Assembly: GCF_013378445.1 (NCBI RefSeq)
Contig: NZ_JABXYK010000004.1
Span: 1 to 64,000, forward strand
Length of the DNA: 64,000 nt
Origin: Mycoplana rhizolycopersici
GTDB taxonomy: Bacteria; Pseudomonadota; Alphaproteobacteria; Rhizobiales; Rhizobiaceae
Reading direction: 5' to 3'
Shown here: piece by piece, positions 1-64,000 of the stretch
How positions within the stretch are numbered: position 1 is the stretch's first letter
Layout of the letters: each line of letters starts with the position of its first letter
Program-made: the position numbers and the translations under genes
Notes under the pieces: generated by a model
Databases searched by the model: none
What the model was told of the DNA's origin: nothing
Seen by the model: the letters and a program-made list of their open reading frames with translations, nothing else

Positions 1-1237
1 CAACCTGCACCGTTTCGCCGGAGAGCGCGCTGATTTCGGCAGCAGCGGCCTGCGAGCGTTCGGCGAGCTTGCGCACTTCCGAGGCGACGACTGCGAAGCC
101 CTTGCCATGTTCGCCGGCACGGGCGGCTTCCACGGCTGCGTTCAGGGCCAAAAGGTCGGTCTGGCGGGCGATTTCCTGAACGATCGAGATCTTCTCGGCG
201 ATGGTGCGCATGGCGCCGACCGCACGGCCGACCGCGTCGCCGCTGGCTTCGGCGTCCTTGGCCGACTGGCGGGCGATCTTTTCCGTCTGGGCGGCGTTGT
301 CGGCGTTCTGCTTGATGTTGGCGGCCATTTCTTCCATCGAGGCGGAGGCCTCTTCGGCGGACGATGCCTGCTCGGTCGCGCCCTGCGACAGCTGTTCGGA
401 GGACGAAGATAGCTCCTGGCTGCCGGAGGAGACGTTGTCGGAGGCGGCGAGCGCATCACCGACGACGCCGCGCAGGCGCTCGATCATCGCGTTGACATGG
501 CCCAGCAGTTCGCCGATTTCATCCTTCGTCCGGATCTCGGCGACGGTGGTCAGGTCCCCTTCCGCAACGGTCCGTACGGCCGAGGTTGCGCGAAGCAGGC
601 CGCGGCTGATGGTGATGGAGATCCACAGGGCCGCAAGGAAGGCGACAATCGCCGCACCGGCTGCGACGCCGATCGTGATGTTGCGCGTCGATTCATAGCC
701 AAGTTGTGCCGCGTCGTTGGCAGCCGCAAGCTGCTGCTTGGACAGCGCGACCAGCGCCTCGACTGCCTCGTCGAGGTCATTTGCGGCCTCGCGCGCGTCG
801 ATCACCGACAACCGCTGCGCCTGATCGACGGAACCGGACTGCATCAATGAACGAATGCGGTCGTCGACGACGTTGGCCTTGTCTGCCAATTGCTGAATGT
901 TGAGCCAGTGCGGCCGACCTTCTTCCGATGCAATGCTCAGCGCAGCTTCCAGCGCCGTCTTCAGGTCCGCGCGAGCTTCGTCGCCCTTCGTCTCCGCGGA
1001 CTGGATCTCGGACTGCGACGAGGCTCCGATCAGGTTCTTCTGCTGGCGTATGCTTTGCAGCTGGGCGGTGTTGATGTTCTGTACCAGTTCAAGGCGCGTG
1101 ACCGGACCGGTGACCATCGCCTCCATGGAATCGTTGAGCTGCGACAGGCTGCGGATGCTGTATGCGGCTGTTCCCACAAGCAGCACGATCAGAAATGCGA
1201 AGGCCAGTATCAGTTTAAGCTTAATCGTGAACTTCAT
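1..1237 (-). CDS. Methyl-accepting chemotaxis protein (3' end outside window)
   Basis: Membrane chemoreceptor that passes ligand signals to CheA/CheW. About 412 residues are in the window; the C-terminus lies beyond the left edge. The start is the ATG at 1235-1237 with a GAAGG-type ribosome site; the protein opens [20 protein letters not shown], a first membrane segment. A helical periplasmic domain of the 4HB type follows (roughly residues 35-185), then a second membrane segment ([19 protein letters not shown]), a HAMP region, and the signalling domain with the highly conserved hairpin-tip sequence ([20 protein letters not shown]). It is the last visible gene of the chemotaxis operon, 4 bases after cheW. 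The ligand is unknown. Confidence 0.93.
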
Positions 1238-1241
1238 GTTT

Positions 1242-1769
1242 TCATCTACCTTCGCTATTAGCCGCTGCGGAGCCGCCACGCTCCCCTCGCGAATTGAAAA
1301 TGGCATTCAGGTTCGGGAGAATGATGAATTCGCCGTCGCGCTTGACGAGGCAATCGATGTAGTCGGCGCGCCAGCGCATGCCGACGCTCGGAGGCGGTTC
1401 GCTTGCCGAACGCGAGAGTGTGGTCACCTCATAGACACGGTCGGTACGAATGCCGATGAGCGTCGGTTCGCCGCCAAGATCGAGCTCGATGACGACGATG
1501 CGGCTGTCGATGGTCGGCTTGGTTGCCTCCATGCCGAAGGCAAGCCGGATATCGGCGAGAGGGATGACCTTTCCGCGGAAGTTGATGACGCTGCCGACGA
1601 AGGCCTGCGATCCGGGCACGCTCGTTTCCGGGAGCAGGTCGAGGATTTCCTGCACCACGATCGCTTCGATCGCGAAAGTTTCACCATTGAGGTTGAACGT
1701 CAGAACGGCCAGTTCCTCGGCGCCGTTCCACAACCTGTCGAATTCGTGCTTGCTTGCTGCAATCGTCAT
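1242..1769 (-). CDS. cheW: Chemotaxis coupling protein CheW
   Basis: Adaptor joining chemoreceptors to the CheA kinase in the cytoplasm. The 175 residues fit a single CheW domain of about 140 residues with short extensions. Diagnostic parts are [17 protein letters not shown] near the N-terminus, [20 protein letters not shown] in the middle, and a C-terminal half matching the second SH3-like lobe. It overlaps the end of cheA by 4 bases (ATGA), so translation is probably coupled. The last 20 or so residues ([15 protein letters not shown]) are a low-complexity tail and not part of the fold. Confidence 0.94.
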
Positions 1770-3784
1770 CCTGCGGCCCGCAATTGCGCCTCCTGCTGTT
1801 GCCCGACGTTGATGAGGTGCATGACGTCCAGAATGAGTGCGACGCTTCCGTCGCCCAGGATGGTCGCGCCCGAGAAGGTCACGACGTCATGATGGAGCTT
1901 GGACATGGATTTGATCACGGTCTGATGGTCGCCGATGATCTGGTCGACCACGAGCCCGACCCGCTCGTCGCCCGTCGAGATGACGACGACCTTCTGATAG
2001 CGATCGGGCGCCGTGCCGGTCCGAAAGAGATCGCGAAGGCGCAGATACGGCACCAGGCTGTCGCGCAGCGAGATGAAGCTCCGTCCGCGGGAACGCAGAT
2101 CCTCTTCGAGCGAGAGCTCCAGGCATTCCTCGACTGCCGACAGCGGGATCACATAGTTGCCTGACCCGACGCGGACGAGCAGGCCGTCGATGATCGCCAG
2201 CGTCAGCGGAATGCGCAGCGAGATCTCGGAGCCCCTGCCCGGTTCGCTGCGGATGTCGATGACCCCGCGCAACGCCTCTACGGTCTTCTTGACCACATCC
2301 ATGCCGACGCCGCGCCCGGAAAGGTTCGTCACCTGGGCGGCGGTGGAGAAGCCTGGCTGGAAGATGAGCTGCAACAGTTCCTGGTCCATCAGTTGCTGGC
2401 CGGGTTGAACAAGCCCGGAAGCTTCTGCTTTCGCCCGGACGCGTTCGCGGTTGATGCCCCGACCGTCGTCCTTGATGGTGATGATGACCTCGCCGCCTGC
2501 CTGTCGCGCGGACAGAAGGACGCGGCCGGCGCGATCCTTGCCGGCGGCGATGCGTTCGTCCGGGAGTTCCAGCCCGTGGTCGATGGAGTTGCGCACCAGA
2601 TGCACGAGCGGATCGGCGAGGCGCTCGATGACCGTCTTGTCGACTTCGGTCGTCTCTCCTTCAAATTCCAGCTCGATCATCTTGCCGGTCTCGCGGGCGA
2701 GATCATGCACGAGGCGGCGGAAGCGGGAGAACAGCTGGGTAACGGGAACCATGCGCAGCACCATCATCGTGTCGCGCAGTTCGCCCGATAGGCGCTCCAC
2801 ATCCTCCGAAACCGCGCGCAGCTGGATGTCGACGCTGGAGCCGGCAAGCTGGGACAGCCGCGACTGCGCGATGACGAGTTCGCCGACCCGGTCCATCAGT
2901 TCGTCGAGGCGTTCGGCCGGAACGCGGACGTTTTCGGCGGCCTTGCCGTTTTTCGTCTCGGCGACTGCCGCTGGTGATGCTTCAGCCTTCGCCGGCGGCT
3001 CCGTGACGGTCTTTTCAGCCGCGGGTGCGGTAGGCGTGTCCGTGGCCTTGATGCCTGCGGCGGGCGTCGGAGATGATTGCTGTTCGATCTGGAGTTCCAT
3101 CTCGTCCATGACGAAGATGAAGACGTCGTCGATCGCCGAGCGCGGCTGTTCCGTTGTCAGCGTCACCTGCCAGGATACATACAGGTCTGCCGGTTCGATC
3201 TGGTTGAGACCGGGCACCTTGGAAACGTCGGCCTTGATTTCGCAGGTACCGAGTTCGCGCAGCTCGTCGAGAAGGCCGAGCGGGTTGGTGCCGTTGGCCA
3301 TCGCATTGGACGGTAGGCGGAACGAGAGCTTCCAGGTCGTCGCCGCATTCTCTGCCTTGGCAGGAGCGCTTGCTGCGAGCGGCGGCGTCACCACCGTGCC
3401 GATACCTCCCTGCCCGCCCACGGCGGCTTGGAGTTCGGCGAGGAGGCGGTCGCCTTCTTCTGCATGGTCGCCGTTGGGCCTGTCCACCAGCGCTTTCATG
3501 TGGTCCTGGGCGGCAAGAACGCAGGCAACGAGCTCGGCACTGGCCGGCACTTCGCCCTTGCGTACGCGATCGAAGGCGGTTTCGCAGTGGTGGGTAAATG
3601 CGGCAAGGGCCTCGAAGCCAAACATGGCGCCGGAGCCCTTGAGCGTGTGGAGGCCGCGGAAGACGGCGTCTATCTGGTCCTGATTGGACAGATCGTGCAG
3701 CAGATCCAGAAGGCCGCCTTCTATCTGTTCGAAAAGCTCGGCGGCTTCAGTCCTGAATACCTGGATCGGGTCCAGTGTCGTCAT
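1766..3784 (-). CDS. cheA: Chemotaxis histidine kinase CheA
   Basis: Kinase of the chemotaxis array, phosphorylating CheY. Domains in order over 672 residues: Hpt (P1) with phospho-acceptor His46 in GLHTLKGSG; a P2-like region at about 165-250; a Pro/Ala-rich linker at about 255-290; the dimerisation domain beginning VRVPAERLDELMDRVGELVI; the HATPase with the N box (LVHLVRNSIDHGLE) and glycine boxes (DDGRGIN, GRGVGMDVVKKTVEAL); and a C-terminal CheW-like P5 domain. Length and order are normal for CheA. It overlaps cheY upstream and cheW downstream by 4 bases each. Confidence 0.96.
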   Translation of the reverse strand: MTTLDPIQVFRTEAAELFEQIEGGLLDLLHDLSNQDQIDAVFRGLHTLKGSGAMFGFEALAAFTHHCETAFDRVRKGEVPASAELVACVLAAQDHMKALVDRPNGDHAEEGDRLLAELQAAVGGQGGIGTVVTPPLAASAPAKAENAATTWKLSFRLPSNAMANGTNPLGLLDELRELGTCEIKADVSKVPGLNQIEPADLYVSWQVTLTTEQPRSAIDDVFIFVMDEMELQIEQQSSPTPAAGIKATDTPTAPAAEKTVTEPPAKAEASPAAVAETKNGKAAENVRVPAERLDELMDRVGELVIAQSRLSQLAGSSVDIQLRAVSEDVERLSGELRDTMMVLRMVPVTQLFSRFRRLVHDLARETGKMIELEFEGETTEVDKTVIERLADPLVHLVRNSIDHGLELPDERIAAGKDRAGRVLLSARQAGGEVIITIKDDGRGINRERVRAKAEASGLVQPGQQLMDQELLQLIFQPGFSTAAQVTNLSGRGVGMDVVKKTVEALRGVIDIRSEPGRGSEISLRIPLTLAIIDGLLVRVGSGNYVIPLSAVEECLELSLEEDLRSRGRSFISLRDSLVPYLRLRDLFRTGTAPDRYQKVVVISTGDERVGLVVDQIIGDHQTVIKSMSKLHHDVVTFSGATILGDGSVALILDVMHLINVGQQQEAQLRAAG

Positions 3785-4149
3785 TTGCCGAGAACCTTCT
3801 TTGCGATCTTGACGAGCTGTTCGGGATCGAATGGCTTGGTGATCCAGCCCGTAGCGCCGGCGGCCTTGGCCCGGCTCTTCATCTCCGCGTCCGACTCCGT
3901 CGTTAGGAAGATGATCGGTATGCCCGTGTGCGCCGGCGAACTGCGCAGAGCCTCGATCATCGCAAGGCCGTTCATGTTCGGCATGTTGAGATCGGTCACA
4001 ATCATGTCAAAGGTGCCGGCCTTGGCCTTGTTCAGGCCATCGAGACCGTCCACCGCTTCGGTCACCTGATAACCCGCACCGGTCAGGGCGATCTTCGTGG
4101 TCAGGCGAATGCTCGCCGAATCATCGACGGTGAGAATGTGGGCGCTCAT
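3781..4149 (-). CDS. cheY: Chemotaxis response regulator CheY-like
   Basis: Stand-alone receiver domain of 122 residues. The acidic pair Asp9/Asp10, phospho-acceptor Asp53 (IVTDLNMPNMNG), switch Thr (IIFLTTESD) and Lys (WITKPFDPEQL) are all present. There is no output domain. It sits between the STAS gene and cheA with 4-base overlaps on both sides, so CheA of this operon is the expected phosphodonor. Whether it acts on the flagellar motor or as a phosphate sink cannot be told from sequence. Confidence 0.94.
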   Translation of the reverse strand: MSAHILTVDDSASIRLTTKIALTGAGYQVTEAVDGLDGLNKAKAGTFDMIVTDLNMPNMNGLAMIEALRSSPAHTGIPIIFLTTESDAEMKSRAKAAGATGWITKPFDPEQLVKIAKKVLGK

Positions 4150-4478
4150 TGTTGTTCCTTCCGATGAAGCCAGAATTCCCGGTCGCGCGGGGTCATGTCG
4201 GCAATGAAGCCGGCGCGCTCCAGGGTAGAGAGAAGATTGCCCGTGGCGGGATTCTGCAGGCCGAACGAGCGGCCGTTGAGCTCCGCATGGCGCCGCGATG
4301 CTTCGACAAGCTGCAGGAAGCTGAGATCAATATCCGCATCATCCGGCACGTTGAGCAGCACGGGATCGGTGCTTTCGAATGCCGCATGCAGGAGATCGCG
4401 GACGGCGGCGGCATTGCGAATGGAGAGGCTTTGCGGAAGGACGGTGCCGTGGGCTGGAATAGTCTGCGGATCGCTCAT
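4146..4478 (-). CDS. STAS-domain protein of the chemotaxis operon
   Basis: Small 110-residue cytoplasmic protein with the STAS pattern: N-terminal strand, ILLNVPDDADIDLSFLQLV-like segment before a helix (here PVLLNVPDDADIDLSFLQLV), then RHAELNGRSFGLQNP and a helix ending in a TLERAGF element. STAS proteins bind partner proteins or nucleotides. In some rhizobial chemotaxis operons a short STAS gene opens the operon, as here. It is the first gene and overlaps cheY by 4 bases. The conserved Ser/Thr phosphosite of SpoIIAA-type antagonists is not obvious (DIDLSF has one Ser), so classical anti-anti-sigma activity is uncertain. Confidence 0.8.
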   Translation of the reverse strand: MSDPQTIPAHGTVLPQSLSIRNAAAVRDLLHAAFESTDPVLLNVPDDADIDLSFLQLVEASRRHAELNGRSFGLQNPATGNLLSTLERAGFIADMTPRDREFWLHRKEQQ

Positions 4479-4941
4479 GTCTTCATACCTTGAACGCGTT
4501 CAAGCCCCGCCTTCGACGGAACCGAGATCTTGACCGCGGCTATGACCGCAGGGTTGGCGACGGCCGCTCGGCGACGGGCGCGCGCGTCGGTCCGCACGTC
4601 GTCAAGCGCACGGCTCCGCTGTCGCGACGGTCTTCGAAACCGCACGGGAGAAACATCGACCATCGCAGGCGCGAGTGTTATGGCGCCCTGGTGGTTCAGT
4701 GCCTATAATTGTTGGAAAGGCCCGCGATGGGACCGCGTCATGCGGAGGGGGCCGGCTTGGTTCGTGGTGGCCGGAGCGACCACGACTGGTTGCAGCGACA
4801 TTGCGTCCTTGCAGTTAATGCCGGCTTAATTTTTCCCCCACCAAAATCGAACTTGGGCAGAAAAAAGACAGGATTCTTGCCAATTCGTTCGGCCGCTTGA
4901 ACGTTCCTTCGAGAAAAGGAAGTGCCCGAGGTTGTGCTTCT
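4479..4941. other. Intergenic region upstream of the chemotaxis operon
   Basis: About 460 bases between the start of the minus-strand STAS gene and the end of the amidohydrolase gene. Overlapping short reading frames here are Arg/Ser-rich and look like non-coding translations. The region must hold the chemotaxis-operon promoter (minus strand), but no convincing -35/-10 pair was seen. An isolated TATAAT occurs at 4704-4709 on the plus strand without a matching -35 box. Confidence 0.5.
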
Positions 4942-5721
4942 TCACCGGACCAGGGCGACGTCCCGCAGGTAGGTGTTTTCGGCCATGGAGGCGGCGTAGC
5001 CGCCGGTATCGATTTCGGCGAAGATCAGGGCTTCGCCTTCGGCAGGCGCTGCGGCAAGGACTGTCCCGTCCGGTGCCGCGATACGCGACAGGCCCGCATA
5101 GGCGAACAGCCCGTCGTCGCCGCAATGATCGACATAGGCGACGAAGACCTGGTTTTCGAAGGCACGGACCTGGATCATGTGCTCGGCGATGAACGTGCCG
5201 GATGCCCCTCGCGGCAGCGCGGTCGGAACGACCACGAGATCGACGCCAGCCAGCGCCAGCCGGCGGACGTTTTCGGGAAACTCCACATCATAGCAGATCA
5301 GCAGCCCAAGGTTGAGACCGCCCAGCTTGACCTGAACCGTGGCCGGGGCTTCCGCCCGAAACCATTGCCGTTCGTAGTCGCCGTAGAGGCAGGCCTTGCG
5401 GTAGACGGCGTTGGTACCGATCCCGTCGGTGAAAACGGCGCTGTTGTAGACGGTACCGCCGTCCCTTTCGGCAAAGCCTGCCACCAGTGCAAGGCCGTTC
5501 TCGCGCGCGATTGCGGCCAGCCGGTCCACCACTTCCCCCTCGGCGGGAGAAGCGTGGTGCGCGAAGGCGTCGGCGGCGCCATAGCCGTTCACCGCAAGTT
5601 CTGGCGCAATGAGCAGCTTGGCGCCTTCCGCCGCGGCCACCTTGGCTGCGTTCGCGATCCGTGCGAGGTTCGCTTCCACGTCGCCGGGCACCGCTTGCAT
5701 CTGCAAAGCTGCGATTTTCAT
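4942..5721 (-). CDS. Carbon-nitrogen hydrolase (nitrilase superfamily)
   Basis: Hydrolyses a C-N bond, probably an amide. The start at 5721 gives 259 residues beginning MKIAALQMQ, with a GGAGGAGG ribosome site just upstream; a longer in-frame extension has no family match. The superfamily triad is complete: Glu41 (APELAVNGYG), Lys109 (YRKACLYGDYE) and Cys143 (LLICYDVEFPE). It is the last gene of the ureohydrolase/polyamine-type transporter operon, 40 bases after the second permease. A role downstream of uptake of a guanidino or polyamine compound, for example on an N-carbamoyl or amide intermediate, is inferred from context. The substrate is not readable from sequence. Confidence 0.88.
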   Translation of the reverse strand: MKIAALQMQAVPGDVEANLARIANAAKVAAAEGAKLLIAPELAVNGYGAADAFAHHASPAEGEVVDRLAAIARENGLALVAGFAERDGGTVYNSAVFTDGIGTNAVYRKACLYGDYERQWFRAEAPATVQVKLGGLNLGLLICYDVEFPENVRRLALAGVDLVVVPTALPRGASGTFIAEHMIQVRAFENQVFVAYVDHCGDDGLFAYAGLSRIAAPDGTVLAAAPAEGEALIFAEIDTGGYAASMAENTYLRDVALVR

Positions 5722-5761
5722 CGTCCGCCTCCTCCAGGCATTTCCTTGACGGTATGCCGCT

Positions 5762-6562
5762 TCATTTTTCGTTGTTCGACATGGCGCCAAGCAGTTTCGG
5801 CAGATCGCCGAAGCGCGCCACGAGACCGAAGATCAATGCGGCGATCGCGACGAACAGGATCGTTACCGATGCCATCGTCGGCGTGTAGCCGTAGCGCAGA
5901 GCATTGAAGATCTTGATCGGCAGCGTCTCCATGGTGAAGCCGACGGTCATGTAGGCGACGATATATTCGTTGAGCGACAGCACGAACGCAAAGGCGTAGC
6001 CGGAAACGAGATAGGGCAGGATCAGCGGCAGCACGACCGTGCGGAAGATCGTCCTGTCGTCGGCGCCCATCGTTGCCGCCGCCTCCACCAGGGAGCGGTC
6101 GATCGAGGAAAACCCGAGCGACAGTGTCACGAGCGGCAGCGTGACGAAGAAGATCGCGTGGCTGATGGCGGCGGTCCACGGCTGACCGTAGAAGCCGGTC
6201 GTTGCCCAGAAAGTGAGGAGACCGAGCGCGGTGATGACCGGCGGCAGGGTGAAGGGGGCAATTCCCAGGAGTTGGAAAACGTTGGCCCAGGGCGCGTGCC
6301 GCCGCCAGAGAAACCAGGAGAGCGGCAGCGCGATGGCAAGCGCGAGTGCCGCAGAAACCGCGGCCAGCGTGACCGAGGCCAGAAGAGCAGAGCGCCATTC
6401 GGGATTGGCGAAGATCTCGCCGTACCAGGAAAGTGAAAATCCCTGCGGCGGAAAGGCAAGTGTCTGCTTCTCGTTGACAGAGACGCCGGCGACGACGATG
6501 AGCGGAAGCAGCAGGAACAGGCCGACGAGACCGAGATACAGGCGCTTGAGAAACACGTTCAT
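5762..6562 (-). CDS. ABC transporter permease (PotC-like)
   Basis: Inner-membrane permease of a spermidine/putrescine-type importer. The start at 6562 (MNVFLKRLYLGLVGLFLLLP) gives 266 residues, the normal length for PotC. About six membrane segments are visible and the coupling-helix EAA motif is EAAATMGADDRTIFRTVVLP near residue 165. The start overlaps the upstream permease by 4 bases. A longer in-frame open frame reaching 7174 only translates the overlapping permease out of frame and is not used. Confidence 0.92.
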   Translation of the reverse strand: MNVFLKRLYLGLVGLFLLLPLIVVAGVSVNEKQTLAFPPQGFSLSWYGEIFANPEWRSALLASVTLAAVSAALALAIALPLSWFLWRRHAPWANVFQLLGIAPFTLPPVITALGLLTFWATTGFYGQPWTAAISHAIFFVTLPLVTLSLGFSSIDRSLVEAAATMGADDRTIFRTVVLPLILPYLVSGYAFAFVLSLNEYIVAYMTVGFTMETLPIKIFNALRYGYTPTMASVTILFVAIAALIFGLVARFGDLPKLLGAMSNNEK

Positions 6563-7413
6563 GCTGCCTCTCCCTTGCGCCCGGCAAGGAGCGTCAGGCC
6601 GACGAGAGCGAGGGTGACGAGGACGAGGAAAACGGCCATCGCCGCGGCGAACGGCATGTTCGACTGATAGATCGCCTGGTCGGTGATGAGGACAGACAAT
6701 GTCCAATGCTGCGGCCTGCCCAGAATTTGCGGCAGAAGATAGGAGCCGAGCGCGAAGATGAACACCATGATCAGCGTCGCCATGATGGTGTTGCGGAGCG
6801 CAGGCACGACAACGGTGAAGAACGACTTGATCGGGGAGGCGCCGAGCGTGCGCGCCGCTTCCGTCAGGGTCGGATCGAGGCGGACGAGCGCCGGATAGAG
6901 CACGAGCACGGTATAGGGCAGAGCCTGGTAGACCATCGCCGTCAGCACGGCTCCTAAGCTCGGATTGAGCGCTACCGGCTGGCTCATCAGCCCGATGGCG
7001 ACCAGTAGATTGGTGATGCCGGCTGTACGCGAAAACAGCGTCGACCAGGCAAAGCCGATGATGACCTCGGAAAGCGACAGCACCGAAAGCAGGCCGACGA
7101 GCCAGACGACCTGGGTTCTGCGGCTTGCCCGCGAGAGAAGATATGTGAAGGGTACGGCCAGCAGGATGCAGCATATCGCGACCGCGATCGCCAGAAACAG
7201 CGAGAACCCCAGGACCTTGCCGAAGAAGAGGCTGAGGAAGCGGGCATAGTTGTCGAAGACGAAGGCTGTCGAATAGAAACCGGCCGGATCGCGCTTGAAG
7301 AAGGATACTGCGATCATCGTCGCAAAGGGGATGACGAAGAACACGATCAGCATGCCCGCCGGAAACAGCAGCGGGCCGTAGTCGGAAAGCTTCTGCGGCG
7401 CCTCGCGTCTCAT
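6559..7413 (-). CDS. ABC transporter permease (PotB-like)
   Basis: First permease of the polyamine-type importer, 284 residues, with the long periplasmic stretch after the first membrane helix usual in PotB proteins. The EAA loop is EAARTLGASPIKSFFTVVVP. It overlaps the ATPase gene by 4 bases and the second permease by 4 bases, so the transporter is made from one message. Substrate specificity is set by the binding protein at 8630-9718 and is unknown. Confidence 0.92.
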   Translation of the reverse strand: MRREAPQKLSDYGPLLFPAGMLIVFFVIPFATMIAVSFFKRDPAGFYSTAFVFDNYARFLSLFFGKVLGFSLFLAIAVAICCILLAVPFTYLLSRASRRTQVVWLVGLLSVLSLSEVIIGFAWSTLFSRTAGITNLLVAIGLMSQPVALNPSLGAVLTAMVYQALPYTVLVLYPALVRLDPTLTEAARTLGASPIKSFFTVVVPALRNTIMATLIMVFIFALGSYLLPQILGRPQHWTLSVLITDQAIYQSNMPFAAAMAVFLVLVTLALVGLTLLAGRKGEAA

Positions 7414-8447
7414 GATTTCAGCACCACGCAGGTGTCCGGAGAAAGCTTGATGCCGACGTCCTGGCCGACCGTCACATCCGGCCGGGCGTGCGGCATGGAA
7501 ACGGCGACGATCTGCTTTCCGCCAGCCTCGACGAAGGTCTCGATCGTGCCGCCCAGGTCGCGGACGAACGTGACGCGGCCCGCCATCGCACCATGGCCGG
7601 GAGCGGTCAGGTGAACGTCTTCCGGGCGGACCGAAAGCACGCCCCTGGAAAGGCCGCCGGGAACCGCAAGCCCCTCGATCGGGGAGCCCAGCGCGTGGGC
7701 GCGGCCTGTGCTGTCGGCGGTGAAATCGATGAGGTTGGTCATGCCGATGAAGTCGGCGACAAAGGTGTCGGCGGGTCGGCGGTAGATTTCAACCGGTGCT
7801 GCCGCCTGGCGGATCTCGCCGCTGTTCATCACGACGACGGTGTCGGCCATGGTCATGGCCTCGCGCTGGTCGTGGGTAACGACGATGGTGGTGATGCCGA
7901 GGCGCTGCTGGAGCTGGCGCAACTCCACCTGCATCGCCTCGCGCAGCTTTGCGTCAAGGGCCGAAAGCGGCTCGTCGAGCAGGAAAAGCTTCGGCGAAAT
8001 GGCTAGCGCACGCGCGATGGCCACGCGCTGGCGTTGGCCACCGGAAAGCTTGGCCACGGGCCGGTCGGCATAGCCGCTCAGGTGGATCATCGAAAGAAGC
8101 TCGTCCACCCGCTTCTTTTGGTCTTCCTTGCCCACGCCGCGGATGCGAAGCGAATAGGCGATGTTTTCGCCGACGGTGAGGTGCGGAAAGAGCGCTAGCG
8201 ACTGGAAAACCATGCCGAGGTCGCGCTTGTGGGTCGGCACCCGGGTAATGTCGGCGTCATCGAGCTTGATCGCTCCGCCGGTCGGAAGGTCCAGGCCGGC
8301 GATCATGCGCATCAACGTCGTCTTGCCGCATCCGGAAGGGCCGAGCAGGCAGACGAAGGTACCGTGCGGAACGGTGAGACTGACGTTCTTCACCGCGGTG
8401 AAGGTGCCGAATTCCTTGGTGATGTTCTGTAGTGCCAGTCCGGACAT
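7410..8447 (-). CDS. ABC transporter ATPase (PotA-like)
   Basis: ATP-hydrolysing subunit of the polyamine-type importer. Start 8447 (MSGLALQNITKEFG) is preferred over an in-frame ATG at 8477 because GGAGA lies just upstream; 345 residues result. Walker A is GPSGCGKTT, the signature is LSGGQRQRVAIARAL, Walker B is LFLLDEPLSALD, and the H-loop is VVTHDQREAM. A C-terminal TOBE-type domain from about residue 265 fits PotA/UgpC-class ATPases. Confidence 0.94.
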   Translation of the reverse strand: MSGLALQNITKEFGTFTAVKNVSLTVPHGTFVCLLGPSGCGKTTLMRMIAGLDLPTGGAIKLDDADITRVPTHKRDLGMVFQSLALFPHLTVGENIAYSLRIRGVGKEDQKKRVDELLSMIHLSGYADRPVAKLSGGQRQRVAIARALAISPKLFLLDEPLSALDAKLREAMQVELRQLQQRLGITTIVVTHDQREAMTMADTVVVMNSGEIRQAAAPVEIYRRPADTFVADFIGMTNLIDFTADSTGRAHALGSPIEGLAVPGGLSRGVLSVRPEDVHLTAPGHGAMAGRVTFVRDLGGTIETFVEAGGKQIVAVSMPHARPDVTVGQDVGIKLSPDTCVVLKS

Positions 8448-8506
8448 TTTTTCTCCGCTCTGCGGGTTCGCGAGCATTCAGGTTGTAAAACTGCCCCTCA
8501 CCCTAG

Positions 8507-8596
8507 CCCTCTCCCCGGCTGGCGGGGAGAGGGAATGTGCGGAGCCTGCCGCTTTAGATACGTCCCGCGCCTGAGATACCCCCGCGCCTGGCGGGG
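8507..8596. repeat. GC-rich palindromic element between ATPase and binding-protein genes
   Basis: Two hairpins. The first (8507-8533) has perfect 10-base arms CCCTCTCCCC / GGGGAGAGGG around a GGCTGGC loop. The second (8580-8596) has CCCCGC / GCGGGG arms around GCCTG. This composition is common in short intergenic repeats of rhizobia. The position just after the binding-protein gene could stabilise its mRNA or limit read-through to the ATPase gene, as is usual where binding protein is made in excess. Confidence 0.6.
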
Positions 8597-8629
8597 AGAC
8601 AGTCGCAAGCCGGAAGTGAGATCGCGCGT

Positions 8630-9718
8630 TCAGCCGACGATCAGTTCGGTCCACTTCTGGTTCAGCCAGTCGGACTTGGTCTGATAGAGGTCGTAGCGCG
8701 GAACGATCGGCTCGATGTCGGACGAGACGGCGGCGAATTCGGCGTCTGTCAGGTCGAGCAGTTCGCGCTTGACCGTAGGCGCGGTGCCGACCTTGCGCGA
8801 CAGGATGGCCTGGATCGCCGGCTGGCTCATGTAGTCGATGAAGACATGCGCCTCCTCGACCTTGTTCGAGGCGCGCGACAAGGCCCAGCAGCCCGAATCC
8901 TGGATGCCGCCTTCCTTCGGGAAGGTGGAGCGGACCGGATGTCCGTCTGCGGCGGCAAGGCCGGTGACGTCGTGATAGTACTGGCCCATCGGGATCTCGC
9001 CGGACTTCAGCGCCTGTTCGAACTGGGCTTCGTCACGATACCACAGCGCCACGTTCGGCTTCACTTCGGCAAGCTTTTCGAAGGTCTTGAGGATGCCTTC
9101 TTCTGTATCCAGAGCGTTCGTGCCGCCCATGAACGTCTTCGCCGTCACCTCAAGCAGGAAGGAGTTGGAGACGAGCGCCAGCAGGCCGAGCTTGTCGGCG
9201 TTGGCCGGATCCCAGAACGCGGCCCAGCTGTCGGGTGCTTCCTTGTAGACGTCGGTGTTGGTGACGAGCGTGATGTACCATGCGACGGCGCCGATGCCGG
9301 CGACGCGGCCGTCCGGATACTTGTTGACGAACCGGTCGAGCAGATTTGAGGCGTTCTTGATCTTGCCCGTGTCGAGCGGTGCCCAGAGTTCGGTCGCCTG
9401 ACCCTTCAGCATGGCGACCTGCGACATCATCGAGACGTCGGCGGGCGCCTGGCCTGCGCGTGCGGCCTGCTCGAGCTGGACGAGCCATGCTTCGCCGGTC
9501 GGCTCTGCGACCGATTCCACGGCAATGCCCGTGGCCTTCGTGAATTCGGGGAAGATGTTCTTGTCGAACGAATCCTTGAAGTAGCCGCCGTAGACGCCGA
9601 TCTTCAGCGACTTTTCCTGTGCCCGCAGGATCGAGGGCATCGCCAGCAGCGATACGCCGGCGGCACCGGCGCCGAGCACGCCGCGGCGGCTCATTTTTGC
9701 GTTGAGGATGTCACGCAT
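8630..9718 (-). CDS. ABC transporter substrate-binding protein, polyamine type (PotD/PotF-like)
   Basis: Periplasmic ligand-binding protein, 362 residues. The N-terminus carries a twin-arginine-type signal (MSRRGVLGAGAAGVSLLAM) ending near LRAQ. The mature part begins KSLKIGVYGGYFKDSFDKNI and follows the class of extracellular binding proteins used with PotABC transporters. It lies between the ureohydrolase and the ATPase. The ligand is probably a cationic amine or guanidino compound, inferred from the enzyme genes on either side of the transporter. Confidence 0.9.
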   Translation of the reverse strand: MRDILNAKMSRRGVLGAGAAGVSLLAMPSILRAQEKSLKIGVYGGYFKDSFDKNIFPEFTKATGIAVESVAEPTGEAWLVQLEQAARAGQAPADVSMMSQVAMLKGQATELWAPLDTGKIKNASNLLDRFVNKYPDGRVAGIGAVAWYITLVTNTDVYKEAPDSWAAFWDPANADKLGLLALVSNSFLLEVTAKTFMGGTNALDTEEGILKTFEKLAEVKPNVALWYRDEAQFEQALKSGEIPMGQYYHDVTGLAAADGHPVRSTFPKEGGIQDSGCWALSRASNKVEEAHVFIDYMSQPAIQAILSRKVGTAPTVKRELLDLTDAEFAAVSSDIEPIVPRYDLYQTKSDWLNQKWTELIVG

Positions 9719-9736
9719 GTCTTTTCTCCGTTTTTT

Positions 9737-9763
9737 TGCCGGACGGTATTAACTCGTCCGGCA
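9737..9763. other. Hairpin between ureohydrolase and binding-protein genes
   Basis: Perfect 9-base arms TGCCGGACG / CGTCCGGCA with a 9-base loop. In the direction of transcription (minus) it is followed by A7, not a T-tract, so it is not a standard intrinsic terminator. It may protect an mRNA end or set relative levels of the two proteins. Confidence 0.55.
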
Positions 9764-9785
9764 CGTTCCCATTTTATATTCTATG

Positions 9786-10844
9786 TCAGGCCTTTGCCGC
9801 GACGGAAGGGCTGAAAACCATCAGGCTGAGGATTTCGAACAGAACCTGTGCGCCGGCATGGGCGGTGTTGGTCGTGGCGTCGTACTGCGGCGCCACCTCG
9901 ACGACGTCGCCGCCGACTAGGTTGATGCCCTTCAGCCCGCGGATCAGTTCCAGAACCTCGCGCGAGGTCAGGCCGCCGATTTCCGGTGTTCCGGTTCCCG
10001 GTGCGAAGCTCGGATCGAGACTGTCGATATCGAAGGAGAGGTAGGTCGGTCCGTCGCCGACGATCGCCTTCGCCTTTTCGATGATCGCCGGAATGCCCAT
10101 GCCGGAGACCTCTTCCGCATGGATCACCGTCATGCCGGATTCGTAGGAGAACTCCCACAGATACTCGGAGGAGCCGCGAATGCCGATCTGGATGGTGCGG
10201 GTCGGATCGAGCACGCCGTCGAGGACGGCGTTGCGGAATGGCCCGCCGTGGTGGAACTTGGTGCCATCGAAGGAGCCGCTGGTATCGCAATGCGCGTCGA
10301 TGTGGATCATGCCGACCGGCTGCTTCTTGCCGACTGCCTTCATGATCGGATGGGTGATCGAATGGTCGCCGCCGACGGCGAGCGGAATGACGCCGGCATC
10401 GACGATCTGGTTGAAGCGCTTTTCGATGTCCTCGTGGCTCATCTCCAGGCGGTAGCGGCTGCGGAAAGGCACGTCACCGATGTCGGCCACGCGCAGGTCC
10501 TGCACCGGAGCACAATCAAGCACATGGTTGTAGGGGCCGATGCGCTCGATGGTGCGCATGGCGCGCGGGCCGAAGCGGGAGCCCGGTCGGTTGGTGACGC
10601 CGAGATCCATCGGGACGCCGGTGATCGCGACCTGCAGATCGCCGAAATCCGGCTTTTCTGCATCAACCGGGAGATAGGGCGCACTCAGGAAAGTCGGTAC
10701 GCCTGCAAAAGGCGCAAGCCGCGTGCCGCTCTTGGAGAAGATCTTGTCGGCGACCTTGCGGAAGGCCGGATCGAAGATGTCACCGCCGTGACCGTCCCCG
10801 AATTTCTCCCGCAGTGCCTGAAGCTTGCCCTCGTCGAACGCCAT
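9786..10844 (-). CDS. Ureohydrolase (agmatinase / guanidino-acid hydrolase family)
   Basis: Binuclear manganese enzyme that releases urea from a guanidino substrate. The start at 10844 (MAFDEGKLQALREKFGDG) gives 352 residues; an upstream in-frame extension of 67 residues is unlike the family. Metal motifs are GGDHS (about residue 175), DAHCDTS and SFDIDSLDPSFAPGTGTPE, complete for agmatinase, guanidinobutyrase and guanidinopropionase. Those cannot be separated by eye. Being first in an operon with a polyamine-type importer, it probably handles an imported guanidino compound. The divergent LysR gene is the likely regulator. Confidence 0.9.
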   Translation of the reverse strand: MAFDEGKLQALREKFGDGHGGDIFDPAFRKVADKIFSKSGTRLAPFAGVPTFLSAPYLPVDAEKPDFGDLQVAITGVPMDLGVTNRPGSRFGPRAMRTIERIGPYNHVLDCAPVQDLRVADIGDVPFRSRYRLEMSHEDIEKRFNQIVDAGVIPLAVGGDHSITHPIMKAVGKKQPVGMIHIDAHCDTSGSFDGTKFHHGGPFRNAVLDGVLDPTRTIQIGIRGSSEYLWEFSYESGMTVIHAEEVSGMGIPAIIEKAKAIVGDGPTYLSFDIDSLDPSFAPGTGTPEIGGLTSREVLELIRGLKGINLVGGDVVEVAPQYDATTNTAHAGAQVLFEILSLMVFSPSVAAKA

Positions 10845-11026
10845 GTCTTGCCTCGCTCTCGTTAGTTCGTGGGGCGCACGGGGGCTGGGCTGTTTTGCCG
10901 TTTCTTCGTTCCCCCGGGCTTTTGCCCTTGTTTTCGTCATTACGTAACAAATCGATTGGAAAAGCAATTGACGATGTTGTAGCATTTTACGTGAGAAAAA
11001 TTCACATTTGAACACAACAGGACGTG
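10845..11026. promoter_or_regulatory. Divergent control region between ureohydrolase operon and lysR
   Basis: About 180 bases shared by two divergent starts. It holds an AT-rich block with TTACGTAA (about 10940-10947) and GTGAGAAAAATTCAC, a 4-base-arm inverted repeat (about 10991-11005) just before the LysR gene. These are plausible LysR sites by position only. Confidence 0.4.
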
Positions 11027-12046
11027 ATGTCGAACCGCCTGCCACCCCTCAATCCCCTGCGTGCCTTCGAGGCCGCTGCGCGGCGTGGTTCGGTGTCAGC
11101 GGCGGCGCGCGAGCTCAACGTCACCCATGGCGCAATCAGCCATCAGATCCGCACGCTCGAGGTTTCGCTGGACGCGGTCCTGTTCGACCGCAGCGGCAAG
11201 CGGCTGAAACTGACCTCGCAGGGCGCGCTGCTTCTGCCCGCGGTGAGCGAGGCGTTCGGCGGGATTGCGGCTGCCACCGCCTTGATGAAACGGCCGGCGA
11301 CAAGCGGATCCCTGACCATCACCTGCGTGCCAGCCCTGCTTTCGTTCTGGATCATCCCCCGGCTCGACCGTTTCATCGACCAATATCCGGAAGTGAAGCT
11401 CAGCCTCGTGGCCTCCAATGATCAGGCGCAGCTATATTCGCGCGACGTCGACGTCTCTATCCTCTATGGCGACGGCAACTGGCCCGATTGCTGGACACGG
11501 CTCTGGAGCAACCTGCGGCTCTTTCCCGTTGCAAGCCCGACCCTGCTCAACAGCCGGCCGCTCCGGTCCGTCCGTGATCTCTCCGATCATACCTTGCTGC
11601 ATGGCGATCAGGACGGGCGCGAATGGAATACCTGGTTTGCCGCAGCCGACGCCGCGGATCTGACCCGAAGCCGGCAGCTCTACATGAGTGACGCGCGGCT
11701 TTCGACAGAGGCAGCATTGCACGGGCAAGGGATCGCGCTTGGCGATAGCATCACGGCGGCGAGCCTGATCACGCGTGGCGAACTCGTGGTGCCCTTCGAT
11801 CTGTCGGTGCCCGCAAACGATGCGTTCTACGTCGCCTGCCGGCAGGAGGTGCGCGCCGCACCGATCGTCAGGGTCTTCATCGACTGGCTCTTTGCCACGC
11901 TGGAGGATGACAGCCTGCCCGAGCCCCAGACTTCGGCGCGCATGCTGCTGCGCGGTCGCGCACCGCGCGCCGACGACAATTTTCAACCTGTTTCCGCCCC
12001 GCGCGGCCGCACCGTCACAACCCAGAAACGCAAAGCCCGCGCCTGA
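11027..12046 (+). CDS. LysR-family transcriptional regulator (GcvA-like)
   Basis: DNA-binding regulator with an N-terminal winged helix (PLNPLRAFEAAARRGSVSAA, AARELNVTHGAISHQIRTLE) and a C-terminal effector domain. The start is taken as ATG 11027 after AGGA; a GTG at 11024 is in frame directly before it. About 339 residues, slightly longer than the usual 300 because of a basic tail (RTVTTQKRKARA). It is divergent from the ureohydrolase operon and 24 bases upstream of an aminotransferase, so it may control both. Confidence 0.9.
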   Translation: MSNRLPPLNPLRAFEAAARRGSVSAAARELNVTHGAISHQIRTLEVSLDAVLFDRSGKRLKLTSQGALLLPAVSEAFGGIAAATALMKRPATSGSLTITCVPALLSFWIIPRLDRFIDQYPEVKLSLVASNDQAQLYSRDVDVSILYGDGNWPDCWTRLWSNLRLFPVASPTLLNSRPLRSVRDLSDHTLLHGDQDGREWNTWFAAADAADLTRSRQLYMSDARLSTEAALHGQGIALGDSITAASLITRGELVVPFDLSVPANDAFYVACRQEVRAAPIVRVFIDWLFATLEDDSLPEPQTSARMLLRGRAPRADDNFQPVSAPRGRTVTTQKRKARA

Positions 12047-12070
12047 AGCGCACGCTCCGGAAGAACCGTC

Positions 12071-13246
12071 ATGCCGAAATTCAATCCCGCCGTGGAAACG
12101 CTCGCAGCGCCGCCGATCCCAACCGTATTTGCCTGGGGTCGATCCTATGACGGCCGCAGCGGTCCCCTCATCGATCTGTCGCAGGCGGTGCCGGGCTATC
12201 CTGCGCATCCGCAGATGCTGCGCCTGCTTGGCGAATACGCCGCCTCGGCTTCATGGACGGGGTATGGTCCCATCGAGGGCGAGGATCGCTTGCGACAGAC
12301 CTATGGCGCGCATGTCGCGTCGGTCTATGGCGCTCCGCTTGCCGCTGAGAACATTCATATCACCTCGGGGTGCAACCAGGCGTTCGTCTGTGCCGCGATG
12401 GCGGTCGCCGGCGCCGGCGACACCGTGCTGATGACGGATCCCTACTACTTCAACCAAGAGACCACACTTGCCATGCTCGGCGTGAAGGTGCGGCTGGCAC
12501 CTTGCGATCCGGGCGATGGGTTCCTGCCAGATATTGCAGCATTGGAGGCTGCGATCACGCCCGACGTGCGCGCGCTCGCGCTGGTCTCTCCCAACAATCC
12601 GACCGGTGCAGTCTATCCGCCGGAGCTGTTGTCGTCCGTGTTCGAACTCTGCCGTTCGCAAGGGATCTGGCTGATCCTCGACGAGACCTATCGCGACTTC
12701 CTGCCGCAAGCCGGGATGCGTCCGCATGCGCTGTTCCAGAAGCCCGGCTGGGAAGCGACGTTGATCGGCCTCTACAGCTTCTCGAAGTCGTTCTGCATAC
12801 CGGGCCACCGTCTTGGTGCGATCACCGCCGGGCCGGCGGTCGTCGAGCAGGTGGCCAAGATCATGGACAACATTCAGATCTGCCCGCCGCGCGCAGCCCA
12901 GATCGCCGTCGCCGATGCCTTGCCACTGCTTGGCGACTGGCGCGAGGAGAACCGGCAGGAAATCGCCCGGCGCGCGCAGGCGCTGCGGGAGACGATGGAT
13001 GGCCTGAACGGCTGGACGGTCGGCGCGCTCGGGGCCTATTTCGCCTTCATCCGGCATCCCTTTGCCGAACGCTCCTCGGCGGAAGTGTCCGAACGGCTGG
13101 CAAGGGAAGCGGGCGTTCTCTGCCTGCCGGGAAGCTATTTCGGTCCGGGTCAGGAGGGGTATCTACGCTTCGCCTTCGCAAACGCAAATGCGACGACGAT
13201 CCGGTTGCTGCGCGACCGGCTGCAGGGCTTCACCGGTGCGGCATGA
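12071..13246 (+). CDS. PLP-dependent aminotransferase, class I/II
   Basis: Fold-type I aminotransferase, 391 residues. The PLP lysine is in YSFSKSFCIPGHRLG (about residue 240). NNPTGAVYP, LDETYRDF and a C-terminal Arg region complete the fold. It follows the LysR gene closely in the same direction, suggesting co-transcription. If the neighbouring operon yields an amino acid such as 4-aminobutyrate, this enzyme could remove the amino group, but its subgroup (aspartate/aromatic-type) does not prove that. Confidence 0.88.
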   Translation: MPKFNPAVETLAAPPIPTVFAWGRSYDGRSGPLIDLSQAVPGYPAHPQMLRLLGEYAASASWTGYGPIEGEDRLRQTYGAHVASVYGAPLAAENIHITSGCNQAFVCAAMAVAGAGDTVLMTDPYYFNQETTLAMLGVKVRLAPCDPGDGFLPDIAALEAAITPDVRALALVSPNNPTGAVYPPELLSSVFELCRSQGIWLILDETYRDFLPQAGMRPHALFQKPGWEATLIGLYSFSKSFCIPGHRLGAITAGPAVVEQVAKIMDNIQICPPRAAQIAVADALPLLGDWREENRQEIARRAQALRETMDGLNGWTVGALGAYFAFIRHPFAERSSAEVSERLAREAGVLCLPGSYFGPGQEGYLRFAFANANATTIRLLRDRLQGFTGAA

Positions 13247-13313
13247 GTGCGCTACACCGCTGAACATGTGAAGTTAATCGTATTATCCCCAAGCGTATGC
13301 CTGCTACTCCCAG

Positions 13314-13321
13314 TATGCATA
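13314..13321. promoter_or_regulatory. Possible MarR operator
   Basis: Self-complementary TATGCATA located 59 bases before the MarR start, with a second GTATGC about 20 bases upstream. Offered only as a candidate autoregulatory site. A separate CCTCGCC/GGCGAGG inverted repeat lies between it and the start codon. Confidence 0.3.
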
Positions 13322-13379
13322 TTGCCAAAAGGGGCATTTGGGTGGAGCCTCGCCTAGGCAACGGCGAGGGAGACGCCAG

Positions 13380-13838
13380 ATGAGTGCGACTGTGGTGATC
13401 GATGACAGGAGTGGTCTCGATATTTCATTGATCGATCGCAGCGTGCTGTTCCAGATCAGGCGTTCTCAGACACTGCTCGGTCGACGTTTTCAGTCGCGTT
13501 TCTCGGATTTCGGCATCACGCCCGGCGAATATGGCGTGCTGTTGCTCATCGCATCGAACCCTGGGCGCAAGCAGACCCAGATCGCTGACGCGTTGGGAAT
13601 GCAACGTGCCAATTTCGTGCCGCTGATCAATTCACTGGAAGCCAGGCACCTGATGGAGCGGCGCGCCTCCGCACAGGACAAGCGCTCCAATGCGCTGTAC
13701 CTGACGGCCGCGGGTGATGCCTTCGTCAAGGAGATTTGCGCAGCCGAGGCGACCTTCGAGGCCGAATGCACCGCCCGGCTCGGCGGCGCAAAGGCACGTG
13801 AGGCCTTCATGTTGCTGCTCGCCCGGCTCTCCGTCTGA
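13380..13838 (+). CDS. MarR-family transcriptional regulator
   Basis: Winged-helix regulator of 152 residues. The start at 13380 (MSATVVIDDRSGLDIS) is preferred over an in-frame start at 13338 because a GAGGGA site precedes it. Recognisable parts are FGITPGEYGVLLLIASNPGR, QTQIADALGMQRANFVPLIN (recognition helix) and the wing RRASAQDKRSNALYLTAAG. It stands alone between an aminotransferase and the replication genes; its target is unknown. Confidence 0.9.
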   Translation: MSATVVIDDRSGLDISLIDRSVLFQIRRSQTLLGRRFQSRFSDFGITPGEYGVLLLIASNPGRKQTQIADALGMQRANFVPLINSLEARHLMERRASAQDKRSNALYLTAAGDAFVKEICAAEATFEAECTARLGGAKAREAFMLLLARLSV

Positions 13839-14131
13839 CGCCCGTACGCTGCCGACGTTGGCATAAGTATCGGAAAAGCTTTTGCTTCCGAGCCGTTCTC
13901 TAGCGCTCGTTAACCAAAAACGCCTTGACGGGAATCGGGAATCGCCGCACCGTCCCTAACGGAAAGATGCGATCTATCCGGTTTTTGCCGTTACCTTGCG
14001 GCTTCACTGTTAGATTGGAGATGTGACGTTAGCGCGAAGCGAGGCAACACCCGCGCGTGTTTCGTCCTGCTGCCTTCGTATTCCGGGGATTTCGGCGCGG
14101 AGGCGGCATTTCGTGGATTGGAAGGGCGAGA

Positions 14132-15376
14132 ATGGCGATGGCGCCGAATTTGAGCGGGAATGCGGAACCGGCCGCCGACGAGGCGATCGCGACGGATGCG
14201 CGCATTCTGTCGGCGCAGTTGCAGGCGATGCGCGAGCGGTTCTTTCCTCCCACCGCCAAGAAGGTGCTGCGAAGCTTTACCTCCGGGGAGGCTGCAAGGC
14301 TCATCGGCGTGTCGGATGGATACCTTCGCCAGCTGTCGCTCGCCGGCGAGGGACCGCAGCCGGAAACCGGCCCCGGCGGGCGTCGTTTCTACTCCCTGTC
14401 CGATATCAATGCTCTGCGGGCGCATCTGGCCGACCAGGCCATCGCCAAGGGCAATGCCGCAAAGGCCCGTGGTTACCGCAAGTGGCGCGACGCCGGTCGC
14501 GGTGAGCATCTGCAGGTGATTGCGACCACCAACTTCAAGGGCGGTTCGGGCAAGACGACGTCTGCCGCCCATCTGGCGCAGTATCTCGCTCTGGCCGGCT
14601 ACCGGGTACTGGCCATCGACCTCGACCCGCAGGCCTCTCTGTCGGCGCTCTTCGGCTACCAGCCCGAGCTTGATCTCGACGGCAACGATACGCTCTACGG
14701 CGCCATTCGATACGATGATGAAGCGCGTCCGCTGAAAGACATCATCCGCAAGACCTATTTCGACGGTCTCGACCTGGTGCCGGGCAATCTCGAATTGCAG
14801 GAGTTCGAGCATGTCACGCCACGGGCGTTGGCAAACCGCCAGGCGAATGCTCCGGGGCAGCCGCTGTTCTTCGCACGCGTACACGCAGCACTGCGCACCG
14901 TCGAGCAGGACTACGACGTGGTGGTGCTCGACTGCCCGCCGCAGCTCGGCTATCTGACGCTTTCTGCCCTATGCGCATCGACGTCGGTCATCGTGACGGT
15001 GCACCCGCAGATGCTCGACGTCGCTTCGATGAGCCAGTTCCTGTTCATGACCTCTGACCTGCTCGCGGTCGTGCGCGAGGCGGGCGGACGTCTGAACTTC
15101 GATTTCCTGCGCTATCTTGTCACCCGCTTCGAGCCCAACGATGGTCCGCAGGCACAGATCGTCGGCCTGATGCGCTCGCTCTTCGGCGACAGGGTGCTGA
15201 CGGCACCGATGGTGAAATCCACCGCGATCTCCGATGCCGGCCTGACCAAGGAGACGCTGTACGAAGTGGGCCGGGAAAACTTTACCCGTGCCACCTATGA
15301 CCGGGCGATGGAAAGCATGAACGCCGTCAATGCCGAGATCGAGGCCCTGATGTTGCAGGCCTGGGGACGGCAGTGA
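14132..15376 (+). CDS. repA: Plasmid partitioning protein RepA (ParA-type ATPase)
   Basis: ParA-type ATPase of repABC replicons, acting in segregation and as co-repressor of the rep operon. Start 14132 gives 414 residues with a GGAAGGG ribosome site; a start at 14057 would add an Arg/Gly-rich stretch unlike the family. The N-terminal DNA-binding part (SGEAARLIGVSDGYLRQLS) precedes the deviant Walker A (NFKGGSGKTTSAAH, about residue 132), followed by DLDPQASLSALFG and VVLDCPPQLGYLT. In normal repABC operons repB follows directly; here the next 415 bases contain no repB. Confidence 0.95.
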   Translation: MAMAPNLSGNAEPAADEAIATDARILSAQLQAMRERFFPPTAKKVLRSFTSGEAARLIGVSDGYLRQLSLAGEGPQPETGPGGRRFYSLSDINALRAHLADQAIAKGNAAKARGYRKWRDAGRGEHLQVIATTNFKGGSGKTTSAAHLAQYLALAGYRVLAIDLDPQASLSALFGYQPELDLDGNDTLYGAIRYDDEARPLKDIIRKTYFDGLDLVPGNLELQEFEHVTPRALANRQANAPGQPLFFARVHAALRTVEQDYDVVVLDCPPQLGYLTLSALCASTSVIVTVHPQMLDVASMSQFLFMTSDLLAVVREAGGRLNFDFLRYLVTRFEPNDGPQAQIVGLMRSLFGDRVLTAPMVKSTAISDAGLTKETLYEVGRENFTRATYDRAMESMNAVNAEIEALMLQAWGRQ

Positions 15377-15527
15377 TGGTGCGCTGATCCGGAGCCTGAT
15401 CGCTCGGGCGCCCGTTCAAGCAATGCACAGCCTCATTCCTGACGGACATGAGGCGCTCGCAAGCCTACCCGCCCGGTCAACGCACCGGCGGATATACTGA
15501 AACCGAAACGGAAGGTATCGAAGCAAG
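15377..15527 (+). other. Gap where repB would be expected
   Basis: About 150 bases after the repA stop contain no reading frame longer than a few dozen codons and no parS-like GTTNNCNGCNGNNAAC palindrome. Together with the following ctRNA/leader region (15528-15791) this is the whole repA-repC interval. A RepB protein of about 330 residues cannot be encoded here. Confidence 0.85.
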
Positions 15528-15578
15528 AAAAAAGGCCTCCAAAACGTCGCCATTCCGGAAGCCCTCTTCTATGTAGCA
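15528..15578 (-). ncRNA. Antisense counter-transcribed RNA (incA/ctRNA) of the rep unit
   Basis: Short antisense RNA controlling repC, read on the minus strand. A TTGACT -35 box and TTCTCT -10 box with 17-base spacing lie upstream. The transcript would start near 15577 and be about 50 bases, matching known repABC ctRNAs. It ends in a terminator with stem GGCTTCC / GGAGGCC and six T residues. Pairing with the repC leader is the known way such RNAs limit RepC synthesis and set incompatibility. Confidence 0.82.
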
Positions 15579-15583
15579 ATGAG

Positions 15584-15612
15584 AGAGAATCACTTCCGAC
15601 AGCCAAAGTCAA
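15584..15612 (-). promoter_or_regulatory. ctRNA promoter
   Basis: On the minus strand, TTGACT (15607-15612) and TTCTCT (15584-15589) are 17 bases apart. The predicted start is 6-8 bases downstream, which gives an RNA of the expected size ending at the T-tract. Confidence 0.7.
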
Positions 15613-15791
15613 GCGCCTGCACGGTTTTACCCGTTTGCGGGTTGTGGATCATATTGCCTGATCTCCTGAAAGAATGAGCAAAAAAGCTTAGACATTTCAA
15701 GGGATTGATACTGTCTGCGGTTCCACCGAACACGCGGATGCTTTGGTGCGACGTCAGGTCCGGCCTCTTGCCTCCTTGGAGAGGGACGATC

Positions 15792-16994
15792 ATGACGGAG
15801 AGACTGGCAACGACGCCATTTGGCGGCGGACGGATGTCTGCGCATATTTTTGCGATGCAGAAGCGGGTTTCCGATACCCAGGCAAAGCTTGCCTCGGATA
15901 CCGGGGGCAACGAGACCGGTACGGCCGAGAAATGGCAGCTTTTGCGGGCGCTGACCGAGGCGCGCAGCGCGTTTGGTCTTTCCGACCGTACGATCGCCGT
16001 TCTGGAGGCGCTTCTGACCTTCCATCCCGACAAGATGCTCGACGGCCGCGCGCCGATCGTCGTCTTCCCCTCGAACGCGGAACTTTCGGTGCGCTCCCGC
16101 GGCATGGCGCCGGCCACACTCCGTCGCCATCTGGCGCTGTTGCAGCAGGCGGGCATGCTGCTGCGTCGCGATAGCCCCAACGGCAAGCGCTATTGCCGAA
16201 GAGACGAGCGCGGCGTCATAGACGAGGCGTTCGGTTTCGATCTGGCGCCGCTGGCGTTGATGGCGACGGAGATCCACGAAAGGGCGGAGCAGGCGCGTGC
16301 CGAAGCCAGGAGGCTCCAAACGCTGCGCGCGGAAGTGACCATCCATCTGCGCGACGTCGCCAAGATCATCGAAGCCGCCATGACGGAGGGGCGCAAGGGG
16401 GCTTGGGCGGAGCATCAATTGGAACTCGCAACTCTCTCCGGAAGGCTGGGACGAGCGACCGCCGCAGAGACTCTGATCGAGCGCAAAAGCGCGCTGTTGG
16501 TGCTACGCCGGCGGGTGGAGGAGGAATTCCTAAATTCGCTTACAAATGAAGAAATGAGCGCCAATGACGTTCAATACGAGCGGCATATTCAGAATTCAAA
16601 TACAGACCCCACATTTGAAATAAACGGCCATGACACAAAACATGTGGAGCCGCAGGCGGAAAAAGCTGCACCGGAGCGCAAGGGGATAACGATCAGCCTG
16701 AAAAGGGTTCTGGCGGCATGCCCTGAAATCAAGGCCTATGCGAAGGATGATATCTCCACCTGGGCGGATTTGACCCGGACGGCGGCGCTGGTCCGCTCGA
16801 TGCTTGGCATTTCGCCGGACGCCTATGAGAAGGCCCGCGCTGCGCTGGGCGAAAGTTCAGCTGCGGTGGTGATTGCTGCAATCCTCCAACGGTCGGACCA
16901 GATCCGCTCACCGGGCGGCTATCTGCGGGAACTGACGCGCCGGGCGGAGGCTGGGCAATTCTCGATCATGCCGATGATCAAGGCGCTGGAGTGA
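15792..16994 (+). CDS. repC: Replication initiator RepC
   Basis: Replication initiator of repABC-family plasmids. Start 15792 (MTERLATTPFGGGRMSAH, with GGAGAGGGA upstream) gives 400 residues, normal for RepC. The N-terminal winged-helix part includes FGLSDRTIAVLEALLTFHP and the family phrase VVFPSNAELSVRSRGMAPAT. The C-terminal part (about 300-400) has the usual GGYLRELTRRAEAGQFS. A centrally placed AT-rich coding stretch marks the probable origin. The long leader overlaps the antisense RNA gene, so expression is probably set by the ctRNA. Confidence 0.95.
   Translation: MTERLATTPFGGGRMSAHIFAMQKRVSDTQAKLASDTGGNETGTAEKWQLLRALTEARSAFGLSDRTIAVLEALLTFHPDKMLDGRAPIVVFPSNAELSVRSRGMAPATLRRHLALLQQAGMLLRRDSPNGKRYCRRDERGVIDEAFGFDLAPLALMATEIHERAEQARAEARRLQTLRAEVTIHLRDVAKIIEAAMTEGRKGAWAEHQLELATLSGRLGRATAAETLIERKSALLVLRRRVEEEFLNSLTNEEMSANDVQYERHIQNSNTDPTFEINGHDTKHVEPQAEKAAPERKGITISLKRVLAACPEIKAYAKDDISTWADLTRTAALVRSMLGISPDAYEKARAALGESSAAVVIAAILQRSDQIRSPGGYLRELTRRAEAGQFSIMPMIKALE
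16525..16645 (+). other. Candidate origin of replication (oriV) inside repC
   Basis: About 120 bases of markedly AT-rich sequence within otherwise GC-rich repC (stretches such as TTCCTAAATTCGCTTACAAA and CACATTTGAAATAAAC). In characterised repABC plasmids the origin is an AT-rich region in the middle of repC. The assignment rests on that analogy and local composition. Confidence 0.65.
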
Positions 16995-17020
16995 TCGATG
17001 TGACGGAGGGCGCGGACAGA

Positions 17021-18193
17021 CTATCCGCTCTGCAGTACGGGCCATTCGCGCACGATCTTCCCGCATTCGAGGACCTGCAGCGGACCGAAGTGTTGCAAGA
17101 CGGCTTCGGACTGGGTGGGACGGAAGAAGACGAAATCGTCTGGTGCAAGCGGACAGCCGGCGGGCATGGCGAGCAATTGCTGGTTGGAGGAATCGCCCCA
17201 GAGCGAATTGCGCCTGAGTCCTTGCGGAAAGACCGGTTCAGCCATGAAGCGACCGCCGTAGATAAAACAGCCCCTGCGGGGAAACTGCCCGAGCACCTGC
17301 ATGACCGCTGTCATGAAGGACGGGCCCGGCAGGCGCGTATCCTGAACCTTCAGGACCGGGGTGGCGAGAAAGAGGGCTGGCTTCAGTCCGGCAAGGGCAG
17401 GATTGTCGAAGTCGACGGGTTTCAGCAGGGCCGATCCGATCGAGACGTCGTTGATCAGACTGTCCCCGGCATAGGCAAGGGCTGTCTGGCTTCCACCGGA
17501 ATTGAGGATCTTGCGCTGTTCGGGCGAGAGGCACGCGACGAAACCCATATAGCGCTTCCGAGCGGAAGCCAGGGCAACCTCAGGTCCCCCGAAAAGAGCA
17601 GGGATCGCCGGCGCATGGGCCTCGTAACCCATCAGCCCCTCGCATCGAAGAAGCCCCTCCCCTCCGGCAAGAAGGGTGAGGGCGTGCGCCAGGGCATCTG
17701 GCGTATCGAAGCCGCCGCGCTGCATGCCGATGTTGATTTCGAAGGCGATGCGCAGCGGTCGGCCGAGCGAGCGAGCCAGGGATGCGTACTGGGCAAGGCG
17801 CTCGGGCGTATCGAGCAACCAGGTGACGCGATCGCAAAAGGCCTGTTGCCGCGACCCGTCCGCTTTTGCGAAGGCGGACGCAACCGCTGCGGCAGGCATC
17901 GGCTTGCCAAACAGGACGTGTGCGTCGGCGAACGCCTCCAGGACAGCCGCCGTGATCGGCAGGTGGAACGTCATGATCCGGTTGGTGCCGAGCCTCTGCA
18001 TCACATGGGAGAGAAGTGGCAGCGACGGCAGCGATTTGTCGACGATGCGAAGAGCCGGACCGTTCGTTATCGTCTTTTCTACGAGGGCCAGGTTGTCGTT
18101 CAGGCATTCAAGATCGACCACGAGCGCCGGCCGATGGATGCCGGCTTCCTCGAGCGCGGCGGATATCATGCCGAAATAGGCCACGTCCTTCAT
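17021..18193 (-). CDS. Alanine racemase-fold / D-threonine aldolase-like (DSD1-type) protein
   Basis: PLP-dependent protein of 390 residues with the N-terminal barrel of alanine racemase: PALVVDLECLNDNLALVEKT, then IVDKSLPSLPLLSHVMQRLG, where the Lys fits the PLP lysine. The C-terminal part (about 230-390) resembles the D-serine dehydratase/D-threonine aldolase domain. Often annotated as amino acid deaminase/aldolase. It is the third gene of an operon with an MFS transporter and an FAD lactone oxidase, joined by 4-base overlaps. The substrate is unknown; a D-amino-acid or beta-hydroxy-amino-acid reaction is expected from the family. Confidence 0.8.
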   Translation of the reverse strand: MKDVAYFGMISAALEEAGIHRPALVVDLECLNDNLALVEKTITNGPALRIVDKSLPSLPLLSHVMQRLGTNRIMTFHLPITAAVLEAFADAHVLFGKPMPAAAVASAFAKADGSRQQAFCDRVTWLLDTPERLAQYASLARSLGRPLRIAFEINIGMQRGGFDTPDALAHALTLLAGGEGLLRCEGLMGYEAHAPAIPALFGGPEVALASARKRYMGFVACLSPEQRKILNSGGSQTALAYAGDSLINDVSIGSALLKPVDFDNPALAGLKPALFLATPVLKVQDTRLPGPSFMTAVMQVLGQFPRRGCFIYGGRFMAEPVFPQGLRRNSLWGDSSNQQLLAMPAGCPLAPDDFVFFRPTQSEAVLQHFGPLQVLECGKIVREWPVLQSG

Positions 18194-19479
18194 GCAACAC
18201 CGAAGAGCCGGGCGAGATAGGGGGAGACGAAACGGTTGTCCGGGTCGAAGCTTCTACGGACCGCCATTGCATCCTTCCAGCGAGGATAGATCGATGCGAA
18301 ATCCGAGGCGGCGAGGTTGTGCATCTTGCCCCAGTGGGGGCGACCGCCGTAGCGCCGGAAGATCGCTTCGGCCGCCGCCATGAAGGCCGTGGGATCCTCC
18401 GCCGCGTCGTGGTGGATGGCGATGGAGCAGGTCTTGCGCCGGTAGAAGGGACTGAGCCAGAACTCGTCGGGCGCAACGGAGCGCACCTCCATCGGGAAAT
18501 ACACTTCGGGGAAGCGCTTTTCCGTGAGCGTGATGATCTCGGCGAGCGCCTTCGGCCCTTCCTCATACGGAAGGTGGTATTCCATCTCGTTGAATTTGCG
18601 GCGCCGGTCGCTGGTATAGACGTTCAGCCAGTCCTGCACATAGTCCTCCTCGGGAACGCGCGCGAGGGCCGCACCGATCAGTGCGCGCCGCAGCGGCGGC
18701 AGCCAGCCGAGCCAGGTGCGAAGGTGCTTGAGCGTCGCAAGGCCTTCTTCGTCCTCTTCGGACGGGCGGGGGGAGATGCCCGCCGTGGAGATGTCGCTGG
18801 TGATCAGCAGCGCGTGGCCGGAAAACGGAATGAAATAGAACTCGGCCGAGCGATGGGCGGACATGAAGGTGTCGAAGCTCGCAAGGATGTCGCCGATCGG
18901 CACGACCCAACGGCGACGGCGCAGGCGATAGCTGGCGATGTTTTGCAGCGTCACTTCGGTCAGCGCTCCGAACGCACCGAGCGTGACGCCGGTTGCCTCG
19001 ATCGTCTCCCGGTCGTTGTCGATCGTCAGCCGCCGGACGTCGCCGCGGCCGTCGACGATCTCCATCGCGCAGAGCTGGGTGTGGTAGGCGCCAAGCGAAA
19101 GGCCTGAACCATGCGTCGCTGTCCCGAGCGCGCCGCCGATCGACTGCTTGTCGATATCGCCCATGTTGGTGAGCCCCTGCCCTGCTGCGTGCAGGTGTTT
19201 GGTCAGATCGCCAAGGCGCGTCGCCGCTCCTACGGTGGCCCGCAGCGTGATCGCATCATGCGACACGAGGCCCTGGAAACGGTCGAGATCGAGGATCGTG
19301 CCGTCTGTTTCGATCAGGGGTGTGAAGGAATGACCGGCTCCGACGACACGGATCGGCCCCTGCGCGGTGCGGATGAGGTCTGCAAGTTCCGCAAGTCCGC
19401 GCGGCCGCGACACCCTGGCTTTGCGAGCGACGACGCTTCCCGACCAGTTCGTCCAGGGAACGGTGGCAGTCTGGTTCAT
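18190..19479 (-). CDS. FAD-dependent D-arabinono-1,4-lactone oxidase family protein
   Basis: Flavoprotein of the vanillyl-alcohol-oxidase type, 429 residues from the start at 19479 (MNQTATVPWTNWSGSV). The FAD-binding half shows IRVVGAGHSFTPL, GLTNMGDIDKQSIGGALGTA and THGSG. The ALO-type substrate half ends with the typical HWGKMHNL and FDPDNRFVSPYLARLFG. The usual covalent-FAD His of ALO/GLO enzymes would lie in the GAGHSF segment. The open frame extends to 20232 only as an out-of-frame translation of the MFS gene. It overlaps the downstream gene by 4 bases. Confidence 0.88.
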   Translation of the reverse strand: MNQTATVPWTNWSGSVVARKARVSRPRGLAELADLIRTAQGPIRVVGAGHSFTPLIETDGTILDLDRFQGLVSHDAITLRATVGAATRLGDLTKHLHAAGQGLTNMGDIDKQSIGGALGTATHGSGLSLGAYHTQLCAMEIVDGRGDVRRLTIDNDRETIEATGVTLGAFGALTEVTLQNIASYRLRRRRWVVPIGDILASFDTFMSAHRSAEFYFIPFSGHALLITSDISTAGISPRPSEEDEEGLATLKHLRTWLGWLPPLRRALIGAALARVPEEDYVQDWLNVYTSDRRRKFNEMEYHLPYEEGPKALAEIITLTEKRFPEVYFPMEVRSVAPDEFWLSPFYRRKTCSIAIHHDAAEDPTAFMAAAEAIFRRYGGRPHWGKMHNLAASDFASIYPRWKDAMAVRRSFDPDNRFVSPYLARLFGVA

Positions 19480-20699
19480 ACAGCGGTGTCCTTGCCGTTT
19501 TCGAGTGCGGATCGGGAAATGCCGCTGTGTCCGACCTTCAGACAGAAGACCGCGAGCAGGAGCAGTGTCATGGCCAGGCAGGTCATGCCAAAAAACGGCA
19601 CGGCGCGCACATCGTCGCCGGATATCAGAAGCGATGCACCCGCGGGGCCGAGCGCGGCGCCGAGAAGCTGGGCGGCCGGAACCAGCAACGCCGTTCGCCG
19701 GCTTGGATCGGCAACGATCGTCAGGCGGATCTGGTAGGGAACGACGAAGAGCCAGACGAAGCCCGTAACGAGTGCGGCCAGCCAGAAGAGCGCCAGGCCC
19801 GGCAGCGCGGCGAAGAGGCCTGCAGCAATGAGCCCGCCGGTGGTCGACAGCGTGATCGCCGCACGATAGTCGAGCCGCCGTTCGACGAGGGTCGCGGCAA
19901 ACGCGCCGCCGACCTGCGCCGCCAGCGCTGCGGCCGTGATCAGGCCGACGGTTTGGCTGGAAACGCCGGACGCGAGCCCGAGAGGTTCCAGGAACGCCCA
20001 GATCGCGCCGATGAACAGGTAAAAGGTGAATATGATCGCAAGCGCGAGCAGCGCCATGGGGCCGCCTATTCCCGCATCGGCCCTTCCGGCCGTCGGAATT
20101 CCCTCGTAGCGCCGAGGCAGAAGCGGAACGGCGGCAAGCGCGACGATGCCGACAACCGCTAGGGTTTGGAACCCGCCCGCTGATCCGTAAGCCGGCACGA
20201 CGAGGAGCGTAAGGAGCATCGAAAGCAGGCATTGGGCCGTGGTCTGGATCGTCAGGAAGATCCCGCCCATACGCTCGGGCCGGGCAGAACGCGCAATCAG
20301 CTCTGTGGCGATCGCGACAAGCCCGCCTTCGGCAAGGCCGGCGAGCGTTCGAACGCCGATGATCATGGCGGGGGATCCGGCTATGGCGGTAAGGTGGCTG
20401 AGGGCCGCAAGTACGAGCAGCAGGCAGGCGGCCTTGCGGCGCAGACCTTGCGGTGCAAACGCCAGCGCCATGACCGCAGACCCGGCCGCTATCGCGATCA
20501 TCTCCAGCGTTGCGGCGAGAGCCAGCTCGTCGAAGGTCATCCGTCCTTCGGAATATAGCGCCCCGAGAAGAACCGGTTGCAGCCCCAGGATGAGAAGTCC
20601 GACTGAGCCGACGAACAGGGCGGCTGCGACCTCGGCTGCGCCGGGATTGCCGACGATCCAGGCTCCGCCCTGCTGGACCTTTTCCTGGCGTGCCGCCAT
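19476..20699 (-). CDS. Major facilitator superfamily transporter
   Basis: Inner-membrane transporter of 407 residues with about twelve hydrophobic segments in two halves. The loop motif between helices 2 and 3 is degenerate (FAPQGLRRKA), and RTLAGLAEGGLVAIATELIA lies in helix 4. First gene of a three-gene operon with the FAD oxidase and the DSD1-type protein, so it probably moves their substrate or product. The TetR gene starts divergently about 280 bases away. Confidence 0.87.
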   Translation of the reverse strand: MAARQEKVQQGGAWIVGNPGAAEVAAALFVGSVGLLILGLQPVLLGALYSEGRMTFDELALAATLEMIAIAAGSAVMALAFAPQGLRRKAACLLLVLAALSHLTAIAGSPAMIIGVRTLAGLAEGGLVAIATELIARSARPERMGGIFLTIQTTAQCLLSMLLTLLVVPAYGSAGGFQTLAVVGIVALAAVPLLPRRYEGIPTAGRADAGIGGPMALLALAIIFTFYLFIGAIWAFLEPLGLASGVSSQTVGLITAAALAAQVGGAFAATLVERRLDYRAAITLSTTGGLIAAGLFAALPGLALFWLAALVTGFVWLFVVPYQIRLTIVADPSRRTALLVPAAQLLGAALGPAGASLLISGDDVRAVPFFGMTCLAMTLLLLAVFCLKVGHSGISRSALENGKDTAV

Positions 20700-20738
20700 G
20701 CGGATGGCCTCCCTACCTTACCGCCCGACGTTTAATGT

Positions 20739-20749
20739 GATAATGTATC
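20739..20749. promoter_or_regulatory. Candidate TetR operator
   Basis: GATAATGTATC, with GATA/TATC arms, lies in the divergent region between the MFS operon and the TetR gene. It is followed by a second GATAATG at 20751-20757. Only position and symmetry support it. Confidence 0.3.
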
Positions 20750-20976
20750 GGATAATGCTTGAGCGTGAGGCCTGCACCAGTCGATGTCAATCGGAAAATG
20801 GGATGGTTGCTCAAACCGAACGCAGCTCTTCTTGCCGGTTGTCAAGGATTGGGAGCCACGGTGAAGACTTCCTTAAGTTGGTGCTGATTTAGTGAGAGAA
20901 TATGGCTGTTCGCGCGTCACATGTTTGGCGAACCGATGTGCGATGGCCGCGATTGCCAAAGGGCAAAGGAGTGGGC

Positions 20977-21627
20977 ATGGGTATGTCGGCAGATGCCGGT
21001 GATCTCGAACAACGCCTGCGTCGCAAGCCGAAGCAGGAGCGCAGCCGGGAACGCGTCGAAGAAATTCTGCGCGTGGCCAAGCAGCTGATCGGCGAGCGGG
21101 GCATCGACGGCATGACGATGCGCGAGATAGCACTTCTGACCGGCGGTCCGATCGCTTCCGTCTACCAGTACTTTCCCAACAAATCGGCGATCATCGCCAT
21201 GCTCTACGAGCAATACAGCGCCGAGACCCGCATGGGGATTACCGCCAGCCTCGCCGACGTTTCCGACCTTGCCGGCGTGAGCGATGCTGCGGATACCATT
21301 CTCGACGGCTACTACCTGCGTGTGGCCGGAGACCCCGCCATTCAGGACCTGCTGAACGCGATCCAGGCCGACAAGGAACTGCAGAACATGGATATTGCCG
21401 AGACGCGGCAGCAGGGGGAGCTCTTCTGTCGAAGCGCGGCACATCTCGTCGCCGAAGGCGAGCGTGAGCGCTTCGGCCGCCTGGTCTTTCTCTTCTTCCA
21501 TTTGGCCAGCGGCATGGTGCGGCTTGCGATCACGCTACCCGCCGCCGAGGCGGAGAACATGCTGGTCGACTTCAAGCAGATCATTCACGGTCAGCTGGCA
21601 AGCTTTGTTTGTGCCGATTCGGCTTGA
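20977..21627 (+). CDS. TetR-family transcriptional regulator
   Basis: 216 residues from ATG 20977, chosen because AAGGAG lies 6 bases upstream; an earlier in-frame ATG at 20902 has no such site. The N-terminal helix-turn-helix is clear (RVEEILRVAKQLIGERG, MTMREIALLTGGPIASVYQY, FPNKSAIIAMLYEQ). The C-terminal ligand domain is a TetR_C type. Divergent from the MFS/FAD-oxidase operon, so a repressor role there is likely. A small HMA protein follows 73 bases downstream. Confidence 0.9.
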   Translation: MGMSADAGDLEQRLRRKPKQERSRERVEEILRVAKQLIGERGIDGMTMREIALLTGGPIASVYQYFPNKSAIIAMLYEQYSAETRMGITASLADVSDLAGVSDAADTILDGYYLRVAGDPAIQDLLNAIQADKELQNMDIAETRQQGELFCRSAAHLVAEGERERFGRLVFLFFHLASGMVRLAITLPAAEAENMLVDFKQIIHGQLASFVCADSA

Positions 21628-21700
21628 CGTGCGCAAGGCGCTTGACCTTCCCACGTGGCAACGCTTCAGGGTGCAGGCGTTGAAACCGGAACAGAGACAC

Positions 21701-21922
21701 ATGCCGAACGACAAGACCTTTTCCTTCGCCGTCGAAGACATGACCTGCGGCCATTGCGTGCGCGCCATTACGTCCGCAGTCGAAGCGGCCGCTCCCGGGG
21801 CCAACGTTTCCGTTGATCTTGCTAGCCATCGCGTGACCGTTTCCGGTGCTGCGGATCGCAGTGCCATCGCAGAGGCTATAGCGGCCGAGGGTTACACACC
21901 CCTCGCTCTCGATGCTGCCTGA
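21701..21922 (+). CDS. Heavy-metal-associated domain protein (CopZ-like)
   Basis: 73-residue soluble protein made of one HMA domain. The metal motif is MTCGHCVRAI with Cys16 and Cys19; the rest fits the beta-alpha-beta-beta-alpha-beta pattern and ends in the usual EGYTPLALD. Such proteins bind Cu(I) or related ions and pass them to P-type ATPases. No copper ATPase is nearby, so its partner lies elsewhere. Confidence 0.88.
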   Translation: MPNDKTFSFAVEDMTCGHCVRAITSAVEAAAPGANVSVDLASHRVTVSGAADRSAIAEAIAAEGYTPLALDAA

Positions 21923-21983
21923 CGCATTGGGAAAAGGGAAAGCATCCGTCGCATGGCTGGCGGCCCCTCCCCCTTAGTGGAGA

Positions 21984-22008
21984 GCGGCAGGTTCGTCGAA
22001 CCTGCCGC
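21984..22008. terminator. Perfect palindrome between convergent genes (probable bidirectional terminator)
   Basis: Arms GCGGCAGGTTCG and CGAACCTGCCGC with one central base, between convergent CopZ-like and monooxygenase genes. The position fits termination, but there is no T-tract on either side. Flanking sequence (CCTCCCCCTTAGTGGAGAG) resembles rhizobial intergenic palindromic elements. Confidence 0.5.
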
Positions 22009-22154
22009 GTGAAACCGGTCGGGGGTGCGTTTGTTGTCGCTTGTTTCCGGTTGCCTGAATGGAGCATGCGAAGCTGACAGCCAGCTGAAGCTCGGGTAAA
22101 CCGCAAGGACAATCCGGCCGGGGCGCGCGCCCCGGCCGCGGTTCTTGCGGTCAG

Positions 22155-23957
22155 TCAGGAGAGATGATGGCGCTCCTGCAGGCCATAGACCGGGGTTGGG
22201 ATGCCTTCCTGACGGGCCTTCAGCTGCAGGGCCAGATATTGCGAATAGTGGCGGGACTGGTGCAGGTTGCCGCCGTGGAACCACAGCGCCTGCTGCTGCG
22301 TGGGCTTCCACATGTTGCGCTGCTCGCCTTCCCAGGGGCCGGGATCCTTGGGCGTATCCGAGCCGAGCCCCCAGCACTTGCCGACCTTGTCGGCGACCTC
22401 CCGGGAGATCAGATCGGCCGCCCATCCGTTCATCGAGCCGTAGCCGGTGGCATAGATGACGAGATCGGCCGGCAGCTTCGTGCCGTCCTTGAGCAGGACT
22501 GCATCCTCCGTCAGGCGATCGACGTCGGAGCCGGACTTCAGCTTGATCGATCCGTCGATGACGAGGTCGCAGGCGCCGACGTCTATGTAGTAGCCCGAGC
22601 CTCGGCGCAGATACTTCATGAACAGGCCAGAACCGTCAGCGCCCCAGTCGAGCATGAAGCCCGCCTTTTCGAGATCGTCATAGAACTTGGCGTCCCGTTC
22701 GCGCATCTTCTCATAGAGCGGGATCTGGAACTCGTGCATGATCTTGTAGGGTAGAGAGGCGAAGATCAGGTCCGCCTTGCGCGTGGTCATTCCCGCCGCA
22801 ACCGCCCGCTCGGAATAGAGATCGCCCAGGCCGATATCCATCAACGTGTCGGAGCGCACGATGTGCGTCGATGAGCGCTGGACCATGGTGACGTCGGCTC
22901 CTGCCTCCCAGAGGGCGGCGCAGATGTCGTGGGCTGAATTGTTCGAGCCGATGACCACGACCTTCTTGCCTTTGTAGGCGTCGGGGCCGGGATGCTGCGA
23001 GGAATGCTGCTGCTCACCCTTGAAGATTTCCTGCCCGGCGATCTTCGGCACGTTGGGCTTTCCTGACATGCCGGTCGCCAGCACGAGCTGCTTCGGCCGC
23101 AGTACGACTTCCTCGCCGTCACGTTCGACGATGACGGTCCATTCGTTCTTCCCCTCGTCGTAGGAAGCGGACTTGCAGGTGGTCGAGCTCCAGTAGTTCA
23201 GCTCCATGACCTTGGTATACATTTCCAGCCAGTCGCCGATCTTGTCCTTCGGTGCGAAGACCGGCCAGTTTTCCGGGAACGGAATGTAGGGCAGGTGGTC
23301 GTACCAGACCGGGTCGTGCAGGCAGAGCGATTTATAGCGCCTGCGCCAGCTGTCTCCGGGGCGTTCGTTCTTCTCGATGATGATCGCCGGCACGCCGAGC
23401 TGGCGCAGCCGGGCTGCAAGCGCGATACCGCCCTGCCCGCCGCCGATGATCACGACATAGGGTTGGGTGCTGTAGCCGAGTTCGGATGTCTCCTGCTCGC
23501 GTTTTTCCGCCCATGTCTTGCGCGAATTGCCATGCCCGTGCTCGGCGCCCAGCGGCCGGCGAACGCCCTTCGGTTCCTCGTGGCCCTTCAGTTCGGTCAG
23601 GGTGGTCAGCAGGGTCCAGATGAGACCGTTCTTCAGGCGGACATGGCCGTAGCCGCGGCCGGTATCGGTCTCGAAGTTGAACCATCCCTGCGTGATGCCG
23701 TCGCCGTCGCTGGCAAGTTCGGCCGTATCCTGATGAAAATGACGCGGCCTGATCTCGGACAATTGCTTCGAGAGCATGTCCCGGATCTGCTGCTGGCCCT
23801 CCAGGGTCTTGAGGTTCCAGGTAAAGGTGACGAGGTCGCGCCAGTAGCAGTCGGCCTGGAACAGGTTGACAGCAGCGTCGATATCGCGCTTCTCCAAGGC
23901 TTGGCCCAGTTTGGCGAGCGCGTTGTCGACCTTCGTGCTGGGGCTGTCGTCAAGCAT
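22155..23957 (-). CDS. NTF2-like/FAD-dependent monooxygenase
   Basis: 600-residue NAD(P)H- and FAD-dependent flavin monooxygenase. Start 23957 (MLDDSPSTKVDNALAKLG) is set by GGAGGAGA. Residues 1-150 look like an NTF2/SnoaL-type domain (WRDLVTFTWNLKTLEG). The flavoprotein part follows: FAD site VVIIGGGQGGIALAARL (about 170), NAD(P) site VVVIGSNNSAHDICAALWE (about 345) and LPADLVIYATGY near the C-terminus. A sigma-54 promoter lies at 24038-24052, with the AcoR-type activator encoded directly upstream. Together with an aldehyde dehydrogenase this suggests oxidation of a ketone, aldehyde or alcohol-derived compound; the substrate is unknown. Confidence 0.9.
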   Translation of the reverse strand: MLDDSPSTKVDNALAKLGQALEKRDIDAAVNLFQADCYWRDLVTFTWNLKTLEGQQQIRDMLSKQLSEIRPRHFHQDTAELASDGDGITQGWFNFETDTGRGYGHVRLKNGLIWTLLTTLTELKGHEEPKGVRRPLGAEHGHGNSRKTWAEKREQETSELGYSTQPYVVIIGGGQGGIALAARLRQLGVPAIIIEKNERPGDSWRRRYKSLCLHDPVWYDHLPYIPFPENWPVFAPKDKIGDWLEMYTKVMELNYWSSTTCKSASYDEGKNEWTVIVERDGEEVVLRPKQLVLATGMSGKPNVPKIAGQEIFKGEQQHSSQHPGPDAYKGKKVVVIGSNNSAHDICAALWEAGADVTMVQRSSTHIVRSDTLMDIGLGDLYSERAVAAGMTTRKADLIFASLPYKIMHEFQIPLYEKMRERDAKFYDDLEKAGFMLDWGADGSGLFMKYLRRGSGYYIDVGACDLVIDGSIKLKSGSDVDRLTEDAVLLKDGTKLPADLVIYATGYGSMNGWAADLISREVADKVGKCWGLGSDTPKDPGPWEGEQRNMWKPTQQQALWFHGGNLHQSRHYSQYLALQLKARQEGIPTPVYGLQERHHLS

Positions 23958-24037
23958 GTGATCTCCTCCATCTTGCTTGCTTCGTCTTGCGGGAACCGGA
24001 TGCAACTCCTCTTGCCACGGGCTCCCATCAGGCAGGC

Positions 24038-24052
24038 GCAAGCGGCGTGCCA
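24038..24052 (-). promoter_or_regulatory. Sigma-54 (-24/-12) promoter of the monooxygenase gene
   Basis: Minus-strand TGGCACGCCGCTTGC has the GG and GC doublets exactly 10 bases apart, a full match to TGGCACN5TTGC. The predicted start near 24027 leaves a leader of about 70 bases before ATG 23957. The same 15 bases occur before dctA. Confidence 0.85.
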
Positions 24053-24123
24053 GCGCGAAACGAGAGAAAAGTTCAATATTTTCAATGCAGAGTGAGAGGA
24101 TGAGCGTTGCGCTGGGCACGATC

Positions 24124-24143
24124 GGCGCCACAGCTGTGGCGCC
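24124..24143. promoter_or_regulatory. 20-bp palindrome, candidate upstream activator site
   Basis: GGCGCCACAGCTGTGGCGCC is perfectly self-complementary and centred about 107 bases upstream of the predicted sigma-54 start. A second inverted repeat, GCCAC-GGGT-GTGGC, overlaps its edge (24141-24154). It starts 12 bases beyond the stop of the activator gene, so the likely binder is that activator. Confidence 0.6.
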
Positions 24144-24155
24144 ACGGGTGTGGCA

Positions 24156-26084
24156 TCAGTGTTGCGATACGATCCCGAAGCGTCTGATCTGGCGATGCAC
24201 GGTCGAGCGATCGACGCCAAGGCGGCGGGCTGCCTCGGAGACGTTCCAGTTGCAGGCCGAAAGCAGGAGGCGGAGTTCATGGCCCTGTGCTTGGCCCGTT
24301 TCCGGTCCCTCGTCCTTTCCGCCCGGTGCAGGTTTGAGCGCACGGTTGCCAGTTGGATGGCAAAGCCCGTCGGGAAGATCGGCGGGCTCGATGAGATCGC
24401 CGTCGCAGATGGCGACGGCCACTGCCAGCACATTGTCGAGTTCGCGAATATTGCCGGGCCAGTCGTGGCGTTTCAGGAGATCGAGCGCTAGCGGGGCAAG
24501 CGTCGGTGACTTGCCATCACGCGCATACCGCTCGAGAACGCGGTCGAGCAGCCAGTCGAAATCAGGGCGGTCGCGCAGCGGCGGCAAAACCAGCGTGGCG
24601 GCATTGAGGCGATAGAACAGGTCCTGCCGGAAGCGGCCCTCCGCCACGAGCTCCAGCAGCGGCCGGTGCGAAGCGGATACGACCCGGATATCGACAGGGC
24701 GTGGCTCATGCCCGCCGACCGGAAGCACTTCCTTCTCCGCGAGCACGCGCAGCAGACGGCTTTGCAGTCCGAGCGGCATGTCGCCGATCTCGTCGAGAAA
24801 AAGCGTCCCGCCGGCCGCCTGTTCGACCAGCCCTTTCCGGCCCTTCGGCGATGCACCGGTGAAGGCGCCCGGCATGTAGCCAAACAGCTCGCTCTCGATC
24901 AGTTGTTCGGGAATTGCGGCGCAGTTGATCGCGACGAAACTGCCCTTTAATCCGCTGCCTTCATGGATGGCGCGCGCGAGATGCTCCTTGCCCGAGCCGG
25001 TCTCGCCCTGGATCAGAATGGGCAGCGACGTGCGGGAGAGCTTTGCCACCTTGGCCTGCAGAGCCGTTATCTCGGGCGCGTCTCCGCCGAGGCGGCGGAT
25101 CGGCTGGGGGATTTCGCTGCGCGTCCAAGCCGAGACGCGCCGCTGCAGTTGCGGCTCGATCGCATGCGCGAACAGCGCATTGCCGTCGCGGGCGAAGACC
25201 AGACGATCCTGCGTCGGCCTCCTGCGTGTCAGGTCGGGCAGGCCGTCCACCTCCAGGTTGAGGAATTTCGACACGGGCTGGCCGATCAGGCTTGCAGGTT
25301 TGCGCCACTCCGCACCGACCGAACGGGCGAGGATCTGAGCGCCGCCATGCGTCATGCCGATGATCCGCCCGCTTCCGTCGATGGAGATTGCCGCTTCCGG
25401 GTCGACGTCCAGAAAATCGGGCGAGCGGGAGAAGCGCAGTACCCATTCGTGGCGGGTTTGGGCCATCAGGTTGGCAAGCTCGATCCGCCGCACGGTGGCG
25501 CCGACGAGGTGACGGGCCAGGTTCTGGCTGGCCTTGAGGATCGGCGAGCTGAGAAGGGAAATGTCGAGCACGGCAGTCAGCTCGCCGGTCGTGTCGTAGA
25601 TCGGCGCGGCGGTACACGAGAGCGGGGTATGGGTGTTGTCGAAATGATCGGTCTGATGGATCGTCAGCGCTTCGCCGGTTTCGATGCAGGCGCCGACGGC
25701 GCAGGTTCCCGCCCGGCTCTCCGACCACTCTGAGCCGAGATAAAGACCGGCCTTGCGCAGATTGTTGTCGAACAGTGGGTCGCCGAGGAACTCGACGGTT
25801 ACGCCCTGGCGATCGGAAAGCAGCAACACGTAGTTCTGCCCCGCGACCTGGCTGAAGAGATGTTCCAGCCCCGACCGGGCGATCCTTATGAGATCCTCGG
25901 ATTGCTGCCGATGCTCGCGCAGGCGCGCGTCGGGCAGGATGAAAGCCTCGCAGGCATAGGTTGGGTCGAGGCGGTGCTGGTCGAGACAGCGCCGCCATGA
26001 CTGGACGACGACGTCGTCGCGCCCGGTGGGTAGCCCGCGGCTGACACGCTCGATCTCACGGATGTGCTCGGAATGCGAGAACAT
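24156..26084 (-). CDS. Sigma-54-dependent activator, AcoR type
   Basis: 642-residue enhancer-binding protein; start 26084 (MFSHSEHIREIERVSRGL) follows TTGGAG. The N-terminal part (about 60-230) is a GAF-type sensor as in AcoR, including GTCAVGACIETGEALTIHQT. The AAA+ domain has Walker [11 protein letters not shown], the sigma-54 contact loop GAFTGA and Walker [16 protein letters not shown] Fis-type helix-turn-helix ends the protein (NWNVSEAARRLGVDRSTVHR). It lies directly upstream of the monooxygenase gene with its sigma-54 promoter, so it is the presumed activator. Confidence 0.93.
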   Translation of the reverse strand: MFSHSEHIREIERVSRGLPTGRDDVVVQSWRRCLDQHRLDPTYACEAFILPDARLREHRQQSEDLIRIARSGLEHLFSQVAGQNYVLLLSDRQGVTVEFLGDPLFDNNLRKAGLYLGSEWSESRAGTCAVGACIETGEALTIHQTDHFDNTHTPLSCTAAPIYDTTGELTAVLDISLLSSPILKASQNLARHLVGATVRRIELANLMAQTRHEWVLRFSRSPDFLDVDPEAAISIDGSGRIIGMTHGGAQILARSVGAEWRKPASLIGQPVSKFLNLEVDGLPDLTRRRPTQDRLVFARDGNALFAHAIEPQLQRRVSAWTRSEIPQPIRRLGGDAPEITALQAKVAKLSRTSLPILIQGETGSGKEHLARAIHEGSGLKGSFVAINCAAIPEQLIESELFGYMPGAFTGASPKGRKGLVEQAAGGTLFLDEIGDMPLGLQSRLLRVLAEKEVLPVGGHEPRPVDIRVVSASHRPLLELVAEGRFRQDLFYRLNAATLVLPPLRDRPDFDWLLDRVLERYARDGKSPTLAPLALDLLKRHDWPGNIRELDNVLAVAVAICDGDLIEPADLPDGLCHPTGNRALKPAPGGKDEGPETGQAQGHELRLLLSACNWNVSEAARRLGVDRSTVHRQIRRFGIVSQH

Positions 26085-26187
26085 GTAGCTCCAAGGCCGC
26101 ACTCGCGCGCGTCCCCTCCTCCGTTCCTCCGCCGCGAATAGTTAACCGATCAAGGGGCGATGTAAAGCGTCGCACCGTTTCGCCCGA

Positions 26188-26568
26188 TTACTGCCGGGCC
26201 GGAATGGCGCAGGCCTCGCCGCCGGCGAACAGGCGCGACCGGGTCAGGAAGCGGCGCTCCCGCCCATTGTCGAGGGAGAACATGCCGCCGCGCCCGGGTA
26301 CGACGTCGATGATCAGCTGCGTGTGCTTCCAGGCCTCGAACTGGCTGGCGCTGATGTAGACCGGCACGCCGCCGATCTCGCCGAGCTTCACGTCGCCGCC
26401 GCCGATCAGGTATTCGTTCGCCGGGTAGCACATCGGCGAGGATCCGTCGCAACAACCGCCGGACTGATGAAACAGGATGTCGGGGTGGTCCTTGCGTATT
26501 TCCTCGATGAAGGCGAGCGCCTCTTCTGTGGCGAGCACACGGGGCTCGCCGTTCTCAAGCTGTTCCAT
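26188..26568 (-). CDS. DUF779 family protein
   Basis: 126-residue protein from ATG 26568 (MEQLENGEPRVLATEEAL), with GGAAGG upstream. It carries HQSGGCCDGSSPMCYP, a Cys-rich signature (three Cys in eleven residues) typical of DUF779, which may bind a metal. DUF779 genes commonly adjoin aldehyde dehydrogenase genes, as here; function unproven. A strong hairpin with a T-tract sits immediately before its ribosome site. Confidence 0.88.
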   Translation of the reverse strand: MEQLENGEPRVLATEEALAFIEEIRKDHPDILFHQSGGCCDGSSPMCYPANEYLIGGGDVKLGEIGGVPVYISASQFEAWKHTQLIIDVVPGRGGMFSLDNGRERRFLTRSRLFAGGEACAIPARQ

Positions 26569-26577
26569 GTTGACCTT

Positions 26578-26617
26578 CCCAAAAAAGTCCCCGGAGGCCA
26601 AGGGCTGCCTCCGGGGA
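26578..26617 (-). terminator. Intrinsic terminator/attenuator between aldehyde dehydrogenase and DUF779 genes
   Basis: On the minus strand, perfect 11-base arms TCCCCGGAGGC / GCCTCCGGGGA with an 8-base loop are followed by C and T6. The T-tract ends about 12 bases before the DUF779 start codon, so DUF779 is probably made by partial read-through. Confidence 0.8.
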
Positions 26618-26656
26618 AGGCGGGCGCGCCGGCGGATCGACGCGTGCCCGGGAGGA

Positions 26657-28165
<1,509 letters not shown>

Positions 28166-28449
28166 GTGATCCTCCCTTGATCATGTCCCGCCTGCAGCGG
28201 ATGAGGGAAGTCTGCTTGTGTTTCCGCCGCCGGAACAGCGGGGCAGATCATGTGCGCTGGCCATCCTGTCGCAGGTTTGAAACAGTTCGGCATGGCAATG
28301 GAGGGCGGAGGCCGGTCGTGGGCGAAACGCTTTTGCGGGCAAGGCGTGGATGCAGGCACCGCTGCGCGAACGGCGTGGCGGCGGTTGCCGGGAGCGTCAG
28401 ATTTGGAACGAGCGACCGGGTCGTGACAGGTTAGCGCTCGCAGCGCGGC
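28166..28449. other. Intergenic region upstream of the aldehyde dehydrogenase gene
   Basis: About 280 bases between the end of the short AcoR-like gene and the dehydrogenase start. Apart from the operator-like element at 28265-28286, no gene was seen. Scanning for GG-N10-GC doublets on the minus strand gave no sigma-54 promoter, so a sigma-70-type promoter is more likely. Confidence 0.5.
28265..28286. promoter_or_regulatory. Operator-like element before the aldehyde dehydrogenase gene
   Basis: CTGTCGCA-N4-TGAAACAG matches the perfect palindrome at 29500-29521 at 16 of 22 positions with the same spacing. It is centred about 110 bases upstream of the dehydrogenase start. Confidence 0.6.
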
Positions 28450-29409
28450 TCAATGCAGTTCGAGCTTCTTCAGCTTGCGATGCAGGGTGGCGCGGCTCAT
28501 CCCCAGAGCTTGCGCGGCGCGGGAGATGTTGCCGTTTGTCCGCGAAAGGGCGCGCATGAGTGCCGCCTTCTCCGCTTCGGCCAACTCTTCGCCGGCCGCA
28601 GCACTTCCTTCCTGGAGGGCATCGGCGGCAGCCACGCCGGCGGCAATCCGACGGTCGTCAAGCTTGAGCGCCAAGCGCGCGGCGCGCGTTGCGCCGACCA
28701 CAAGGTCATGCCGATCGACGGCAAGAAGGGCAGCGGCCGCATTGGCTCCGGTCGGCAGCATGATGAAGCGCGCGCCGGAGAACGCGCTGCGGAAAAGGTT
28801 CACCTCGATGCGCATTGCCGCATCACGGACCGCCTGCGACAGGATCGACAGCGTCATCTCGTCGACATCGTCGCGGCAAGTGGAAATGTCGAGTGCCGCG
28901 GCGAGCTGTCCGCGATGGTCGCGGATCGTCGCCGTCGCGCAGCACAGCCCGATATTGGAGGAGAGAAAATGCTGGTCGCGGAACACCGTAACCGAGCGAT
29001 CGTCGGCGAGCGCGGTACCAATACCGTTCGTCCCGACGCTGGCCTCGGTCCAGATCGATCCGGTCCACAGGCCGAGGCTCTGGAAGTCCTTGTCATCGCC
29101 GCGTGCGCCGCGACGCTCGAGCGCCACGCCGCTGCGGTCGGTCAGAAGAACGCAGTAGCCGGCCTTTCCGAGCAAGGCGAACAGCCGGTCGAGTTCATCG
29201 ACGGCAACCGCAACCAGCGGCCCGGATTCTTGCTGGGCCAGTTCGAATTCGCGGGATGAGAGGCGCAGGGGCGTGCGGTCTTCCTCCGGTGCCAGACGAT
29301 GCACCGTCATGCAACGCTGCCATGAGGCGACGATCGGCGAACTCGCGGCAGCCGATCCCTGAAGCGCAGACGTATAGACGTGCTCTACATGTGCAGAGTG
29401 TCCCGGCAT
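28450..29409 (-). CDS. AcoR-like regulator lacking the AAA+ domain
   Basis: 319 residues from ATG 29409 (MPGHSAHVEHVYTSALQG), start set by GGGAGGAG. The N-terminal two thirds match the GAF-type sensor region of AcoR activators (WTEASVGTNGIGTALADDR, SVTVFRDQHFLSSNIGLCC). The protein then passes directly to a Fis-type helix-turn-helix (NGNISRAAQALGMSRATLHR). Walker A, GAFTGA and Walker B are absent, so it cannot remodel sigma-54 holoenzyme and probably acts on sigma-70-type promoters. A perfect palindrome 90 bases upstream and a related one before the dehydrogenase gene suggest its targets. Confidence 0.88.
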   Translation of the reverse strand: MPGHSAHVEHVYTSALQGSAAASSPIVASWQRCMTVHRLAPEEDRTPLRLSSREFELAQQESGPLVAVAVDELDRLFALLGKAGYCVLLTDRSGVALERRGARGDDKDFQSLGLWTGSIWTEASVGTNGIGTALADDRSVTVFRDQHFLSSNIGLCCATATIRDHRGQLAAALDISTCRDDVDEMTLSILSQAVRDAAMRIEVNLFRSAFSGARFIMLPTGANAAAALLAVDRHDLVVGATRAARLALKLDDRRIAAGVAAADALQEGSAAAGEELAEAEKAALMRALSRTNGNISRAAQALGMSRATLHRKLKKLELH

Positions 29410-29499
29410 TGGCTCCTCCCTGAACCGGGGCGGATTGTGGCGCAATCGGAATTCCGACGCAACAACTGCCCGTCGATCAACGGCCGGGCATCGGCGACA

Positions 29500-29521
29500 A
29501 CTGTCGCAACATTGCGACAGT
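29500..29521. promoter_or_regulatory. Palindromic operator upstream of the short AcoR-like gene
   Basis: Perfect 10-base arms ACTGTCGCAA / TTGCGACAGT separated by CA, about 90 bases before the start codon at 29409. The TGTCGCA/TGCGACA core resembles sites described for AcoR-family regulators (from memory). Probably autoregulatory. Confidence 0.65.
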
Positions 29522-29571
29522 CGGGCCACGAGCATCCGGGCGGGTTGGCCCGTCCGTTCGTGCCGCGACGC

Positions 29572-30870
29572 CTATCGGCGCGTTCCGCCGCGTTCCTTCA
29601 CCATCTCGACCAGCCGGGTGAAGACGGCATCTGTCTGGCGTACGCCGTCGTGCTCGTATTCGTTCGTCACCCAGGTCTCGACATTGCCGACATGCCGCGC
29701 CGTCTCCAGCGACAGGCCCGCGTCGACATACATGTCGTCGAAGTAGACGGCAGCGGCGACGGGCACCTCATTGGCAGCCAGCCGTTCGGGATCGTAGAGG
29801 CGGCCAAATTGCGGGCGGGCCGCAAGGGCCTCGGCTGCGGCCTGGAACGGCCGCAGCGATCGGATTTCGGAGAACATCCACGGATACATCATCTCGCCGG
29901 TCAGATTAAGGGGCCGGTGGGTGTCTGCGAAAGCGGGATGTTCGGCGCGGATGCGCTCGGCCGCCCAGCCAGTTGCGCCGTCGCCCTGGCCGTAGATGCT
30001 TTCCTGCAGGACGGCGAAGAGCGGGTTGGCGTCATAGGCGGTGAGCGCCATCACCGAGGCGAGGAAATGATCGGAGAGCCGGTCTTGCGCCGCGCCTGAG
30101 AAGGCTTCGTCGATCAGCCAGTGAATGTTTTCGAATCCGGGCCCCATGCCGAGGTCGATACCGATCGTTTGCAGCCGGCGTACCGTCAGCCGGTCGCCAT
30201 CCGGCAGGCGGACATCGTTTGCCGCGAGGAAGTCGGCAATGCGGCCGATCCGCTCCCGGTCATGCGGATAGCGGCGGTAGTAGCGCGAATTCTTCTCGGC
30301 CACGCGTGGATAGGTGCGGCGATAGATCTCGTCTGCCGTTGCCTGCAAGCCCGAAAGCCCGCCGGTGACATAACAGGCTGCAAGTCCCTCCGGCGCATTG
30401 GAAAGGTAGGTTAGCGTGAGGAAGCCACCGTAGCTCTGGCCGAGCGTTTCCCATTTCACGCCGTCGAATACCGTCTTTCGCAGGTATTCGCAGTCCGCGA
30501 CGATGCTGTCGGCCCGGAAATGGCAGAGATAGTCGGCCGCATCTTCGCCGCGTTCAAAGCCGGCCATGGTCGCACTTTCGACGCGCGTGCTGCGGCCCGT
30601 GCCGCGCTGGTCGATGAGCACAACGCGATGGGTCTTGAGGGCGTACGAGAGCCAAGCCGGCCCACCGCCGGCAGGCCGTGGAGACTTGCCGCCCGGCCCG
30701 CCCTGCAGGAACAGAAGCAACGGCAACGTCTCGCCTGCCTTCGTCGGGTCGCAGACCTCGCGGGCAAAGACTTCGATCGTCGGCCCTTCCGGGTCCGACC
30801 AGTCGAGTGGGACCGTGACAAGGTGGTCGCGAACGAACATTCCCGGAATTGTGTAGTGGCGGACGGACAC
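29572..30870 (-). CDS. Alpha/beta hydrolase, proline iminopeptidase-like (S33)
   Basis: 432-residue hydrolase of the prolyl-aminopeptidase/tripeptidyl group. The oxyanion segment is LFLQGGPGGKSP (family HGGPG), followed by VVLIDQRGTGRST and the nucleophile elbow GQSYGG with catalytic Ser. A C-terminal Asp and His (EYEHDGV region) would complete the triad. No signal peptide is visible, so it is probably cytoplasmic. It stands alone between two regulator regions; peptide or amide substrates are possible. Confidence 0.88.
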   Translation of the reverse strand: MSVRHYTIPGMFVRDHLVTVPLDWSDPEGPTIEVFAREVCDPTKAGETLPLLLFLQGGPGGKSPRPAGGGPAWLSYALKTHRVVLIDQRGTGRSTRVESATMAGFERGEDAADYLCHFRADSIVADCEYLRKTVFDGVKWETLGQSYGGFLTLTYLSNAPEGLAACYVTGGLSGLQATADEIYRRTYPRVAEKNSRYYRRYPHDRERIGRIADFLAANDVRLPDGDRLTVRRLQTIGIDLGMGPGFENIHWLIDEAFSGAAQDRLSDHFLASVMALTAYDANPLFAVLQESIYGQGDGATGWAAERIRAEHPAFADTHRPLNLTGEMMYPWMFSEIRSLRPFQAAAEALAARPQFGRLYDPERLAANEVPVAAAVYFDDMYVDAGLSLETARHVGNVETWVTNEYEHDGVRQTDAVFTRLVEMVKERGGTRR

Positions 30871-30972
30871 GGGCGGCTCCTCGATCTGTTCGTGCGCCGG
30901 ATGCCAGACGACCGGCGGACTTTCAGACGGCTCTATCCCACACCGGGGCGGGCGCTGTCACGGGTTTTGCCC

Positions 30973-31278
30973 TCAAATGTCGCTGCACGCTGTGCCGGCA
31001 TCGGGTTCGCCGATCGGCTCGTAGCGGGTTCGCAGCGTTCGCTCGTCCCGCGTAGCGATGCGCAAGGTGTCGCCGCGCTCGGTCAGCGCGGTTAGCTCAC
31101 GCAGGACGAGCGCATGGGAGATGCCGAGAAGGCGGGAGAATGTGCGGCTGTCGTTGGCAATCCCCAGTTCCAACGCGGTAAGGATCGCCGCCTGTATCGG
31201 CGTCCGCTGCGTATCCTGCCCCCGCTTCTGTTCGACGAGAGCGAGAAAGGCCTCCGTATCGAGGGGATGGTCGCTCAC
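30973..31278 (-). CDS. Small helix-turn-helix-like protein following the FdhF-type gene
   Basis: 101 residues, overlapping the end of the molybdopterin oxidoreductase gene by 4 bases. The middle (ILTALELGIANDSRTFSRLL, GISHALVLRELTALTERG) reads like a winged helix and the end (RTRYEPIGEPD) like a wing. I do not recognise a named family. The overlap suggests it works with, or regulates, the oxidoreductase. The 17-base-arm inverted repeat before that gene is a possible target. Confidence 0.7.
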   Translation of the reverse strand: MSDHPLDTEAFLALVEQKRGQDTQRTPIQAAILTALELGIANDSRTFSRLLGISHALVLRELTALTERGDTLRIATRDERTLRTRYEPIGEPDAGTACSDI

Positions 31279-33587
31279 GCGGCCTGACGTTTGCGGAAGG
31301 AGACCATGATCGACTTGGACGTCGGCGTGTCGCTCTCTTCCCCGGCGCTGCCAAGCGGCACGAGCACGTTCAGCTCGGGATAGTAGCCGGCGATGCTGCC
31401 GCGCGGGATGTCGTAGGGCACGAAACGGAAGTCGCGGGCCACCCGCTCGATTCCGTCGTCATGTTCGCTGAAGACGTCGACGCGCTCACCCGCCGAGGCG
31501 TTCAGGGCCTTCAGGTCTTCCGGATGGATGAAGATTACCTGTCGTTCGCCATAGACGCCGCGATAGCGATCGTCGAGGCCGTAGACGGTCGTGTTGTACT
31601 GATCGTGCGAGCGGAAGGTCTGCAGCGCAAACCGCCCCTGCCCCCTTCGCGCCCGCTGGTGCACCGTTTCCTGCGGGAGTGCCACCGACGAGAACGACGC
31701 CTTGCCGCCGGGTGTATTCCACTCCCTGTGCGCCGCGGTGTTGCGCAGGTGAAAGCCGCGCGGCTTGCGCAGCCGCTCGTTATAGGCCTCGAAGCCGGGA
31801 ATCGTCGCCTCGATCAGATCGCGGATGCGGTCGTAGTCTTCCGCCAGCTCGCGCCAGTCGACAACAGCTTTGCCCACGGTCGCTTCGGCGATGCCGGCGA
31901 TGATGCCGACCTCGGAAAGAAGATGCGGCGATGCCGGGCGATTGATGCCGGCGGAGCCATGCACCATGCTCATGGAATCCTCGACGCTGATCAGCTGCGA
32001 GTTTCCCGCCGAGTTCAGGTCCATTTCGGTGCGGCCAAGGCATGGCAGGATGAAGGAGACCTCGCCCGGCATCAGATGCGAATGGTTCGGCTTGGTCGCG
32101 ATGTGGACGGTCAGCTTCAGCCGTCGCAATGCCTTCTCGACGAGGGCGCTGTCGGGCGTGGCGCGGGCGAAATTGCCACCGAGGCCGATGAAGGCCTGCG
32201 CCGATCCGTCGAGCATGGCGCCGATGGCGGCAAGCACATTGTGCCCGTCGGCGCGGGGTACTGCGAAGCCGAACTTCTTTTCCAGTGCGTCGAGAAACGC
32301 CGCAGGCGGCTTCTCGTTGATGCCGACGGTGCGGTCGCCCTGCACGTTGGAATGGCCGCGCACGGGGCAAAGGCCGGCGCCGGGCCTGCCGACATTGCCG
32401 CGCATAAGCATGAAGTTGGTGATCTCGCGGATCGTGGCGACGGAGTGCAGGTGCTGGGTGACGCCCATCGCCCAGGTGCAGATCACCCGCTCGGCGTTCA
32501 TATAGACCTCCGCCGCCTGCTCGATCTCCTGCCGGGTCAGCCCCGACTGGTCTTCGATCTCGGCCCAGCCCGTCGCTTCCACCGCCGCCCGGTAGTCGGC
32601 CGGTCCGGTGCAGTGTTCGGCGAGGAAGTCGTGGTCCAGCACGGGTGGGAGACCGGCGGCGACCGCCGTGTCCTCGGCCGCGAACACGGCCTTGGCCATG
32701 CCGCGAACCGCGGCCATGTCGCCGCCGAGCTGCGGCTGCAGATAAAGGCTGGCAATGTCGGTCGAGCCGCCGCGCAGCATCTCGATCTTGTCCTGCGGAT
32801 CGGAGAAGCGTTCCAGACCGCGCTCGCGGATCGGGTTGAAGACCACGACGCGGGCGCCGCGCTTGGCCGCCCGGCGCAGGTCTCCGAGCATGCGCGGATG
32901 GTTGGTGCCGGGGTTCTGGCCGATCACGAAGATCGCATCCGCCTTTTCGAAATCCTCCAGCAGCACTGTGCCCTTGCCCACGCCGATGGCCTGGCGCAGC
33001 GCAACCCCGCTCGCCTCGTGGCACATGTTGGAGCAATCGGGAAAGTTGTTGGTGCCGTAGATGCGCACGAACAGCTGATAGAGATAAGCCGCCTCGTTGC
33101 TCGCCCGTCCGGAGGTGTAGAATTCTGCCCGGTCTGGGCTGTCCAACTGTTTCAGGATGCCGCCGATCTCGGTGAAGGCGTCTTCCCAGGCGACGGGCAG
33201 GTAGCGGTCGCTTGCGGGGTCGTAGCGCATGGGATGGGTCAGGCGACCGTTCGCCTCGAGCTCGTAGTCCGTCAGCTGGCGCAGCGCCGAGACGGCGGTG
33301 GCCGCGAAGAAGTCCGGTGTGGCGCGCTTCTCGGTCGATTCCCACGCGACGGCCTTTACGCCGTTCTCGCAGAACTCGAAGGAAGAACCGTGTTCGGGGT
33401 CACCCCACGCGCAGCCGGGGCAATCGAACCCGTCGGGCTGGTTCGCCTTGAGCATGGCGCGCGCGCCGGACAGCGGCGTGCCGCTTTCCAGCAGCCGCTT
33501 TCCGCAGCTCTTCAATGCACCCCAGCCGCCGGCGGCCGATGACTTCTTGCCGATAAAACCTGTGTCCATTCCTCCTGTATTGACCAT
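31275..33587 (-). CDS. FdhF/YdeP-family molybdopterin oxidoreductase
   Basis: 770-residue molybdenum enzyme of the formate-dehydrogenase-like group. The N-terminal Cys region (FDCPGCAWGDPEHGSSFEFC) suits an iron-sulfur site. Molybdopterin-binding stretches include FVIGQNPGTNHPRMLGDLRR and the C-terminal QTFRSHDQYNTTVYGLDDRY. No in-frame TGA selenocysteine is seen. The physiological substrate of this YdeP-like group is not established. The start is uncertain: ATG 33587 lies inside a large palindrome, while ATG 33569 has AGGAGG only one base away. Confidence 0.9.
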   Translation of the reverse strand: MVNTGGMDTGFIGKKSSAAGGWGALKSCGKRLLESGTPLSGARAMLKANQPDGFDCPGCAWGDPEHGSSFEFCENGVKAVAWESTEKRATPDFFAATAVSALRQLTDYELEANGRLTHPMRYDPASDRYLPVAWEDAFTEIGGILKQLDSPDRAEFYTSGRASNEAAYLYQLFVRIYGTNNFPDCSNMCHEASGVALRQAIGVGKGTVLLEDFEKADAIFVIGQNPGTNHPRMLGDLRRAAKRGARVVVFNPIRERGLERFSDPQDKIEMLRGGSTDIASLYLQPQLGGDMAAVRGMAKAVFAAEDTAVAAGLPPVLDHDFLAEHCTGPADYRAAVEATGWAEIEDQSGLTRQEIEQAAEVYMNAERVICTWAMGVTQHLHSVATIREITNFMLMRGNVGRPGAGLCPVRGHSNVQGDRTVGINEKPPAAFLDALEKKFGFAVPRADGHNVLAAIGAMLDGSAQAFIGLGGNFARATPDSALVEKALRRLKLTVHIATKPNHSHLMPGEVSFILPCLGRTEMDLNSAGNSQLISVEDSMSMVHGSAGINRPASPHLLSEVGIIAGIAEATVGKAVVDWRELAEDYDRIRDLIEATIPGFEAYNERLRKPRGFHLRNTAAHREWNTPGGKASFSSVALPQETVHQRARRGQGRFALQTFRSHDQYNTTVYGLDDRYRGVYGERQVIFIHPEDLKALNASAGERVDVFSEHDDGIERVARDFRFVPYDIPRGSIAGYYPELNVLVPLGSAGEESDTPTSKSIMVSFRKRQAA

Positions 33588-33626
33588 CGTCCAATTAGGT
33601 CAAGCTGCCTGACCTAATTGGACGAT
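33586..33626. promoter_or_regulatory. Large inverted repeat before the FdhF-type gene
   Basis: Perfect 17-base arms ATCGTCCAATTAGGTCA / TGACCTAATTGGACGAT with a 7-base centre (AGCTGCC). It overlaps the candidate start at 33587 and lies 126 bases after the ion-channel gene. No T-tract follows, so an operator is more likely than a terminator. Confidence 0.7.
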
Positions 33627-33751
33627 AGGAAAGTTCTATCAATTTCATGCGATACCTGGCTCGAAACCGACGGATTCTGCCGCTGTTTGTGCGATCCAAG
33701 ACGCATCGGAGTGCGACTTCGCTGCGCGCGGCGGCATGCTGGGAGGTGTCG

Positions 33752-34819
33752 TCAGGCCAGCGAGCGCAGGATGATGCAGACGCAGACGGTGGTGAAGATG
33801 ATCGGCAGCGCATAGCGCATTTGCGCCCGGACTTCCGCAGTAAGGCAGGGGTTTGAGCTTGCGCCGGGCAGTTTTCCGCGGGTCATCAGCAGGTCGACCA
33901 GCAGCACGAAGATCAGGTAGAAATAGCCGAGCGAGATCATGAAGGCGATCGGCGAATTGACCGACATGCTGCCGGGGAAGCTGCCTTCGAACGTGAAACT
34001 GAGCGCGGCCAGCGCCAGCAGCGCGCTATAGGTAATGCCGATCGTATCGGAAAAGGTCGTTCGCGAGGCCCAGAGAATGAACAGCGACACCGTGAGCACG
34101 GCAACGAACGGCACGAAGATCCTGAGAAAATAACGCGGCCAGGCGCGTTCGACGACGACTTTAGCGCTCGCCCGCACGAAGGGACGGGCGTTCCAGCCAT
34201 AGAACGTTTCCATCGCAAAACGCATCGATGCCGCCGTCCAGTCCGAAGCGGTCAGGGCTGCGGCGAAGGTGGAGAGTTCGCGGTCGCGGTCGTCGACGAC
34301 GAAGACCACTTCGTCGGCCGGATAGGCCTCGGAGGCGAAGGGAAAGACAAGCGTCTGGCGATCGAAGGGAAAGGCCGACAGGTCGTTGATGATGCGGAAG
34401 TCTGCTTCCAGGTGACGGATCAGGACAACTGCCCCGTCCGAGAAGACAGACAACGAAACCGTCTCCTTGCGCGGGTCGTCGATCAGGTTTTCGATCAGCA
34501 GGCGCGGCGTCCAGATTGTTTCGAGCACGCGCTTGGCCTCGTCGCCGGTGAAGTCCCGGCGGCTTGATCCGGTGGCGATCGGATCGAAGCCCTGCGTCCG
34601 GTCGTGCCAGCGCGCCGTATATTCCAGTGTCGCGGACGTCTCGCCCGCGGTCTCGGAGATCTTGACGACATCGAGCATCCGCACGGCGAGATTGACGCGT
34701 ATCGGCAGGGCAGCCCCTTGGGGCAGGTCGGCAGCCTGCACAAGGGCCGCGGTCCACAAGGCAATGAGGAAGGCGCCCGGCAAAATAAAGGCCAGCATGG
34801 GACGGATGGCCCACGTCAC
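33752..34819 (-). CDS. Prokaryotic pentameric ligand-gated ion channel (Cys-loop family)
   Basis: 355 residues in the architecture of bacterial GLIC/ELIC-type channels. A signal peptide (to about residue 29) precedes a beta-rich extracellular domain of about 200 residues, with IWTPRLLIENLIDD and the Cys-loop equivalent FPFDRQTLVFPFASEAYPAD (no cysteines, as in bacteria). Four membrane helices follow: YFLRIFVPFVAVLTVSLFIL, IGITYSALLALAALSFTF (pore-lining), FMISLGYFYLIFVLLVDLL and a C-terminal ALPIIFTTVCVCIILRSL. Its start overlaps a membrane cache-domain gene by 4 bases. Ligand and ion are unknown. Confidence 0.88.
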   Translation of the reverse strand: MTWAIRPMLAFILPGAFLIALWTAALVQAADLPQGAALPIRVNLAVRMLDVVKISETAGETSATLEYTARWHDRTQGFDPIATGSSRRDFTGDEAKRVLETIWTPRLLIENLIDDPRKETVSLSVFSDGAVVLIRHLEADFRIINDLSAFPFDRQTLVFPFASEAYPADEVVFVVDDRDRELSTFAAALTASDWTAASMRFAMETFYGWNARPFVRASAKVVVERAWPRYFLRIFVPFVAVLTVSLFILWASRTTFSDTIGITYSALLALAALSFTFEGSFPGSMSVNSPIAFMISLGYFYLIFVLLVDLLMTRGKLPGASSNPCLTAEVRAQMRYALPIIFTTVCVCIILRSLA

Positions 34820-35934
34820 CGGCGGTTTTCCGCGCGGAAGCTGACGGCGGACGCCGGCTGTCTTTCTCCTACGGCATCCCGGACGGCTTGCTGAAGCTCG
34901 CGGAACTCTGGAAGGCTGGAGAGGCTTTCGGGCTGGTCCGCGGCCTTTCCGTCACGAAGCTGCGCTGTCAGTCTCTGCAACGGGCGCAGCAGCAGCCCGC
35001 GCAGCATGGCCATGACGGTCGAGAAGACGACGAGAAATCCGACAACGGAAACTGCGGCAATCGTGACAAGCGAGCGCGCCAGATGGCCTTCCAGCTCGGT
35101 CAGGTCACGGGTGACGACGATCGTGCCGATCATGCGGCCGCTGAAGTCGAGCAGGGGCCTGCCCATCACGCCAAGCGTCTGTCCGCCGATCTCGACCTTT
35201 TCGAGATAGGAATCCCGCGACAGGCGTATCTGTCCGCCGTCACGCAGGCGCTGGAAGAGCCCGGTATCGGTGGCGGCCTCCATCTTCAGTCCGGTCTCGG
35301 CGCTCGCCGTTCCGTCCTCGGAGACGCCCGCCGACGCATCCAGAAACAGTGCGAAGTCGGCGCCGGTCGCAGCCTTTGCCAACTCGGTCAGAGATTTCAG
35401 GTCGACGCCGACCTCGACGGTGCCCACGAGCTGCTCGCCATCCGTGATGGCGGAGACGGCGCGCAGGCTGAGGCCGCGGACACCGAGTTCCAGACCCTTG
35501 CGCAGCCGCCGATCGTGATTGACGGCGACGATCATCGGCCGGAAGCGGGAGAGATCCTGTCCGAAATTATCCGGATCCCAGACGCGCAGGAAGGACTTCA
35601 TGTCGGCAGTGTGAAAATGCAGCACCTCGACGCCTGCAAGATTGCCGAGAAATTCGAGCCTGGAGCGGCTCTTCGCCAGAAGGCTTGCGCGATCCCCTGC
35701 CCTCATCAGCGATGCGACCTCCGGATCGCGGGCGACCGTCTCGGCCTGCGTCGCCGAGAGCGTGGCGGACTGCTCCATCGCTGTTGCGAGGACCAGAGCT
35801 GTAACGTCGATCTCCCGCGTCTGGGCGTCGGAGAGCAAGGCGCGCTCGTCGAGCTGCATGGCCCATCCGCCGATGGCAAGTGTCAGGGCGATCAGCGCGG
35901 CTGCGGCGAGGGAAAGCGATTTGTCGAAGGGCAT
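34816..35934 (-). CDS. Membrane-bound cache-domain sensor without output domain
   Basis: 372 residues from ATG 35934 (MPFDKSLSLAAAALIALTLA). Two membrane segments (about 8-27 and 300-325) enclose a periplasmic domain of about 270 residues resembling double-cache sensors, with FLRVWDPDNFGQDLSRFRPM, VAVNHDRRLRKGLELGVRGL and GTVEVGVDLKSL. A short HAMP-like segment (LLRPLQRLTAQLRDG) follows and the protein ends without kinase, cyclase or MCP module. No strong ribosome site was found, so the start is tentative. The 4-base overlap with the ion-channel gene suggests a sensor-channel pair. Confidence 0.78.
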   Translation of the reverse strand: MPFDKSLSLAAAALIALTLAIGGWAMQLDERALLSDAQTREIDVTALVLATAMEQSATLSATQAETVARDPEVASLMRAGDRASLLAKSRSRLEFLGNLAGVEVLHFHTADMKSFLRVWDPDNFGQDLSRFRPMIVAVNHDRRLRKGLELGVRGLSLRAVSAITDGEQLVGTVEVGVDLKSLTELAKAATGADFALFLDASAGVSEDGTASAETGLKMEAATDTGLFQRLRDGGQIRLSRDSYLEKVEIGGQTLGVMGRPLLDFSGRMIGTIVVTRDLTELEGHLARSLVTIAAVSVVGFLVVFSTVMAMLRGLLLRPLQRLTAQLRDGKAADQPESLSSLPEFRELQQAVRDAVGERQPASAVSFRAENRR

Positions 35935-36146
35935 GCGATGGTCCGGCGCAGTTCGAGGCTGGCGGCACGGGCCGCAAATTGAAGGGACCATAGGCACGGC
36001 CGATTGGCGGGTAAACGCGCGCGGATTTGGCGCGCGTCTCAATTCGTTGGCATTCCGTCTCAATCGCAAGTCGCCCCGTTCCCGCGGATCGACACGGGGC
36101 GACACGCGTGAATAGAGATTGGCCACCTTCCGCACAGAGGAATGCA

Positions 36147-36497
36147 ATGAAGACCCGACTTGTCGCCGCAACGATCGCGCTTGCCCATTCGCTACCGGCG
36201 CTTGCGCAGGAACCGACGCTCTACGAGAAGCCGGCGGCTTCGATCGCCGAGTGCCATGAGACGATTGCGCAGGTCGCCCCGGATTGGCGCGAGAATGCGA
36301 GCTTCAAGATAAAGCCCATGGCGGGTGGCCGGGAACAGGTCTTCCATTGCCTGCCGGACGGCGTTGCGGAATGGGTCTGCAATCCCAAGGCCGGCACGAT
36401 CAATGTGGCCGTGCTGATCGGCGGAACGGTCGCGGCATGCAGGACGGTGACGCCCGGTGTCCCGGTCACTGTCACCAAGTCGATGGTGCCCGGCTGA
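36147..36497 (+). CDS. Small secreted protein of unknown function
   Basis: 116 residues from ATG 36147 with AGAGGA upstream. A signal peptide (MKTRLVAATIALAHSLPALA) is followed by a mature part of about 95 residues containing four Cys (AECHE, FHCLPDG, WVCNPKAG, AACRTV), possibly forming two disulfides. No family recognised. It is convergent with the AraC-type gene and divergent from the cache sensor. Confidence 0.7.
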   Translation: MKTRLVAATIALAHSLPALAQEPTLYEKPAASIAECHETIAQVAPDWRENASFKIKPMAGGREQVFHCLPDGVAEWVCNPKAGTINVAVLIGGTVAACRTVTPGVPVTVTKSMVPG

Positions 36498-36516
36498 GAA
36501 TTGGATCACTGCCGCT

Positions 36517-37581
36517 TCAGGTCGTGCCGATCGCCGTGATCCAGTGGCGGAGCAGGCTGCCGCCCTCTCCAATGCCGTTTGCCGCAGGTTCCGGCGGCAA
36601 CATCGCGGCCATCGTCCGCGCATCGCTGGGCGTCATCCCGTAGCGCGCCTTGAAGGCGCGGATGAAGGCGGACATGTCGAAGAAGCCGTGCGCGTAGGCG
36701 ATCTCGGCAATCGTTCGGACCTCGGCGCGCCGGGAGGTCAGGGCGCGAAAGACCCGGACGAGGCGGCGATTGCGGATGTGGCGCGCTACTCCCTCCAGCG
36801 GTTCGAACAGGCGGTAGAGCGCTGCCCGGGAAAGCCCCATCTCGCGGCAGATGAGGTCAGGGCCGAGATCGGCGCGGCCGAGGTTGTCATCGATGTAGCG
36901 GCAGACGCGGACGATGACGGAGGCCGAAATGCTTCTCTGCACGTCTTCCCGGCCGGCGTTCGACAGCGCGAGGCTCGCCAGCAATTGAGCGGTTGCCTGC
37001 GCCACCATTTCCGTCTCTCCGGCCGCGATGCTGTGGCGTTCGCGCCAGGTGGTGGCCAAGTGCGAGGCAAACAGTCGGGCCGCGGTGGTGTCCGCCTGCA
37101 GCACCCTGTCGTGCAGGCGATCGAGATCGGCCTCGCTGTCCGATATCAGCGTGCGCGGCACTGCGATCGTGACATTGCGGCAGTGTTGGACGGTGGTGGC
37201 GATTGTCCGCGTCAGATCGCTGATGAAGATGTCGCCCGGCCGCGAAACGATCTCGCGTCCATCGACGATGCGCACGTCAGAGCCCTCGGTGATCATCTGC
37301 ACGAGGACGAGTTCGAGCCCTGTCTGCGCGACCTTGCGTTCGTTCCGCTCGTATCGGTAGTGCGCGCCGGTCATGCCGGCGAGGCCGAGGATCATCCGGC
37401 CGATCTGAGCGCTGTGGAACTGCAGATCGAAGGTCCCGTTCTCCGCCTGGTCGGTCATCCAGGCGTCGAATACCGGGGCGCAGGCGTATTCGAACACCTC
37501 GAAGGAGGCGCGGCCCTGGGCTGCCCCCGCGGTGATCGCAATCTCGGGTAGTTGGATCTGCTGTTGCATGGATCGCGGCAT
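36517..37581 (-). CDS. AraC-family transcriptional regulator
   Basis: 354 residues: an N-terminal AraC_binding_2-type ligand/dimer domain and a C-terminal double helix-turn-helix (LICREMGLSRAALYRLFEPL; TIAEIAYAHGFFDMSAFIRA; FKARYGMTPSDAR). The start could be 37581 or 37569 (MQQQIQLPE); neither has a clear ribosome site. It lies between the small secreted protein and the dctA terminator, so its target is not obvious. Confidence 0.9.
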   Translation of the reverse strand: MPRSMQQQIQLPEIAITAGAAQGRASFEVFEYACAPVFDAWMTDQAENGTFDLQFHSAQIGRMILGLAGMTGAHYRYERNERKVAQTGLELVLVQMITEGSDVRIVDGREIVSRPGDIFISDLTRTIATTVQHCRNVTIAVPRTLISDSEADLDRLHDRVLQADTTAARLFASHLATTWRERHSIAAGETEMVAQATAQLLASLALSNAGREDVQRSISASVIVRVCRYIDDNLGRADLGPDLICREMGLSRAALYRLFEPLEGVARHIRNRRLVRVFRALTSRRAEVRTIAEIAYAHGFFDMSAFIRAFKARYGMTPSDARTMAAMLPPEPAANGIGEGGSLLRHWITAIGTT

Positions 37582-37690
37582 GGTGCGGATGATCGCACTA
37601 CCGTTAACGTATAAAGCTTAACAAACGAAGCGGCATTCAGCCGGCGCCGCGCAAAAACAACGCCTTACGCCAATGCCTTGCCCGGTTCGC

Positions 37691-37720
37691 AAAAAAGCCC
37701 GCCTGTGCAGGCGGGCTTTC
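37691..37720 (-). terminator. Intrinsic terminator of dctA
   Basis: Arms GCCCGCCTG / CAGGCGGGC with a 2-base centre, flanked by A6 on one side and TTTCTTTC on the other, so it can act in both directions. On the minus strand the stem is followed by T6, 36 bases after the dctA stop. Confidence 0.88.
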
Positions 37721-37755
37721 TTTCTGGCCTTGCGGCCGGTCTTCCTTGGGAGGAA

Positions 37756-39087
37756 TTATTCTGCCGGTTGCAGCGCGGGGGCAGGGATTTGCTCTTCGGC
37801 CGGGTGCCCTGCCAGTGCCTCGTTGAGCTTTTCCACGTCCAGTTCGTTTTCCCAGCGGGCCACGACGATGGTCGCGACGGCGTTGCCCACGAAGTTTGTC
37901 AGCGCCCGGCATTCCGACATGAAGCGGTCGATACCGAGGATCAGCGCCATGCCGGCGACGGGAACGGACGGCACGACGGAAAGCGTCGCAGCGAGCGTGA
38001 TGAAACCGGCGCCGGTGATGCCGGCAGCACCCTTGGAGCTCAGCATCGCGACGAGCAGCAGCAGGATCTGGTCGCCGATCGACAGGTCGATACCGACGGC
38101 CTGCGCGATGAAGAGCGCTGCGAGGGTCATGTAGATGTTGGTGCCGTCGAGGTTGAAGGAGTAGCCGGTGGGGATCACCAGGCCGACAACCGAGCGCTTG
38201 CAGCCGGCGCGCTCCATCTTCTGCATCAGCCCTGGCAGGGCAGCTTCCGACGAGGAGGTGCCGAGCACGAGCAACAGCTCCTCCTTGATGTAGCGGATGA
38301 GTGCCACGATGGAGAAGCCGTTATAGCGGGCGACCGCCCCGAGCACGACGAACACGAACAGCAGCGAGGTGATGTAGAAGGTCGCGATCAGGAAAGCCAG
38401 GTTGGCGACCGAACCGATCCCGTACTTGCCGATGGTGAAGGCCATCGCGCCGAAGGCGCCGATCGGTGCAGCCTTCATCAGGATCGCCACCAGCCGGAAG
38501 ATCGGCGCGGTCAGCGCGTGGAGGAAGTCGACGACCGGCTTGCCGTGATCGCCGACCATGCCGAGCGCGATGCCGAACAGGACGGAGAAGAACAGCACCT
38601 GCAGGATATCGCCATCGGCGAATGCGCCGACGATCGTCTGCGGGATGACGTTCATCAGGAAGCCGGTGATCGTCGATTCATGCGCCTTGGCGGCGTAGGT
38701 CGATACCGCATTGGCATCCAGGGTCGCCGGATCGATGTTCATGCCGGCGCCGGGCTGGACGACGTTTGCCACCACCATGCCGACCACGAGTGCCAGCGTG
38801 GAGAACGTCAGGAAGTAGATCATCGCCTTGCCGGCGACTCGGCCGACCTTCTTCAGATCGGACATGCCGGCAATGCCGGTTGCAACCGTCAGGAAGATCA
38901 CCGGCGCGATGATCATCTTCACCAGCTTGATGAAGGCGTCGCCGAGCGGCTTCAGGCCGGCGCCGAATTCCGGGTAGTAGTGGCCCACGAGCATGCCGGC
39001 GATGATCGCGACGATGACCTGGAAATAGAGGTGCCGGTAGAAAGGCAGCGGCGCGCGCGGCGCCTCTGTTACAGATGCAATGTTCAT
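37756..39087 (-). CDS. dctA: C4-dicarboxylate transporter DctA
   Basis: Proton-coupled importer of succinate, fumarate and malate in the inner membrane, essential for carbon supply to bacteroids in rhizobial symbiosis. 443 residues with the family landmarks [59 protein letters not shown] and [16 protein letters not shown]. The gene is divergent from dctBD. A sigma-54 promoter and paired DctD-type sites lie in the 222-base gap. It ends in a strong terminator. Confidence 0.97.
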
Positions 39088-39158
39088 GATGTCCTCCTTC
39101 GTGCCCTCACCACTATTGGCTCTTCCCGGGGCGGATCTCTGATTTGGTCAGGAGGTCA

Positions 39159-39173
39159 GCAAGCGGCGTGCCA
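39159..39173 (-). promoter_or_regulatory. Sigma-54 (-24/-12) promoter of dctA
   Basis: Minus-strand TGGCACGCCGCTTGC, a full match with GG-N10-GC spacing, about 70 bases before the dctA start. AT-rich sequence between it and the upstream sites (39178-39225) would suit IHF-assisted bending. Confidence 0.9.
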
Positions 39174-39249
39174 GATGCCATAATTTTGTTGTAAGGTATT
39201 GGATATAAACAATATTATAGCCTTGAAGGCGTGCCGGCTTGCGCGGCAG

Positions 39250-39298
39250 TGTGCGGAATGTCGCTCAAAATATCTTGAGAAATGTGCGGATTTATGCT
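39250..39298. promoter_or_regulatory. Tandem DctD upstream activator sites
   Basis: Two copies of TGTGCGGA begin at 39250 and 39283, exactly 33 bases (about three helical turns) apart. The first continues into CGCTCA, giving partial symmetry. They are centred roughly 110 and 145 bases upstream of the predicted dctA start, the arrangement known for rhizobial dctA. Confidence 0.78.
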
Positions 39299-39309
39299 CG
39301 GGATGAAGG

Positions 39310-41163
39310 ATGACCAAGGCCACTTCATCCGTGTTCGCCGGCGGGTCGGGCCTGTGGGTCAGGCGGCCCTGGATGCTCTTTGCGCTGGTTGCGCTCGTTC
39401 TCTTCCTGGCGACGGTCCATTTCGCGGGCATCTTTGGACGGGCCTCAGCCCTGTCCTCGCTGGAGGCGCAGGGACGTGCCGAAGCGAACCTGAAAATCTC
39501 CCTGCTGCGGGCCGTGCTCGAACGCCCGCGCGCGCTGCCCTTCGTCCTGTCGCTCGACCGTGACGTGCAGGAAACCCTGGCCTCCGGTGACGCGGCCAGC
39601 CGACAGGCGCTGGACCGCAAGCTTGAGGATCTGGTGGTCGGGACCAGCGCGTCGGTGCTCTACGTTATCGACACGACGGGCGTCGCCATTTCCGCCAGCA
39701 ACTGGCGCGAGCCGACGAGCTTCGTCGGCGTCGACTACTCCTTCCGTGAATACTTTTCCAAGGCTATGAAGGAGGGGACGGCGGAGCATTTCGCGCTCGG
39801 CAACATCAGCAAGCGCCCCGGGCTCTACATTTCCCATCGCGTCGGCCCGGCCGAGGCGCCACTCGGCGTCGTCGTCGTCAAGATGGAGTTCGACCAGCTG
39901 GAAAGCGACTGGCGCGACACGCAGCGCCCCTCCTACGTCACCGACGCAAACAATGTGGTGCTGATCACGAGCATTCCATCCTGGCGTTTCATGACGACAG
40001 TGCCGCTGCCGCCGGAGCGGCTGGCAGCCATTCGCCGGAGCCTGCAGTTCGGCGAGGCACCATTGGTGCCTCTGCCCTTCGCGGAGGTCGAGCGGCTCGG
40101 AGACGCAACCAGCGTGGTGCGCACCGTGCTTCCGGGGAGCAAGGAGGAGGATTACCTTCGGCTCGTCGCCCCGGTGGCTTCCACGCCGTGGCAGTTCGAG
40201 TATCTGGCTCCGATCGATGCCGCAGTTGCAGCCGCCGAGAGGGAGGCGCGGCTTGCCGCCGTTCTCGGGCTTGGCGGTCTGCTGCTTGCGGCCGCGATAT
40301 GGCTGCGCCGGCGAGAGGGGTTGATCGCGGCGCGCGAGCGCGAGCAGCGGGCGCGCGAAGATCTGGAACGGCGCGTGGTCGAGCGCACCGCCGATCTCAG
40401 TCTCGCACGCGATCGGCTGCAGGCGGAGATTTCCGGTCACCGGGCGACCGAGGCCCAGTTGCAGACGGTGCAGCAGGATCTCGTCCATGCCAACCGGCTG
40501 GCGATCCTCGGGCAGGTCGCCGCCGGCGTCGCCCATGAGATCAACCAGCCGGTCGCGACCATCCGCGCCTATGCCGACAATTCGAAGGTTTTCCTTGAGC
40601 GGCAGCAGACCGCGCCGGCGATCGAAAACCTCGAACTGATCGCCGGTCTGACGGAGCGGATCGGTGCGATAACCGCCGACCTCAAGGCGCTGGCGCGCAA
40701 AGGCCGCGCGGAGGCCGCGCCCGTTGCTCTGGCGGACGTTATCGACGGTGCGGTGATGCTTCTGCGCAGCCGCTTCACCGGACGCCTGGAGCGTCTTGCA
40801 ATCGAAATGCCGCCGCCTGGTCTGGAGGTGATGGGAAACCGGCTCAGGCTCGAGCAGGTCTTCATCAACCTCTTCCAGAACGCGCTGGAGGCGGTGGAGG
40901 ATCAGCCGGACGGGCGCGTCGGCGTCACCGTTCGCCTGACGGACGACGAAGCCGTGGTCGCTGTCGAAGACAACGGTCCCGGCATTGCGCCGGAAATCCT
41001 CGACGCTCTGTTCGAGCCCTTCAACACCTCCAAGGAGAAGGGTCTTGGCCTCGGCCTGATCATCTCCAAGGATATCGTTGCGGACTATGGCGGGCGCATC
41101 GAGGTGGAGAGCGGCGCGGATGGAGCCCGCTTCCGCGTACATTTGCGAAAGGCTGGAAAATGA
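39310..41163 (+). CDS. dctB: C4-dicarboxylate sensor kinase DctB
   Basis: Membrane histidine kinase of 617 residues activating DctD. One membrane segment (about 20-42), a periplasmic double-cache sensor region to about 305 ([20 protein letters not shown]), a second membrane segment (about 312-335), a coiled coil (about 340-395), the H-box [18 protein letters not shown] with phospho-His near 409, and the HATPase ([37 protein letters not shown]). The gene overlaps dctD by 4 bases. Confidence 0.95.
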
Positions 41164-42518
41164 GCGCCTCAACACCGGTGATGCTCGTCGACGACGACCG
41201 GGACCTGCTGCGGGCGACCGCGCAAACGCTCCAACTCTCAGGGTTCGACGTTGTGCCGCTGCCCTCCGCTGCAAAGGCGTTGCCGGCGATCGATGCCGGC
41301 TTCGAGGGGGTCGTGGTCTCCGACATCCGCATGCCCGGCATGGACGGCCTGGAGTTCTACCAGCGCATTCGCGCGATCGACGAGGAGATACCGGTAATCC
41401 TGGTGACGGGCCATGGCGATATCCCGATGGCCGTGAACGCTATCCGCGACGGCGTCTACGACTTCATCGCCAAGCCCTTTCCGGCCGAGCAACTGAACCA
41501 GTGCGTCCGCCGCGCGGCGGAGAAGCGGCGGCTGGTCATGGAGAACCGCCGCCTGCGCGAGGCTGCGAATGCCGCCGGCGACGATCTTCCACTGATCGGC
41601 CAGACCCCGGCCATGGAGCGCCTTCGCCAGACCCTGAGGCAGATCGCGGAAACGGATGTCGACGTGCTCGTGACCGGGGAGACGGGCAGCGGCAAGGAGG
41701 TCGTTGCCCGCCTGCTGCATGACTGGAGCCGCCGGTCGGGCGGCAATTTCGTGGCACTCAACTGCGGGGCCCTGCCCGAGCAGATCATCGAAAGCGAGCT
41801 CTTCGGCCACGAGCCCGGCGCCTTTACCGGCGCCCAGAAGAAGCGGGTCGGACGGATCGAGCATTCGAGCGGTGGCACGCTGTTCCTGGACGAGATCGAA
41901 AGCATGCCGCTCTCGGCTCAGGTGCAGATGCTGCGCGTGCTCGAAATGCGTGAAGTCACGCCGCTCGGCACCAACGAGGTCCGGCCGGTCGACCTGCGCG
42001 TCGTCGCTGCCGCGAAGGTCGATCTCGGCGATCCATCGCAACGCCGGACCTTTCGCGAAGACCTCTACTACCGCCTCAACGTGGTCGCCGTCACCATTCC
42101 GCCATTGCGGGAGCGGCGGGAGGACGTGCCGCTGCTTTTCAGTTATTTCGCCGAGCGTGCCGCACGGCGCTTCGGGCGTGCGGTGCCAAAGCTTTCGCCG
42201 GCGACGGCGAGGCATCTGGCCGAGCATGCCTGGCCCGGCAATGTGAGGGAACTTTCGCATTTCGCCGAGCGTGTCGTCCTCGGCCTCGAACCTGCGGCTG
42301 CCGCAGCGAATGCGCCGGCCTCCGGCGATGGGCCGCCGGCGACCCTTCCCGAACGGCTCGAAAGTTACGAGGCGAAGATCATTCGCGAGACGCTGCGCTC
42401 GTTCGAAGGCAACGTACAGCAGACCATCGCCGCCCTCGGCATTCCGCGCAAGACGTTCTACGACAAACTCCAGCGGCACGGTATCGTTCGCAGCGACTTC
42501 TCCGGCAAGGCGTCCTGA
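41160..42518 (+). CDS. dctD: C4-dicarboxylate response regulator DctD
   Basis: Sigma-54 activator of dctA, 452 residues. Receiver domain with Asp55 ([13 protein letters not shown]) and Lys in [15 protein letters not shown]+ domain with [18 protein letters not shown] and [15 protein letters not shown]-terminal Fis-type helix-turn-helix ([20 protein letters not shown]). It overlaps dctB by 4 bases, and its sites and target promoter lie in the dctA-dctB gap. Confidence 0.96.
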
Positions 42519-42634
42519 AAACGCCGGCGGACATGCTGGTTGAACGCTGTGTTCACCGCGGCAGGCATGCTTTTGCCGTGCCCCGCACGCGCACGCTCTT
42601 GCAATAGGTGGCTGTCTGGATCTATCTATAGGGG

Positions 42635-42775
42635 GTTCTCAGGGCGGGGTGTAATTCCCCACCGGCGGTATCGGGAGAAATCCCGGAGCCCGCGAGCGCT
42701 TCCGGTCCACAGCCGGAGGGTCAGCAGATCCGGTGAGAGGCCGGAGCCGACGGTATAGTCCGGATGGAAGAGAGC
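42635..42775 (+). promoter_or_regulatory. FMN riboswitch (RFN element)
   Basis: Leader RNA that binds flavin mononucleotide and lowers ribB expression. The conserved segments are present in order: CAGGGCGGGGTGTAATTCCC, CACCGGCGGTAT, the variable arm with AGCCCGCGAGCG, CCGGTGAGAGGCCGGAGCCG and AGTCCGGATGGAAGAGAG. The closing P1 pairing is GTTCTC with GAGAGC. About 120 bases lead to the ribB start and contain a CGCTCGC-TT-GCGAGCG hairpin (42834-42849) and CCAG/CTGG pairing near the ribosome site. There is no T-tract, so translational control is more likely than termination. Confidence 0.95.
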
Positions 42776-42895
42776 AACGCGGCAGGCGCTTTCCGTGTGA
42801 GAGCTGCCCATGCTTGTTCGCCCAAGGGATTTTCGCTCGCTTGCGAGCGGTGAAAAACAGCCAGTTCGCTGGCGGACCCTTGAAAGGCTATGGAA

Positions 42896-43537
42896 ATGAC
42901 GCTTTCGAATATTGAAGATGCAATCGCAGCGATCAGCCGCGGCGAGATGGTTGTGGTCGTGGACGACGAGAACCGGGAGAACGAAGGCGATATCGTCATC
43001 GCGTCGCAGACCGTTACCCCCGCCTCGATCGCCTTCATGATGAACCACGCACGCGGCCTCATCTGCGTGTCGATGGAAGGCGAGCGGCTCGATACGCTCG
43101 ACATCCCGTTGATGGTTCCCAACAATACCGATTCCCACAAGACGGCGTTCACGGTGTCGGTCGACTACCTTCCGACCACCACGACCGGCATATCGGCCGC
43201 CGAGCGCGCCGCGACAGTCCTCGCGCTGGTGGACGAGGCATCCAAGCCGGAGGATTTCGCGCGACCGGGCCACATCTTCCCGCTGCGGGCCAATCCGCGC
43301 GGCGTGCTAGGCCGGCCCGGCCATACCGAGGCTGCCGTCGATCTCGCCCGCCTGGCGGGACTTGCGCCTTCCGGGGTGATTTGCGAGATCGCCAACGACG
43401 ACGGCACCATGGCGCGCCTGCCGCAGCTGAAGGTGTTTGCCGAAAAGCACAATCTTCTTCTTGTATCGATCGAAGACCTGATCGCCTATCGCCGGCGGAC
43501 CGAAGCCGCCGACGTCGAGATCCGTTCGGTGGCCTGA
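42896..43537 (+). CDS. ribB: 3,4-dihydroxy-2-butanone 4-phosphate synthase
   Basis: Makes the four-carbon precursor of riboflavin from ribulose 5-phosphate. 213 residues from ATG 42896, chosen because GAAAGG is 8 bases upstream; an ATG at 42890 is also in frame. Catalytic motifs are VVDDENRENEGDIVIA, the NHARGLICVSM segment and HIFPLRANPRGVLGRPGHTE. It has only the RibB domain, with no fused GTP cyclohydrolase. It is directly downstream of the FMN riboswitch and alone, so it may be an extra ribB copy. Confidence 0.95.
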   Translation: MTLSNIEDAIAAISRGEMVVVVDDENRENEGDIVIASQTVTPASIAFMMNHARGLICVSMEGERLDTLDIPLMVPNNTDSHKTAFTVSVDYLPTTTTGISAAERAATVLALVDEASKPEDFARPGHIFPLRANPRGVLGRPGHTEAAVDLARLAGLAPSGVICEIANDDGTMARLPQLKVFAEKHNLLLVSIEDLIAYRRRTEAADVEIRSVA

Positions 43538-43558
43538 GGCACGCTGACCGGAAGCTCT

Positions 43559-43582
43559 GCCCGCCGGCACGCGGCGGCGGGC
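43559..43582. terminator. GC-rich hairpin after ribB
   Basis: Arms GCCCGCCG / CGGCGGGC between the convergent ribB and TauE/SafE genes, 22 bases after the ribB stop. There is no T-tract, so it is only a possible terminator. Confidence 0.45.
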
Positions 43583-43595
43583 GACGCTCACCTAT

Positions 43596-44357
43596 TCACG
43601 GCCGCAGCAGCATTTCGGCGCCGAGAAGTGCCAGGCCGAGCAGGAAGAACAGGCGGAACGTGCGCGGGCTGACCCTGTCGCGGATGCGCTGGCCGAGCCA
43701 CATGCCGGCGAGTGCGGGAACCACGGACAGCAGCGAAAGCGCCAGATTGTCGGGGCGGAAAGCGTCCCGCCAGACGAGAGCGGCAGCCAGAGCGACGGTC
43801 GAGACGGTGAACGAGAGGCCGAGCGACTGGACGAGATCGTCCTTCCCGAGATCGAGCGACTGGAGATAGGGAACGGCCGGGATCACGAAGACGCCGGTTG
43901 CACCCGTGACGAGGCCGGTGGCAAGGCCTACCGCCGGCGACAGCCGCCTCTCCCACGTTTCCGGCACCCGGATCGGCCGAACGAACAGTGTATAGCCCGC
44001 ATAGGCAACCAGTGCGCCGCCCAGCGCCTTTGTGGTGGCGTCCGTATCGCCGCTTGCCAGCATCGCGGATCCGGCCGATGTGCCGATGACAATTGCCGCC
44101 AACATTCCCCGGAAACGTCGAAACAACGGGCCGAAGCCCGGACCTGTTGCCAGTTGCCAGATATTGGTGACCAAAGAGGGAGCCAGCAGCAATCCGGCGG
44201 CGGCAAGCGGGGAGAGCAGCGCTCCCAGCAGTCCCATCGCCACGGTGGGCAGCCCCATGCCGGTGACGCCCTTCACGAACCCGGCGACCACGAACGTGAT
44301 GAAGGCGACAACAGGGAGGAAGCGCGGATCGACGGTCATGCATTGTGGATAGTGCAT
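43596..44357 (-). CDS. Sulfite exporter TauE/SafE family protein
   Basis: 253-residue membrane protein with about eight hydrophobic segments and the TauE/SafE look (FVVAGFVKGVTGMGLPTVAMG; GLATGLVTGATGVFVIPAVP). Family members export sulfite or small organic sulfur or carboxylate compounds, or act in uptake. Start 44357 or 44339 (MTVDPRFLPV) cannot be settled. The LysR gene begins divergently 68 bases away and probably controls it. Confidence 0.88.
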   Translation of the reverse strand: MHYPQCMTVDPRFLPVVAFITFVVAGFVKGVTGMGLPTVAMGLLGALLSPLAAAGLLLAPSLVTNIWQLATGPGFGPLFRRFRGMLAAIVIGTSAGSAMLASGDTDATTKALGGALVAYAGYTLFVRPIRVPETWERRLSPAVGLATGLVTGATGVFVIPAVPYLQSLDLGKDDLVQSLGLSFTVSTVALAAALVWRDAFRPDNLALSLLSVVPALAGMWLGQRIRDRVSPRTFRLFFLLGLALLGAEMLLRP

Positions 44358-44425
44358 TCCAGCCGCCCTGCAATGCGGAAGAACCGCAGTTAGCCTTCGG
44401 CTAGTCCGAAGGCTGGGCTTGCATT

Positions 44426-45340
44426 ATGCTGCCGCTCATGCGCTTCGACCTGATTGACCTCAAGCTGTTTCTCGCCGTGGTGGACGCTGGCAGCATTACC
44501 CGTGGGGCAGTGGACTGCGGCCTTTCGCTGTCTGCCGCCAGCGAACGCCTGAGAGACATGGAGGCCGATGGCGGCGTAGCACTTCTGGAGCGCGGGCGGC
44601 GTGGCGTGTTGCCGACAAGGGCGGGTGAGGCGCTTGCCCATCACGCCCGCCTTATCCACCGCCAAATGGGGCAGATGCGCGGCGAGCTTGCCGAACACGC
44701 GGCAAGCCTGCGTACGACGATCCGGCTGCATGCGAACACGGCGGCGGTGGCGGAACTGCTGCCGGCGCGCCTCGCGCCGTGGATGGCGGCGCATCCGCGG
44801 GTCGATGTTGAATTGAAGGAGCGGCAAAGCAACGAGATCGCCCGTGCGGTGCGGGCGGGCTTTGCGGAGATCGGTATCCTCTCCGATGCCGTCGATACGT
44901 CGGGTCTCACGCTGCGGCCGTTCGCCGTCGACCGGCTGGTCGTGGTCGCAGCGCCGGACGATCCTTGCGCTGCGGAAAAGGCACTTTCCTTCTCGCGGAT
45001 CATTGATCGGCATTTCGTCGGCCTTGCCAGCGGCGCGCTGCAGGATCACATCGAACTGCAGGCCGCCAAAGCGGGATACAGGCTACAGATGCGCCTGCGC
45101 GTGGCCAATTTCGAAGGCATTGGCCGCATGGCGGCGGCAGGCGTCGGCCTTGGCATCGTCCCCGAGACGGCCGCGCGCCGCCATCGCGGAACACCAAAGC
45201 TGGCAATCGTCCGGCTCACGGACGATTGGGCAGTTCGCCGGCTTGCGGTCTGCACTCTCTCGCAGGAGAAACCGGCAGCCCCCGCCTTGGATCTCGTGGA
45301 GCATCTCGCAGCCTTTTCGCGCTCTTCGCGCGGTGGATAG
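44426..45340 (+). CDS. LysR-family transcriptional regulator
   Basis: 304 residues with an N-terminal winged helix (FDLIDLKLFLAVVDAGSITR, LSLSAASERLRDMEADGGVA) and a LysR effector domain. The start may instead be ATG 44438 (MRFDLIDLKLF). Divergent from the TauE/SafE gene with a 68-base gap, the normal arrangement for regulator and target. Confidence 0.9.
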   Translation: MLPLMRFDLIDLKLFLAVVDAGSITRGAVDCGLSLSAASERLRDMEADGGVALLERGRRGVLPTRAGEALAHHARLIHRQMGQMRGELAEHAASLRTTIRLHANTAAVAELLPARLAPWMAAHPRVDVELKERQSNEIARAVRAGFAEIGILSDAVDTSGLTLRPFAVDRLVVVAAPDDPCAAEKALSFSRIIDRHFVGLASGALQDHIELQAAKAGYRLQMRLRVANFEGIGRMAAAGVGLGIVPETAARRHRGTPKLAIVRLTDDWAVRRLAVCTLSQEKPAAPALDLVEHLAAFSRSSRGG

Positions 45341-45455
45341 TCAAATCCGCCGCCGGGCCGGAGCGGGTTAACTAAACAATATCGTCCCTCTCACATGATC
45401 AGTGGGTCCCCGACATCGCGGCGTCTGACGCTGCGGTGCAGCGACGATTGTCTCT

Positions 45456-45505
45456 TGCCATGTTGAGTGATTTGCGTATCACTAAACATATTGCTCAACA
45501 TGGCA
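45456..45505. promoter_or_regulatory. Nested inverted repeats upstream of the polyol-type operon
   Basis: Outer perfect 12-base arms TGCCATGTTGAG (45456-45467) and CTCAACATGGCA (45494-45505) enclose a second inverted repeat AGTGAT-N6-ATCACT (45466-45483). They lie 85-135 bases before the binding-protein start, in the 249-base gap after the LysR gene. An operator for a repressor of the operon is the simplest reading; a stem in the leader RNA is the alternative. Confidence 0.6.
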
Positions 45506-45589
45506 GAGTGAGGGCCGTGCCGGGCATGGAGGTGCAGGGAGTTTTCCGAAGGGCGGCGTGGGGCTTCCTTTCGAATCTGGGAGGATTTC

Positions 45590-46915
45590 ATGAAAACGAT
45601 GTGCAGACCCCTTCTCGGGGCAACGATGGCGCTCGGCCTTTCGACGGCATTGCCGAGCCTGGCGCAGGCTGACGAACTGACGCTCTGCTGGGCCGCCTGG
45701 GACCCGGCCAATGCGTTGGTGGAACTGTCGAAGGATTTTACCGCGCAGACCGGCACGCAGATGAAGTTCGAGTTCGTGCCGTGGCCGAACTTCGCCGACC
45801 GCATCCTCAACGAGCTCAATTCCGGCGGCAAGCTCTGCGATCTCCTGATTGGCGACAGCCAGTGGATCGGCGGCTCGGCGGAGAACGGCTACTACGTCAA
45901 GCTAAACGACTTCTTCGACAAGGAAGGCATCAAGATGAGCGACTTCGCCGAAGCCGCCGTCAATGCCTATTCGACCTGGCCGAAGGGCACGCCGAACTAC
46001 TGGGCACTGCCGGCCATGGGCGATGCGAACGCCTGGTTCTACCGCAAGGACTGGTTCAGCAAGCCGGAGATCCAGGCTGAATTCAAGGCCGCGACCGGCC
46101 GCGACCTCGCCCCGCCGACTACCTGGGACGAACTGCTGGAAACCGCCAAGTTCTTCAACGGCAAGGAGATCGACGGCAAGAAGGTCTATGGCGCGGCGAT
46201 CTTCACCGAGCGGGCCTCGGAAGGCATCACCATGGGCGCGACGCAGGCGCTCTATCCCTATGGCTTCAAGTACGAGAACACCACCGGTAAGTACGACATG
46301 GAAGGTGCCGTCAATTCCGAGGGTGCGATCAAGGGGCTGGAGGCCTACAAGGAGCTCTACAAGTGCTGCACGCCTCCGGGCTATACCGACGCCTACATGG
46401 GCGAGACGCTCGACGCGTTCAAATCCGGACAGGCGGCGATGGCGATGAACTGGTTCGCCTTCTTCCCCGGCCTTGCCAAGGACGAGAACGTCGGCGGCGA
46501 CAAGATCGGCTTCTTCGTCAACCCGAAGCAGGCGACCGCAGCCTCGACGCTCGGCGGCCAGGGCATCTCGGTCGTGGCCAACACCGACAACATGGACGGC
46601 GCGCTGGCCTATATCAAATGGTTCGCCCAGCCCGAAGTGCAGAAGAAGTGGTGGCAGCTCGGCGGCTATGCGGTGCATAACGACGTGCTGAACGACCCCT
46701 CCTTCAAGGACAGTCAGCCCTTTGCCGCCGACTTCCTCGTTGCCATGAACCAGGTGCAGGACTTCTGGCAGGAGCCGGCTTACGCCATCCTGCTTCAGTC
46801 GGCGCAGAAGCGGTTCCACGACTATGTCGTGGCCGACCAGGGCACCGCCAAGGAGGCGCTCGACGGGCTGGTCAAGGACTGGACCGAGATCTTCGAGGAC
46901 GAAGGGAAACTCTGA
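45590..46915 (+). CDS. ABC transporter substrate-binding protein, carbohydrate type
   Basis: Periplasmic binding protein of 441 residues; the start follows GGGAGGATTTC. A signal peptide (MKTMCRPLLGATMALGLSTA, cleavage near AQA-DE) precedes a family-1 type solute-binding fold (ELTLCWAAWDPANALVELSK, FEFVPWPNFADRILNEL, LGGQGISVVANTDNMDGALA). First gene of a long operon leading to dihydroxyacetone-kinase-family genes, so the ligand is probably a short polyol or keto-sugar. The mature protein has Cys in WCW-like, LCDLL and YKCCTPPG positions, possibly disulfide-linked. Confidence 0.92.
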   Translation: MKTMCRPLLGATMALGLSTALPSLAQADELTLCWAAWDPANALVELSKDFTAQTGTQMKFEFVPWPNFADRILNELNSGGKLCDLLIGDSQWIGGSAENGYYVKLNDFFDKEGIKMSDFAEAAVNAYSTWPKGTPNYWALPAMGDANAWFYRKDWFSKPEIQAEFKAATGRDLAPPTTWDELLETAKFFNGKEIDGKKVYGAAIFTERASEGITMGATQALYPYGFKYENTTGKYDMEGAVNSEGAIKGLEAYKELYKCCTPPGYTDAYMGETLDAFKSGQAAMAMNWFAFFPGLAKDENVGGDKIGFFVNPKQATAASTLGGQGISVVANTDNMDGALAYIKWFAQPEVQKKWWQLGGYAVHNDVLNDPSFKDSQPFAADFLVAMNQVQDFWQEPAYAILLQSAQKRFHDYVVADQGTAKEALDGLVKDWTEIFEDEGKL

Positions 46916-46995
46916 TTTCCTCCCGGTGGGGTCGTCCGGCGCAATCCGGGCGGCCCCGCCGCAAGCACGTTCCTCCGAGCTTCAAGGTAAAGTCC

Positions 46996-47964
46996 GTGAT
47001 CAATTCCGATACGACAATTCTGGAGAAGGAGCCGGAACGGGCCGCGGCCTCGACCCCGGCATCGCTCGCCCGGCGCATCGGCGGCCTTTCCGACCGCGCA
47101 ATCGCGTGGCTCTTCATCACGCCGACGATCGCGCTTCTTCTCGCCATCAACATCTTCCCGCTGATCTGGGCGATCCGCCTTTCCTTCACCAATTATCGCG
47201 CCAATCGGCCGAATGCGGTCCTGGAGAATGTCGGACTGCAGAACTACCAGCGCGTGCTGACGGATAGCGACATCTGGATCGCCATGCAGACGACGGCGCA
47301 TTTCGTCTTCTGGACGATCCTGCTGCAGACGCTGATCGGTTTCTCGCTCGCCTACCTGATCGACCGCAAGTTCCGCGGCCATGCCTTCTGGACGACCGTC
47401 ATCCTGATTCCGATGATGCTGTCGCCGGCGGTGGTCGGCAACTTCTGGCGGTTCCTCTACCAGCCGCAGATCGGGCTGTTCAACTATATCGTTTCATTCA
47501 TCACCGGCGTGCCGCCGTCCTCCTTCGAGATGCTCGGCTCGGTGTCGCTGGCACCCTGGTCGATCATCATCGTCGATACCTGGATGTGGACGCCATACGT
47601 GATGCTGATCTGCCTGGCAGGCCTTCGCTCCATTCCCGACTACATCTACGAGGCGGCCGAGGTCGACCGCGCCTCGGCCTGGCGGCAGTTCTGGTCGATC
47701 ACAATCCCCATGGCGCTGCCCTTCATCATGCTGGCGGTGCTGTTCCGCGGCATCGAGAACTTCAAGATGTTCGACATGGTGATGCTGCTCACCGGTGGCG
47801 GACCCGGCTCGACCACGGAAGTCGCCTCGATCACACTCAAGCGCGAGGCCTTCGAGAGCTGGCGGACCGGGCGTGCATCCGCCTTCGCCATCATCCTCTT
47901 CGTGGCCGTCTTCGGGCTCGCCAATATCTACGTCAAGGCACTGAACAGAGTGAAGCAGAGATGA
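46996..47964 (+). CDS. ABC transporter permease, carbohydrate type (MalF-like)
   Basis: 322 residues, GTG start at 46996 with AAGG upstream. Six membrane segments after a cytoplasmic N-terminus of about 35 residues; EAA loop EAAEVDRASAWRQFWSITIP. It belongs to the sugar permease group working with family-1 binding proteins. It overlaps the next permease by 4 bases. Confidence 0.93.
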   Translation: MINSDTTILEKEPERAAASTPASLARRIGGLSDRAIAWLFITPTIALLLAINIFPLIWAIRLSFTNYRANRPNAVLENVGLQNYQRVLTDSDIWIAMQTTAHFVFWTILLQTLIGFSLAYLIDRKFRGHAFWTTVILIPMMLSPAVVGNFWRFLYQPQIGLFNYIVSFITGVPPSSFEMLGSVSLAPWSIIIVDTWMWTPYVMLICLAGLRSIPDYIYEAAEVDRASAWRQFWSITIPMALPFIMLAVLFRGIENFKMFDMVMLLTGGGPGSTTEVASITLKREAFESWRTGRASAFAIILFVAVFGLANIYVKALNRVKQR

Positions 47965-48914
47965 GCAACGCCACCTCCGCCCATTCCGTCGTCGAGCCGA
48001 GTGCAACGACAAAGCGCATCGCCGGCATCATCGTCGTGCTCTATGCGATCGTCACCATGGTGCCGCTGGCCTGGATCTTCATGACCAGCTTCAAGTCGCC
48101 GCCGGACTCGATCAGCTACCCGCCGAAGCTCGTCTTCACGCCGACGCTTGAGGGCTATTGCAATCTCTTCACCACCCGCACGCGCCAGACGCCGGAGTAC
48201 ATCCAGTCGCTCGGTCCGCCTCAATCAACCTGCGACGAGATCACCCGCAGCCGCAACATGGTGATCGCCGGCCCCTCGAACTACTGGCCGCGCTTCACCA
48301 ATTCCATGGTGATCGCCTTCGGCTCGACCTTCCTCGCCGTCTTTCTCGGCACGCTCGCGGCCTATGGCTTCTCGCGCTTCCGCGTGCCGCTCGCCGATGA
48401 TCTCCTGTTCTTCATCCTGTCGACGCGGATGATGCCGCCGATCGCCGTCGCGATCCCGATCTACCTGATGTACCGCGAGCTCGGCCTGTCCGACACAGCA
48501 CTCGGCATGATCCTGCTCTATACGGCGGTCAACGTCTCGCTCGCCGTCTGGCTGCTCAAGGGCTTCATCGATGAGATCCCGCGCGAATACGAGGAGGCGG
48601 CGATGATCGACGGCTACACGCGCCTGCAGGCCTTCCGCAAGGTGGTGCTGCCGCAGGCGACGACGGGTATCGCGGCCACCGCCATCTTCTGCCTGATCTT
48701 CGCCTGGAACGAGTATGCCTTCGCGGTGCTTCTGACATCCGGTTCCGCCCAGACCGCACCGCCGTTCATCCCGACCATCATCGGCGAGGGCGGCATGGAC
48801 TGGCCCGCGGTCGCCGCCGGTACGACGATTTTCCTCGTCCCGATCCTGGTCTTCACCATTCTGCTCCGCAAGCAGCTCTTGCGCGGCATCACCTTCGGAG
48901 CGGTGCGCAAATGA
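47961..48914 (+). CDS. ABC transporter permease, carbohydrate type (MalG-like)
   Basis: 317 residues, start 47961. EAA loop EEAAMIDGYTRLQAFRKVVLP and typical PPIAVAIPIYLMYRELGLSD. Between the first and second membrane segments it has a periplasmic insertion with two Cys (EGYCNLFTTRTR and QSTCDEITRS), probably a disulfide loop facing the binding protein. It overlaps the small membrane protein gene by 4 bases. Confidence 0.93.
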   Translation: MSNATSAHSVVEPSATTKRIAGIIVVLYAIVTMVPLAWIFMTSFKSPPDSISYPPKLVFTPTLEGYCNLFTTRTRQTPEYIQSLGPPQSTCDEITRSRNMVIAGPSNYWPRFTNSMVIAFGSTFLAVFLGTLAAYGFSRFRVPLADDLLFFILSTRMMPPIAVAIPIYLMYRELGLSDTALGMILLYTAVNVSLAVWLLKGFIDEIPREYEEAAMIDGYTRLQAFRKVVLPQATTGIAATAIFCLIFAWNEYAFAVLLTSGSAQTAPPFIPTIIGEGGMDWPAVAAGTTIFLVPILVFTILLRKQLLRGITFGAVRK

Positions 48915-49117
48915 CGATCGAATCCACAATCACCACCAAGAGAAAACGCCCCTTCTTCCTCCGCCGCGGACCGATGGAAAATATCGCCACCGGCCTGATC
49001 GCGCTCGGTTTCCTGATGCTGTTCCAGCCGTTTGCGCTGGTGCTCTACACCTGGTCGCTGGTGACGCTGCTCGCCGGCACCCTCATGTTCATCGTCGTCT
49101 CGAAGTTTCCGGAGTAG
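48911..49117 (+). CDS. Small two-helix membrane protein of the ABC operon
   Basis: 68 residues overlapping the permease gene by 4 bases and ending 3 bases before the ATPase gene. A basic start (MTIESTITTKRKRPFFLRRG) is followed by two hydrophobic segments (IATGLIALGFLMLFQPFALV; WSLVTLLAGTLMFIVVSK). Tight coupling shows it belongs to the transporter. Rhizobial glycerol-type ABC operons with two ATPases also carry a small membrane protein; whether this is the same family is not certain. Confidence 0.78.
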   Translation: MTIESTITTKRKRPFFLRRGPMENIATGLIALGFLMLFQPFALVLYTWSLVTLLAGTLMFIVVSKFPE

Positions 49118-49120
49118 GCA

Positions 49121-50218
49121 ATGGCGGAGATCAGGGTTGAAAACCTGCGCAAGCAGTTCGGCGATTTCGCCGCGGTGGAGGATTCCACCTTCACCGTGCA
49201 GGACGGCGAGTTCCTGGCGTTGCTCGGCCCGTCCGGCTGCGGCAAGACGACGACGCTGCGCATGATCGCAGGCCTTGAGTTGCCGACCAGCGGCAAGATC
49301 CTGCTCGACGGCGAGGACGTAACGTTCAACCGGGCGAGTGCACGCGACATCGCCTTCGTCTTCCAGCTCTTCGCGCTCTATCCGCATATGAACGTGCGCA
49401 GGAACATCGGCTTCCCTCTGCTCTCGCAAGGCGTGCCGAAGGCGGAGATCAGAAAGCGCGTCGAGGAGACCGCTCGGCTCCTGCAGATCAGCCATATCCT
49501 CGACCGCTCGGTCTCAGGCCTTGCCGGCGGTGACCGACAGCGCGTGGCGCTCGGCCGCGCCATCGTGCGGCGGCCGAAATGTTTCCTGATGGACGAGCCG
49601 CTCGGCACACTCGATGCCGAGTTCCGCGAGGTGATGGTGCATGAACTGCGCGAGTTGCACAACCGCATCCACGCGACCACGGTTTATGTCACCCACGACC
49701 AGCACGAGGCGATGGCCATGGCCGACAAGATCGCGGTGATGAACCACGGCGTCATCGAGCAGTACGGCACGCCGCAAGAGATCTACAACCGCCCGGCCTC
49801 GATGTATGTCGCGGATTTCATCGGCTCGCCGCCGATGAATTTCTTGCGCTTCCGCTCGGGCCTGGAGAACGGTGCGACCAGCGTGACGGTCGGCGAGGTG
49901 GCGATCCGCGTACCGCAGGTACATGCCGCGCGCGAGCCCGGCGAGCTCGCCCTTGGCGTCCGCCCCGAGCATGTCCGCTTCAGCGACGGCGCTCCCTTGC
50001 GCGGCGCAGTCTATGGCAGCGAGTATCTCGGCACCAACCAGATCGTTTCGGTCGAGACGGCGCAGGGCATGGTCAAGGCGCGCGTTGCGGCGAACCGGGG
50101 TTTTGCCATCGGCGAGACGGTCGGGCTTGAGCTCGACAGCGAGAAGCTGTCGCTGTTCGATTGCGCCTCGGGCAAGGCCGTCCCCTCGTCCCTCTATGCG
50201 GAGGCCCGTCATGGCTGA
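49121..50218 (+). CDS. ABC transporter ATPase 1, with altered signature motif
   Basis: 365-residue UgpC/MalK-class ATPase. Walker A GPSGCGKTTT, Q-loop FVFQLFALYPH, Walker B CFLMDEPLGTLD and H-loop YVTHDQHEAM are normal. The ABC signature reads LAGGDRQRVALG instead of LSGGQ. TOBE-type C-terminal region from about 240. It overlaps a second ATPase gene by 8 bases, so the transporter probably uses an ATPase heterodimer. Confidence 0.93.
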   Translation: MAEIRVENLRKQFGDFAAVEDSTFTVQDGEFLALLGPSGCGKTTTLRMIAGLELPTSGKILLDGEDVTFNRASARDIAFVFQLFALYPHMNVRRNIGFPLLSQGVPKAEIRKRVEETARLLQISHILDRSVSGLAGGDRQRVALGRAIVRRPKCFLMDEPLGTLDAEFREVMVHELRELHNRIHATTVYVTHDQHEAMAMADKIAVMNHGVIEQYGTPQEIYNRPASMYVADFIGSPPMNFLRFRSGLENGATSVTVGEVAIRVPQVHAAREPGELALGVRPEHVRFSDGAPLRGAVYGSEYLGTNQIVSVETAQGMVKARVAANRGFAIGETVGLELDSEKLSLFDCASGKAVPSSLYAEARHG

Positions 50219-51218
50219 AGTCACGCTTACCGACATCAGCAAGGCCTTCGGCGAAACCCAGGCCCTCAGCAATGTCAATCTGACCGTCCGCGACGGGGAA
50301 TTCGTCGTGCTGCTCGGCCCGACCGGGTCCGGCAAGACGACGACGTTGCGCCTGATTGCCGGTCTCGAGAAGCCGGATGCCGGCCGCGTAAGCATCGCGG
50401 GCCGCGACGTAGTCAGCGAGGCACCGGCAAGCCGCGATGTCGCCTTCGTCTTCCAGCAATATTCGCTCTATCCGCATCTGACGGTCTATGAAAACCTCGC
50501 CTTCCCGCTGCGCTCGCCCGCGCGTCGGCTGCCGGAGACCGAGATCGATGCCCGCGTTCGCGAGGTGGCGAAGATGGTGCGCATCGACCACAAGCTGGAA
50601 AACCGCTCCACCAAGCTTTCCGGCGGCGAGATGCAGCGCGTGGCGATCGGCCGGGCGCTGGTGCGCAAGCCGGCGATCTATCTGATGGACGAGCCGCTGT
50701 CCTCGCTCGATGCCAAGCTGCGCGGCGAATTGCGTCTCGAGTTGAAGCGCATCCAGAACGAGATCGGCTCGACGCTGCTCTACGTCACCCACGACCAGGT
50801 CGAGGCGATGACGATGGCAGATCGGATCGGCATCCTGGCCGGGGGCCGGCTGGTGCAGATCGGCACGCCCCGGGAAATCTACAGCAACCCGGCCAATCTC
50901 CACGTCGCCGCCCGGCTCGGCCAGCCGCATATAAACCTGATTCCGGAGGGCCTGCTCCCCGGTGGCAGCGCGCCGACTGGCACGAAGACGATCGGTGCCC
51001 GCACGGAGCATCTGGAAATCGTTCGCTCCGGGCAGGGCAATGCCGAGATCGACTGGATCGAACACCTCGGCGACCAGAACCACCTGCACATCAAGGTCGG
51101 CCAGCACAAGCTGGTGACGCTTGCCGATCCCTATCTTGCCATCGGCCGGGGCGACCGGATTGATCTGAAACTTCGCAACCCGCTCTATTTCGATGCCGGC
51201 GGGCAGCGGCTCACGTGA
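50211..51218 (+). CDS. ABC transporter ATPase 2
   Basis: 335 residues from ATG 50211. Walker A GPTGSGKTTT, signature LSGGEMQRVAIGRAL, Walker B IYLMDEPLSSLD, H-loop YVTHDQVEAM. C-terminal TOBE-type domain shorter than that of ATPase 1. Paired ATPase genes with two permeases resemble the rhizobial glycerol-type (GlpS/GlpT) arrangement. The DhaK-DhaL fusion follows 93 bases later. Confidence 0.93.
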   Translation: MAEVTLTDISKAFGETQALSNVNLTVRDGEFVVLLGPTGSGKTTTLRLIAGLEKPDAGRVSIAGRDVVSEAPASRDVAFVFQQYSLYPHLTVYENLAFPLRSPARRLPETEIDARVREVAKMVRIDHKLENRSTKLSGGEMQRVAIGRALVRKPAIYLMDEPLSSLDAKLRGELRLELKRIQNEIGSTLLYVTHDQVEAMTMADRIGILAGGRLVQIGTPREIYSNPANLHVAARLGQPHINLIPEGLLPGGSAPTGTKTIGARTEHLEIVRSGQGNAEIDWIEHLGDQNHLHIKVGQHKLVTLADPYLAIGRGDRIDLKLRNPLYFDAGGQRLT

Positions 51219-51311
51219 AGGTGTCCAGGCCGCGAGGCGTGGCTTTGCGAATGATCGTGAACTTTCAGCACGGCCCCTCGTTCAGGCCGGTGCAACGAAC
51301 GACAGGACGGG

Positions 51312-52979
51312 ATGGTCAGGATGAAGCATTTCTTCAACCGCAGGGAAGACATCGTCACCGAGGCGCTCGACGGCCTGCTGCTGTCGACGCCGGAAGGGCA
51401 ACTCGCGCGGCTCGATACCTATCCGGCGATCAAGGTGATCTTTCGCGCCGACTGGGACAAATCGAAGGTCGCCGTCATCTCCGGCGGCGGCGCTGGTCAT
51501 GAGCCTTCGCATGCCGGCTTCGTCGGCAAGGGCATGCTGACGGCTGCGGTCTCCGGTGAAATCTTCGCCTCGCCGAGCGTCGATGCGGTGCTGACGGCAA
51601 TCCGCGCCGTCACGGGCGCGGCCGGCTGCCTGCTGGTGGTGAAGAACTACACCGGTGACCGGCTGAACTTCGGCCTGGCCGCGGAAAAGGCGCGCGCGGA
51701 GGGTTTTAGGGTCGAGATGGTGATCGTCGCCGACGACATCGCCCTTCCCGACCTGCCGCAGCCCCGCGGCGTCGCGGGCACCTTGTTCATCCACAAGATC
51801 GCCGGCCACATGGCTGAGGCCGGCGAAGAACTGGAAGCGATAGCCGTGGCCACACGGGCTGCTGCTGCCGACATCGTCTCACTCGGCATGTCGCTCTCGA
51901 CCTGCTCGATTCCCGGGCAGGCGCATGAGGACCGGCTCGGCCCGAACGAAGGCGAGTTGGGTCTCGGCATTCACGGCGAGCCCGGCGCCGAGCGGATCGC
52001 CCTGCAGGAAGCGGTGGCGATCGTCGCCACGATGGTACAACGGCTTGACGGGATGATGCAGGCTGGCCGGCGCCACGCGCTTCTGATCAACAATCTCGGT
52101 GCTGTGCCGCCGCTCGAAATGGGCCTGATCACCAAAGCCGTGCTGGATTCGTCGCTGGCCGGTCGGGTTGATCTCATCATCGGTCCGGCTCCGCTGATGA
52201 CGGCGCTCAACATGAACGGGTTCTCGCTGTCGCTGATTGCGCTTGATGACGCCCGCGTGGCGGCCTTGACCTCGCCCGTTGCGCCGCGCGCATGGGTGAA
52301 ACCTGTGCGACGGCATGCGCTCTCCGTGTTGCCGGCGCCGAAGGCAGAAACGGCCATTCCGGCAGGTTCGCACGGGCGGAGCGAGGTTACCGGAGATGCC
52401 GCCGCCGCCGCCCGGGTTATCGAAGTGGTCTGCAACAGGCTGGTTTCGCTCGAGACGGATCTCAACCGTCTCGACGCGCGTACAGGGGACGGCGACACCG
52501 GGTCGACGGTTGCGACCGGAGCCCGTAGCGTGCTCGCGCTCTTGCCGAGACTGCCGCTCGATGACCCGGCCGCCACCTGCGGCGCGATCGGCGACACGCT
52601 GGGCATCAGCATGGGCGGTTCCAGCGGGGTGCTGCTGTCGATATTCTTCACGGCTGCGGGAAAGGAGCTGGCCGATGGCGGCGACTTGGCAAAGGCGCTC
52701 TCGGCCGGGCTGGAACGAATGACCTTCTACGGCGGCGCCGTGCCGGGCGATCGCACCATGGTCGATGCACTCGCGCCGGCACTTCGGGCTCTGGCTGGCG
52801 AAGGTCTTGCAGCCGCCGCCGCAGCGGCGCGGCAGGGGGCAGTTGCGACCGGATCCATGATGCGGGCTAAGGCGGGCCGTTCCGCCTATCTCGCCGCGCG
52901 TGATCTGGAGGGCGTGCCGGATCCCGGAGCAGAAGCCGTCGCGGCAGCTTTCGAGGCGGCGGCAGGCGCTGGCGTCTGA
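51312..52979 (+). CDS. Fused DhaK-DhaL kinase, ATP-dependent type
   Basis: 555-residue dihydroxyacetone-kinase-family enzyme phosphorylating a short keto-sugar. The DhaK half (1-330) contains KVAVISGGGAGHEPSHAGFV, LLVVKNYTGDRLNFGLA and substrate-binding His221 in GIHGEPG. The DhaL half (about 360-550) has the Mg-ATP aspartates LDARTGDGDTGST and the cap GISMGGSSGVLLSIFF. Start could also be ATG 51321. Fused DhaKL is the ATP-using form; homologues act on dihydroxyacetone or on erythrulose. The operon also encodes a separate PEP-type set. Confidence 0.9.
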   Translation: MVRMKHFFNRREDIVTEALDGLLLSTPEGQLARLDTYPAIKVIFRADWDKSKVAVISGGGAGHEPSHAGFVGKGMLTAAVSGEIFASPSVDAVLTAIRAVTGAAGCLLVVKNYTGDRLNFGLAAEKARAEGFRVEMVIVADDIALPDLPQPRGVAGTLFIHKIAGHMAEAGEELEAIAVATRAAAADIVSLGMSLSTCSIPGQAHEDRLGPNEGELGLGIHGEPGAERIALQEAVAIVATMVQRLDGMMQAGRRHALLINNLGAVPPLEMGLITKAVLDSSLAGRVDLIIGPAPLMTALNMNGFSLSLIALDDARVAALTSPVAPRAWVKPVRRHALSVLPAPKAETAIPAGSHGRSEVTGDAAAAARVIEVVCNRLVSLETDLNRLDARTGDGDTGSTVATGARSVLALLPRLPLDDPAATCGAIGDTLGISMGGSSGVLLSIFFTAAGKELADGGDLAKALSAGLERMTFYGGAVPGDRTMVDALAPALRALAGEGLAAAAAAARQGAVATGSMMRAKAGRSAYLAARDLEGVPDPGAEAVAAAFEAAAGAGV

Positions 52980-52994
52980 CGGGCGGAGGGATGG

Positions 52995-53609
52995 GTGGAC
53001 GGGGATCGTTCGACACTTGCCGGTCTGATCGAGGCGTGCCGCGAGGCGATCGCCGCGAATGCGGAGCACCTTTGCGCGCTCGATCGGGCGATCGGAGACG
53101 GCGATCACGGCACGAATATGAAAAGAGGCTGCGAGGCGGTCTATGCGGAGCGGGGCGAACTGGATGCGATGCCGCTGCCGCGCGCGCTTGAACGCATCGG
53201 AATGACGCTTGTGATGACGGTGGGCGGCGCTGCCGGCCCGCTCTACGGAACGTTGCTGATCGAGATGGGCCGCAGGATGGAGGGCGGGCGCGCCAAAGAC
53301 AGGCTGGCGCATGCGCTGCCGGAGGCTGTGGAAGCGGTCGCGCGGCGCGGCCGCTCGCAGGCAGGCGAAAAAACCTTGCTCGACGTTCTTTACGCGGTTC
53401 AGTCAGAGGTACTAAAGCAGGAGACGCCGGCGCGGATTGCGGCAGCCGCCGGCATGGCTGCGCGGGATACGATCGCGATGAAGGCCATGCGCGGGCGTGC
53501 CTCCTTCCTGGGCGACAGGTCGATCGGACACATGGATCCCGGTGCCTGCAGTTGCGCACTTTTGACGGATACGATCTGTCGCTACATCGGGGAGTCCCAA
53601 CTCGCATGA
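52995..53609 (+). CDS. dhaL: DhaL, nucleotide-binding subunit of PEP-type dihydroxyacetone kinase
   Basis: 204 residues, GTG start at 52995 preceded by GGAGGG. ADP/Mg-binding aspartates in LDRAIGDGDHGTNM, then VGGAAGPLYGTLLIEM and DPGACSCALLTDTI. In PEP-type kinases DhaL holds ADP, which is rephosphorylated by DhaM rather than exchanged. DhaM follows with a 4-base overlap. Confidence 0.92.
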   Translation: MDGDRSTLAGLIEACREAIAANAEHLCALDRAIGDGDHGTNMKRGCEAVYAERGELDAMPLPRALERIGMTLVMTVGGAAGPLYGTLLIEMGRRMEGGRAKDRLAHALPEAVEAVARRGRSQAGEKTLLDVLYAVQSEVLKQETPARIAAAAGMAARDTIAMKAMRGRASFLGDRSIGHMDPGACSCALLTDTICRYIGESQLA

Positions 53610-54004
53610 AGGTCAATGGTGCACATGTCGGCATCGTCATCGTGTCTCACTCGCCCCTGATCGCCCGCGGAACGGCGGACATGGTGCGTCAGATGGTCGG
53701 CGACAGCGTGCCGCTCGCCTGGTGCGGCGGCAACGCCGACGGCGGTCTCGGCACCAATGTCGGGGATATCGTGGAGGCGATCTCTTCGGCCTGGTCCGAA
53801 GCCGGCGTAGCGGTCTTCGTCGATCTCGGCGGGGCGGAGACGAACAGCGAAATGGCAATCGAAATGCTCGAACCGGCGCGGGCGCGGCGCGTGCTGATCT
53901 GCAATGCGCCACTGGTGGAAGGCGCGGTGATGGCCGCGGCCGAGGCGTCCGGCGGAGCGGCTCTCGCCCGCGTGGTAGCGACGGCGGAGGAGCTTTCTCC
54001 ATGA
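53606..54004 (+). CDS. dhaM: DhaM-type phosphotransferase EIIA
   Basis: 132 residues from ATG 53606: a single mannose-type EIIA domain with phospho-His15 in GIVIVSHSPLIARG. It passes phosphate from HPr to DhaL-bound ADP. Unlike E. coli DhaM it is not fused to HPr and EI; these are separate genes immediately downstream. Confidence 0.92.
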   Translation: MKVNGAHVGIVIVSHSPLIARGTADMVRQMVGDSVPLAWCGGNADGGLGTNVGDIVEAISSAWSEAGVAVFVDLGGAETNSEMAIEMLEPARARRVLICNAPLVEGAVMAAAEASGGAALARVVATAEELSP

Positions 54005-54345
54005 CGGGCCGGCGCGTGAGCCAACAGGAGGGTTCGTTGCACACGGACCGTGCCGTCTGCGCGCGGGTCGAGGTGACCCACGATATCGGCCTGCATGCCA
54101 GGCCCTCGGTCGCCTTCACGCGTCTTGCCAAGTCGTTTCCCTGCACGATCGGCGTCGAGGTCAACGACGGCGGCGTGTGGCTGAATGGCAAGAGCATCGT
54201 CAAGATCATGGGCGCCCGTATCCGCAAGGGCTTTGTCCTTTCGATCAAGGCGGACGGTGCCGGCGCAGACGAGGCGGTGCGGGCGCTGTGCGCCCTCGTC
54301 GAGCGCAATTTCGATGAGGAGAAGCCGCATGCCCGAAGCGCTTAG
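54001..54345 (+). CDS. HPr-like phosphocarrier protein
   Basis: HPr domain with phospho-His in VTHDIGLHARPSVAFTRLA and the GKSIVKIMGA segment after it. Starting at ATG 54001 (4-base overlap with dhaM) gives 114 residues and a nonstandard N-terminal extension. A TTG at 54037 preceded by AGGAGGG would give 102 residues, closer to normal HPr, and may be the true start. It links enzyme I to DhaM in the operon's own phosphorelay. Confidence 0.9.
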   Translation: MTGRRVSQQEGSLHTDRAVCARVEVTHDIGLHARPSVAFTRLAKSFPCTIGVEVNDGGVWLNGKSIVKIMGARIRKGFVLSIKADGAGADEAVRALCALVERNFDEEKPHARSA

Positions 54346-55939
54346 GCTGACAGGGCGTGGTGCCTCGCCGGGGCGCGCTCGAGGTCCTGCTCATGTCGCT
54401 GCCGCCGTTGCGCCGAACGGACACGGGGAGGTTCCGACCGACCGCGATGTCGAGAGGCTGGCCGATGCCGTCAACGGCACGATAGACCGGCTGCGCGTGC
54501 TTGCGGAGACCGCAGACCTGCAGAGCGGCGCCATTCTGGAATTCCAGATCGAGATGCTGCGAGATCCGGTTATCGTCAGGCCGAGCTTTGCCCGCATCCG
54601 CGCGGGCGAGAGCGCTTCACGTGCCTGGGTCGCTTCGATGGACGAATATGTCCACGGCTTCGAGGCAGCCGAGGACGAACACATCCGGGCCAGAAGCAGC
54701 GACATGCTGGACATTCGCAACCAGGTGCTCGACATGCTGCTCGGTCAGGTGCCCGCGGACTTTCCGAAAGGCTCGGTATTCGTCGGCCGCGATATCGCGC
54801 CCAGCCAGTTTCTGGCGCACGACTGGTCTGCAGGCGGAGCCATCGTCCTTTCCGGCGGCAGTACGGCCAGTCACGTGGCCATGCTCGCACGAAGCCGCGG
54901 CGTGCCGATGGTGGTCGGGCTCGGCGAGTTTGGGATCGAAGACGGGACGAGGCTTTTTGTCGACGGTGAGGAGGGCCTGGTCGAGCGCGACGAAGGAACG
55001 TTGCGACTTGCCGCCAACGAGAACGCGGCCTCCATCGGCGCTGCGGCATCGTCGCCTCGTGGTCACGCACCGCCTGAACCGGCGCGGACGGCAGACGGCG
55101 TGCTTGTCCGGGTGATGGCGAACATCGACCATCCTGCCGAGTTGCGCGGGCTTTCGCCCTCGGCCTGCGACGGCATCGGACTCTTTCGCACCGAGTATCT
55201 GATGACATCGCCCGGCGATTTCGACGACGAAGACCGGCAGGCACGCTACTATTCCGAGGTGCTGGCCTGGGCCGAGGGCGCGCCGGTAACGATCCGCCTT
55301 TTCGATTTTGGCGGCGACAAGCCACTTCCGCGCACCTCCGTGGACCCGGCCTCCTATCTCGGCCTGCGCGGTATCAGGCTGCTGCTGGCCCGGCCCGACA
55401 TTTTGCGGGTGCAGGTGCGCGCCCTGATGCGCGCCGCGCGGATTGGCAATCTGCAGGTACTGGCGCCGATGGTGACGTCGCCTGACGAGCTTGCGCAGAC
55501 CATCGAGATTTTCGCCGATGAAGCCGAAGATCTGGCGATGCGGGGCATCGCGCATGGTATGCCGCCGCTCGGCATCATGCTGGAAGTGCCGGCTGCGGCG
55601 CTGATGCCGGAGACTTTTGCCGACGCGGCGTTCTTCTCATTCGGGACCAACGATCTCGCGCAGTATCTCACAGCCGCGGCACGTGGCGAGGCAGCCGTTT
55701 CGCACCTGCACGATACCTCCATTGCCGCGACCATGCGGTTCCTCTCGCACACCGTTCCCGCAGCGCTGGCAACCGGCAAGCCGGTCGGGCTGTGCGGTGA
55801 CCTGGCGACGGAGCCGAGCCTGCTGCCAGAGCTCCTGTCGTTCGGCTTCCGTGCGTTTTCGATGCCGCCGGCGCGCATGGCGCTTGTGCGCGAGACGCTT
55901 TCGCGCTTCAACGCGGATGGCAGCGAGGCCGGGGGCTGA
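54329..55939 (+). CDS. Phosphotransferase enzyme I
   Basis: 536 residues from ATG 54329, overlapping the HPr gene by 17 bases, with GAGGAG upstream. It takes phosphate from PEP and transfers it to HPr. Phospho-His in GGSTASHVAMLARSRGVP, PEP-binding barrel with GIGLFRTEYLMTS, FDFGGDKPLP, SFGTNDLAQYL and active Cys in GLCGDLA. There is no N-terminal GAF domain, so it is not the nitrogen-PTS type (PtsP) common in alphaproteobacteria. Confidence 0.93.
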   Translation: MPEALRLTGRGASPGRARGPAHVAAAVAPNGHGEVPTDRDVERLADAVNGTIDRLRVLAETADLQSGAILEFQIEMLRDPVIVRPSFARIRAGESASRAWVASMDEYVHGFEAAEDEHIRARSSDMLDIRNQVLDMLLGQVPADFPKGSVFVGRDIAPSQFLAHDWSAGGAIVLSGGSTASHVAMLARSRGVPMVVGLGEFGIEDGTRLFVDGEEGLVERDEGTLRLAANENAASIGAAASSPRGHAPPEPARTADGVLVRVMANIDHPAELRGLSPSACDGIGLFRTEYLMTSPGDFDDEDRQARYYSEVLAWAEGAPVTIRLFDFGGDKPLPRTSVDPASYLGLRGIRLLLARPDILRVQVRALMRAARIGNLQVLAPMVTSPDELAQTIEIFADEAEDLAMRGIAHGMPPLGIMLEVPAAALMPETFADAAFFSFGTNDLAQYLTAAARGEAAVSHLHDTSIAATMRFLSHTVPAALATGKPVGLCGDLATEPSLLPELLSFGFRAFSMPPARMALVRETLSRFNADGSEAGG

Positions 55940-55940
55940 G

Positions 55941-56339
55941 ATGGCACGCGAGACAAGCGACGATGCAACGGTCGCCTACAAGGCGATCCTGGCTGATATC
56001 ATCGACAGTCGGCCTTCCGGCACCCGCCAGCGACTGGCCGCTGCCTTGGGCAAGCACCGCAGCTTCGTCACGCAGATCACGAGTCCAGGCTACCCGACCC
56101 CCCTGCCCGCCCGCCACCTGGCGACAATCTTCCGGGTTTGCCACATGAGCCCGCCGGAGCAGGAACGGTTTCTGACCGCCTACGAGCAGGCGCACCCCGG
56201 CAAGCTGCCCGAGGTCGCCGCCACCGACGGCCTGCGAACATTGTCGCTGATGGTGCCGGATCTGGGGGACGAACGGAAGAACAGGCAATTCGACGAGGCG
56301 GTGTCGGAGTTCATCGCAAGGCTTGGCAGCCTGCTTTAG
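55941..56339 (+). CDS. Small helix-turn-helix-like protein of the Dha operon
   Basis: 132 residues, one base after enzyme I. The N-terminal part (TRQRLAAALGKHRSFVTQIT) resembles a lambda-repressor-type helix-turn-helix, and HLATIFRVCHMSPPEQERFL a following helix pair. The C-terminal half is helical and unassigned. I do not recognise a named family. Its place inside the kinase operon suggests local regulation or a structural link to the phosphorelay. Confidence 0.65.
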   Translation: MARETSDDATVAYKAILADIIDSRPSGTRQRLAAALGKHRSFVTQITSPGYPTPLPARHLATIFRVCHMSPPEQERFLTAYEQAHPGKLPEVAATDGLRTLSLMVPDLGDERKNRQFDEAVSEFIARLGSLL

Positions 56340-56420
56340 GCGAGCGCTGGCCGGCGTATGGCTACCGCTTGAGGTGGAGGGCGGGCTTGATCTAGGATCG
56401 TGCCGGGGCGGAGGAGGAGC

Positions 56421-57419
56421 ATGAAGAAGTTCATGAACCGGGCGGAGCGGATCGTTGTCGAGAGCCTAGAGGGTTTCGTGCGGGCGCACGACGACGTGCT
56501 GACGTTCGGCAACGGCAGCCGCAATGTCCGCCGTCGCCAGCTGAAACCCGGGAAGGTTGCCGTCATTTCCGGAGGCGGTGCTGGCCATGAGCCGATGCAT
56601 GCGGGGTTGGTAGGGCACGGCATGCTCGATGCGGCCTGTGTCGGCCATGTCTTCACCTCGCCGACGCCGAACCAGATCCTTGACGCGATCGCGGAATGCG
56701 ATACCGGCGCGGGCGTGCTGCTGATCGTCAAGAACTACGACGGCGACGTGATGAATTTCGACATGGCGGCCGAAATGGCGATCGAAGCCGGCCACCGCAT
56801 CGAGACGGTCATCGTCAACGACGACATCGCGGCCTATGATGCCGCGCGCAGTTCGGGACGGCGCGGCGTCGCAGGCACGCTGATCGTCGAGAAGACGGTG
56901 GGGGCAGCGGCCGAGGCCGGTCACTCGCTTGAGGAACTGAAGGCGCTCGGTACACGGACGGTCGCTGCGACGCGCAGCATGGGGGTCGCGCTCCGGGGGG
57001 CAACGGTGCCGGAAACCGCCCGCCAGACCTTTTCGCTCGGGCCGGACGAGATGGAGCTGGGGGTCGGCATTCATGGCGAGCCGGGCCGGTCGCGGATCGC
57101 GTTTCGGGATGCGGATGCAATCGCGGCTTTGGTCTGTGAGGAGCTCATCACCGAGCTCCCGTCTCCGCGAGACGGCCGGATATTGCTGTTCGTCAACGGC
57201 TTCGGCGGAACGCCGGTTTCCGAACTCTATCTGATGTATGGTGCCGTTCGAAGGCTGGTGGAGGCGCGGGGCCTTGTCGTTGCCCGATCGTTGGTCGGTG
57301 CCTACGTCACGTCGCTCGACATGGCAGGACTTTCCGTGACGCTATCGGCACTGGACGCCGATCGCATGAATTTCTGGGATGCGCCGGTGGCCGCGCCGGC
57401 GCTTCGCTGGGGGTGTTGA
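56421..57419 (+). CDS. dhaK: DhaK, substrate-binding subunit of PEP-type dihydroxyacetone kinase
   Basis: 332 residues from ATG 56421 with GGAGGAG upstream. Single DhaK domain with KVAVISGGGAGHEPMHAGLV, LLIVKNYDGDVMNFDMA and substrate-binding His218 in GIHGEPG, the same number as in E. coli DhaK. Together with the separate DhaL, DhaM, HPr and EI it forms a complete PEP-dependent set. Last gene of the operon, facing the convergent GntR gene 26 bases away. Confidence 0.93.
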   Translation: MKKFMNRAERIVVESLEGFVRAHDDVLTFGNGSRNVRRRQLKPGKVAVISGGGAGHEPMHAGLVGHGMLDAACVGHVFTSPTPNQILDAIAECDTGAGVLLIVKNYDGDVMNFDMAAEMAIEAGHRIETVIVNDDIAAYDAARSSGRRGVAGTLIVEKTVGAAAEAGHSLEELKALGTRTVAATRSMGVALRGATVPETARQTFSLGPDEMELGVGIHGEPGRSRIAFRDADAIAALVCEELITELPSPRDGRILLFVNGFGGTPVSELYLMYGAVRRLVEARGLVVARSLVGAYVTSLDMAGLSVTLSALDADRMNFWDAPVAAPALRWGC

Positions 57420-57445
57420 ACCCGTCGATGGTAGGGTTCCGCTTG

Positions 57446-58168
57446 CTACCTGTTGTAGAGCGAGCGTGACCGTTCCAGGTGCTTCAGGATGGCAGCCTCG
57501 GCGCCGTCCGCATCGTTGGCGGCGAGGCGAGCAAGAATCTCTTCGTGCTCGACCAGCGTGAATTTCTCCTTGCCGGTCCAGATCAGCATGTCTGTGTGAT
57601 ATTCCCTCAGCCAGGCCAGCATCGCTTCGCTGACGGCGATGTAGATGGGATTGCCGGAAATCTGCGCTATGCGTGTGTGGAACTGCATGTCGGCGGAGAT
57701 GAACGCTTCGGCGTCTCCGAGCGACGCGCGCTGTTGCTCGATGATGTCATGGAGCTCGGCGATATCGGTCGGCCTTGCCCGTTGCGCCGCCTCCCGCGCC
57801 ATGCCGCGTTCGAAGAAGATGCGCGCGCTTTTCAGGTGCTCGAGGCTGTCGGTCGATTGCGACAGCATGATCTTGGCGGTCAGATCGACCTGACGGAAGA
57901 TCGACCGCGCGGTGACTTTCTGCACCTTGGCGCGCTCGCCATGCGAGATGTTGACGAGCCCCATGTTGGCAAGCGACTGCATGGCCTCGCGAATGGCAGG
58001 CCTGCCGACGCCGAAGCGCTCCATGAGAACCCGCTCCGAAGGCATTTCGTCGCCGGGCTTCAATTCGCCGGACGTGATCATCCGCTCCAGACGGTCGAAC
58101 ACCTCGTCGGAAAGCTTCCGCCGAACAATCGGTTCGCTGACCTGGATCATGGCGTCTCGCTGTCTCAT
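57446..58168 (-). CDS. GntR-family regulator (FadR/FCD type)
   Basis: 240 residues from ATG 58168 with GGGAGG upstream. N-terminal GntR winged helix (LERMITSGELKPGDEMPSER, LMERFGVGRPAIREAMQSLA) and a C-terminal FCD ligand domain with metal-type residues (DMQFHTRIAQISGNPIYIA, EHEEILARLAA). Divergent from the RuBisCO-like gene; the shared 260-base gap carries an imperfect palindrome also found before the ApnO-like gene. Probable repressor of the sugar-acid genes. Confidence 0.93.
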   Translation of the reverse strand: MRQRDAMIQVSEPIVRRKLSDEVFDRLERMITSGELKPGDEMPSERVLMERFGVGRPAIREAMQSLANMGLVNISHGERAKVQKVTARSIFRQVDLTAKIMLSQSTDSLEHLKSARIFFERGMAREAAQRARPTDIAELHDIIEQQRASLGDAEAFISADMQFHTRIAQISGNPIYIAVSEAMLAWLREYHTDMLIWTGKEKFTLVEHEEILARLAANDADGAEAAILKHLERSRSLYNR

Positions 58169-58352
58169 ATTTCGCCTCCCCCTGCGGCGCCGCCCGTCAT
58201 CACCGCGGAGGCGCTGCAACACATTCGATGTGCGCCTGGCTGACCCTGAATCGACATCGACCTTGAGGGGCCAAGCGCTAGCACTTTCGCAGACGGACGG
58301 CAAAGGACAGCGGTGGATATCCGGCCGTCCGGAAATTTTCCGTTGCAGAAAT

Positions 58353-58372
58353 TGGAATACTCATTATACCAG
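58353..58372. promoter_or_regulatory. Candidate GntR operator before the RuBisCO-like gene
   Basis: Imperfect palindrome TGGAATACTCATTATACCA ending in the 14-base element ACTCATTATACCAG (58359-58372). It lies about 60 bases before ATG 58429 and within the divergent GntR promoter region. Confidence 0.65.
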
Positions 58373-58428
58373 ATCACGAGTTGACGCCATGGCAAAGTGA
58401 CGTGGCGAGGAGGAGCAACGGCAATTTC

Positions 58429-59679
58429 ATGATTACGCTGACCTATCGCATCGAGACGCCCGGCAGTGTCGCGGCGATGGCGGACAAGATCGCCAGTGAC
58501 CAGTCGACCGGCACGTTTGTCCCGGTTCCCGGAGAGACCGAGGAGTTGAAGCAGCGCGTTGCGGCGCGCGTTCTCGCGATCCGCCCACTCGAAGAGACCT
58601 ATGCGCCGACATGGCCGGAAGTGGCCCCCGGTGTGAAGCTGAACCGGGCCGATGTCGATATCGCCTTTCCTCTGGACGCGATCGGAACGGATCTCACCGC
58701 CCTGATGACGATCGCCGTCGGGGGCGTTTATTCGATCAAGGGGATGACCGGTATCCGGGTCGTCGACATGAAGCTGCCGGAAGCTTTCCGCGGCGCCCAT
58801 CCCGGGCCGCAGTTCGGGATCGAGGGGAGCCGTCGTCTGACGGGTGTCGAGAAGCGCCCGATCATCGGGACCATCGTCAAGCCCGCCCTCGGGCTGCGTC
58901 CGCGCGAGACTGCCGAGCTTGTGGGCGAGTTGATCGAGTCCGGCGTGGACTTCATCAAGGACGACGAGAAACTGATGAGCCCCGCCTACTCGCCGCTTGC
59001 CGAGCGAGTGGCGGCGATCATGCCGCGCATCCTCGACCACGAGCAGAAGACGGGCAAGAAGGTGATGTATGCCTTCGGCATCTCGCATGCCGACCCTGAT
59101 GAAATGATGCGCAATCACGACCTCGTCCTGAAGGCGGGCGGCAATTGCGCCGTCGTCAACATCAACTCGATCGGCTTCGGCGGCATGAGCTTTCTGAGGA
59201 AGCGCTCGGGTCTGGTGCTGCATGCCCACCGCAATGGCTGGGACATCCTGACGAGGGCTCCGGGCGCCGGCATGGACTTCAAGGTCTATCAGCAGTTCTG
59301 GCGTCTCCTCGGCGTCGACCAGTTCCAGATCAACGGCATCCGGATCAAGTACTGGGAGCCGGACGAAAGTTTCGTTGAATCGTTCAAAGCCGTCAGCGCA
59401 CCGCTTTTCGACTCCTCCGATTGTCCCTTGCCGGTTGCTGGTTCCGGCCAGTGGGGCGGGCAGGCGCCGGAGACCTACCAGCGGACCGGTCGCACGACCG
59501 ATCTGCTCTACCTCTGTGGCGGCGGCATCGTCAGCCATCCAGGTGGACCGGCGGCAGGCGTGCGCGCGGTGCAGCAGGCGTGGCAGGCTGCGGTCGCGGA
59601 TATTCCGCTTGAGGAATATGCGAAGGACCACCCCGAACTTGCCGCCTCGCTTGCAAAGTTTGGCGGCGGCAAGGAGTAA
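58429..59679 (+). CDS. RuBisCO-like protein, probable 3-oxo-isoapionate-4-phosphate-cleaving enzyme
   Basis: 416 residues (MITLTYRIETPGSVAAM), a form IV RuBisCO homologue. It keeps Lys151 (GTIVKPALGL), Lys177 and the acidic pair Asp179/Glu180 (VDFIKDDEKL), so a carbamylated metal site is plausible. The loop-6 GK motif of true RuBisCO is missing (NGIRIKYWEPDE). Next to a DUF1537 kinase and an ApnO-like gene, it fits the D-apionate pathway. There, RuBisCO-like proteins act on 3-oxo-isoapionate 4-phosphate as decarboxylase (OiaX) or transcarboxylase/hydrolase (OiaT); which one cannot be decided here. The GAGGAGGAG site is 14 bases before ATG. Confidence 0.85.
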   Translation: MITLTYRIETPGSVAAMADKIASDQSTGTFVPVPGETEELKQRVAARVLAIRPLEETYAPTWPEVAPGVKLNRADVDIAFPLDAIGTDLTALMTIAVGGVYSIKGMTGIRVVDMKLPEAFRGAHPGPQFGIEGSRRLTGVEKRPIIGTIVKPALGLRPRETAELVGELIESGVDFIKDDEKLMSPAYSPLAERVAAIMPRILDHEQKTGKKVMYAFGISHADPDEMMRNHDLVLKAGGNCAVVNINSIGFGGMSFLRKRSGLVLHAHRNGWDILTRAPGAGMDFKVYQQFWRLLGVDQFQINGIRIKYWEPDESFVESFKAVSAPLFDSSDCPLPVAGSGQWGGQAPETYQRTGRTTDLLYLCGGGIVSHPGGPAAGVRAVQQAWQAAVADIPLEEYAKDHPELAASLAKFGGGKE

Positions 59680-59684
59680 CTGGA

Positions 59685-61019
59685 ATGAGCAGCCCCCTCG
59701 TCAGCTACTATGGCGATGATTTTACCGGTTCGGCCGACGTGATGGAATCGCTCGCCGCGAACGGCATCGAGACGGTCCTGTTTCTCGGGATCCCAGGCGC
59801 CGGCATCCTCGAGCGCTTCAAGGATTGCCGTGCGATCGGCATTGCCGGCACCTCTCGCAGCGAGACGCCGGAATGGATGCAGGAGCACCTCGTTCCTGCT
59901 TTCGGCTGGCTGAAGGCGCTCGGAGCGGCGATCTGCCATTATAAAGTGTGCTCCACTTTCGATTCCGGCCTGCGCGTCGGCAACATCGGCAAGGCGATCG
60001 AGATCGGCAAGGCCCTGTTCGGTCAGCCGGCCGTGCCAGTGATCGTGGGCGCTCCGCAACTGCGGCGCTACACGGCCTTCGGCCATCTCTTCGCCGCCTA
60101 TCAGGGGCAGGTCTATCGCATCGACCGCCATCCAGTGATGAGCCGCCATCCGGTCACGCCGATGGACGAGGCCGACCTTGCGCTGCATCTCGGAAAACAG
60201 ACAAACCTCCCCGTCGCGCTCGCCGATCTGGCGACGATCATGGCTCCCGATGCCGATGCGCGTGTCGACGCTATCGTTGCCGGTGATGCCGGTATCCTCA
60301 TCCTGGATGTGGATTCGGCCGAGTCCCAGGCGGCGGCGGGCCGGCAACTGTGGCGGCTCAAGCAGGACGGCGGCTATTTCGTCGCGGGCTCGTCCGGGGT
60401 GGAATATGCCTTGCTCAGCGCCTGGCGCCAGGGCGGCGTGATCGGCAACCCGGTCGAATTTGCCGAGCCCGGCAAGGTCGAGCGGTTGGCCGTTGTATCC
60501 GGCAGCGTCTCGCCTACGACCGAAAGGCAAATCCGCACGGCGATCGCAGACGGGTTCCAGGGCATCGACCTCGACCCTGTCTCGCTCGTCGGCGAAAGCG
60601 GCGATAGGGCGATCGATGAAGCCGTGGCGTCGGGCCTCGAGGGGCTGAAATCAGGGCGGAGCGTTCTGCTGCACACCGCACTCGGACCGTCCGCCGATCG
60701 CGGATCGGAAATCGACCGCCTGCCGGGCGCCCGCCATCGGCTCGGCCAGGCGCTGGGAACCATCCTTCGCCGCCTCGTCGAGGTCGAAGGTCTCTCGCGC
60801 GCCGTCATTGCCGGCGGTGACACGTCGAGCCATGCCCTGAAGGAACTGCGCGTCGAGGCTTTGACGACGCTTCTGCCGCTGCCCCAGACGCCCGGCTCGC
60901 CGCTGTGCACCGCCCACGGCAGCCATGCGCCGACGGACGGCCTGCAGATCGCGCTGAAGGGCGGCCAGATCGGCACAGATGGCTATTTCGCGCAGATCCG
61001 TGATGGAAGGAGAGCTTGA
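59685..61019 (+). CDS. oiaK: DUF1537 four-carbon/sugar-acid kinase, probable 3-oxo-isoapionate kinase
   Basis: 444-residue ATP-dependent kinase of the OtnK/DUF1537 family. N-terminal YYGDDFTGSADVMESLA binds substrate; ATP-binding motifs VIAGGDTSSHALKEL and ALKGGQIGTDGYF are near the C-terminus. It starts 5 bases after the RuBisCO-like gene. The neighbours suggest 3-oxo-isoapionate as substrate; other DUF1537 kinases use threonate- or erythronate-derived compounds. Confidence 0.85.
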   Translation: MSSPLVSYYGDDFTGSADVMESLAANGIETVLFLGIPGAGILERFKDCRAIGIAGTSRSETPEWMQEHLVPAFGWLKALGAAICHYKVCSTFDSGLRVGNIGKAIEIGKALFGQPAVPVIVGAPQLRRYTAFGHLFAAYQGQVYRIDRHPVMSRHPVTPMDEADLALHLGKQTNLPVALADLATIMAPDADARVDAIVAGDAGILILDVDSAESQAAAGRQLWRLKQDGGYFVAGSSGVEYALLSAWRQGGVIGNPVEFAEPGKVERLAVVSGSVSPTTERQIRTAIADGFQGIDLDPVSLVGESGDRAIDEAVASGLEGLKSGRSVLLHTALGPSADRGSEIDRLPGARHRLGQALGTILRRLVEVEGLSRAVIAGGDTSSHALKELRVEALTTLLPLPQTPGSPLCTAHGSHAPTDGLQIALKGGQIGTDGYFAQIRDGRRA

Positions 61020-61100
61020 AGGAGAATTTCGGCATCGCGGCACGGCTGGACCGGGTCAGGGTGCCTCAACTTTACCACGCATGTGATGGCATGGTGATTG

Positions 61101-61114
61101 ACTCATCATACCAG
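61101..61114. promoter_or_regulatory. Second copy of the GntR-type element
   Basis: ACTCATCATACCAG differs from the copy at 58359-58372 at one base. It lies 40 bases before the ApnO-like start codon, in the 134-base gap after the kinase gene, suggesting a second regulated promoter. Confidence 0.65.
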
Positions 61115-61153
61115 TTGGGCTACGAAATCAAAAACACCTTGAGGTGAGGAAAC

Positions 61154-61981
61154 ATGACTGCAATTGCTCTCTTCGGCGCCGGCGGAAAAATGGGTTACCG
61201 GCTCGCCAAGAACCTGAAAGGCTCGCGTTTTGACGTGCGCCATGTCGAGGTCAGTGACGCCGGCAAGGCGCGCCTGCAGGACGATCTCGGCCTTTCGTGC
61301 GTCCCTGCCGATGAAGCACTGAACGGCGCCGAGGTCGTGATCCTCGCCGTGCCGGACACGGCGATCGGTAAGGTTGCGGCCGGCATCGTCGACAAGCTGA
61401 AGCCCGGCACCATGGTCGTGGCGCTCGACGCCGCAGCCCCGTTCGCGGGCCATCTGCCGGAGCGCGCCGACCTGACCTACTTCGTCACCCACCCCTGCCA
61501 TCCGCCGATCTTCAACGACGAGACCGATCCGGCCGCCAAGCGCGACTTCTTCGGCGGCATCGCCGCCAAGCAGCACATCGTCTCCGCCCTGATGCAGGGT
61601 CCGGAAGAAGCCTACGCGCTGGGCGAGGAAGTCGCCAAGGTCATCTGGGCGCCGGTCATGCGCTCGCACCGCGTCACCGTCGAGCAGATGGCGATGCTGG
61701 AGCCGGGTCTGTCCGAAACCGTCTGCGCCTCGCTCCTGGTCGTCATGCGCCAGGCGATGGACGAATGCGTCCGCCGCGGCGTTGCCAAGGAAGCCGCCCG
61801 CGACTTCCTGCTCGGCCACATGAACGTGCTCGGCGCGGTCATCTTCGAAGAGACGCCCGGCGTCTTCTCGGATGCCTGCAACAAGGCCATCGAGTTCGGC
61901 ATTCCCGCGCTGATGCGCGACGACTGGAAGAACGTTTTCGAACCTCAGGAGATCGCCGAAAGCATTCGTCGCATCACCTGA
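61154..61981 (+). CDS. apnO: D-apionate oxidoisomerase-like NAD(P)-dependent protein
   Basis: 275 residues; start after GAGGTGAGG. N-terminal Rossmann motif IALFGAGGKMGYRLAKNL, then VILAVPDTAIGKVA and THPCHPPIFNDETDP, ending in an all-helical phosphogluconate-dehydrogenase-like domain (VEQMAMLEPGLSETVCASLL). This is the architecture described for D-apionate oxidoisomerase, which makes 3-oxo-isoapionate. Assignment rests on pattern recognition plus the adjacent DUF1537 kinase and RuBisCO-like gene. Confidence 0.75.
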   Translation: MTAIALFGAGGKMGYRLAKNLKGSRFDVRHVEVSDAGKARLQDDLGLSCVPADEALNGAEVVILAVPDTAIGKVAAGIVDKLKPGTMVVALDAAAPFAGHLPERADLTYFVTHPCHPPIFNDETDPAAKRDFFGGIAAKQHIVSALMQGPEEAYALGEEVAKVIWAPVMRSHRVTVEQMAMLEPGLSETVCASLLVVMRQAMDECVRRGVAKEAARDFLLGHMNVLGAVIFEETPGVFSDACNKAIEFGIPALMRDDWKNVFEPQEIAESIRRIT

Positions 61982-61990
61982 TGCCCTCAG

Positions 61991-62009
61991 GAGGGGCCTC
62001 TGGCCCCTC
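61991..62009 (+). terminator. Hairpin between ApnO-like and binding-protein genes
   Basis: Arms GAGGGGCC / GGCCCCTC around TCT, followed by CCCTTTC. It is a weak intrinsic terminator or mRNA stabiliser 10 bases after the ApnO-like stop. Confidence 0.5.
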
Positions 62010-62026
62010 CCCTTTCGCCCCGATGA

Positions 62027-63004
<978 letters not shown>

Positions 63005-63078
63005 ATCCTCCCAGGATAGGCTGCGGGGTGGAGCGATCCACCTCGCGGCCGCATAATTTTATGACGGAGTGAGTTTCC

Positions 63079-63726
63079 ATGCCATTCATCCGGACTGGGA
63101 CGCTGACCGCTATGGTCGCGCTCGCGCTGGCTTTGTCGGCTTGCAAGATCATCAAGACGCCGACGGCGGAAGAAGCGGCCGAAGCCGCAAGCGGCGGGTT
63201 CAATCCCGAACGGCAGGCAAGCGAGCTCTGGGAGCCGAAGGTGCTCCCCTACCTTGACCAGCGAGCCGGCAGTTTCCAGGAGGTCTCTGCATTGGCAGGG
63301 AGCGATCCCGCTGCCGCAGGCGCCAAGTACGGCCACAAGGAAGAACAGGGAAGTGCGCCCTGGACGTTTGCGGCCAAGGTGTCGGGTACGGTCGTCAAGG
63401 CGGAGACGAAATCGCGCGCCGCCTATCTCGACACCGATGTCGATGGTGACGGAAAAGCCGATGTGCGCATCCAGATCGGCCCGGTCATCAAGGGCACGGC
63501 AATCCGCGACAGCCTGAACTTCGTCAATTTCAACGAGTTCAAGAACCAGATCCAGTGGGCAGAATTCGGCAAGGCCTTCAACAACCACCTGAACGCGGTG
63601 ACGCTGGACAAGCTCCCACGCGAAGGGTTGGAAGGCAGGAAGGTCGAGGCCGTCGGCGCCTATCCGCTGCCGGCGAAGGGACAATTGCCGCTTCTGACGC
63701 CGGCGACAATCACGATCGGGGATTGA
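63079..63726 (+). CDS. DUF2291 family lipoprotein
   Basis: 215 residues with a lipobox (ALALSAC, Cys21). The mature part contains YGHKEEQGSAPWTFAAKVSG, YLDTDVDGDGKADVRIQIG and VNFNEFKNQIQWAEFGKAFN, typical of DUF2291. Such lipoproteins are encoded inside ribose-type ABC operons; their role is not established. The ATPase gene starts one base after its stop. Confidence 0.88.
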   Translation: MPFIRTGTLTAMVALALALSACKIIKTPTAEEAAEAASGGFNPERQASELWEPKVLPYLDQRAGSFQEVSALAGSDPAAAGAKYGHKEEQGSAPWTFAAKVSGTVVKAETKSRAAYLDTDVDGDGKADVRIQIGPVIKGTAIRDSLNFVNFNEFKNQIQWAEFGKAFNNHLNAVTLDKLPREGLEGRKVEAVGAYPLPAKGQLPLLTPATITIGD

Positions 63727-63727
63727 A

Positions 63728-64000
63728 ATGGCGGAGATCGAGGAAGGGGACATCATCCTCAAGCTGGACGACGTGACGAAGGTCTATTCCGGTATCGTCG
63801 CCGTCAAGCATGCAAACCTTGCCCTGCGGCGCGGCGCCGTCAACGTGCTGGTCGGCGAGAACGGCGCGGGCAAGTCGACGCTGATGCGCATGATCGCAGG
63901 CGTGGAGAAGCCTTCGCTCGGCCGCATCCTGCTGGACGGCAAGGAGGTCGAGTTCAATTCGCCGGCCGATGCGCAGAAACACGGCATCGGCATGGTGTTC
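63728..64000 (+). CDS. Ribose-type ABC transporter ATPase (3' end outside window)
   Basis: First 91 residues of an RbsA/XylG-type tandem ATPase. ATG 63728 (MAEIEEGDIILKLDDVTKVY) is followed by Walker A GENGAGKSTLMRMIAG and the sugar-ATPase phrase QKHGIGMVF at the edge. Permease genes should follow outside the window. Confidence 0.9.
   Translation, partial: MAEIEEGDIILKLDDVTKVYSGIVAVKHANLALRRGAVNVLVGENGAGKSTLMRMIAGVEKPSLGRILLDGKEVEFNSPADAQKHGIGMVF

Follow-up and report, generated by a model that had tools for sequence, protein, structure and literature searches.

Gene content and organization of the locus

The window analysed here, a stretch of 64,000 nt from Mycoplana rhizolycopersici, carries an operon of 13 genes spanning positions 45590-57419. 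A first-pass annotation had described seven of them, the kinase and relay genes from a fused DhaK-DhaL to a second DhaK, and all seven are present as named, lie on the + strand and have intact active-site residues. The unit is larger than these seven genes, because a six-gene ABC importer sits directly upstream. The features are:

45462-45487, no strand: predicted operator, GTTGAGT-N12-ACTAAAC, one mismatch to the consensus GTTTAGT-N12-ACTAAAC, 102 nt upstream of the first importer gene
45590-46915, + strand: ABC importer solute-binding protein (SBP_bac_1), 32% identical to GlpV over 160 residues
46996-47964, + strand: ABC permease 1, 29% identical to GlpP
47961-48914, + strand: ABC permease 2, 32% identical to GlpQ
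48911-49117, + strand: small conserved 68-aa protein, without Pfam or NCBIfam family
49121-50218, + strand: ABC ATPase 1, 37% identical to GlpT
50211-51218, + strand: ABC ATPase 2, 38% identical to GlpT and GlpS
51321-52979, + strand: fused DhaK-DhaL, ATP-type dihydroxyacetone kinase (Dak1 and Dak2)
52995-53609, + strand: DhaL, PTS type, ADP-binding subunit (TIGR02365, 191 bits over a cut-off of 138)
53606-54004, + strand: DhaM, EIIA-Man domain only (TIGR02364, 141 bits over 98)
54001-54345, + strand: HPr (TIGR01003, over cut-off)
54329-55939, + strand: enzyme I (EI) without GAF domain
55941-56339, + strand: small HTH protein of an unnamed family, predicted dedicated regulator of the operon
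56421-57419, + strand: DhaK, PTS type (TIGR02363, 423 bits over 406)

The tight junctions described previously hold for six of the seven genes, with gaps or overlaps of at most 17 nt: the fusion is followed by DhaL after 15 nt, DhaL/DhaM and DhaM/HPr each overlap by 4 nt, HPr and EI overlap by 17 nt, and the HTH gene begins 1 nt after EI. The junction between the HTH gene and DhaK, however, is not tight, as it measures 81 nt. Nearly all of the 80 named relatives preserve the block with its gene order unchanged, and dN/dS values of 0.005-0.30 against two relatives indicate purifying selection on 12 of the operon genes (the 68-aa gene being excluded, and the binding protein covered over 165 and 74 codons only); the arrangement is therefore not a product of chance. 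Promoter and terminator scans returned no more than shuffled sequence gave. The genes would be transcribed as one unit. Downstream, the neighbouring apionate genes (OiaX/OiaK-like) lie past a divergent GntR gene, and of 80 loci, some of them cut short, R. subbaraonis (L007) is the only one where they come after the operon; a link to apulose or apionate was rejected on these grounds.

The gene order of the importer is the same in relatives. Like the Rhizobium glp glycerol importer (pRL9, strain 3841), it comprises two each of ATPases and permeases together with a small protein and a binding protein, but the glp system differs in gene order and in its coupling to glpK and glpD, and the identities are only 29-38%. 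The 68-aa protein may be compared with the small gene that glp-type importers also include. The second importer cluster of L012 was considered as glp and rejected, since its genes are arranged differently from glp, and the pRL9 operon served as the comparison instead. The solved relatives of the binding protein are distant sugar-binding proteins only and give no clue to its ligand.

The two kinase types and the phosphorelay

For the fusion, 51321 is a better-fitting start than 51312. Among solved structures it matches the fused dihydroxyacetone kinase 1un9 best (534 bits, 546 residues), and all 62 rows share the catalytic residues checked. With a near full-length match, it scores below the equivalog cut-off of the NCBIfam dak_ATP model TIGR02361 (537 vs 575 bits). 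This kinship suggests that ATP is the donor.

In the PEP set, invariant positions comprise the Asp and His residues of DhaL (80 rows), the His of DhaM (80 rows), His15 and Ser46 of HPr (79 rows), seven active-site residues of EI (74 rows) and His56, Asp109 and His218 of the separate DhaK (81 rows). We take the His and Asp residues of DhaK to be catalytic, those of DhaL to be metal ligands, and the DhaM His to be the phosphorylated residue. EI contains three EI Pfam domains above cut-off and, as had been noted, no GAF domain; it falls below the cut-off of NCBIfam TIGR01417 (302 vs 342 bits). The best solved-relative matches of the separate DhaK and DhaL are PTS-type subunits, while the top solved relative of DhaM is an uncharacterised EIIA, followed by a PTS-type DhaM. 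PEP-dependent phosphorylation by DhaK, DhaL and DhaM is the activity that these relationships point to.

An ATP-type fusion and a PEP-type DhaK/DhaL/DhaM set accompanied by a dedicated HPr and EI are thus encoded side by side, as the first-pass annotation had proposed. Its description of the relay as private is borne out in this genome, where the EI C-terminal domain is otherwise found in a PtsP-like protein and in a frame of 933 aa, the size of a dikinase, but it does not extend to all relatives: the EI gene is absent at 6 of 79 assessable named loci, and the six genomes concerned encode two other EI-type proteins each. Four further DhaK-type genes and a SorC-type regulator fused to DhaK are also encoded in the M. 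rhizolycopersici genome.

A small HTH protein and a predicted operator

The small HTH gene is annotated as a hypothetical protein in two public annotations, and its product matches neither Pfam nor NCBIfam at E 0.001; relaxing the Pfam search to E 1 adds nothing above chance level. The predicted model (pLDDT 83.9) has a five-helix N-terminal part, and a Foldseek search placed phage repressors and XRE proteins among its top matches, all of them weak and none at E 0.001 or better. At least one PEP set (G122) lacks the HTH gene, and 3 of 74 HTH genes (L184, L185, L196) have no dha genes nearby. None of these three lone genes is preceded by the candidate site, and their neighbours (glycogen branching enzyme, luciferase-like monooxygenase, nitrogenase-type proteins, a periplasmic binding protein, DUF1028) share no common theme. 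A search for dehydrogenase partners among 20 neighbours at nine lone-HTH or importer-less loci likewise found no repeating gene that would indicate a substrate.

Upstream of the operon, the inverted repeat (at most 2 mismatches, spacer 11-13) was found in 43 of 51 PEP-type promoters, the set in which it was also discovered and one with many close relatives, and in 1 of 32 ATP-type promoters; the latter belongs to L250, a combined operon truncated by a contig end. It also precedes dhaL in 10 of 15 importer-less PEP operons. Dinucleotide-shuffled controls for these counts gave means of 0.00-0.10. Allowing 3 mismatches, the site was still missing from 7 of the 51 PEP promoters and 4 of the 15 importer-less ones, and was present in 2 of the 32 ATP-type promoters; of 10 loci from outside the order, 5 had no match at up to 2 mismatches in the sequence retrieved.

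The exact motif GTTTAGT-N12-ACTAAAC is found in 28 of 397 genomes, once per genome; these 28 belong to 12 genera, and all are HTH-positive (Fisher p 2.7e-23). Twenty-six of these sites lie inside fetched operon loci, 57-346 nt upstream of the first gene match. The reversed exact pattern was present in 6 of the 397 genomes, and in the genome studied here the reversed-pattern control at 2 mismatches gave 2 matches vs 1 real site. The ATP-only promoters carry a different repeat, TGAGG-N6-CCTCA (22/32 vs 0/51 in PEP-type promoters). Judged from the joint distribution of gene and site, the small HTH protein is probably the operon's regulator, matched to this promoter site.

Exchange of kinase modules behind the importer family

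Members of the same importer family precede a PEP set only, an ATP-type fusion only, or both. Among 74 fetched HTH-marked loci, 36 combine a full importer with the PEP set and 14 combine both with the fusion, and 31 of 50 fetched fusion loci (L250 among them) have a full importer and a fusion without PEP set. Both markers, fusion and PEP set, were found in 17 of the 397 sampled genomes, which is not above chance (11.7 expected, Fisher p 0.077); in every one of these 17 the PEP set has the fusion next to it, in G194 as a piece truncated by the contig.

The fusion of locus L263 was placed among ATP-only fusions, and a single clade with window-type fusions was rejected; fusion and PEP set were accordingly paired at least twice, in separate events. 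A count of at least three pairings was rejected, as upstream and downstream fusions may form one clade (p-AU 0.60), which makes the case for repeated recruitment weaker than it was at first. In the importer tree, which splits by kinase type, L263 and L266 form one clade with 29 ATP-only rows, and specificity could therefore differ between types. At both loci the PEP set is decaying beside the fusion: L263 has lost the HTH domain and its DhaK is split over two frames, and at L266 only pieces of DhaL and DhaK are left.

Relation to known systems

The operon is not new in kind, and its enzymes are of known kinds. E. coli DhaKLM combines PEP-driven chemistry with a dedicated regulator, DhaR, and the operon would resemble it in both respects. 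In E. coli, DhaM unites HPr and EI-like domains in one chain, and NCBIfam model PRK11377 spans all three parts, whereas DhaM, HPr and a full-length EI are separate genes here.

EI, HPr and dihydroxyacetone kinase genes were reported in one operon in Mesorhizobium loti and Bradyrhizobium japonicum (PMC2405797), an already published exception to the first-pass generalization that Alphaproteobacteria usually carry only the nitrogen PTS. For B. diazoefficiens, the list of genes blr3566-blr3577 runs, in the order seen here, from the importer through DhaL, EIIA, HPr, EI and a hypothetical protein to DhaK, but it contains no fused DhaK-DhaL (PMC5017801). In the available text of both papers, the small protein and a promoter site are left uninterpreted (PMC2405797, PMC5017801). 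The dha operon of Klebsiella pneumoniae similarly joins an ATP-dependent kinase I (dhaK1) and a PEP-dependent kinase II (dhaKLM) acting on the same substrate; its regulator is DhaR, an enhancer-binding protein unlike the small HTH protein, and the portion of the report at hand mentions no dedicated importer, HPr or EI gene (PMC12821955). The ATP-type kinase I is reported there to be inactive and to contribute nothing, an observation that counts against a two-donor reading (PMC12821955). Beyond the papers cited, a literature search covering titles and abstract openings, with most subscription journals outside its range, returned none on this operon or site.

Interpretation

We consider it probable that the locus is one operon for uptake and phosphorylation of a single short ketose, most likely dihydroxyacetone, with two phosphoryl donors and control by the HTH protein through the promoter site. 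The ABC importer would take up the sugar, and phosphate would pass from PEP through EI, HPr and DhaM to DhaL-ADP and on to the DhaK-bound sugar. The ATP-using fusion would form an add-on route to the same product, which is DHAP if the sugar is dihydroxyacetone. The HTH protein would bind GTTTAGT-N12-ACTAAAC upstream of the importer and control the operon, probably reading the state of DhaK or DhaL by analogy with DhaR.

The same architecture might serve another short ketose or triose, such as L- or D-erythrulose or glyceraldehyde. DhaK-family kinases act on several short sugars of the erythrulose and glyceraldehyde kind, and the kinship between this importer and the glycerol importer is remote. 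We regard this as rather unlikely, however, given that DhaK, DhaL and DhaM score above the cut-offs of the models for dihydroxyacetone-kinase subunits and that an isomerase or aldolase gene, as expected for a C4 product, is absent from the window and from the annotated relatives L283 and L284, whose operons contain no further sugar enzyme. Two different keto-sugars, one for each kinase type, had been suggested by the first-pass annotation, and the sorting of importers by kinase type and the four additional DhaK-type genes, which make specialisation within the family plausible, would agree with it. Yet one importer precedes both kinases here, the modules alternate behind one importer family, and co-resident modules are neighbours in all 17 genomes that have both, so that two substrates are not supported and the idea seems improbable. 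Its other suggestion, one kinase sensing for the other, has a precedent in DhaQ of L. lactis, a non-catalytic DhaK-type sensor, and a regulator-DhaK fusion of SorC type exists in the same genome. Both DhaKs, however, keep His56, Asp109 and His218 in all rows checked and score far below the cut-off of the DhaQ model TIGR02362 (258 bits for DhaK and 210 for the fusion, vs 413), and a sensor role is for these reasons very improbable.

As to regulation, the promoter site might belong to another regulator, the HTH protein being otherwise employed, for example in assembly of the phosphorelay. The three lone HTH genes without an upstream site and the weak fold match would fit this, but we think it unlikely: exact sites are confined to HTH-positive genomes, ATP-only promoters have TGAGG-N6-CCTCA in place of the site, and no other regulator gene recurs among the neighbours scanned. 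The window's LysR gene (44426-45340), rejected as a candidate regulator, is not conserved with the operon and has only weak matches near 4 loci. With control by the HTH protein as the preferred reading, it is conceivable, although on balance doubtful, that this protein of 132-144 aa represents a new family of repressors or activators tied to a phosphorelay. Such a regulator would have no sensor domain of its own, would bind one GTTTAGT-N12-ACTAAAC site per genome, and would sense the supply of substrate and of PEP by contacting DhaK, DhaL or a different relay protein; the relay phosphorylating the sugar would thereby also set the amounts of importer and ATP-type kinase.

The predicted regulator-operator pair is what is new here and the most novel part of the operon: a small regulator candidate is now paired with a predicted operator that is directly testable. 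In rhizobia and their relatives, PEP- and ATP-type kinase modules alternate or double behind one importer family, and the alternating modules offer a natural experiment in donor choice for one sugar.

Gene content and layout of the operon

The first-pass annotation was right in its observation of seven dihydroxyacetone kinase (dha) and relay genes, which are all present, intact and in the same direction. They encode an ATP-type fusion of DhaK and DhaL in one chain, whose gene most likely starts at 51321, the PEP set (separate DhaL, DhaM, HPr, EI and DhaK) and, between EI and DhaK, a small helix-turn-helix (HTH) protein. The surrounding features are as follows.

45462-45487: predicted operator, the only site within 3 mismatches in the window (chance mean 0.14)
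45590-51218, same direction as, and upstream of, the dha genes: ABC importer genes (binding protein, two permeases, 68-aa protein, two ATPases)
55941-56339 (+): small HTH protein
57446-58303, divergent to the operon: GntR/FCD gene, between the operon and the apionate cluster
58477-61981: apionate cluster (OiaX, OiaK-like kinase, 275-aa NAD-binding protein)

The transcription unit is likely to comprise 13 genes (45590-57419), presumably read as a single transcript. Wider gaps separate the binding protein from permease 1 (80 nt), ATPase 2 from the fusion (102 nt) and the HTH gene from DhaK (81 nt), and the remaining junctions are at most 15 nt or overlapping. The conserved 68-aa protein (48911-49117), located between the permease and ATPase genes of the importer, matched no Pfam or NCBIfam family. 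Within the apionate cluster, OiaX, a RuBisCO-like 3-oxo-isoapionate-4-phosphate decarboxylase, scores above its NCBIfam cut-off and the OiaK-like kinase below; the 275-aa protein received no NCBIfam assignment.

Integrity of the enzymes and precedents

The nearest solved structure to the fusion is the fused dihydroxyacetone kinase 1un9 from Citrobacter freundii. Separate DhaK and DhaL are closest to their PTS-type counterparts, EI to full-length enzyme I, and DhaM to an uncharacterised EIIA followed by PTS-type DhaM. The checked catalytic residues are invariant in all kept alignment rows, one row of each being the window (EI 74, HPr 79, DhaM 80, DhaL 80, DhaK 81, fusion 62). In comparisons with R. 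subbaraonis and Rhizobium sp. GN54, dN/dS was measured for 12 operon genes, all but the 68-aa gene, and lies between 0.005 and 0.30; the fusion has values of 0.08 and 0.17, and part of the binding protein was compared. Two of the proteins, the fusion and EI, score below their NCBIfam equivalog cut-offs.

The operon biochemistry is of an already known kind, because several precedents exist. According to the sections consulted of Comas et al. 2008 (PMC2405797), M. loti and B. japonicum have operons that unite EI, HPr and dihydroxyacetone kinase, and the authors were unable to trace where the EI and HPr of those operons came from. The blr3566-blr3577 genes form one co-regulated cluster with the same importer and PEP set and a hypothetical protein preceding DhaK, but the fusion is absent from it, as far as the consulted part of PMC5017801 describes it. 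The Klebsiella dha operon is reported, in the consulted part of PMC12821955, to combine an ATP-dependent kinase I, which is inactive, with a PEP-dependent kinase II. The complete combined operon is also found on an annotated plasmid of Rhizobium sp. T1470, where the small gene is labelled hypothetical.

Is the relay private?

The idea of a private phosphorelay holds in part. An EI gene lies in the operon of 73 of the 80 named relatives, is missing from six, and in one further case (L075) the contig begins too late. The six EI-less loci (L012, L014-L017, L020), from five Phyllobacterium and one Rhizobiales isolate, belong to genomes that each hold two other EI-type proteins of about 775 and 660 aa (open-frame lengths); the one translated, from genome G005, is an HPr-EI fusion. 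The local EI is therefore usual yet replaceable. The window's own genome contains two HPr domains and three proteins with an EI C-terminal domain: the operon EI, a PtsP-like 755-aa ORF with an N-terminal extension and a 933-aa frame of dikinase size, the latter two named from size and sequence only.

Elsewhere in this genome (contig C34, locus L102:6877-8970 (-)), a single chain of 698 aa contains both a SorC-type sugar-binding regulator (Sugar-bind domain) and a full DhaK. Its neighbours are a separate DhaL, a second DhaK, a GolD/DthD-type dehydrogenase and a ribose-type ABC ATPase; perhaps this is a tetritol pathway whose regulator bears its own kinase domain.

A predicted operator and a candidate regulator

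The 300 nt before the importer were compared for common inverted repeats, and GTTTAGT-N12-ACTAAAC emerged. Exact copies stand in 23 of the 51 PEP-type promoters, a set that includes the window's with its one mismatch, and in none of 32 ATP-type promoters, those of fusion operons without the PEP set. With a spacer of 11-13 and up to 2 mismatches, it is found in 43/51 PEP-type promoters, 1/32 ATP-type promoters (L250) and, before dhaL, 10/15 importer-less PEP operons; dinucleotide-shuffle means are 0.10, 0.05 and 0.00, respectively. As the motif was found in the 51 promoters themselves, the importer-less operons, a genome-wide scan and loci outside the order are the fairer tests. Exact sites occur in 28 of 397 genomes of the order, from 12 genera, once each, and all 28 are HTH-positive; the reversed pattern, used as a control, matches 6/397 by our count. 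Of these sites, 26 belong to operon loci that were fetched, where 57-346 nt separate them from the first gene match. In G137 and G359, which account for the remaining two, the operon contig ends early and the site lies on a different one. Outside the order, a site within 2 mismatches precedes the importer at 5/10 loci, with none in the fetched stretch of the other five. Another palindrome, TGAGG-N6-CCTCA, precedes the importer in 22/32 ATP-type promoters (within L228-L271) and in 0/51 PEP-type and 0/15 importer-less ones. It is perhaps a LacI-type operator; a LacI gene lies upstream of one annotated ATP-type operon. Given this division, the regulator of the PEP set appears to govern the fusion too in the window's combined operon.

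That regulator is probably the small HTH protein, which would act through the predicted operator; this pair is the element that the first-pass annotation overlooked. The protein has 132 aa in the window and 39 invariant positions in a 38-row alignment including it. No Pfam or NCBIfam match was returned at E 0.001, and only chance-level Pfam matches up to E 1. Its AlphaFold2 model (mean pLDDT 83.9) consists of five helices plus one at the C-terminus that stands apart, and Foldseek gave weak matches to phage repressors and XRE proteins (best E 0.39). The PEP set is present at 71 of 74 fetched HTH loci. HTH copies at L184, L185 and L196 stand without dha genes, beside glycogen, nitrogenase-type or DUF1028 genes. 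In the class-wide sample, 10/336 other genomes carry the protein, all outside the order, and PEP-set genes adjoin it at 10/10 of these loci, with DhaK on the opposite strand at L298. At L295 the set is rearranged (DhaK, DhaL, DhaM, EI, a second DhaM match, then the HTH gene), and the importer was not found in the locus region.

Kinase modules behind the importer

The fusion lies within the operon at 64 of the 80 named loci and is missing at 14, two being not judgeable where the contig begins later. The HTH protein was found in 74/397 genomes of the order, and 74 loci were fetched from 73 of them (the window's own excluded, one genome giving two). Full importer and PEP set occur at 36 loci, and with the fusion at 14; 16 have the PEP set and no importer (L183 and L186 uncertain, the contig beginning too near), at five the PEP set sits at the end of a contig, the fusion being present in two of these, and three have the HTH gene alone. 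The fusion occurs in 63/397 genomes (E up to 1e-100). Outside the HTH-marked operons, 50 fusion loci were fetched: 31 have the full importer and lack the PEP set, one of them (L250) being a contig-end part of G194's combined operon; two have partial importers at contig ends; 15 showed no importer, among them five whose fusion is less than 48% identical to that of the window, as well as L272, cut by a contig end; and L263 and L266 combine importer and fusion with PEP genes or remnants. Fusion and HTH marker co-occur in 17 of the 397 genomes against 11.7 expected (p 0.077), which is not an enrichment, and adjoin in 17/17, although in G194 contig ends truncate the fusion.

In a quick-search tree of the importers, those of ATP-only loci (29 rows) group with the importers of L263 and L266, apart from all others. 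In the tree of the fusions, 21 of upstream type form one clade, with which three fusions downstream of DhaK are compatible (p-AU 0.60). The L263 fusion is excluded from it (p-AU 5e-39), so at least two separate events brought a fusion and a PEP set together.

Two keto-sugar substrates, or one kinase sensing for the other, had been proposed to account for the two kinase types. The sensor reading is not supported, since the checked catalytic residues of DhaK and the fusion are all invariant. Neither are two substrates, given that fusion-only, PEP-only and combined sets all occur behind one importer family and that both markers adjoin in all 17 genomes with both. The module counts, this side-by-side arrangement and the repeated pairing lead us to favour one substrate with two phosphoryl donors. 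This substrate would be dihydroxyacetone, to judge from the subunit models and from the lack of isomerase or aldolase genes in the operon (window and annotated relatives L283 and L284). The importer has the same make-up as the glycerol importer Glp, but sequence identity is low, at 29-38% for GlpS, GlpT, GlpP and GlpQ and 32% along a part of GlpV.

The importer is joined by both the fusion and the PEP set at L301 too, one locus from outside the order. At L263 (G122), EI reads into an apparent HTH-protein tail and DhaK is split across two frames, and at L266 (G087) nothing is left of the PEP set but DhaL and DhaK pieces. Both loci offer a snapshot of donor replacement, with a PEP-type set in decay behind the importer and fusion of ATP type.
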